Virus record (IMG/VR): IMGVR_UViG_3300001848_000312
Coordinates: 1-27,133 of that record
Length of the DNA stretch: 27,133 bases
Origin: a virus
Direction: 5' to 3' (one strand)
The stretch's first letter is position 1, and every line of letters starts with the position of its first letter. Positions 1 through 27,133 of the stretch are shown piece by piece. A model generated the notes under the pieces. That model was not told the origin of the DNA. It searched no databases and saw only the letters and a list, made by a program, of their open reading frames with translations. The position numbers and the translations under genes were made by a program.

Positions 1-171
1 GTCAAGTATGCTGCGCCGAGTGCGGGGTGGTTTTGGCAGGCGCATAACTGTGACAAGTATGCCAACGCCAAGGACTACAACGGCCTGACCAAAGTCATCA
101 ACGGCGGGTTGTTTGGAGCCGAGCAAAGGGTGGCGTTCATGCACCAAGCCGAGCGTGTACTTGGCGCTTGA
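1..171 (+). CDS. C-terminal end of a GH19 chitinase-like endolysin (5' truncated by window edge)
   Basis: Frame 1 is open from the window edge to a TGA at 169-171 and gives 56 residues. The visible end contains SAGWFWQAHNCDKYAN followed by GLTKVINGGLFGAEQR. The pattern of an aromatic-rich start, then 'T-x-x-INGG-x-x-G-x-x-x-R' and a final helix, matches the C-terminal end of the glycoside hydrolase 19 lysozyme/chitinase fold used by many phage endolysins to cut peptidoglycan. The catalytic glutamates lie upstream, outside the window, so activity cannot be judged. It is followed after 30 nt by the first virion gene, which fits a lysis gene embedded in the late operon. A non-lytic GH19 domain on a larger virion protein is possible because the N-terminus is missing. 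Confidence 0.7.
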   Translation, partial: VKYAAPSAGWFWQAHNCDKYANAKDYNGLTKVINGGLFGAEQRVAFMHQAERVLGA

Positions 172-201
172 TGTTTAAACAAGACAGTGAAAAAATAAGC
201 C

Positions 202-2565
202 ATGCCACTACAAAAAATTCTTTTCAAGCCCGGTGTCAACAGAGAGAACACTCGCTACACCACTGAGGGGGGTTGGTACGACTGCGACAAGATTCGTTTT
301 CGTCAAGGCACGCCTGAAAAGATTGGTGGGTGGCAACAAATTTCCAGTTACACCTACGAGGGTGTTTGCAGGTCACTTTGGTCTTGGGACACTTTGGCCG
401 GGGCTAATTTGGTTGGCGTTGGTACAAACCTGCTGTTCTACATCGAGCAAGGCGGGCAGTACAACAACGTCACGCCCCTTCGCAGCCAGCAAATTGGACT
501 GAGCGGCCCCTTCACCGCCACCGCAGGATCAACAACCATCACCGTTACGGCCAATTCGCACGGTGCGCTGACCAATGATTTTGTGACTTTCTATGGCGCT
601 CAAGCTTTAAGCCAGCAGACTTTTACCGTCACAATTGCCAGCCCAGCAGTGTTTACACCTGCGACTTATGTTCCAGCCAACGGCACGGCGGTTGTTTTGT
701 CTACCACTGGTGCTTTGCCGACTGGACTAACTGCCGGGGTTCAATACTACGTTGTCAACAAGACCGGCACTACTTTCCAGTTAGCTAACGTGCCAAACGG
801 CGTAGCAATCAACACTTCGGGCACTCAGTCAGGTACACACTCCGTCTATGTCAACAGCGGCATCACAGCCTCAGTGCTAAACAGCACATTCAAAGTAACA
901 GTGGTAGATGGCAACACCTACACCATTACAGTTCCTGTACTCCCCGGAACTTACGACACGGGTCATGGTGGCAACCCAGTCAACGCTTACTACAACATCC
1001 ACAGCGGTTATGAGCTTGCTCAGCCACTGACAGGCTGGGGCGCTGGCCCTTGGGGGTCAGGTGCTTGGGGCATTGGCACGTCGGGTACATCCGGCGCTAG
1101 GATATGGTCACAAAACAATTTTGGTCAAGATTTGGTCTATGCCTACCGTGGCGGCGCTTTGTATTATTGGAATGCCTACATAGGAGCGACACCAAAAGCT
1201 TTTACGATAACAATTGCTACCCCCGGCGTTGTCACGCTGTCTTCAGGTTCTTTGATTGATGGAACGGCTGTGGTTTTGTTGACAACTGGGTCTTTGCCGA
1301 CTGGTTTAACTTCTGGTACTGTGTATTACACAGGCGGGGCCTCTGGAGGAACATGCAAACTTGCAACCTCTTACGCCAACGCCCTTGCCGGTACATTCAT
1401 CACAACCACTGGCACGCAGTCAGGTACACACTACCTTTCGCCTTATGGCATTCCAGTTACTTCATTGGGCGGCGCATCAAATGTTCCGGACTACGTCAAT
1501 ATTGTGTTTGTGTCTGATGCCAGCCGGTTCACAATGGCGTTTGGATGCACACCTTACGGTGGTGGTGAACTTGACCCAATGCTTGTCCGCTGGACAGACC
1601 AAGAATCCGTAGCCAACTGGAAGCCGGAAGCTACCAATCAAGCAGGATTTATTCGCCTGTCGCATGGTTCTGAGATTCGCTCTGTGGTCCAAACCCGTCA
1701 AGAAATTGTGGTTTTGACAGACTCGTCTGTGTATTCGATGCAATACCTTGGTCCTCCTTACATTTGGGGTTCTCAACTGCTTGGCGACAACATATCTATC
1801 GCAGGCTATAACACAGCCATAATTGCATCCGGTGTTGTGTATTGGATGGGTGTAGATAAGTTCTATCGCTACGATGGTCGGGTTCAGACTTTGCGCTGTG
1901 ACTTGCGTCAATACATTTACCAAGACATCAACCTTGACCAACAGGCTCAGTTCTTTGCCTCTACATCTGAAGGGTTTAATGAAGTCTGGTGGTTTTATTG
2001 TTCAGAAAACTCAACAACCATTGACAAGTATGTGGTCTACAACTACGCCGAGGACATTTGGTACTACGGCGCTATGGCCAGAACAGCTTGGTTGGATTCA
2101 GGTTTGATTCCATATCCAATCGCAGCCACTTACAGCAACAATATTGTCTACCATGAATACGGCATGGACGACAACACGACCGGTACTGCCACTGCGATTG
2201 ACTCATACATTTCGTCTTCTGAATTTGATATTGGAGACGGACATAACTTTGGGTTTGTGTGGCGGTTGGTTCCTGACATTACGTTCCGTGGGTCAAGTGC
2301 CACCTCTCCGCAAGTCACTATGACACTACTGCCTTTACAAAACTCAGGCTCTGGATATAACAATCCAACTTCTGAAGGCGGCGTTGACTACGGCACTGTA
2401 ACGCAAGGTGTGTCTGTACCTGTCGAGACGTTTACACAATACCTGTACATTCGGGTGCGTGGTCGCCAAATGGCGTTCAAGGTAGAGGGTAATCAATTAG
2501 GACTTCAGTGGCAACTTGGTGCGCCACGGATTGACATCAAGCCTGATGGTCGAAGAGGTGCTTAA
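202..2565 (+). CDS. Large beta-rich virion protein, tail hub/DNA-stabilisation type
   Basis: This is a 787-residue protein. The N-terminus (KPGVNRENTRYTTEGGWYD, then DKIRFRQGTPEKIGGW) and the core around residues 490-770 (DQESVANW, RLSHGSEIRS, YLGPPYIWGSQLLGDN, YWMGVDKFYRYDGR, FNEVWWFY, YHEYGMDDNTTG) look like the phage proteins usually annotated as stabilisation or tail structural proteins in podoviruses. That family name comes from memory, not a search. The likely role is part of the head-tail connector or tail hub that closes the packaged head. The conserved core appears interrupted twice, at residues about 141-218 and 334-416, by two related beta-rich modules listed separately. No strong Shine-Dalgarno precedes the ATG, but it gives the full conserved N-terminus. 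The stop overlaps the next start (TAATG), which suggests translational coupling. Confidence 0.6.
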   Translation: MPLQKILFKPGVNRENTRYTTEGGWYDCDKIRFRQGTPEKIGGWQQISSYTYEGVCRSLWSWDTLAGANLVGVGTNLLFYIEQGGQYNNVTPLRSQQIGLSGPFTATAGSTTITVTANSHGALTNDFVTFYGAQALSQQTFTVTIASPAVFTPATYVPANGTAVVLSTTGALPTGLTAGVQYYVVNKTGTTFQLANVPNGVAINTSGTQSGTHSVYVNSGITASVLNSTFKVTVVDGNTYTITVPVLPGTYDTGHGGNPVNAYYNIHSGYELAQPLTGWGAGPWGSGAWGIGTSGTSGARIWSQNNFGQDLVYAYRGGALYYWNAYIGATPKAFTITIATPGVVTLSSGSLIDGTAVVLLTTGSLPTGLTSGTVYYTGGASGGTCKLATSYANALAGTFITTTGTQSGTHYLSPYGIPVTSLGGASNVPDYVNIVFVSDASRFTMAFGCTPYGGGELDPMLVRWTDQESVANWKPEATNQAGFIRLSHGSEIRSVVQTRQEIVVLTDSSVYSMQYLGPPYIWGSQLLGDNISIAGYNTAIIASGVVYWMGVDKFYRYDGRVQTLRCDLRQYIYQDINLDQQAQFFASTSEGFNEVWWFYCSENSTTIDKYVVYNYAEDIWYYGAMARTAWLDSGLIPYPIAATYSNNIVYHEYGMDDNTTGTATAIDSYISSSEFDIGDGHNFGFVWRLVPDITFRGSSATSPQVTMTLLPLQNSGSGYNNPTSEGGVDYGTVTQGVSVPVETFTQYLYIRVRGRQMAFKVEGNQLGLQWQLGAPRIDIKPDGRRGA
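622..855 (+). repeat. Inserted beta-rich module, copy 1, inside the 787-aa virion protein
   Basis: The encoded segment runs from FTVTIASPAV through GTAVVLSTTGALPTGLT to GTQSGTHSVYV. It is clearly related to a second segment of the same protein at 1201-1449. DNA similarity persists: TTTGCCGACTGG is shared exactly, and a 21-bp stretch ending GGTACACACT (821-841 versus 1412-1432) differs at one base. It splits a segment that reads as continuous on either side: SHGALTNDFVTFYGAQALS before it and GITASVLNSTF after it. Confidence 0.75.
1201..1449 (+). repeat. Inserted beta-rich module, copy 2, inside the 787-aa virion protein
   Basis: The segment runs from FTITIATPGVV through GTAVVLLTTGSLPTGLT to GTQSGTHYLSPYG and is homologous to the copy at 622-855. 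It sits between YYWNAYIGATPKA and IPVTSLGGASNVP, again splitting what looks like a conserved core. The order of shared motifs is identical in both copies, so this is a true module duplication and not scattered low complexity. Confidence 0.75.
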
Positions 2566-3440
2566 TGGCAACCTTTGATCCAAAGACGCTTAACTTTAGG
2601 AATCCAGCAGCGCCAAATTTGCCGTTGGCTCCTGAGCTTTATGGCCGTCAGTATCAAGACCAGTTCTCAAATGTTTTGAGGTTGTATTTCAATCAGCTTG
2701 ACAACGCATTTGCGTCTTTGCTAAGTCCAGACGGCGGCAAATACTTAAAGTTCCCATACGGGGCTTTTCACCAAGACGGCACAACCACGCTGTCTTCAAG
2801 CATTACCAACGTGTCTACCACGCCCATCAGTGTGGCTTCAACCACAGGTTTTCCTGCTTCCGGCTGGATACTGATTGAGTCTGAGCTTATTCAGTACACA
2901 GGCACAACCTCCACCACCTTTACCGGAATTACCCGGGGCGTGCTTGGCACAACCAATGTCGCTCACACTGCGGGCGTAGCCGTTGCTGAAGCTCAGGGCA
3001 CAGGATCGCCGACCACCATTGCGGTGATGCAGCTCAACAGTACAGACTACTCCAACACAATTTCCATCAGTTCGACCGATGCAACCAAAATTGTGTTTAC
3101 TGATTCTGGGCTGTACAACTTGCAATTCAGCGTACAGTTGTTGAACTTCACCACAACCGATGACAACGTGACCCTTTGGCTGAGAAAGAACGGCACAGAT
3201 GTCTCCGCCAGTGCAGGCATTGAGCAGGTAAACGGCAAGCACGGCTCAGCTCCCGGCGCAAGGATTGCGGCTTGGAATTATGTGATTGACATCACAGCCA
3301 ACGACTACATCCAAATGGCTTGGACATCAGACAGCGGCAACACGGTAGTAGCCACTTACCCCGCCGGAACCAGCCCCGTACACCCCGTATCTCCAGCTTT
3401 GATCTTGACCGCAACATTTGTATCTAGATTGCCATCGTAA
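2565..3440 (+). CDS. Fibre/decoration-like virion protein with C1q-like C-terminal domain
   Basis: This 291-residue protein has three visible parts. Residues 1-70 are a mostly helical head (LYGRQYQDQFSNVLRLYFNQLDNAF) that probably anchors it to the virion. Residues 73-140 are a Thr/Ser-rich beta module (TTGFPASGWILIESELIQYT, then GITRGVLGTTNVAH) of a kind seen repeatedly in phage structural proteins. Residues about 150-290 read as a jelly roll resembling C1q/TNF-type heads (YNLQFSVQLLNF, LWLRKNGTDV, WNYVIDITANDYIQM, ALILTATFVS), suggesting trimerisation and surface binding. A GAGG ribosome site lies just upstream and the ATG overlaps the previous stop. The likely role is a head or tail appendage with receptor or carbohydrate binding. 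This is inferred from fold-like patterns only. Confidence 0.55.
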   Translation: MATFDPKTLNFRNPAAPNLPLAPELYGRQYQDQFSNVLRLYFNQLDNAFASLLSPDGGKYLKFPYGAFHQDGTTTLSSSITNVSTTPISVASTTGFPASGWILIESELIQYTGTTSTTFTGITRGVLGTTNVAHTAGVAVAEAQGTGSPTTIAVMQLNSTDYSNTISISSTDATKIVFTDSGLYNLQFSVQLLNFTTTDDNVTLWLRKNGTDVSASAGIEQVNGKHGSAPGARIAAWNYVIDITANDYIQMAWTSDSGNTVVATYPAGTSPVHPVSPALILTATFVSRLPS

Positions 3441-3442
3441 TC

Positions 3443-3751
3443 ATGATACCAATAAGAGAAAAGTTATATGAAGATGAAGACGTGTGCTTCATGTGCGATC
3501 ACCTGTTCAACCGGACTGCGATAGCCATGCACTTGAACATCACACCGGGGGCTTGGTCGCTATCTAAATTCAAGAAGTACCGCGATATTTTTGAAAACAA
3601 AATTGTGCCTTCATTTAAAGACAAAATGTATAAGCAAGTGTATGCTACACCCTTTGAAAATGATGTAAAAGCGCACAAGCTCATAGCCATGTTTGGGTTC
3701 AAGAAATTTGACACAAAACCCGGTTTTGTGTTGATGAAACGGGAGATTTAA
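3443..3751 (+). CDS. Small GNAT-like virion-module protein
   Basis: This protein has 102 residues and starts 2 nt after the previous stop. The C-terminal half (KQVYATPFENDVKAHKLIAMFGFKK, written here only as far as Phe-Lys-Lys: VYATPFENDVKAHKLIAM then FGFKK) resembles the last strands and helix of GNAT acetyltransferases, where a 'Y-x-x-P-x-N-x-x-A-x-x-L-x-x-x-x-GF' run is common. The canonical acetyl-CoA loop (Q/R-x-x-G-x-G/A) is not visible, so it may be a structural relative and not an enzyme. Phage T7 gp13 is described as a small protein of this general fold within the internal-protein gene cluster, and the genomic position here is comparable. It could equally be an orphan. Confidence 0.45.
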   Translation: MIPIREKLYEDEDVCFMCDHLFNRTAIAMHLNITPGAWSLSKFKKYRDIFENKIVPSFKDKMYKQVYATPFENDVKAHKLIAMFGFKKFDTKPGFVLMKREI

Positions 3752-3752
3752 T

Positions 3753-4964
3753 ATGCCAGAAATACTAGCAGCAACCGCAGGCGAGAGTCTCTTAGCCTCT
3801 GAAGTCGCGGCCCCAATGTTTGCCGCAGATGCGTCGTTTGTTCCCGCTGCCGGGGCGCTTGGTGAACTTGGTCCAATGGCTGGCATGGGTGCTTTAGGCG
3901 GCGTAGGGGGGTTGTTGGGCGGCGGCGCTTCTTTTGCTGGAACAGGTCTTGGTGCTGGCGGTCTTCAAGGCGGGTTAGGAAGCATCACAGCCGCCGTTGC
4001 ACCAGAAGCGACTGCACAAGTTCAGTCAGCGTTGCAAGCCGCGCAACCCGGCGCTAATCAGATTGCAACTCAAGCAATGCCCGAAGCCACGCAAAGGTGG
4101 CTTGAAAGTTCAACGGCTGGGTATGGGAACGCCGGAACCTCGGACGTCATTAATAGGATAGCCCAAGGATCAGGGGATGAAATTGCTCGTTTGGGTGAGG
4201 CTCAAACATCTGCGCCAACAATGGCTGATGCAATAGACCAGCAAAGAATCGCGGATGCTTATAAGACTGCACAAGAAGTTGGCATGCAGCAACAAACCGG
4301 TAGCGGTGGTCTGATGGATGCCCTCAAAAGCATGGGTTCAAAAGTTGGTGATTGGTGGGATAAGCAACCCACAGAGAAAAAACTTCTTTATGGCGGCGCT
4401 GGACTTCTTGGGGCACAGTCTTTGTTTGGATCAAAACCCGGCGGTGTTCCCACCCCTACACCTTACAGTGGCCCTTTGAGCAAGTTCAAATACGACCCTG
4501 CTTACTACACGCCCACCATCCCCGCACAGCCGGTGCCTTATACGCCAATGTACCGGGACTACCTTAGCTACGCTGATGGCGGCACTGTCATGGATGGCGG
4601 TTCACCCGGCACGCAGTTACAAGGCGCAAACGATCCTTTGATGTTCCAAAGCACGGGTGTCGAACGTATGGCTGGCGGCGGTATCGCCAGCCTTGGAAAT
4701 TATTCGGACGGCGGTCAAATGCTCAAAGGCCCCGGAGACGGCATGTCTGACAGCATCCCTGCCACGATTGCCGGTAAGCAACCCGCCCGCTTGGCCAACG
4801 ACGAGTTCGTGGTTCCTGCCGATGTCGTGTCCCACCTCGGTAATGGGTCGTCAGACGCCGGAGCCAAGCAGTTGTACAAGATGATGGACAAGGTGCGTCA
4901 AGCACGGACAGGCAAAAAAGCACAGGGCAAGCAGATTGATCCAAGTAAGTACTTACCCACATAA
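3753..4964 (+). CDS. Gly/Ala-rich virion protein with conserved C-terminal 'DGMSDSIPATIAG' segment
   Basis: This 403-residue protein is preceded by a GGGAG ribosome site. The first 130 residues are Gly/Ala-rich and hydrophobic (GMGALGGVGGLLGGGASF), consistent with membrane interaction or flexible packing. The middle is helical and Gln-rich. The C-terminal third carries the motifs YADGGTVMDGG, MAGGGIASLGNYSDGG and GPGDGMSDSIPATIAGKQPA, then ARLANDEFVVPADVVSHLGN. I recall that C-terminal block as recurrent in phage virion proteins of uncertain function. Expression in the late operon between two GNAT-like genes fits an internal or ejected virion protein. No enzymatic motif is visible. Confidence 0.55.
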   Translation: MPEILAATAGESLLASEVAAPMFAADASFVPAAGALGELGPMAGMGALGGVGGLLGGGASFAGTGLGAGGLQGGLGSITAAVAPEATAQVQSALQAAQPGANQIATQAMPEATQRWLESSTAGYGNAGTSDVINRIAQGSGDEIARLGEAQTSAPTMADAIDQQRIADAYKTAQEVGMQQQTGSGGLMDALKSMGSKVGDWWDKQPTEKKLLYGGAGLLGAQSLFGSKPGGVPTPTPYSGPLSKFKYDPAYYTPTIPAQPVPYTPMYRDYLSYADGGTVMDGGSPGTQLQGANDPLMFQSTGVERMAGGGIASLGNYSDGGQMLKGPGDGMSDSIPATIAGKQPARLANDEFVVPADVVSHLGNGSSDAGAKQLYKMMDKVRQARTGKKAQGKQIDPSKYLPT

Positions 4965-4966
4965 CC

Positions 4967-5374
4967 ATGCCGTTGCACTACGTTGAACCCCGTTTTTTGC
5001 CGCAGGTGTGGCCGATTGCTGCCCCGCTTTTGCAAAAAGCAATTGACTTAGAACCCGGCGCAATCACAATTGAGCAAGCAGAGTATTTCATTCGGACTGG
5101 ACGTACTTTCTTGTTGGTCTGGGAAGAACCGGAAGTTGGCATCACTGGCGCTGTAACCGTTGAATTTATGGACTATCCAAGAGAGCGGGTAGCGCATGTG
5201 AATTTGATGGGTGGCAAAGGCATTGTTCGGGATCATGTGTTTCAAGAAGCCAAAGAGTGGATGAAAGCCCGAGGCGCTACAAAAGCTCAATGTTGGGCTA
5301 AAGGCACGTTGGTCGATATGTACAAAAAAATGGGCATGGAAAACACCCATCAGGTCATGAGGATTGATTTATGA
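4967..5374 (+). CDS. GNAT-like acetyltransferase-fold protein
   Basis: This 135-residue protein reads as a GNAT fold: FLLVWEEPEVGITGAVTVEF (beta strands 2-4), then VAHVNLMGGKGIVRD at the place of the acetyl-CoA-binding strand and loop, an amphipathic helix (HVFQEAKEWMKARGATK), and a C-terminal AKGTLVDMYKKMGMENTHQV in the 'YxKxGF' position. The loop MGGKGIVRD only partly resembles the Q/RxxGxG/A signature. Proteins of this size sit among the internal virion protein genes of T7-like phages (gp13), where a structural role is assumed. The start lies 2 nt after the preceding stop without a strong ribosome site, and the ATGA at the end overlaps the next start, indicating coupled translation. Confidence 0.55.
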   Translation: MPLHYVEPRFLPQVWPIAAPLLQKAIDLEPGAITIEQAEYFIRTGRTFLLVWEEPEVGITGAVTVEFMDYPRERVAHVNLMGGKGIVRDHVFQEAKEWMKARGATKAQCWAKGTLVDMYKKMGMENTHQVMRIDL

Positions 5375-6321
5375 ATATTGTCAAAAGTTTATTCAACTGG
5401 CTGACTGGGCAACAGTTCATTGCCTACCTTGGCGGCGGAGGCGGAGGCGGAGGATCACCACCCCCACCAGCACCCACACAGTCCAGCGTATACCAGACCA
5501 ACATCCCTGAATATGCTCAGCCTTATGTTGAAAGCATGCTGGGTTCTGCTCAGCAGCAAATCTACAACTACGACGCATCCGGCCATCCCACAGGCATTAA
5601 GCCTTACCAACCGTTCAGCCAAGACCCAAGCAAATACTTTGCAGGGTTTTCACCTATGCAAGAGCAAGGATTCAGCACTGTAGCGAATATGCAGGCGGGT
5701 CCGCAAGGTTTTCAACGGGATGTGGGCGCTTACATGTCGCCCTTTATTCAGAATGCTGTTGCCGCGCAAGAGCGCGAAGCTGCTCGCCAATCTCAAATTC
5801 AAGGACTGGGCCAACAAGCTCAAGCCACGCAAGCCGGTGCTTTTGGCGGGGCGCGAGACGCGTTAATGCGTTCTGAGCGTGAAAGGAACTTAGCCAACTT
5901 GCAAAGCGACATTGCCGCACAGGGTTATCAGAGCGCATTTGCCAATGCACAAAACCAATACAACACAGGGTTTGGGCAACAAACAGGTTTGGCGCAACTT
6001 CAGAACCAGTTTGGTGGTCAGCAGCAACAGTTGGAACAGGCCAAGATCAACCAACAAATTCAAAACTACGCCACGGCTCAGCAGTACCCCATGATGCAGT
6101 TGGCCAATATGAGCAACCTGTTGCGTGGCCTTCCCATGCAAGCCACCACTGTGCAGGGCTATCAAGCAGCGCCTAACCCACTGACACAACTGGGCGGTTT
6201 GGGGCTGACAACGGCTGGGATTCTTGGAAAAATGGGTGCAGAGGGTGGACAGCCCAAAGACTTTAAAAAGAAAAAAATGGCTGCTGGATTGGCCGATTTG
6301 GCTCTGATGAAAATGCAGTAA
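5371..6321 (+). CDS. Gln/Ala-rich internal virion protein
   Basis: This protein has 316 residues. The N-terminus has a short hydrophobic segment (LFNWLTGQQFIAYL), then eight glycines and a proline run (residues about 21-35). It continues with VYQTNIPEYAQPYVESMLGS and a long Gln/Ala-rich helical region (QIQGLGQQAQATQAGAFGGA, then RDALMRSERERNLANLQ), and ends with a Lys-rich stretch (KDFKKKKMAAG). Composition and position fit a helical internal or ejection protein, or a tail-associated protein. No enzyme motif is visible. ATG overlaps the preceding TGA and a GAGG ribosome site lies about 8 nt upstream. I recognise the general type (phage virion proteins starting near poly-Gly then 'PEYAQPY') but not a characterised function. 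Confidence 0.5.
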   Translation: MNIVKSLFNWLTGQQFIAYLGGGGGGGGSPPPPAPTQSSVYQTNIPEYAQPYVESMLGSAQQQIYNYDASGHPTGIKPYQPFSQDPSKYFAGFSPMQEQGFSTVANMQAGPQGFQRDVGAYMSPFIQNAVAAQEREAARQSQIQGLGQQAQATQAGAFGGARDALMRSERERNLANLQSDIAAQGYQSAFANAQNQYNTGFGQQTGLAQLQNQFGGQQQQLEQAKINQQIQNYATAQQYPMMQLANMSNLLRGLPMQATTVQGYQAAPNPLTQLGGLGLTTAGILGKMGAEGGQPKDFKKKKMAAGLADLALMKMQ

Positions 6322-6330
6322 GGAACAAAC

Positions 6331-8460
6331 ATGTTGAACGTTCAATCCTTGACCAACACAATGTCACGCATGACGTTGCCTCAGTTGCAACAGTATGCTG
6401 CACTGCACAAAGATGATCCATATGTGGTGTCTTTGGCGTTGTCAATCGCTAACCAGAAGAAACAGATGGGCGTAGCCAAAGCTGGTCAGGCAGGCATGAT
6501 GCCGCAGCCCAAAGTGGTGGATCAAGATATTTCAAATATCACAGCACCTCAACAGCCCGTGTTGCCAGAAGAAACAGGTATTGGTGCGCTCCCTGCACAG
6601 AACATGCAGGGTATGGGCATGGCCGCTGGCGGCATTGTGGCGTTTGATGACGGCGGTAGTACGACCGATAAGATGAGCTATCGTCAGTATGCAATCCAAC
6701 GCGCCAAACAACTGGGGTTGAATCCGCAACTGGTTGACAACATTTTTAAAACTGAATCCGGTTACGACCCCACCGCTAAATCAGGCACAGGCCCTGCGGG
6801 TATTGGACAGATTTCTAAATACCTTGCCAGAAGTATTTTTGGCCAGCGTAATGGCATCGACCCAAGCAAAGTGGGTAAGGAAGGCGACGATCGGTTTGAC
6901 CCGATCAAAAACATTAACACGTCGCTGGACTTCATGTCGCACCTGAATCAGAAGTACAAAGGCGACCCCACCAAAGTAGCTGTGGCTTATAACCAAGGCG
7001 AAACAGTGCTGGATAAGCACTTAAAAGAAAATGATGGTCAAGTTGTGCCTAAAGACCTGCCGTCCGAAGCACGCAAATACATTTCTAAAACGCTGACCAA
7101 TTTGATGCCTTTTGGCGCAGCCAATGCTGAAGAAATAAAAAAACCAGCACCAGCACCAGCACCAGCACCAGCACCAGCACCAGCACCAGCACCAGCAAAA
7201 CAAGGCGTAGCTGATTTAACAAGCAGTGATAATTACAGCGACCCCATGACAGGGTTTTCTCCAACACAAACAGCCGCCCCACAAACAACGGGACAGACTG
7301 CCAACGTCAGTCAAATCCCCGGAGGTGGTTACACAAATGCGCCTCCCGTTTATAAAGATACAAACACGTATTTTGGCGGTATTGCTGACGCGCTTAACAT
7401 TCCTCAAGAAACACAAAGAAATATTTCTAATACCTTAAATGCTTTGGGCGGATGGACTGCGCCTGTGGGAGGTCTTAACCGTGCTCGTTATGCTGCGGGT
7501 ATTACAAAAGGGCTTGAGCCAACAGCCGAAATGATTCAAAAAGCTGAACAGGCCGCACAAATTGCAAACACTCCTCGTTTGTTACCTCCTGCAAAAGCTG
7601 GATTAGAAGCTTTAAGCGAAGAAGCTGCGGCTACCCGCGCTGCTGCTGAAAATGCTCGTCGCATGCGCCAACTTGAAGAAGATCGTAAAGCCGCTATTGG
7701 TGCACAACAATCTGTAGAAGCCGCAACAAAAAGTGCAAACATTGCTCAAAAAACAGCTGAAGAAATTGCTGACGCTCAAAACGCCGCTAGATTAAATCAA
7801 GCAAAAATGACCGGTGCCGCCCAAGGTCTTGACATTATGCAAGCTGTTGATTCTGCAACAAGTCCGTCTGGTTTACCCACATTAAAAAATATACCAGCAG
7901 ACACCAGTGGTTTTGATACATCGGCATTTGAAAATTTAACTTTGCCAGAAACAAAAGAAGAACCCGCGCCTGTTGATGAAATGGGTAATGTCACAGGCCC
8001 TGCAAAAGGTGGCATAGACTGGAATGACATGATGATCAAGATGGGTCTTGGCATGATGGCGGGCAAATCTCCCCACGCCTTGACCAACGTCGGTGAAGCG
8101 GGTCTCCAAGCATTGCAACTCACAGCGGCTGAGAAGAAAGCAGCGTCTGAGCAAGCACTACACGAAGCTCAGGCTGAAATGGCAAGACAACACGGTATGT
8201 TGTTTGGTGCATTGCCAGCAATTAAAGCCGGACAGCTCAGCCAGAAAGACAGGATTGCAGCAGACGTAAATGCAGAAAAAGCATTCCAAACAATGCTTAA
8301 AGCAAATCCGTTTGCATATCAAACACCTGAGTCACAAATGATGTTGAGAAACCGACTTAAAGAAGCTGAGTATGACAGGGTGTTAAGCCGCAGTGGTGCT
8401 CAACCCGGAGCAGCGCCTGCTGCGCCAACAGGAGCGCCTAAATTCCTTGGTTTTGAGTAA
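6331..8460 (+). CDS. Internal virion protein with lytic transglycosylase (SLT) domain
   Basis: This 709-residue protein has an AAGGA ribosome site before its ATG. Residues about 97-110 hold the motif MAAGGIVAFDDGG. Residues about 115-250 form an SLT-type lytic transglycosylase domain: IFKTESGYDP with candidate catalytic Glu142, GPAGIGQIS, a DPIKNINTSLDFM helix, and VAVAYNQGE, matching the 'ES...G..G..Q......aYN.G' signature. Such domains cut peptidoglycan during genome entry. A (Pro-Ala)9 linker follows (7144-7197), then low-complexity sequence, an Ala/Glu-rich coiled coil (residues about 390-510) and a helical C-terminus. Comparable activity sits in gp16 of T7 and in ejection proteins of other podoviruses. 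Whether it is ejected with the DNA is inferred. Confidence 0.75.
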   Translation: MLNVQSLTNTMSRMTLPQLQQYAALHKDDPYVVSLALSIANQKKQMGVAKAGQAGMMPQPKVVDQDISNITAPQQPVLPEETGIGALPAQNMQGMGMAAGGIVAFDDGGSTTDKMSYRQYAIQRAKQLGLNPQLVDNIFKTESGYDPTAKSGTGPAGIGQISKYLARSIFGQRNGIDPSKVGKEGDDRFDPIKNINTSLDFMSHLNQKYKGDPTKVAVAYNQGETVLDKHLKENDGQVVPKDLPSEARKYISKTLTNLMPFGAANAEEIKKPAPAPAPAPAPAPAPAPAKQGVADLTSSDNYSDPMTGFSPTQTAAPQTTGQTANVSQIPGGGYTNAPPVYKDTNTYFGGIADALNIPQETQRNISNTLNALGGWTAPVGGLNRARYAAGITKGLEPTAEMIQKAEQAAQIANTPRLLPPAKAGLEALSEEAAATRAAAENARRMRQLEEDRKAAIGAQQSVEAATKSANIAQKTAEEIADAQNAARLNQAKMTGAAQGLDIMQAVDSATSPSGLPTLKNIPADTSGFDTSAFENLTLPETKEEPAPVDEMGNVTGPAKGGIDWNDMMIKMGLGMMAGKSPHALTNVGEAGLQALQLTAAEKKAASEQALHEAQAEMARQHGMLFGALPAIKAGQLSQKDRIAADVNAEKAFQTMLKANPFAYQTPESQMMLRNRLKEAEYDRVLSRSGAQPGAAPAAPTGAPKFLGFE
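7144..7197 (+). repeat. Hexanucleotide microsatellite (CCAGCA)9 encoding (Pro-Ala)9
   Basis: Nine perfect tandem copies of CCAGCA follow directly after the Lys-Lys end of the transglycosylase region, giving an in-frame Pro-Ala linker. Unit length is a multiple of three, so gain or loss by slippage keeps the frame and only changes linker length. Complete uniformity of the codons suggests recent expansion. Confidence 0.95.
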
Positions 8461-8469
8461 ACTACCGCC

Positions 8470-11400
8470 ATGCCAATAGCCCGCTTTGAATTTCCAGACG
8501 GACGCATCGGACGATTTGAAGTTCCAGAAGGAACCACGCCCGAACAAGCGCAAGCAATGATTGCTCAAAGTATTGGGCAAATGGACATCCCGCCAGAGCC
8601 GAAACCGCAAAGTGGTTTAATGGCGGCGGCTGGCTCGGCGTTTAGAGGCGGTGTTGGAGAAACGGCAGAAAGTCTGGGTGAGCTTACCGGCATTGAAGGA
8701 CTGACAAAATTTGGCAAACGCCAACAAGCCGCCGCCGCAAAAGCGTATGTGCCCACATCCGAAGCCGACATTGAAGCCGCATCAAAACGCGGGTTGTTCC
8801 CTGAGCTTGGCGCATACGCTACTCAATTTTTAGAACCCTACGTTCAAGGCGCTGCCGGTATTGCAGCACGCTACGGTGTGCCAACTTTGGCCAGCATGGC
8901 CGCGCCCGAGGCCGCACCTTTACTGGGAGCCGCCGCATTTGCAGCAACCAACGCCCCCATCCATATTGGTGAAGTGCTCAAGTACCAAAAGGAACAAGGG
9001 CTTCCAAGAGACGAAGAGTCCGCAATTGTGTACGGCTTGGCGCGTGCCGGAGTTGATTCGCTTTCTGGTGCAGTGTTGGCTGGGCCTATGCGCGGTGTCC
9101 TTGGCAAAACGGCTGTAGAACAAGCACAAGCTTTGGCGCCTAGAGTTGCCAGCGGTGAAATTTCTGCTGCTCAAGCGGCCACAATGGTCAGTGGCAGACT
9201 TAAAAACGTTGTGCAAGCTACGGCTCAAAATGCTGTTGTCGGTACAGGCATGATGACAGCGGACGAAGCACTTCTTCGTGCTTCCGCTGGACAAGATATT
9301 ACATCCCCTGAAGCCATCAAATCATACGAAGAACAAGCCAAAGGTGCAGTTGCGTTGGCTCCTATGTTTGGGCTGTTACACGGCTTTGGTCAACCGGAAG
9401 CTGCTAGAAAAATTTTGCGTGGCGCAGAAGCCAAAGCTCCAGTTTTAGAGGCGCCGCCAAGCGAAGCCGAAACTGTTCCCGAACCTACCCTGCGTGGTGA
9501 GCAACCGCCTGAAACAGCGGCAGGTACGCCAGAAGCAGAAACACTTAAAGAAGCCATTTCGCCAAAGAAAAAGGCGGCAATGGACAAACAGCTTGCCAAA
9601 GAACAGCAAGAGTACTTAAAGAAATACCAAGATTTAGCGGCGCAACGTGCAGCAGATCAGGCTGAGCGTGACCGTATTGCTGCACTATCGCCAGAAGAAT
9701 ACATGCTGGAACAAACAGGAGTTGTACCGGCAAGCATAAAACTACCCAAAGACATGATGCCTACACCTGTAGGCTTTCAACCATTAACGCAAATACAAGC
9801 TCAAGAAAAAGGCGCTTTTGATTACGCTGCGCAACAAGTTAAGTTGGCACAAGACAGACATTTCTTGCCCGCTTCTGGTAAAGCTGACAGGGATGCGGTT
9901 AAAACCTATGTGGACTACTTACTGGTTAACCCTGATTTAGCCAGACAGGTTGCTTTGTCTGATCAACCGATTATGGGGTTGAGCGCCCAGTTTAATCAGA
10001 ATGTAAAGAGTCTTTTGCTTAACGCGCTCAAATTACACGATACATCGGCCAAAGAAACCCAAGCGGCAGAACAAGAACGGCGTAGGGCTTTGTTTACGCA
10101 AAGCCCAGCAGAAGCCAACCAACAATTGTTGGCAGCGATGCAAGAAAGCCCTGACCTGCAAGCACAGCGGCGGGTTAGGGAAGAGCGCGAACGCCTTGAG
10201 AACATTCAACGGCAAAACAGACAAGCGCCCACACCTTACAGAGGTGAGCCAAAACTCATGGCTGAACGCCTAAAGACAACCATTCCAGAGTTGCCTGAAG
10301 GTGAAGAACCGCCTTTGATGCGTGAAGACGATCCGTTGCTTAACCAATTGGTTCAGGCTTTGCCGGGAGACAACGGTCGCATAGTGCCGGGGCAAATTTA
10401 CGAAGGCATGGGCGTTAGCCGTGGCAAACTAAAAGACTTGCAGTTGCAGTTGTCAATTGCGCGGATGACCAATAACAAGCTTGTGGCAGACCGGTTGCAA
10501 GCTGAGATCAATGACCAACGGCAAAGTCTAAAAGAACCGCGTGAGAGAGTTGGCACAGGTGAAAAATCAGCGGAGCTTGCTGGCACAGTTTTAGAAAACC
10601 GTGACAAACAAATTGAAGCAGACAAGTTTAGAGATGACCAACGGCTTATTCTGTTGGGAATGTTCAAGACTTTAAACACACGCAATCCATTAAACATAAA
10701 GCAAACCCGTAGAAGCGCAACGCTTAGTTTGCCGGGGGTGTTTGAAAAACGCATCAGCGATGCCAAAGACGCATTTGTTGAAGCACATCAAAAAGAAATT
10801 GAAGCACGGCGGGAAGTTTTTGGTTTGCCCCCTATGGCAGATTGGGAGCGCGCAGAAGCCCGTGCCAGAGCACTTGAGGCTTTAAACGAACTTGAACAAC
10901 GCTGGAACACTTTTGGTGCGCCTGTTGAGGCTGTGCAAGTTTTGCAGCAACAGGTACGGGACGCTACCAATGAAAACGTACTTAACGCTGCAAAACGGTT
11001 TAACAAAGAACAGCAAGAAACAACCGCAGAAAAACTTACCAAGCCACGCCAAAAGTACGTCAACTACAGAGGCGAGGAAGTAAGCGTTCCTGAAAAACCA
11101 GCGGCTCCACGGATTGGCGCTCCTGAGCAGTTAACACTTAGAGGTCGCCCAAACATTCCGTCAAACGAAAAGGCTGCGGCATTTAATTTTATTGATGCGG
11201 TGCTTGACCAGCTTGAGACCCGTGTTCGTGCAGTACCTACGGCTGAACGCAAAACTGTTGCCAAAGTTGGCAGCATGGAAGACATTGCCAAACTGTTTGA
11301 GACAACAACAGGAGAAGGCAGAACAGAAAAAATAGATCAAGCATCTATTGCGCTGTTAAATCGTTTGCGTGACCATTTAGAAACATCTACAGACCCAGAG

Positions 11401-14400
11401 TTTATTTCTCTTGCCCGTGAACAAGCACAGCGAATCATGGAAGGCAACTTGCCCGATCCAGTGGCTGTACGCGACCTTGATGAAATGATGAAAGGTCAGG
11501 AAGTATCGGGACGCAGCGCGGCTAAGCCGTTATCTGCTGAAGAAACAACCGCTGTTGCACGCGGTGAAAAGAAATACGAAGCTCAACCGCAACAAGAACT
11601 GTTTCCAGAAACTTCTGTTCAAGTTGCTCGTGCTACCCCAAGAAACTTTCAAAAGTTGTTGGACTCTAAAAATGTCCAAGGGATGCGAGAAGCTTTGGCA
11701 AAACAAAAAGAAGACAACCAAGCGGTGCTTGAGACAGTACGTAAGTACGTACCTTCTTTACAAAAAGCAATGCAAACCGCAACTGCATCGTTAAATAAAG
11801 CATTGGAAAAGAAAGAAACGCTTACCAAAGCTGCGGCTGAAGCAAGGAAAGAACCTGAATGGTATGCGCCTGCGGTTAGAAAAATTGTAGAACTGGAGTC
11901 TGCATTACAGTCTATCCCCCCACGTCTTGACTTGTTGCGTAGCATTCAGCGTTCTTTAAAAAATCTTAATGCTGAAGACAAAGCGTCGTTGTTGCAATTG
12001 ACAAAAGCGGCACTTGATGAAAAAACTTTAACAACAAAAGAACGTGCAGAATTTAACGAAATTATTCAAGCGTTGGCTAACCCTGACTCCTTTAACGCAG
12101 AAATAAACAAATTAAACGACATTGTTAAAAACGCTTCGGCAGTTGTTGATAACGCACGTAAAACCCTTGATGACTTGATGACCAAGTATCAGTCTGGTTC
12201 TCAAGCAGTTATGCGGCGCTCCATCCAAGAATCGGCAGATAAAGCAGGAAGAAAAGTTGAGCGTTTAACTCAAGAGATAGCCGACCTTAGAAAACAAATT
12301 GCGGCTGAAAGAGAAGCAAAAGAAGCCGAAGAAAAAGCAAAACTTGTTCCAAGTGAATTAGAAACACCAACAGAAGAATACGAAACTGCTGCACAACGCG
12401 GTCGTGAAGGTTTGGGTTTGCCCGGAGTCCGTGTTGAAAAAGACACAGCGCGCATGGCTCAGAACATGCACAAGATTCGTAGCGAAATTGGCAGCCTCAA
12501 CGAAGAATTGCGCAAAGCTGAAAAAGCGAATGACACTGAACGAATTGCTGAAACTAAAGCTAAGATTGATGATGCAGAAGCACGCTTGGCTTCTGTGTAC
12601 AGGGATGCACCGTTGTCCGTTAAAGAGTTGTTGACTCCAGAAGAAGAACGTGATGCTCGTGATGCCGCTGATAAAGTTGCGGCAAAGGATGCCGCTGCTG
12701 AAGCCAGACGCAGAAAACGCAAAGGTGAAGCTGCTCCCAAGCTGGTTCCAATAGAACAAACAGCATTACTTAAAGAAGTTCGCGGTTCAAAAGTCATTCA
12801 ACCGTACAAAACTGCTAGGGTTGCTGAAGTAGCACAAAAAGTAACTGACCGCCTTGTCAAACAAAAAACAGAACTGGCTGACATTCAACGCCGGATTGCG
12901 TATCTCAAGGACAACAACAAACATAAAGTGTCTGGCCGTTTGACCGACACGTTTAAAGACTTGCAGGGCAAAGAAACTTTGCTCAAAGAAAAACTTAAGA
13001 AAACTCAAACACTGCAAAACAAAATTGTTAGTGTTGAAAAAACTGCTGAAACACTGGCCAGCAAAGCGGCGCAAGAAGAAGCCCTGCGCAAATCTAAAGC
13101 TGCTGAAAAAGAATCAGAGCGTTTTGCCCGTGGTGTTGAAGTTGAAAGCCCTGACCTGACGCCAACCCAAATCCGGGCAATTGACGATAACGACATCACT
13201 GCTGCGTATGCAGACATTGCCAACGATGGTAGTAACAGCAAAATAAATCGCGTAGTAGCGCAGCGGCTGGCCGTGTTGTTGGATGAAACAGATATTGCCA
13301 TTCGTGATAAGTTAACTGACAAAGACGGTAAAGAAGTTTTGGGCATGGCTACAAGCCGTGTTATTGGCTTGAACCGTAATGGTGGTTTGTCTCAAGAAGT
13401 GTTGCTGCATGAAGGCGTACACGCTGCTACTGAGCGCATCATTCAGATGCCGGAAGACAAGCTAACAAAAACTCAGTTGGTTGCTAAACGTGAATTGCAG
13501 GCTTTGCATGCCGCAATAAAAAACGACCCCCGCATTACCAGCAAAACGGCAAAGGGAAGTCTGTCTGAGTTTGTAGCAGAAGTCATGTCTAACCGCAATT
13601 TGCAAGAACAGTTGCGGGAAAAAAGATGGAAGCTGTCCGACGCTTGGGAAGGTTTCAAGAGCATCATCTTGCGGATGCTTGGTATTGATCACCCAGAAAC
13701 GATGTTGGGCGCGGCGTTGCAATCGGTTGATGCACTTATGGTTCCATCAAGCGTTAGATTCGATATGCCAGAACGCCCCGTTAGCAGACGCTTGTCACAG
13801 AAAGACATTGCTGCACTGCATGACGGTAGTAACTCCATGCGGCAGTTTGCTGAGCAGTTTGGCAAAGACATCAAGATGAAAGACCGCACACCTGAAGATG
13901 TGGAGCGGATTGCCAAAAATTATTTGATTGACATGGTACATAATCCTGAAAAGTATGTTGCTGCACCATACACAGTGAGAGATTTAAAACGCAGGAATGC
14001 AGTGCTTACCAAAGAACAAGAAGAAGGACTTGCAAAAATAAAAACTCTTAAAGAACAGTTTGAAACAGATGCAGCTAAATATCGTGCTGGCGAACCCTAT
14101 GACGAAGATTCTGAATACTACAAAGAAATAACTAAACAGCTTGAAAAGCAAGAGCGTGAAATAAACATTCTTGAAACAAAGATGGGATCGCTAGATTATT
14201 TTACTGCTACCAGAATGTCTGATGGAAAACAGTACGATCCTGAAAACCCTTTGCATTACGTTGAAGCCGACGCAATTACGCTTGCTAATTTGCAAGCGCA
14301 GGGTAACGCATCTTTAAGGGATAAAGAAGCACGAAGAATTCGTGACAAACGCCAAGAAGATTTAGAAAGCCTTGTTGGTTTAATGTCATCCAATATGTCT

Positions 14401-17400
14401 TACACGTTGGCTGAAAATGCACTGGTGGCTAAAGCTGCTGCTAAGTACGCAGTAGTGTCTGACAAAAACGGTCGTTTGAAACTTGCCACAATTGAACCGA
14501 CCAATCGTCATAACGTCGCCGTTGTTAGCCTCGATGCTGCCGACGCTGTTATCCGTGAGCTTCGTGCTGGCAAAAACTTAAAAGAAGCATTCCTTGATGG
14601 TTTACAAGCCAGTGCCGATAAAGCAATAAAAGCAAATGAAGTTAAAGACGGTTGGCAGAAATTTAATCAAACTAAAAGAGAAGAAACAGAACAAGACTTA
14701 AAAAAGCTGTATACCGAAGAAGAATTTCACAATGCTTGGATGCAAACGGGCTATGATTTTGAAGATGATAATACGCTTATTGAGTACATGATTGCTGACG
14801 GATTATTACCAGACAGACGTGTAAAAAATTCAACTTTTGAAAAAGCAGCTATTAAATTAAACAAAGCGTGTGCTGGAACGTCTTGGTGTACAGGCACATC
14901 AGAAAATTACGCAAGAGATCATACTGCCAATGGAGATTTTTACATCTACTATAAACAAGGCCGCCCAGAAGTTGCGGTGCGTATGAACGGCCAAAATGAA
15001 ATTGGTGAGATTCGTGGCAATAATCCCGACCAAGCTTTGAACAAAGAACAACAGGAAATTGCTAAAAGTTTTTTACAAAACAGCAAATTTGATAAAGCTG
15101 ATAAATACTTAAACCAGTTTGAATTAAAACAAAAAGCAATTCAAGTTGCCAAAGGCGAAGCTGCTTTTACTCTTGAAGATTTGGTTAACATTAATCCGGT
15201 ACGCAACGGCAAAGTTGACGCAAGCCGTTTGTTAAATTTTAGATTGCTTGATGGTCAAGCGCGCAGAGAAGACCCGTCGGAAGCTGTTGATAAATTTTTT
15301 AATGACAAAATAACAAAAATAGTTGAAGACGCGTATGAAGATGGCCATTTTATTGGTGAAGACGTGCATGTTTGGCATAATGGTGTTGAACCATTTGAAC
15401 TTAATGGCAAAAAATACACCCCAAAACCAGACCAAATAAAAACGGCCTATACCTTAACTCTTACATCAGCCTCTGGAAAAACTGTTTTTTCAAATTTAGA
15501 AAATGTTAAAGCGGTAAGTGTGCTTGGAGGCAACATGTATAGAGTCGAAGCAACTTTACCAAAAGTAAAACATCTTGAACTCATCAAAACTTGGGGAGAG
15601 AGTGTTGACACTGCTGTATTAAAACTTGCTCCGGGTGCAACCGTAGACCTTATTAGAGAAGGCAATTATGACGAACCTTCCCACATAACCGTTAAAGGCG
15701 CTGAGTTTGTTAAAAGTTTTTCCGCAGGTGTTAAGCCCGAAGAAAAACTGTTTGTGAAGTTACCAGATGCAAAATATGTTGGAGAGCATAACGAAGACGT
15801 AACTGTGTATGCGCCCAAGCGTATTGCAGACAAACCACCCATAGAAGAATTGGTTGAGCGCTCGGCTGAAGAACCGCGCTACGCTCGTCGTGTGGCTGAG
15901 TACGCTCCAGAATTGGATAAAGCTGGCGCTTTGGCTGAAAGGTTGATTGATACTAAACGCCCGTTGACGGAAAAGCTTACGGCTGATGCGCTTGGTCGCG
16001 GTGCTTTGGAATTTGAAACCCGGATGGTTGACCAGTTTGCTCCTGTGGCAAAACTTACTCGCAAAATGGATAGCCTTAACGGCATGCAAATGATGCACTT
16101 TTTGCGTATGACCGGCCAGCGCATGAATTTGCTTGGCGCAACTGTTGGGTTTGGTGCGCCAGAACTGCGCAAAATAATCCGTCCTGACGGAAGAATGGAA
16201 TTTTTATATCAGGTTAAACCCGGTGCCAGCCTTGCTGAAGTAGCTGAAAAGTTAGCGCCTGCTAACGATTTGACTGGAAGCCCAGACGCAGCGGCAAACT
16301 TGTTTTCGTTGTACACAATTGCCGAACGTGCCAAATCTGTGGGGTTGAACAAACTTAACTACCGAGTCACACAGGCAGAACTGGATCAAGCCATGGCCCA
16401 AATAAAGGCCGTGCCAAATTTGGAAAACATCTTTAAGAATGCTGCCAGAAGCTACGAGAAATTCAACCGCAACATGGTGCAGTTTGGTGTGCAGACCGGC
16501 GTGTTCTCTCAAGAGCAAGCCAACAAAATGCTACAAAACGCCGATTACGTACCCTATTATAGGGAAAACACCGACGGCACTGTGTCTCTGATGATGGGCA
16601 ACGAACATATTGTCAGCATGGGCAACGTCAAAGACCAGCCCTACTTGCACGCGCTGGTTGGTGGAGACCAGCGTATTGCTGACTTTATGACCAGTTCAGT
16701 AAGAAACGCCAACATGATTTTGGACATGGGTTTGCGCAATCAAGCCACCAAGAGCGTTGCAAATGAATTGCAAAAAATTGGGCTGGCGCAGATCATCGAA
16801 GGCAAAACCCGCGCTGGTAGAGACATCGTTCAGTTCAAAGAAGACGGTAAAGATTACTTTGCTTTTATCAGGGACTCTGAAGATGTGCCTGCGGAGTTGT
16901 TGGTTAAGGGATTAGAAGGCATCCCCGTCCAGACCAGCGCTTTATTGCAAATGGCTGGCATGCCAAGCCGTTTGATACGCAACGCTTTCTTAGCCAACCC
17001 AATTTCTGCTGGCCGCACGCTCTTTAAAGACACCATGTCTTCTGTGATTGCCAGCGGTTCTGGGTTCAAAGGCATGTCAAAAGCGCTGCGTGATGTTGGC
17101 GATAATTTGATGGAGCTTAGAGGCATTACCGGCGGGGAAGTCTTTACTGGTTTGCCACAAGACATGTCTAACATTTTGAGACAAATTCAAACAGGCAAAC
17201 CGGGATGGGAATCTTTGTTGGCCAAAGCTTTTGTGATGCATGCCAAAGCCGACGCCACAACACGTCAACTGCGGTATGAAAACTATCGCAAACAAGGGTT
17301 GTCTGAAATGGAAGCCACGCATATGGCGCTGGAGTCCATGAACTTCACACGTCGTGGCATCTCTCCAAGCATCCATGTGCTAAACACGTTGCACCCGTTT

Positions 17401-18450
17401 ATGAATTCTCAAATTCAAGGGTTGAATACGCTTATCAAAGCTATTCGAGGCAACATGACACTTGATGAGAAACTTAAAATTAGAGACAAAATTATCAAGC
17501 GCGGTATGTTGTTGGCTGGAGCCACGATGTTTTACAGCGCCATGATGCAAGATGATGATACGTACAAGAACGCTTTGCCGGAACAGAAGTACAACAACTT
17601 CTTTGTTCCTTTCCCCGGCGTAGACGAGAAAGTGCGCATACCCATTCCGTTTGAAGCTGGCATTTTGTTTAAGTCTGTACCAGAAGCGTTGATTAATTAC
17701 ATGTACGGGCACGACAAAGATGCCGCAGCAGGTATGCGACAGGCTATTCTTAAGCTGATTCCTGCTGGTGAGTCGTATGGTGTTCCACAAATATTGTTGC
17801 CCGGTGTTGAAGCTGGCTTGGGTAAATCGTTCTACACAGGCCGCGACATTGAAAGCAGACGCGAACAGGCGCTGGTTCCCGGACAACGTACTCGTGACAC
17901 CACAACCGGTTTTGCTGCGGCTTTGGGAGATGCGCTAAACATTTCACCAATCAAAATTGACCACCTAATAAATGGTTACACAGGCCAGATTGGTTTGGCT
18001 GTGACACAAATGGCAAGTTCTCTTGTGTTCGGCCCCAAGATGGTGGGGTCTGAAGTGGCCAAGCATTTGTCTCAGCAGCCTATTGTGGGTTCGCTGTTCC
18101 AGCCTGAGTATGCTGGTGCAGTTGTTGAAGACGCTTACCAAATGGTGAACGAAGCTGAACAAGTTAAGAACACTGTCAATGACATGCTTAAGAAAGGCCG
18201 CGTTGCTGAAGCAAAAGCGTTCATGGAGAAAAATGCCGTTGAATACGCCAGAGCACAGATAGCTGCGCCGCAGTTCACATCGAGAATGAACCTGATCAAT
18301 CAGCAAATTCAAGCCGTCAAAAATGCACCCAACTTGTCTGGCGATGAGAAGCTTGAAAAAATTGATCAGCTTAAAAAGCAACGCTCACTTTATGCTGAGT
18401 ACTTCATGCAGCAGGCAAGTAAAACCATACCCCAAGAAGCCCGCCCATGA
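8470..18450 (+). CDS. Giant polyvalent virion (ejection-type) protein with metallopeptidase-like and WCT/solenoid regions
   Basis: One uninterrupted frame of 3326 residues occupies over a third of the window. Residues 1-40 form a small adaptor-like segment (FEFPDGRIGRFEVPEGTTPE). Residues 130-165 are hydrophobic and Ala-rich, possibly membrane-active. Residues about 330-1560 are Lys/Glu/Gln-rich and largely coiled coil. Residues 1647-1651 (HEGVH, followed by AAT) form an HExxH zinc-peptidase motif, with Glu1700 or Glu1704 (LSEFVAEVM) as third-ligand candidate. Residues about 1826-2448 hold an unusual module with CAGTSWCTG (Trp2139, Cys2140), GDFYIYYKQGRPEVAVRM, and a solenoid-like tail. Residues about 2660-3190 (LIRNAFLANPISAGRTLFKD; VRIPIPFEAGILFKSVPEAL) resemble 'large polyvalent protein associated' domains of phage proteins. 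Position at the end of the internal-protein cluster and size suggest ejection into the host with the DNA. I see no polymerase motifs. Domain names are from memory; the role is inferred. Confidence 0.7.
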   Translation: MPIARFEFPDGRIGRFEVPEGTTPEQAQAMIAQSIGQMDIPPEPKPQSGLMAAAGSAFRGGVGETAESLGELTGIEGLTKFGKRQQAAAAKAYVPTSEADIEAASKRGLFPELGAYATQFLEPYVQGAAGIAARYGVPTLASMAAPEAAPLLGAAAFAATNAPIHIGEVLKYQKEQGLPRDEESAIVYGLARAGVDSLSGAVLAGPMRGVLGKTAVEQAQALAPRVASGEISAAQAATMVSGRLKNVVQATAQNAVVGTGMMTADEALLRASAGQDITSPEAIKSYEEQAKGAVALAPMFGLLHGFGQPEAARKILRGAEAKAPVLEAPPSEAETVPEPTLRGEQPPETAAGTPEAETLKEAISPKKKAAMDKQLAKEQQEYLKKYQDLAAQRAADQAERDRIAALSPEEYMLEQTGVVPASIKLPKDMMPTPVGFQPLTQIQAQEKGAFDYAAQQVKLAQDRHFLPASGKADRDAVKTYVDYLLVNPDLARQVALSDQPIMGLSAQFNQNVKSLLLNALKLHDTSAKETQAAEQERRRALFTQSPAEANQQLLAAMQESPDLQAQRRVREERERLENIQRQNRQAPTPYRGEPKLMAERLKTTIPELPEGEEPPLMREDDPLLNQLVQALPGDNGRIVPGQIYEGMGVSRGKLKDLQLQLSIARMTNNKLVADRLQAEINDQRQSLKEPRERVGTGEKSAELAGTVLENRDKQIEADKFRDDQRLILLGMFKTLNTRNPLNIKQTRRSATLSLPGVFEKRISDAKDAFVEAHQKEIEARREVFGLPPMADWERAEARARALEALNELEQRWNTFGAPVEAVQVLQQQVRDATNENVLNAAKRFNKEQQETTAEKLTKPRQKYVNYRGEEVSVPEKPAAPRIGAPEQLTLRGRPNIPSNEKAAAFNFIDAVLDQLETRVRAVPTAERKTVAKVGSMEDIAKLFETTTGEGRTEKIDQASIALLNRLRDHLETSTDPEFISLAREQAQRIMEGNLPDPVAVRDLDEMMKGQEVSGRSAAKPLSAEETTAVARGEKKYEAQPQQELFPETSVQVARATPRNFQKLLDSKNVQGMREALAKQKEDNQAVLETVRKYVPSLQKAMQTATASLNKALEKKETLTKAAAEARKEPEWYAPAVRKIVELESALQSIPPRLDLLRSIQRSLKNLNAEDKASLLQLTKAALDEKTLTTKERAEFNEIIQALANPDSFNAEINKLNDIVKNASAVVDNARKTLDDLMTKYQSGSQAVMRRSIQESADKAGRKVERLTQEIADLRKQIAAEREAKEAEEKAKLVPSELETPTEEYETAAQRGREGLGLPGVRVEKDTARMAQNMHKIRSEIGSLNEELRKAEKANDTERIAETKAKIDDAEARLASVYRDAPLSVKELLTPEEERDARDAADKVAAKDAAAEARRRKRKGEAAPKLVPIEQTALLKEVRGSKVIQPYKTARVAEVAQKVTDRLVKQKTELADIQRRIAYLKDNNKHKVSGRLTDTFKDLQGKETLLKEKLKKTQTLQNKIVSVEKTAETLASKAAQEEALRKSKAAEKESERFARGVEVESPDLTPTQIRAIDDNDITAAYADIANDGSNSKINRVVAQRLAVLLDETDIAIRDKLTDKDGKEVLGMATSRVIGLNRNGGLSQEVLLHEGVHAATERIIQMPEDKLTKTQLVAKRELQALHAAIKNDPRITSKTAKGSLSEFVAEVMSNRNLQEQLREKRWKLSDAWEGFKSIILRMLGIDHPETMLGAALQSVDALMVPSSVRFDMPERPVSRRLSQKDIAALHDGSNSMRQFAEQFGKDIKMKDRTPEDVERIAKNYLIDMVHNPEKYVAAPYTVRDLKRRNAVLTKEQEEGLAKIKTLKEQFETDAAKYRAGEPYDEDSEYYKEITKQLEKQEREINILETKMGSLDYFTATRMSDGKQYDPENPLHYVEADAITLANLQAQGNASLRDKEARRIRDKRQEDLESLVGLMSSNMSYTLAENALVAKAAAKYAVVSDKNGRLKLATIEPTNRHNVAVVSLDAADAVIRELRAGKNLKEAFLDGLQASADKAIKANEVKDGWQKFNQTKREETEQDLKKLYTEEEFHNAWMQTGYDFEDDNTLIEYMIADGLLPDRRVKNSTFEKAAIKLNKACAGTSWCTGTSENYARDHTANGDFYIYYKQGRPEVAVRMNGQNEIGEIRGNNPDQALNKEQQEIAKSFLQNSKFDKADKYLNQFELKQKAIQVAKGEAAFTLEDLVNINPVRNGKVDASRLLNFRLLDGQARREDPSEAVDKFFNDKITKIVEDAYEDGHFIGEDVHVWHNGVEPFELNGKKYTPKPDQIKTAYTLTLTSASGKTVFSNLENVKAVSVLGGNMYRVEATLPKVKHLELIKTWGESVDTAVLKLAPGATVDLIREGNYDEPSHITVKGAEFVKSFSAGVKPEEKLFVKLPDAKYVGEHNEDVTVYAPKRIADKPPIEELVERSAEEPRYARRVAEYAPELDKAGALAERLIDTKRPLTEKLTADALGRGALEFETRMVDQFAPVAKLTRKMDSLNGMQMMHFLRMTGQRMNLLGATVGFGAPELRKIIRPDGRMEFLYQVKPGASLAEVAEKLAPANDLTGSPDAAANLFSLYTIAERAKSVGLNKLNYRVTQAELDQAMAQIKAVPNLENIFKNAARSYEKFNRNMVQFGVQTGVFSQEQANKMLQNADYVPYYRENTDGTVSLMMGNEHIVSMGNVKDQPYLHALVGGDQRIADFMTSSVRNANMILDMGLRNQATKSVANELQKIGLAQIIEGKTRAGRDIVQFKEDGKDYFAFIRDSEDVPAELLVKGLEGIPVQTSALLQMAGMPSRLIRNAFLANPISAGRTLFKDTMSSVIASGSGFKGMSKALRDVGDNLMELRGITGGEVFTGLPQDMSNILRQIQTGKPGWESLLAKAFVMHAKADATTRQLRYENYRKQGLSEMEATHMALESMNFTRRGISPSIHVLNTLHPFMNSQIQGLNTLIKAIRGNMTLDEKLKIRDKIIKRGMLLAGATMFYSAMMQDDDTYKNALPEQKYNNFFVPFPGVDEKVRIPIPFEAGILFKSVPEALINYMYGHDKDAAAGMRQAILKLIPAGESYGVPQILLPGVEAGLGKSFYTGRDIESRREQALVPGQRTRDTTTGFAAALGDALNISPIKIDHLINGYTGQIGLAVTQMASSLVFGPKMVGSEVAKHLSQQPIVGSLFQPEYAGAVVEDAYQMVNEAEQVKNTVNDMLKKGRVAEAKAFMEKNAVEYARAQIAAPQFTSRMNLINQQIQAVKNAPNLSGDEKLEKIDQLKKQRSLYAEYFMQQASKTIPQEARP

Positions 18451-18472
18451 TGCACGCTTGAGCTTTTGCCCG

Positions 18473-18495
18473 AAAAAGGCGCAGCTTAAGCGCCT
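18473..18495 (-). terminator. Intrinsic terminator of the leftward replication operon
   Basis: On the minus strand a 6-bp stem AGGCGC/GCGCCT with a 7-nt loop (TTAAGCT) is followed by a run of five T (the A-run at 18473-18477 on +). It lies about 65 nt past the stop of the primase-helicase gene. On the plus strand the same hairpin is followed by CGTTC, with no T-tract, so it should work mainly for leftward transcripts. Confidence 0.65.
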
Positions 18496-18531
18496 CGTTC
18501 AGCCCTTGTCGTCGCACCGCATCCGTGTCAA

Positions 18532-18555
18532 GGCAGGGAACAAAAAAGCCCTGCC
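18532..18555. repeat. Inverted repeat GGCAGGG / CCCTGCC in the convergent junction
   Basis: A perfect 7-bp inverted repeat flanks a 10-nt loop containing six A on the plus strand. It begins only a few bases after the primase-helicase stop on the minus strand. No U-tract follows on either strand, so it is more likely a 3'-end-stabilising or pausing hairpin than a complete terminator. The rest of the 110-nt gap (18451-18560) holds no gene that I can support. Confidence 0.55.
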
Positions 18556-18560
18556 CTCTC

Positions 18561-21452
18561 TCAAGTCCCTTCCAAGGGTAATGGATTAATAAATTCTTCA
18601 TCGGCATCCGTGATCGGCCTACTGATCTTGATGGCAGAGACGCGCATAGGCGGTGCAGAAGTCTTGGACATCATATCCTTCTTGTGGATATAAGTCACGG
18701 TGAACTGTTCTTCCAAATGGCGCTTGAGGTTGGCGTACCCGAAACTCATGTTGGAGCAGAATGACTTGAGCAGACGCTCCTCCACGTAGAAGTCGATATG
18801 CCCCGCTGTCACGCCGTGCTCGACCCGTCCCATAACCTCCGCCCGGGTGGTGTTGCGATCGACCATTGAGCCATCCCCAAGGTGCGCCAGAGGGCCAGCT
18901 TTCTCGCCATACTTGACCACCACAAACCGGCCTTGGTACTCCTGCACAAAGGCATTCAAGACATCCTCGGCGGTGCGGTAGCCGCCCTTGATACTGCCAC
19001 GCTGGAGGCTGATGCGCTTGCGGTAGCTTGCGATGATTTCTTTCAGGGGGAACTCAGCGATGTCGGCGTGTTCCTTGTTCATCAGGATGCCAGCAGCCAC
19101 GGCGCAGCCGATGCCAGCCATCCAGTACCGCTCGTCGTTGGGCGCTTTGTACTCCACGTACATTTGGCGCACAGTCTTGGGCACTAGGGTTTCTACTAAT
19201 TCCAAGTTGTCCACCATGTACTGCACCAGCACTTCCCCGGCCACGGCGTAGTTGTCTTGCAGGGATTTGATGATCTCCACCTCGTCGGCGTCCCACACCA
19301 GTTTCTCGTCCATGATGTACTCAATCAGGCGGCGCAGTTCCCCCTCTGAGGCGTGCTTGCGTGTGCCCGTCAGGTAGTCCACGGCGTGGGTGTTGGAGGA
19401 CATGATGGCGATAGCCGACCAGACGGACAGGTTTAGCCGTTCTTTGTTGGCTCCAGACTCCATCCGCTCCTTGCCGCGCCCCTCGCTCAAACTGAGCAAG
19501 AATGCCGGGAACCACTCAAAATCATCCCGGTTCTTGCTGGTGATCTCATCCGTGATGAGGGGGTTGCTGTGGAGAAGACCGAGGCGTTGCTGCATCGCAA
19601 CAGGCGATGTGCCAGCCCCGGTGCGGTAGTGGATGGGATGCCCCCAGATGGATGCCGCGCCGTCCAGCGCCAGCGATTTGCCAGTACCCGACTCGGTCGA
19701 GGCGCAGTGGATGGTCAGCCCGTGCAGCTTTGTGAAACGCATCAGCGGAGACCCAGCGCCCATGAGGATGATGGCCAAGTGATCCCATAGCTTTTTCCTG
19801 ACCAACAGGTTGATGAAGTCGCGCCATTTCTCCAGCGTCCCGGTGGGGCGGGAATTCATGGTGATGTTCTCAAGCCCGGGCATCGGCACTTCGATCGGCT
19901 CTCGGTGGGCGGCGTAGATTTTGCCGCCGAACACGTAGGTGTTGTTGGGTTGCCAGCCGTAGCTGGAGGGCACGTCGATGGGGCGCTTCTCACTGCTCAT
20001 CTTCTCGGCGCATGCCCGGACATAGTCGTACAGATTCTTGTCGTTGCCTGAGCCAAATGCGGCCAACACGTTCTGCTGAGCCAGCGCCTTGACTGTCTCG
20101 TCCTTGCTGACCACAGCCTTTTGAGGGAACGAAATGTCCATTGTTTTGTAGTTGCGCACCGCCAGCATGTGGATGAGGTGTTCGCCGTTGTGGTTCAAGA
20201 TGTCCACCGGGAACAGGTCGTAGGGCAGCAGCATGACTTGGCGTTTGGTGACGTTGCCGCTGGCATCCGTGTCTTCCTTCTCGATGAACACGCCGCCGTG
20301 CTGTCCGTATGCGTAGCCCCGAGGCGGCTCAGGGCGCACGATCTTTTTTGTGGCTGCGTTTGGTGTGACAACTTCAAGGACGGTCTCGGTCTTGGTGACC
20401 GCCACATCTCGCCCCAACCCCAAGGGATTGGTGATCTTCCCCCGATGCTGACACCCGTCACAAACGCCGGGATTCTCCGAATCAAATTTGGTACAGGGGT
20501 AGGGGCCTTTGATCTCCGACAGTTTCTGCCGCATCCTGTCTTCGCTGTATGGGTGCAGTTGGGTCAGCCAGAGGGCTGCTTTCTCCCCATCCTCACACTT
20601 CTGCGCAATGCTCAGCCACCCACGCCACAACGGCTCCATGCCATCCTCTGATGCGTTCTCAGCGTAAAAGCGCAGTTGCTCACAGCCTTTGTCCTCTTTG
20701 GTTTTCTTGAGGATGTTCTTGAACAGCGTAATGCTGTTCTCAAACAACTTGACCGTGGTCGATGTCGGTGCTGGCTCAGGGCGTTGTCCGGGCAGTGCCA
20801 GCGCAGTCTGTGTCGGGGGTCTGAGAGCGGGTGGGAGTGCCTTGAGTTCTTGCTCAATGTGCTTGGCCAAGTCATCAAAGTCAAAGATGTCGCCTTCAGC
20901 CAGTATGCGCACCGGGCGCGGCTTCGCATACTTCGCCTTGTTGTTGAATGTTCCGGGCATGCGCAGCACTCGGGCAGAGTCTGCCGTCACAGTCATGTCG
21001 ATGCTCAGTTTCTCTTGCTTGCACAGTCGCTTTAAGTTTTCTGCAACAGGCTTCCAGTCCTCGATAGCCACATCCTGCGTGAACGGCCAGTAGCAGTGCA
21101 AGCCACCACCTGAGTCCACGATGTAGGGTGAGCCAAGCAAGTCAAGGCCGGTCTTGACCAAGAAGTCATTGAGCGCCAGTGCTGCTGATTTCTTTGACTC
21201 GTAGCCGTCCATGTCGATGAACAGCGATCGGATGCACCGGGCGTTTTCTGCTGTGCGTTTGCCTTTGTTCTCAAACGTGGACAGCGCAAAGTAGATGTCC
21301 TTGTTGTCGCCCCACTTCGCTACAGCCGGGGGCAGTTCTTCCAAATGTTCAACAAAATTGTGCTCCTTCTTTTTTGTAGTTAGTTCCGCCGCGCAATACA
21401 GTCCGTTGGCTGGGGACGGCAGAACAACCGCTAGAAACTCAAGCGGGGTCAT
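18561..21452 (-). CDS. Primase-helicase: AEP-like primase fused to a P-loop ATPase/helicase
   Basis: This is a 963-residue protein. Residues about 70-170 carry an archaeo-eukaryotic-primase pattern: LFIDMDGY (Asp80, Asp82), SGGGLHCYW (His119), and LSIDMTVTADSARVLRMPGT. Residues 320-336 form a Cys/His cluster (C320, C331, C334, H336), a probable zinc site. The C-terminal half has a Walker A motif (ESGTGKS, Lys592) inside a region resembling the DUF927-type helicase domain, followed by LLHSNPLITDEITS, which fits Walker B. The enzyme would prime and unwind DNA for the family A polymerase encoded in the same operon. An AAGGAC ribosome site precedes the ATG, 14 nt after the stop of the 62-aa gene. 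It is the last gene of the operon. Role by family is fairly secure; polarity and oligomer state cannot be read. Confidence 0.8.
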   Translation of the reverse strand: MTPLEFLAVVLPSPANGLYCAAELTTKKKEHNFVEHLEELPPAVAKWGDNKDIYFALSTFENKGKRTAENARCIRSLFIDMDGYESKKSAALALNDFLVKTGLDLLGSPYIVDSGGGLHCYWPFTQDVAIEDWKPVAENLKRLCKQEKLSIDMTVTADSARVLRMPGTFNNKAKYAKPRPVRILAEGDIFDFDDLAKHIEQELKALPPALRPPTQTALALPGQRPEPAPTSTTVKLFENSITLFKNILKKTKEDKGCEQLRFYAENASEDGMEPLWRGWLSIAQKCEDGEKAALWLTQLHPYSEDRMRQKLSEIKGPYPCTKFDSENPGVCDGCQHRGKITNPLGLGRDVAVTKTETVLEVVTPNAATKKIVRPEPPRGYAYGQHGGVFIEKEDTDASGNVTKRQVMLLPYDLFPVDILNHNGEHLIHMLAVRNYKTMDISFPQKAVVSKDETVKALAQQNVLAAFGSGNDKNLYDYVRACAEKMSSEKRPIDVPSSYGWQPNNTYVFGGKIYAAHREPIEVPMPGLENITMNSRPTGTLEKWRDFINLLVRKKLWDHLAIILMGAGSPLMRFTKLHGLTIHCASTESGTGKSLALDGAASIWGHPIHYRTGAGTSPVAMQQRLGLLHSNPLITDEITSKNRDDFEWFPAFLLSLSEGRGKERMESGANKERLNLSVWSAIAIMSSNTHAVDYLTGTRKHASEGELRRLIEYIMDEKLVWDADEVEIIKSLQDNYAVAGEVLVQYMVDNLELVETLVPKTVRQMYVEYKAPNDERYWMAGIGCAVAAGILMNKEHADIAEFPLKEIIASYRKRISLQRGSIKGGYRTAEDVLNAFVQEYQGRFVVVKYGEKAGPLAHLGDGSMVDRNTTRAEVMGRVEHGVTAGHIDFYVEERLLKSFCSNMSFGYANLKRHLEEQFTVTYIHKKDMMSKTSAPPMRVSAIKISRPITDADEEFINPLPLEGT

Positions 21453-21466
21453 GGCAGTCCTTGGGT

Positions 21467-21655
21467 TTAGATGAACAGGTCGCGCTGGTTGGGGTCGCGG
21501 GGTTGTGATTCTTTCTCAGGTGCTACGGCGATGAAGCGGCGTAGCAATTCAATTTGCCAGTCAACAGGCGCACCCTCTGGGTTATCGTCCACGTACATGG
21601 CAAAGTATTTGATGAGTTCTTGATTACTCAAGGCACGAGGCCGTAGTGCTGACAT
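21467..21655 (-). CDS. Small orphan protein, 62 aa
   Basis: I do not recognise this protein. It begins MSALRPRALSNQELIKYFAM, has a central amphipathic part (DWQIELLRRFIAVAPE) and ends with a polar tail. No Cys, membrane segment or known motif is visible. The chosen ATG (21655) has a GGAG ribosome site at 6-nt spacing. An in-frame ATG four codons upstream (21667) lacks a comparable site, because that GGAG overlaps its second codon. The 5' end overlaps the 3' end of the HTH gene in another frame, and the next gene starts 14 nt downstream, so it is a coupled member of the replication operon. Confidence 0.6.
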   Translation of the reverse strand: MSALRPRALSNQELIKYFAMYVDDNPEGAPVDWQIELLRRFIAVAPEKESQPRDPNQRDLFI

Positions 21656-21906
21656 ATTTTTCTCCATGCGTCGTCTGCTGAATGTGCTGCTTTGAGGATT
21701 GTGAGGAGCGTATCGACTCGGTGTTCATACGCTGGGAAGATGTCGCCACCTTCAAACCAGTTGTAAACAGTCTGTCGAGAAACGCCCAACGCTTTGGCAA
21801 TACGCACAACTGAGAAGTTGTGATGCGCTGCCCAACGACCAAGCTGATTGCCCGGTGTCTTTTTGGCACGCATGATTGCGTCGATGGTTTTTTGTGAGTA
21901 GGCCAT
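21628..21906 (-). CDS. Helix-turn-helix DNA-binding protein
   Basis: This 92-residue protein starts at ATG 21906. A GTG nine codons further up also keeps the frame. Residues about 31-52 read as a classical HTH (FSVVRIAKALGVSRQTVYNW), where the S-R-Q-T-V-Y recognition helix is typical of XRE/Hin-type domains. The remainder is helical, and I see no dimerisation or cleavage domain, so a LexA/CI-type autoproteolytic repressor is unlikely. No good Shine-Dalgarno precedes either start, and a strong hairpin lies just upstream (21936-21952), so expression may be low or controlled. Position between the ssDNA-binding and primase genes suggests a regulator or origin-binding factor; this is inference. 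Confidence 0.7.
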   Translation of the reverse strand: MAYSQKTIDAIMRAKKTPGNQLGRWAAHHNFSVVRIAKALGVSRQTVYNWFEGGDIFPAYEHRVDTLLTILKAAHSADDAWRKICQHYGLVP

Positions 21907-21935
21907 GATGATTGGTGGGGGTACTCGCTGCACGG

Positions 21936-21952
21936 TGCCCGGTCGCCGGGCA
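21936..21952 (-). promoter_or_regulatory. Strong hairpin upstream of the HTH gene
   Basis: TGCCCGG TCG CCGGGCA is a perfect 7-bp, GC-rich stem with a 3-nt loop, in the 93-nt gap between the ssDNA-binding-like gene and the HTH gene. No T-tract follows on the minus strand, so it is not a standard terminator. It could be an RNA processing or stability element that lowers downstream expression, or a DNA-level operator with dyad symmetry for the adjacent HTH protein. The rest of the gap shows no gene. Confidence 0.5.
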
Positions 21953-21999
21953 GGCTACCTGATTGTCCGAATCCGCTTTCCCCCCGAAACTCCTTTTAT

Positions 22000-22911
22000 T
22001 TACTCGTCGTCCCAGTCAGACACGATGTCAGCCAACTTACCTTTCTTGGCTGGAACAGCGGCAGCTTTGGGAGCGTCCTTGCGAACTTCAGGTTCCTCGT
22101 CAGCATCGGCCACGGGTTCGGCCTTGGCTTTCTTGGCAGTTGTGGGCTTGCCCGGTATGGCCATGGGCGGGGCGGACTTCACGCCATCGCTTTGAGCCAC
22201 AGTCATCACCACAGCACGTTGCGCATCTGAACTTGCTGCTTGGGTTTTGACGACTTCATACTCGTCCTCAGACAGCCAACGCACAGGCTTGAAGTACAAC
22301 TTGGGAGACTCAGCCTTGGTGTCAAAGCGCATCTCAGTCACGATCTGCTCAGGGTTGACAGGCGGGTTCTGCAAAGCCAAGTAACGGGCGTATGCTTGCA
22401 ACGGGCGCTTGTCGCCATCTTCCTTGCCGAACACCGATGTGGCTGGCAGGGTTAACTGCAACACATCACCCTCTGGGTTATTGGCCAGCACCACAGCCAG
22501 ACGCTGTTGGTAGCGGCATGCGCGGCTATTGCCTTGGCCAGAACCGGCTTGGTTCTTGGGGCAGTTGAGGCAAGTGTCTGACTGCTTGTTCTCAGCAGTG
22601 GGATCAGGACGCTCACCATCATTGCTCCAGCAGTCAGGGCCGGTGATGTTGTCGGCATCGTAGGTTGATGAGTAGAAGATGCGGCTGACTTTGGGTGCAG
22701 CCTTGACGATGATGACATCCAAATTGCGGTCATCAATGGATGCGACTTCCTTACCGCCAGCTACCAAGCGAAACACACCACCTTTGATGGAGATGCGTTT
22801 GACGCTGTTGGATACGCCGCCGCCTGTGAGGGCTTTGGCTGTGTCTGAGAGTTCGTTGTTGCGTGCGAATGCGGGGACGTTTGAAGACGAGAAAAGCGTT
22901 ACGTTTGACAT
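22000..22911 (-). CDS. Single-stranded DNA-binding-like protein with Cys cluster and acidic tail
   Basis: This is a 303-residue protein. Residues about 35-240 look like a beta-rich core (GGVFRLVAGGKEVA; LDVIIVKAAPKVSRIFY; LYFKPVRWL). It contains four cysteines (C94, C114, C117, C132) spaced like a zinc site. Residues about 240-295 are a disordered Ala/Lys/Pro/Glu linker, and the very end is acidic (DIVSDWDDE), a layout shared with SSB proteins, which recruit partners through an acidic tip. Similar phage proteins are commonly called ssDNA-binding or replication accessory proteins; I recall this and have not checked it. It lies 7 nt after the coiled-coil gene, next to helicase, nuclease and primase genes. 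Confidence 0.5.
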   Translation of the reverse strand: MSNVTLFSSSNVPAFARNNELSDTAKALTGGGVSNSVKRISIKGGVFRLVAGGKEVASIDDRNLDVIIVKAAPKVSRIFYSSTYDADNITGPDCWSNDGERPDPTAENKQSDTCLNCPKNQAGSGQGNSRACRYQQRLAVVLANNPEGDVLQLTLPATSVFGKEDGDKRPLQAYARYLALQNPPVNPEQIVTEMRFDTKAESPKLYFKPVRWLSEDEYEVVKTQAASSDAQRAVVMTVAQSDGVKSAPPMAIPGKPTTAKKAKAEPVADADEEPEVRKDAPKAAAVPAKKGKLADIVSDWDDE

Positions 22912-22918
22912 ATAAGAC

Positions 22919-23323
22919 TCACTTGGTTGGTTTGGTTATGACAATGTTGAAGTCCGAGTGGGAATTCAACCCCGGAGGCAGAACCCCCGGATTTTCCTCA
23001 AGGAACTGCGCCATGTTGGACTGCGCGATGCGCTTCTCCAGCAACTCCACAGCACCATGCTCAAGGATGAACTCCTTGAAGGCACTCCAGTCGTTGGTGT
23101 TGTAGCGCGTCGACTGACGCATGGACACAGTCCCAAAAGGACTCTTGACAGATGTGACACCCAGCGCCTTCATCTGATCTTTGATTTCAAATTTGATTTC
23201 GTCTTGCGCAGCCTTGAGTTCTTCCATTTTGGTGTCGTACTCTTTGGTGAGCGTGTCGATTTCAGCTTTGATCTTGCGGTAAATTTTTACCAGTTTGTCG
23301 AGTGGTATGGCATCTTCACTCAT
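22919..23323 (-). CDS. Conserved phage coiled-coil protein of the replication module
   Basis: This is a 134-residue protein. The first half is a long charged coiled coil (IYRKIKAEIDTLTKEYDTKM then EELKAAQDEIKFEI). The second half has a compact domain with FGTVSMRQSTRYNTNDWSAF, AVELLEKRIAQSNMAQFLEE and NPGVLPPGLN. I recognise the 'R-x-x-x-W-x-x-F ... ELLE+RI ... NPGVLPPG' pattern as recurrent in phage genomes next to SSB or recombination genes, but no function is assigned. A clear AGGAG site (23330-23334) sits 6 nt before the ATG. A possible promoter lies in the 70-nt gap upstream. Recombination mediator or SSB partner is a plausible but unproven guess. Confidence 0.6.
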   Translation of the reverse strand: MSEDAIPLDKLVKIYRKIKAEIDTLTKEYDTKMEELKAAQDEIKFEIKDQMKALGVTSVKSPFGTVSMRQSTRYNTNDWSAFKEFILEHGAVELLEKRIAQSNMAQFLEENPGVLPPGLNSHSDFNIVITKPTK

Positions 23324-23359
23324 GTACTTCTCCTGTTTGTTTTTTGTCTAAGGTTTGAC

Positions 23360-23387
23360 ATCTTACACACGAATTTTGGGTTTGCAA
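23360..23387 (-). promoter_or_regulatory. Possible internal sigma70-like promoter
   Basis: On the minus strand TTGCAA, a 16-nt spacer and TAAGAT (4/6 matches in each box to TTGACA and TATAAT) lie in the only relatively AT-rich gap of the operon. They are about 36 nt upstream of the coiled-coil gene, leaving room for its AGGAG site. Each box is imperfect, so this is only a candidate. Confidence 0.3.
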
Positions 23388-23393
23388 CTCCTT

Positions 23394-24953
23394 TCAAGAA
23401 TTTATTTCTGACTCAAACATTTGGGTCAGTAGAGAGTTGTCACTCACTTTCGCTTCAAGGGCTTTGAACATCTTTTTCTCGATGGGTGAGCCTTGAATGT
23501 GAATGACCGTGACTTTGTCTGAGTTCTGGCCTTTGCGATCAGCACGGGCGATACATTGGATGTACTGCTCCACACTCATTAGAGGGCCAAAGAACACAAC
23601 CGTGTCTGCCGCAGTCAGGGTAATCCCGTGGGCAGTGGCTTGGGGCTGCATGACCAGCACCCTAGGGTTTTCCTCATGCTGGAAGCGGTGGATGATATGC
23701 GACCGCTTGGTGGCTGAAATCCCGCCATGAATACATTCGTTGTTGATGTTCTTCTTGGTCAGGTGCGCTTGGATGGTGTCGATGCTGGAGCGGAACAGGG
23801 CGAACACAATCACCTTGCGGTTGGTCTCCTCCAGTATCTCCTCCAGCACGCCCAAGCGTGGGGCAGCATCGAACTCCACAACCTCCTTGTCGTCGGTGTA
23901 GACAGCGCCACAACTGATTTGCAGCAGCTTACTCACACCAGCAGCAGCGTTGACTGCGGTGATGGTTTCCCCTGCGGCTTGCACCAGCATGCGGTCTTTG
24001 AGGAGGTTGTAGTACTTGGCCTGTTGCGGTGTGAGCGGCACTTCGCGTGTGGTTGTCAGCACTGGTGGCAAGTCAAGGCACTGTTCTTTTGTGTAGCGTA
24101 TCGCTGGTTGCAATGCCTCATGCACAACCTCGACAGCGTTGCCCTTGGGTGCCCACTTGTACATGGTGATTTTGTTCATCACTTTATCTCGCCACGCCGT
24201 GAAGAAGTTAGGCACGCCGTCTGGGTTCACGATCTTGGCCAAGCCGTAGGCATCCACTGGCGACTGCGATGCGGGCGTACCAGTCATCATCCACACATGC
24301 GTCGATGGCTTGATGATGGACTTCAACGCTTTCCACCTGCGAGTCGTCACGGTCTTGTATGCGTTGGCCTCGTCGACGATGATGAGGTCGAACCTACCAT
24401 CTGCGTTGATCTCATCGGCGATGAGATTGAGACCTTCATAGTTTGTGATGACGAACTCATAGTCTTGTTGAATCATCTCAATACGACGACTAGCCTGCGA
24501 ATGATGCGCGACGATGGCCGAACGATGGATGATGCTGTTGTTCAGGTCAGCCATCCAAGCCGAGTGCATGATCGACAGAGGGCACAGGATAAGACAGCGC
24601 CTGACCTCGCCTCGTTGCATCAAGTAGTCTGCCGCCCACAGCGCCGACAGTGTCTTGCCTGTCCCCGGCTCAGAGAACACAAATGCTTTCCTGTTCATCG
24701 TCAGAAAGGCCGATGTCTCGATCTGATGTTTCATGGGCTTGTAACGCCCCGGCCAATGATATTTGCGTGTTATCGGTGAGGGCACATCTTTGACGCCAAG
24801 GTTGCGTAATACCCTGCACTCATCCAAACCCCAATACACAGCAACGTCGTAACCCCCATCATCTCGCTCGATGACTTTGTGTTTGGGGATTACGCTGTAG
24901 CGTTCTGGGGTTCGTGTTTTAAATACAAGCGCCTTGTCTTCTAATATTTGCAC
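23394..24953 (-). CDS. Snf2-like superfamily 2 DNA helicase/ATPase
   Basis: This is a 519-residue protein. Motifs in order: YKPMKHQ (Q-like motif, residue 71), SEPGTGKT (Walker A, residues 97-101), LILCPLSIM (Ia), IIVDEANAYK (motif II DEAN, 194-197), MMTGTPASQSP (III), VIVFALFRSSIDTI (IV), VLVMQPQATAHGITL (V) and QCIARADRKGQ (VI, with the arginine finger). The order and the DEAN/Q-x-x-R-x-x-R-x-GQ ends fit the Snf2 branch of SF2 helicases found in phage replication modules; duplex remodelling or recombination is the likely role. The start is GTG at 24953, chosen because a strong GAGGAG site lies 5 nt upstream. It overlaps no neighbour; the HNH gene ends 17 nt upstream. Confidence 0.85.
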   Translation of the reverse strand: MQILEDKALVFKTRTPERYSVIPKHKVIERDDGGYDVAVYWGLDECRVLRNLGVKDVPSPITRKYHWPGRYKPMKHQIETSAFLTMNRKAFVFSEPGTGKTLSALWAADYLMQRGEVRRCLILCPLSIMHSAWMADLNNSIIHRSAIVAHHSQASRRIEMIQQDYEFVITNYEGLNLIADEINADGRFDLIIVDEANAYKTVTTRRWKALKSIIKPSTHVWMMTGTPASQSPVDAYGLAKIVNPDGVPNFFTAWRDKVMNKITMYKWAPKGNAVEVVHEALQPAIRYTKEQCLDLPPVLTTTREVPLTPQQAKYYNLLKDRMLVQAAGETITAVNAAAGVSKLLQISCGAVYTDDKEVVEFDAAPRLGVLEEILEETNRKVIVFALFRSSIDTIQAHLTKKNINNECIHGGISATKRSHIIHRFQHEENPRVLVMQPQATAHGITLTAADTVVFFGPLMSVEQYIQCIARADRKGQNSDKVTVIHIQGSPIEKKMFKALEAKVSDNSLLTQMFESEINS

Positions 24954-24970
24954 TGCTTCTCCTCGGTGTT

Positions 24971-25201
24971 TTATTTGTTGTCGCTTCGGTTTGAACTGCG
25001 ACTGCGCATGCGAAGATTGTTTATAGTAGTTGTACCTCCGCTACGGATAGGCTTGACGTGGTCAACATCTTTGCCGTCCCCTTTCTCAGCTCTGCCAGCC
25101 TTGACCATCATGCGCCTAGCTTTTACACGCTCTGCTGTCTTTTTGATCTGCTCTGGCTTACCTTGATAGTTTGCATACTCTTTTGCATAGTTTCTTGCCA
25201 T
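24971..25201 (-). CDS. Small HNH endonuclease
   Basis: This 76-residue protein has a basic N-terminal half (IKKTAERVKARRMMVKAGRA) followed by VDHVKPIRSGGTTTINNLRM and SRSSNRSD. Asp47-His48 with the downstream Asn62 and Asn71 match the beta-beta-alpha-metal core of phage HNH nucleases ('DH-x-x-P...GG...x-N-L-x-x...N'). There is no CxxC zinc pair and no C-terminal H, so the site is a minimal variant; nicking activity is plausible but unproven. An AGGAG site lies about 6 nt before the ATG. It sits between the PD-(D/E)XK nuclease and the helicase, so it may be a resident replication/packaging nuclease or a free-standing homing-type gene. Confidence 0.75.
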   Translation of the reverse strand: MARNYAKEYANYQGKPEQIKKTAERVKARRMMVKAGRAEKGDGKDVDHVKPIRSGGTTTINNLRMRSRSSNRSDNK

Positions 25202-25210
25202 GACTTACTC

Positions 25211-25876
25211 CTAGTGTTTAGGGTTGAACTCACACGTTTTAACTGGACACCACGGACACAGTGCGGATGATTTGGGATTCCAAACCCCCGATGCGAAGCA
25301 CTGCTCCAGCCGAGCCACGCGCTCCCTGTATTCCCACCACACAGCATCGGCCTCGTCCACGGCCATGCTTGACTTGACCATATCATTCTTGACCACGAAC
25401 AGCAACGCTGAACTGACCTTGCGGATATGGGGGAAGTGTTTGAAGACCATGAGCGACATCAGCTTTAGCTGGTCGGTGTCTGGGTACTTGTTGTTGCCTG
25501 TCTTGTAGTCCACCACTCGCGCCGTCAGGTTGTCGTCGTCGATGATGAGCAAGTCGGCAATGCCACGCACCCAGCGGTTCTTGTCGTGGAAACTGCAAGG
25601 CAGCAAGTCCTTGGTCAGCCCCATCTCGTACTCACACAGCTTGCGCCCGGGCTTTGAGAGCAGGGCATCCAGTGTGTCTTTGGCGTACTCGAACTGGGGC
25701 GGCAGGGGCGTGCCGTCTTTGATGTAATGCTCAGCAGCTAAATGAAATTCCTTGCCGTAATACGTGGCTTCCGTTTCCTGAAATGGGTAGTTGTTCAACA
25801 CCTTGACTTCGTGATACCGGCGGGGGCATCCCTCAAAGTCTTTCAAGGCACTGTGACTCCACGTAACTTGCTTCAT
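25211..25876 (-). CDS. Cas4/RecB-like PD-(D/E)XK exonuclease with putative Fe-S cluster
   Basis: This is a 221-residue protein. The nuclease core reads GIADLLIIDDD (Asp108), ARVVDYKTGNN (Asp123, Lys125) and DQLKLMSLMVF (Gln136), the RecB/Cas4 arrangement of the PD-(D/E)XK fold; His45 may be the extra motif-I residue. Cys17 in the N-terminal segment (FEGCPRRY) and C207, C210 and C215 near the end (CPWCPVKTC) have the spacing of the split four-cysteine site that binds a 4Fe-4S cluster in AddB and Cas4 proteins. It probably resects DNA ends for phage recombination or degrades host DNA. ATG overlaps the TGA of the upstream peptidase-like gene, with a GAGG site 6-7 nt before it. No CRISPR genes are nearby, so a CRISPR role is not implied. 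Confidence 0.85.
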   Translation of the reverse strand: MKQVTWSHSALKDFEGCPRRYHEVKVLNNYPFQETEATYYGKEFHLAAEHYIKDGTPLPPQFEYAKDTLDALLSKPGRKLCEYEMGLTKDLLPCSFHDKNRWVRGIADLLIIDDDNLTARVVDYKTGNNKYPDTDQLKLMSLMVFKHFPHIRKVSSALLFVVKNDMVKSSMAVDEADAVWWEYRERVARLEQCFASGVWNPKSSALCPWCPVKTCEFNPKH

Positions 25877-26187
25877 CAGAACCTCGCTGAGTTAATTGCA
25901 ATACTCAAACGTTTGGCAAAACCTTCAACGAAGTCTTCGCGTTTGTTGAGTTTGTGTTCCTCCATGTCACGCAAGATGGCATGCACCAACTCGTGCCAAA
26001 AGGTTTCACTGACATCGGACAAGCTGAACTTGCGCCCGGTTATGCCGTTACGCAAACCTAACTTGATCTTTTTCTCAAGGTATAGAACGCGACCCATGTC
26101 TGCTTTGTCTTGCATGGCTTCGACAATCTCGACTGAGTACCATCGTTCACCGACCCTGATTTTCTTGGGTATGTTTAGTGTCTTCAC
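25876..26187 (-). CDS. Small HExxH metallopeptidase-like protein (SprT/ImmA-type)
   Basis: This 103-residue protein carries the zinc motif FWHELVHAILRDME (His65, Glu66, His69). A candidate third ligand is Glu88 in EDFVEGFAKRL, a spacing used by SprT- and ImmA/IrrE-like peptidases. The N-terminal half is a beta strand region (IRVGERWYSVEIVEAM). Its start is GTG, overlapping the polymerase TGA (GTGA), so translation is coupled to the polymerase gene; GGAG lies 10 nt upstream. Possible roles are processing of a phage or host protein, cleavage of a host regulator, or DNA-protein crosslink repair as for SprT. The sequence does not choose among them. Confidence 0.65.
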   Translation of the reverse strand: MKTLNIPKKIRVGERWYSVEIVEAMQDKADMGRVLYLEKKIKLGLRNGITGRKFSLSDVSETFWHELVHAILRDMEEHKLNKREDFVEGFAKRLSIAINSARF

Positions 26188-27133
26188 TGTTTTGCTTCTC
26201 CATATCGGCGGTGTGCGCCACCGTCAGCGGCCAGAGGTATCCCCGGCATGTACTTCGGCTCCATGGTCATCTGCGCCAAGACCCAAGTCTTAGCGTCAGC
26301 GACTTCATCGTCTGGCACAACAGCAATCAATTCATCATGCACTGTCCCAGCGATCGGGTACTTCTTCGATACCCTCAACATTCCATCGGTCATGACAATA
26401 CGCGCTACGGCCTGCGTAACGTTATTGGTCACCTTCCCTGCATACAGCTTGGTAGCGTTTGGCCCGTACACCCACTGGCTCCTACCTTTGTCATCTTTTT
26501 CGCGTCGCAACTGCGGGTAGAGCAAGCTCATCCCGTTCGGCAATTCTATACGTTCCTTGCTGAATGTCAAACACTTGTGCTGGTACACCTTGCCCCCGTA
26601 CAGGCTGGACTCGATCAGGTCGGAGCACATGTCCCAGAAGCTAGCAACGGGGTGGGCAGTGGCGCGGTAGATGTCAATGATCTTTTTGGATGCAAGGCAG
26701 TGCGTCAGCAACTCCTGCTCTGTGCAGGTGTGGGGAATGTCCAGCATCTTGGCCACGTTGTCATCCCAGTCAATGAAGTTCTGGGCATACTCCTGATCTA
26801 CGCCGAGCGTCTTGGCAAACGCTTTCTCGTACCGGACTGGCGGAGCGCCAAGGAACCCAACAAGAAGCTGGGATGCGAACGATGCCCAGCCAAGGCCATA
26901 GCCGCAACCAAGTAACGCACTTTTCGCAGACTGCCGAAGGTCGGGGTGTGAGTCCTTAGTAAGTCCGGGTATGTTAAACATCTGAGTGCCGAACGCTGCG
27001 TAAGGGTCACCGCCTGACCGGAAGATGTTAAGCATCTCAGCGTAATCCGAAAGCCACGCGAGTACTCGCGGCTCAATCTGCGAGAGGTCGCCCACAACGA
27101 GTTGGTAGCCCTCGGGAGCCATAATTGCTTTGC
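26184..27133 (-). CDS. Family A DNA polymerase, C-terminal (palm/fingers) part, 5' end outside the window
   Basis: The frame stays open past the first in-window ATG (27122) to the window edge, so the annotated start is not real and the gene continues upstream. Motif A is VVGDLSQIEPRVLAWL (catalytic Asp), motif B is RQSAKSALLGCGYGLG (R-x3-K-x7-YG of the fingers), and motif C is GTVHDELIAVV (the second catalytic Asp within HDE). All the residues needed for polymerisation in the family A fold are visible. Any 3'-5' exonuclease domain would be upstream. It is the first gene visible in the leftward operon and would copy the phage genome, working with the primase-helicase and Snf2 helicase encoded downstream. 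Confidence 0.92.
   Translation of the reverse strand, partial: KAIMAPEGYQLVVGDLSQIEPRVLAWLSDYAEMLNIFRSGGDPYAAFGTQMFNIPGLTKDSHPDLRQSAKSALLGCGYGLGWASFASQLLVGFLGAPPVRYEKAFAKTLGVDQEYAQNFIDWDDNVAKMLDIPHTCTEQELLTHCLASKKIIDIYRATAHPVASFWDMCSDLIESSLYGGKVYQHKCLTFSKERIELPNGMSLLYPQLRREKDDKGRSQWVYGPNATKLYAGKVTNNVTQAVARIVMTDGMLRVSKKYPIAGTVHDELIAVVPDDEVADAKTWVLAQMTMEPKYMPGIPLAADGGAHRRYGEAKQ

Follow-up and report, generated by a model that had tools for sequence, protein, structure and literature searches.

A giant ejection-type phage protein carries a conserved WCT core, absent from the family databases searched, and a predicted β-solenoid tail exchanged between related phages

The locus described here raises the question of what a compact module, made of a core with an invariant W-C-T motif and a strand-rich tail, contributes to a giant phage protein, and whether it belongs to any known family. 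The window, that is, the whole stretch of DNA analysed (IMG/VR record IMGVR_UViG_3300001848_000312, positions 1 to 27,133; 27,133 nt), is a P22-like podovirus contig in which the giant open reading frame lies immediately downstream of, and on the same strand as, genes for a transglycosylase and a DNA-ejection-protein-like product (Table 1). The transglycosylase also matches PHROG 342, internal virion protein with endolysin domain (E = 7e-20). Structural relatives are found in P22-like podoviruses, one of them annotated 'large polyvalent protein', and on the basis of gene context and precedent the giant protein is probably delivered into the bacterium along with the phage DNA.

Two known systems provide this precedent. 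With phage polyvalent proteins (Iyer et al. 2017, PMC5512222) the window protein shares its very large multidomain architecture within an ejection and structural gene block, the LPD38 domain, a zincin-like motif adjoining a cargo module and the probable entry with DNA, but neither its WCT core nor its solenoid could be matched to a named family among those searched. The virion RNA polymerase of N4 is a giant of about 3,500 residues with domains arranged as beads on a string, ejected through the tail and a periplasmic channel (PMC12633501); ours would be a giant protein of similar kind, and whereas the cargo of N4 is an RNA polymerase, none was recognised in the window giant protein.

Table 1. 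Positions in the window of the giant gene, its neighbours and the parts of its product (residue numbers are those of the giant protein)
Feature	Position (nt)	Strand	Basis
DNA-ejection-protein-like neighbour gene, 316 aa	5371..6321	+	PHROG 4287, E 8e-6
Transglycosylase (SLT) ejection protein, neighbour gene, 709 aa	6331..8460	+	Pfam SLT, E 7e-19
Giant polyvalent/ejection-type protein, 3326 aa	8470..18450	+	Open frame; Pfam LPD38
Zincin-like region, residues 1601-1800	13270..13869	+	HExxH motif and conservation
Helical N-terminal part of module, residues ~1848-2119, including GWQKFNQ strand (~2061-2067)	14011..14826	+	AF2 model
WCT core domain, residues 2109-2234 (predicted helix, helix, three strands, two helices)	14794..15171	+	AF2; 97-sequence alignment
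CAGTSWCTG motif, first residue 2134, W2139-C2140-T2141	14869..14895	+	Invariant W-C-T
Variable cassette: linker, predicted β-solenoid and segment behind, residues ~2229-2569	15154..16176	+	Borders from relatives
Predicted β-solenoid, residues 2293-2447	15346..15810	+	AF2 strands; VIA-align
LPD38 domain, residues 3029-3188	17554..18033	+	Pfam PF18857, E 3e-29

The strings on which the preliminary description drew all occur in the giant reading frame where it had placed them (CAGTSWCTG, LPKVKHLEL at residue 2363 and LKLAPGATVDLI at residue 2384), as do GDFYIYYKQ at residue 2155 and EIGEIRGNN at residue 2177. The compactness that it ascribed to the core is borne out by AlphaFold2, which gave the 126-residue core on its own a pLDDT of 90.4 and a pTM of 0.82, so that an independently folding domain is well supported by prediction. 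An alignment of 97 phage and bacterial cores shows no variation at W, C, T, G-D-F-Y, P, A, E, R-G or Q, which follow one another as W-C-T ... GDFY ... P..A.R ... E.RG ... Q, and the Cys and Trp that had been called fixed are indeed so. Phage pairs have dN/dS values of about 0.08-0.19 in the core, indicating purifying selection. The predicted strand register would bring C2140, D2156, R2171, E2180, R2182 and Q2188 together as an invariant polar cluster; no known catalytic motif was recognised in the core. Furthermore, the helical N-terminal part has near-invariant Y, W, K and Q residues common to phage and bacterial proteins.

The strongest conservation in the giant protein lies outside the core. 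Mean identity over residues 2134-2200 is 0.64, whereas the zincin-like region, the most conserved stretch of the protein, reaches 0.64-0.70, with 0.74 in its best 70-residue window. The window protein has HEGVH at residue 1647 (nt 13408), and an HExxH motif stands 367-543 residues ahead of the WCT Trp in 39 of the 42 giant open reading frames with at least 400 residues upstream; one lineage (L047/L050/L052) has no HExxH upstream of the module. No Pfam family matched the zincin-like region, which is assigned by its HExxH motif and conservation only.

By sequence, searches of Pfam, NCBIfam, PHROGs, PADLOC and PDB sequences returned neither a family nor a solved structure for the WCT core, and Foldseek with a 644-residue model had no PDB match under E = 0.2. 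Scattered matches to YkuD (E = 0.15), Cel124_C (E = 0.006, 6 of 97 members) and DUF2268 (E = 0.004, long segment) fell short of the cut-offs and were rejected. Isolated phages and plasmids yielded no relative by tblastn, whether the query was the core of the window protein or one from bacteria; scanning viral sequences with the C-terminal part of the giant protein, by a method that requires exact peptide words, found nothing, and a literature search found no paper specific to these WCT-core proteins. As far as sequence comparison can tell, the WCT core is a kind of domain absent from the protein family databases searched.

Profile comparison nevertheless points to a remote relationship with PcfJ (PF14284). 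The PcfJ profile scored 28.1 over 74 columns against the core, with 120 shuffles reaching 16.4 at most, and a second comparison gave 23.5 against a shuffled maximum of 19.8; among 92 windows along the giant protein, the best three for this signal were those of the WCT core. The alignment is colinear over 62-74 columns around the conserved Cys, three strands and an E/Q..G motif, but HCVGSY of PcfJ is GTxWCT in the WCT core, TxE becomes AxR and Q-x-x-G becomes E-x-RG, and PcfJ proteins, unlike the phage module, have neither the helical part nor the solenoid. PF14284 was not among the Pfam families matching the window core at E = 1 or among the 25 families listed for the 97 members, and PcfJ-like models appeared in the Foldseek search of viral models only at E = 0.9-1.9. 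The PcfJ domain occurs in conjugative plasmids and Gram-positive phages, and we know of no established function for it.

In outline, the predicted fold of the core is GNAT-like (VIA-align Z 4.0-5.5). As modelled, it shares with RimI, RibT and others the succession of helix, helix, three antiparallel strands and helix, and together with the preceding GWQKFNQ strand its order parallels β1 to α3 of GNATs. The core might be a truncated acyltransferase-type enzyme of the GNAT kind, with a host protein as its substrate, in keeping with a VIA-align list whose 50 rows are all GNAT proteins (75-103 residues aligned), with the many acetyltransferases in the Foldseek listing against viral models and with GNATs being known polyvalent-protein cargo (PMC5512222). 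Z values under 8, however, may reflect merely a common arrangement, and the model has neither β5 nor the rest of the β5-α4-β6-β7 half beyond α3, in place of which stand two helices and no strands. The β4/α3 loop reads RGNNPDQAL (conserved form RG....Q) and lacks the [RQ]xxGx[GA] pyrophosphate motif for CoA, and the sequence-profile score of 9.4 lies below the shuffled maximum of 18.0. An ordinary GNAT is rejected on the strength of the absent CoA motif, the absent second half and the lack of profile similarity, and we regard the truncated enzyme as quite improbable.

The segment behind the core is, in the AlphaFold2 model, nearly all strand over residues 2293-2447, the strands having pLDDT above 90, and VIA-align aligned it with β-solenoid and β-helix chains at Z up to 8.6. 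The parallel β-solenoids of RsaA (6p5t) and pectate lyase (3t9g) align over 143-153 residues (Z 7.6-8.6); they differ from the tail in that identity is 10-13%, their enzyme motifs are not recognised in it and the phage tail is hypervariable. As modelled, the segment is a parallel β-solenoid of stacked short strands. The first half of the earlier suggestion of a 'β-solenoid or LRR-like' tail is thereby retained and the second dropped: a classical LRR is ruled out for the window tail, whose model has no repeat-unit helices, and no Pfam LRR family matched the segment. The proposed coupling of core and solenoid also stands in the models, and of the two outcomes named beforehand as refuting, neither occurred: no known structural domain matched the segment confidently, and the core is predicted to fold independently.

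What sets the tail apart is its pattern of variation. Phages 90-100% identical on either flank are 43-60% identical in linker and solenoid. In the pair L031/L032, identity is 91-92% in the head, 47-49% in the tail and 96-98% downstream, and dS is 0.13-0.53 outside the tail and 1.2-1.5 inside it. Because identity falls and synonymous divergence rises with it, linker and solenoid form a cassette that has been exchanged between related phages. The same fixed head and variable tail recur in L030/L032, L038/L039, L009/L010 and L013/L016, and the converse in L028/L034. Other parts of the giant protein vary too, the N-terminal half being 47-49% identical in some pairs. Weak constraint could also yield a fast-changing tail, but the jump in dS and the sharp recovery downstream favour exchange. 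Such cassette-like exchange within otherwise near-identical giant phage proteins is what is new here; to our knowledge, no tail exchange between near-identical proteins has been described for polyvalent proteins.

Similar uncharacterised proteins, mentioned in the preliminary description, do exist: the WCT core was found in 46 further IMG/VR loci, within giant open reading frames, and at about 200 sites in the genomes of bacteria (Patescibacteria, uncultured Bacilli and Mycoplasmatota, one Bdellovibrio), where it forms a free-standing protein of about 650 residues. Phage and bacterial profiles of helical part plus core are colinear (E = 3e-28); the helical part alone aligns weakly (E = 0.08), so its homology is convincing only jointly with the core. 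Homology was not established by profile comparison of linker and tail, and bacterial tails vary in type, some carrying DUF4116 repeats (E = 9e-75 and 1e-94). Tandem bacterial paralogues have heads 90-99% identical and tails 58-74% identical. Bacterial relatives and phage module thus follow the same head-plus-tail plan, with other tails in bacteria.

This distribution bears on whether the module simply serves structure or DNA translocation within the ejectosome, its solenoid building virion or channel only and having no effect on a host target. The module does sit in an ejection-type protein, structural proteins of phages often contain β-solenoids (VIA-align listed tail fibres and tailspikes), and one member weakly matches a PHROG labelled internal virion protein (E = 0.09). 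Yet the plan is also free-standing in bacteria, mostly in housekeeping neighbourhoods, and tail exchange is less expected of a purely structural part. Moreover, the giant proteins of related, more distant podoviruses match in their C-terminal part and lack any match in the module, which is therefore not required for ejection in general. We consider a purely structural role unlikely, if still a serious contender.

A fixed head with a variable tail would suit any arms race and not just that of an effector with its host, and the module might instead protect in the manner of an antitoxin or immunity protein, or exclude superinfection, with a tail that tracks the proteins of rival phages. Free-standing bacterial copies, which in all but one case have no recognised export sign, would accord with this. 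No toxin or defence gene was recognised beside them, however, and no PADLOC family matched the module under E = 0.02, and such a protective role seems to us improbable.

The reading that we put forward, at roughly even odds of being right, is that the module is cargo of a polyvalent ejection protein, possibly released by the zincin-like domain, and combines a fixed head with an exchanged recognition tail. By gene context and the polyvalent and N4 precedents, the giant protein would be packaged and enter the bacterium with the DNA, where the adjoining zincin-like domain may cut the polypeptide and free the module. Helical part and WCT core would form the unchanging part that does the work, probably as a small enzyme or by binding a ligand, and the β-solenoid would serve recognition, so that the same activity could be aimed at a changing component of host, defence or rival element; catalysis, including any by Cys2140, and target are putative, as is the effector role in the strict sense that the preliminary description suggested. 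More tentatively, and with more doubt than confidence, we suggest that the WCT head represents an unnamed domain superfamily (divergent PcfJ/GNAT-like) that serves target-switching proteins as their constant working part. Phages would inject it within giant ejection proteins, swapping the solenoid specificity tail by recombination, and Patescibacteria and reduced-genome Bacilli would keep tandemly duplicated, free-standing copies whose tails are LRR-like, DUF4116 or of another kind.

The probable cargo of phage ejection proteins gains a domain that the family databases searched do not have, and within a giant, presumably ejected polypeptide a single part is seen to be swapped as a cassette among otherwise near-identical proteins. 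The phage module is tied to bacterial proteins, widespread as a family, whose heads are fixed and whose tails vary, and with natural allele pairs such as L031/L032, what an injected phage protein recognises in the cell becomes testable by pull-down.

Every motif that the preliminary description had read from the sequence lies where it was placed, in and around the WCT core, the head domain at residues 2109-2234 of the giant protein. AlphaFold2 modelled residues 1825-2468 with a pLDDT of 86 and a pTM of 0.78 (76 relatives), and the core alone with 90.4 and 0.82 (97 relatives). The core model comprises a helix (13-25), helices at 32-46, strands at 49-54, 57-66 and 69-75, and helices at 84-97 and 102-119, and the longer model places a strand (237-241, GWQKFNQ motif) ahead of it. 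The residues W, C, T, GDFY, P, A, E, RG and Q do not vary among 97 aligned cores. From the strand register, as opposed to coordinates, D2156, Y2158, A2169, R2171, E2180 and R2182 would share one sheet face, with Q2188 starting the helix that follows and the W-C-T loop close by. This cluster resembles a small active site or binding site, lacks the histidine found in cysteine protease triads and may be catalytic.

Compared with the PDB using VIA-align, the core matched GNAT proteins in all 50 rows listed, at Z scores of 4.0-5.5, a size that the tool notes may mean just a common arrangement. Many acetyltransferases, and internal virion protein A, were among the matches listed by Foldseek against viral models. 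The GNAT CoA loop motif is absent from the core and the second GNAT half from its model. Kinship with PcfJ was hinted at by the pattern C ... I-Y-F ... T-x-E ... Q-x-x-G. Against 16 PcfJ domains from plasmids, phages and two genomes, the core scored 28.1 over 74 columns in hhalign (pairwise E 4e-4), compared with at most 16.4 in 120 column shuffles, 8.9 when reversed and 9.4 for WCT versus GNAT; with the first strand included, it scored 23.5 (200 shuffles, at most 19.8). When PcfJ was scanned along the giant-protein alignment, the best three of 92 windows were the WCT windows, with scores of 27-30 over 62-67 columns; the runner-up reached 24.6, yet with just 27 columns aligned. The profiles point to probable remote homology, short of membership because the core did not match the Pfam PcfJ model.

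Searches with the window core located first 5 and later 47 viral loci, all in giant ORFs or their fragments with one exception. This is L053, an IMG/VR contig classed as viral with a bacterial-type free-standing gene, its core nearly identical to that of bacterial genome L125; the contig is possibly a misclassification or host flank. A single scan with one genome per species matched 199 places in bacterial genomes, of which 78 loci were retained, in Patescibacteria of many classes, uncultured Bacilli and Mycoplasmatota, Erysipelotrichaceae and one Bdellovibrio. A sample of 192 Patescibacteria genomes included 14 with the core, counting the centre genome. The bacterial form is a separate protein (median 650 aa, WCT at about residue 264). 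Since a tree branch (97/83) parts all phage cores from the bacterial ones, the phage form is old and no recent pick-up. The Bdellovibrio copy, the sole one outside Patescibacteria and Firmicutes-type hosts, has a hydrophobic, signal-peptide-like N-terminus, a feature missing from the other N-termini looked at; its sequence suggests export.

Nearly identical phage giant proteins were compared stretch by stretch. For the pair L031/L032, identity is 97-100% before the head, 90-92% in the head, 43-52% at +90 to +430 after the W and 86-98% thereafter, and the same dip recurs in L030/L032, L038/L039, L009/L010, L013/L016, L023/L026 and L045/L046. Because dS climbs together with the dip (0.13-0.53 outside, 1.2-1.5 inside, L031/L032), the tail has been replaced by a diverged allele, which goes beyond a mere change of amino acids. 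In L028/L034 the relation is turned round (tails 97-99%, heads 93-94%). The core has a dN/dS of about 0.1, the tail one of 0.2-0.5. Bacterial tandem copies follow the same pattern, with 90-99% identity in the heads, 58-74% in the tails and differing tail lengths; L056, L063, L067 and L074 carry two or three such genes, heads almost identical and repeat-rich tails unlike. Bacterial tails are of several kinds, with LRR-like repeats in about 50 of 85 (rough motif count), DUF4116 repeats, and, in 13, another C-terminal domain. In these Patescibacteria-type proteins (about 13, L084, L085, L090, L100 and L110 among them) a common domain stands in place of the repeat tail and ends in FVFRLRK or similar. 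The exchanged tail of the phage module may serve target recognition.

Genes and features of the window and of two bacterial loci
Feature	Sequence	Position	Strand	Remarks
Plus-strand gene row	window	202-18450	+	
P22-like stabilisation/virion protein	window		+	PHROG 3287; podovirus relatives, e.g. in DSL-LC04 and Pag-Yong1
Small genes	window		+	between the P22-like and DNA-ejection-protein-like genes
DNA-ejection-protein-like gene	window		+	followed by SLT transglycosylase gene
SLT transglycosylase internal virion protein	window		+	directly before giant protein gene
Giant protein, 3326 aa, with LPD38	window	8470-18450	+	last in row
Zincin-like stretch (HEGVH)	window	13270-13869	+	within giant protein
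DUF927 protein, 963 aa	window	18561-21452	-	N-terminus weakly RepB-primase-like
SNF2 helicase, PD-(D/E)XK nuclease	window		-	among minus-strand genes
WCT gene	L120 (Bdellovibrio sp.)	3993-6008		
First WCT gene	L126 (Bacilli)	3870-5954		HELLHFF motif and WCT core in one chain
Second WCT gene	L126 (Bacilli)	6330-8594		adjacent to first

Forty-two giant ORFs extend 400 or more residues upstream of WCT, and 39 of them carry an HExxH 367-543 residues ahead of its tryptophan. The zincin-like stretch of the window, the most conserved part of the giant protein across 34 relatives, matched no Pfam family. In polyvalent proteins, cleavage is attributed to zincin-like domains (PMC5512222), and the module may be released in this way. 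The first L126 protein, highly diverged (tree branch 3.1), begins with its zincin-like motif, as if it were the phage arrangement in small free-standing form.

The window record is a linear IMG/VR contig of 27 kb. SNF2 helicase and PD-(D/E)XK nuclease genes, both present here, adjoin the DNA transfer protein of DSL-LC04. Relatives of the DUF927 protein in Pseudomonas phage Rollin and Rhizobium phages are annotated 'putative integrase'. What other phages have in common with the giant protein is limited to its C-terminal part, from about residue 2573; their genes are annotated large polyvalent protein, RelA/SpoT or DNA methylase (about 2770 aa in Pag-Yong1). Given its gene neighbours, LPD38 and these relatives, the giant protein belongs with the polyvalent ejection-type proteins (as defined in PMC5512222); an N4 protein of similar size is known to be ejected (PMC12633501). 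Otherwise similar giant proteins (L009/L010, L007/L009, L023/L026) have a second variable region of 46-49% identity in the N-terminal half, about 650-900 residues before WCT, which could be another exchanged cargo. The WCT core is a genuine domain, absent from the family databases and with its own predicted fold; it belongs to a cargo module, and the ejection-type protein that carries it is probably delivered.
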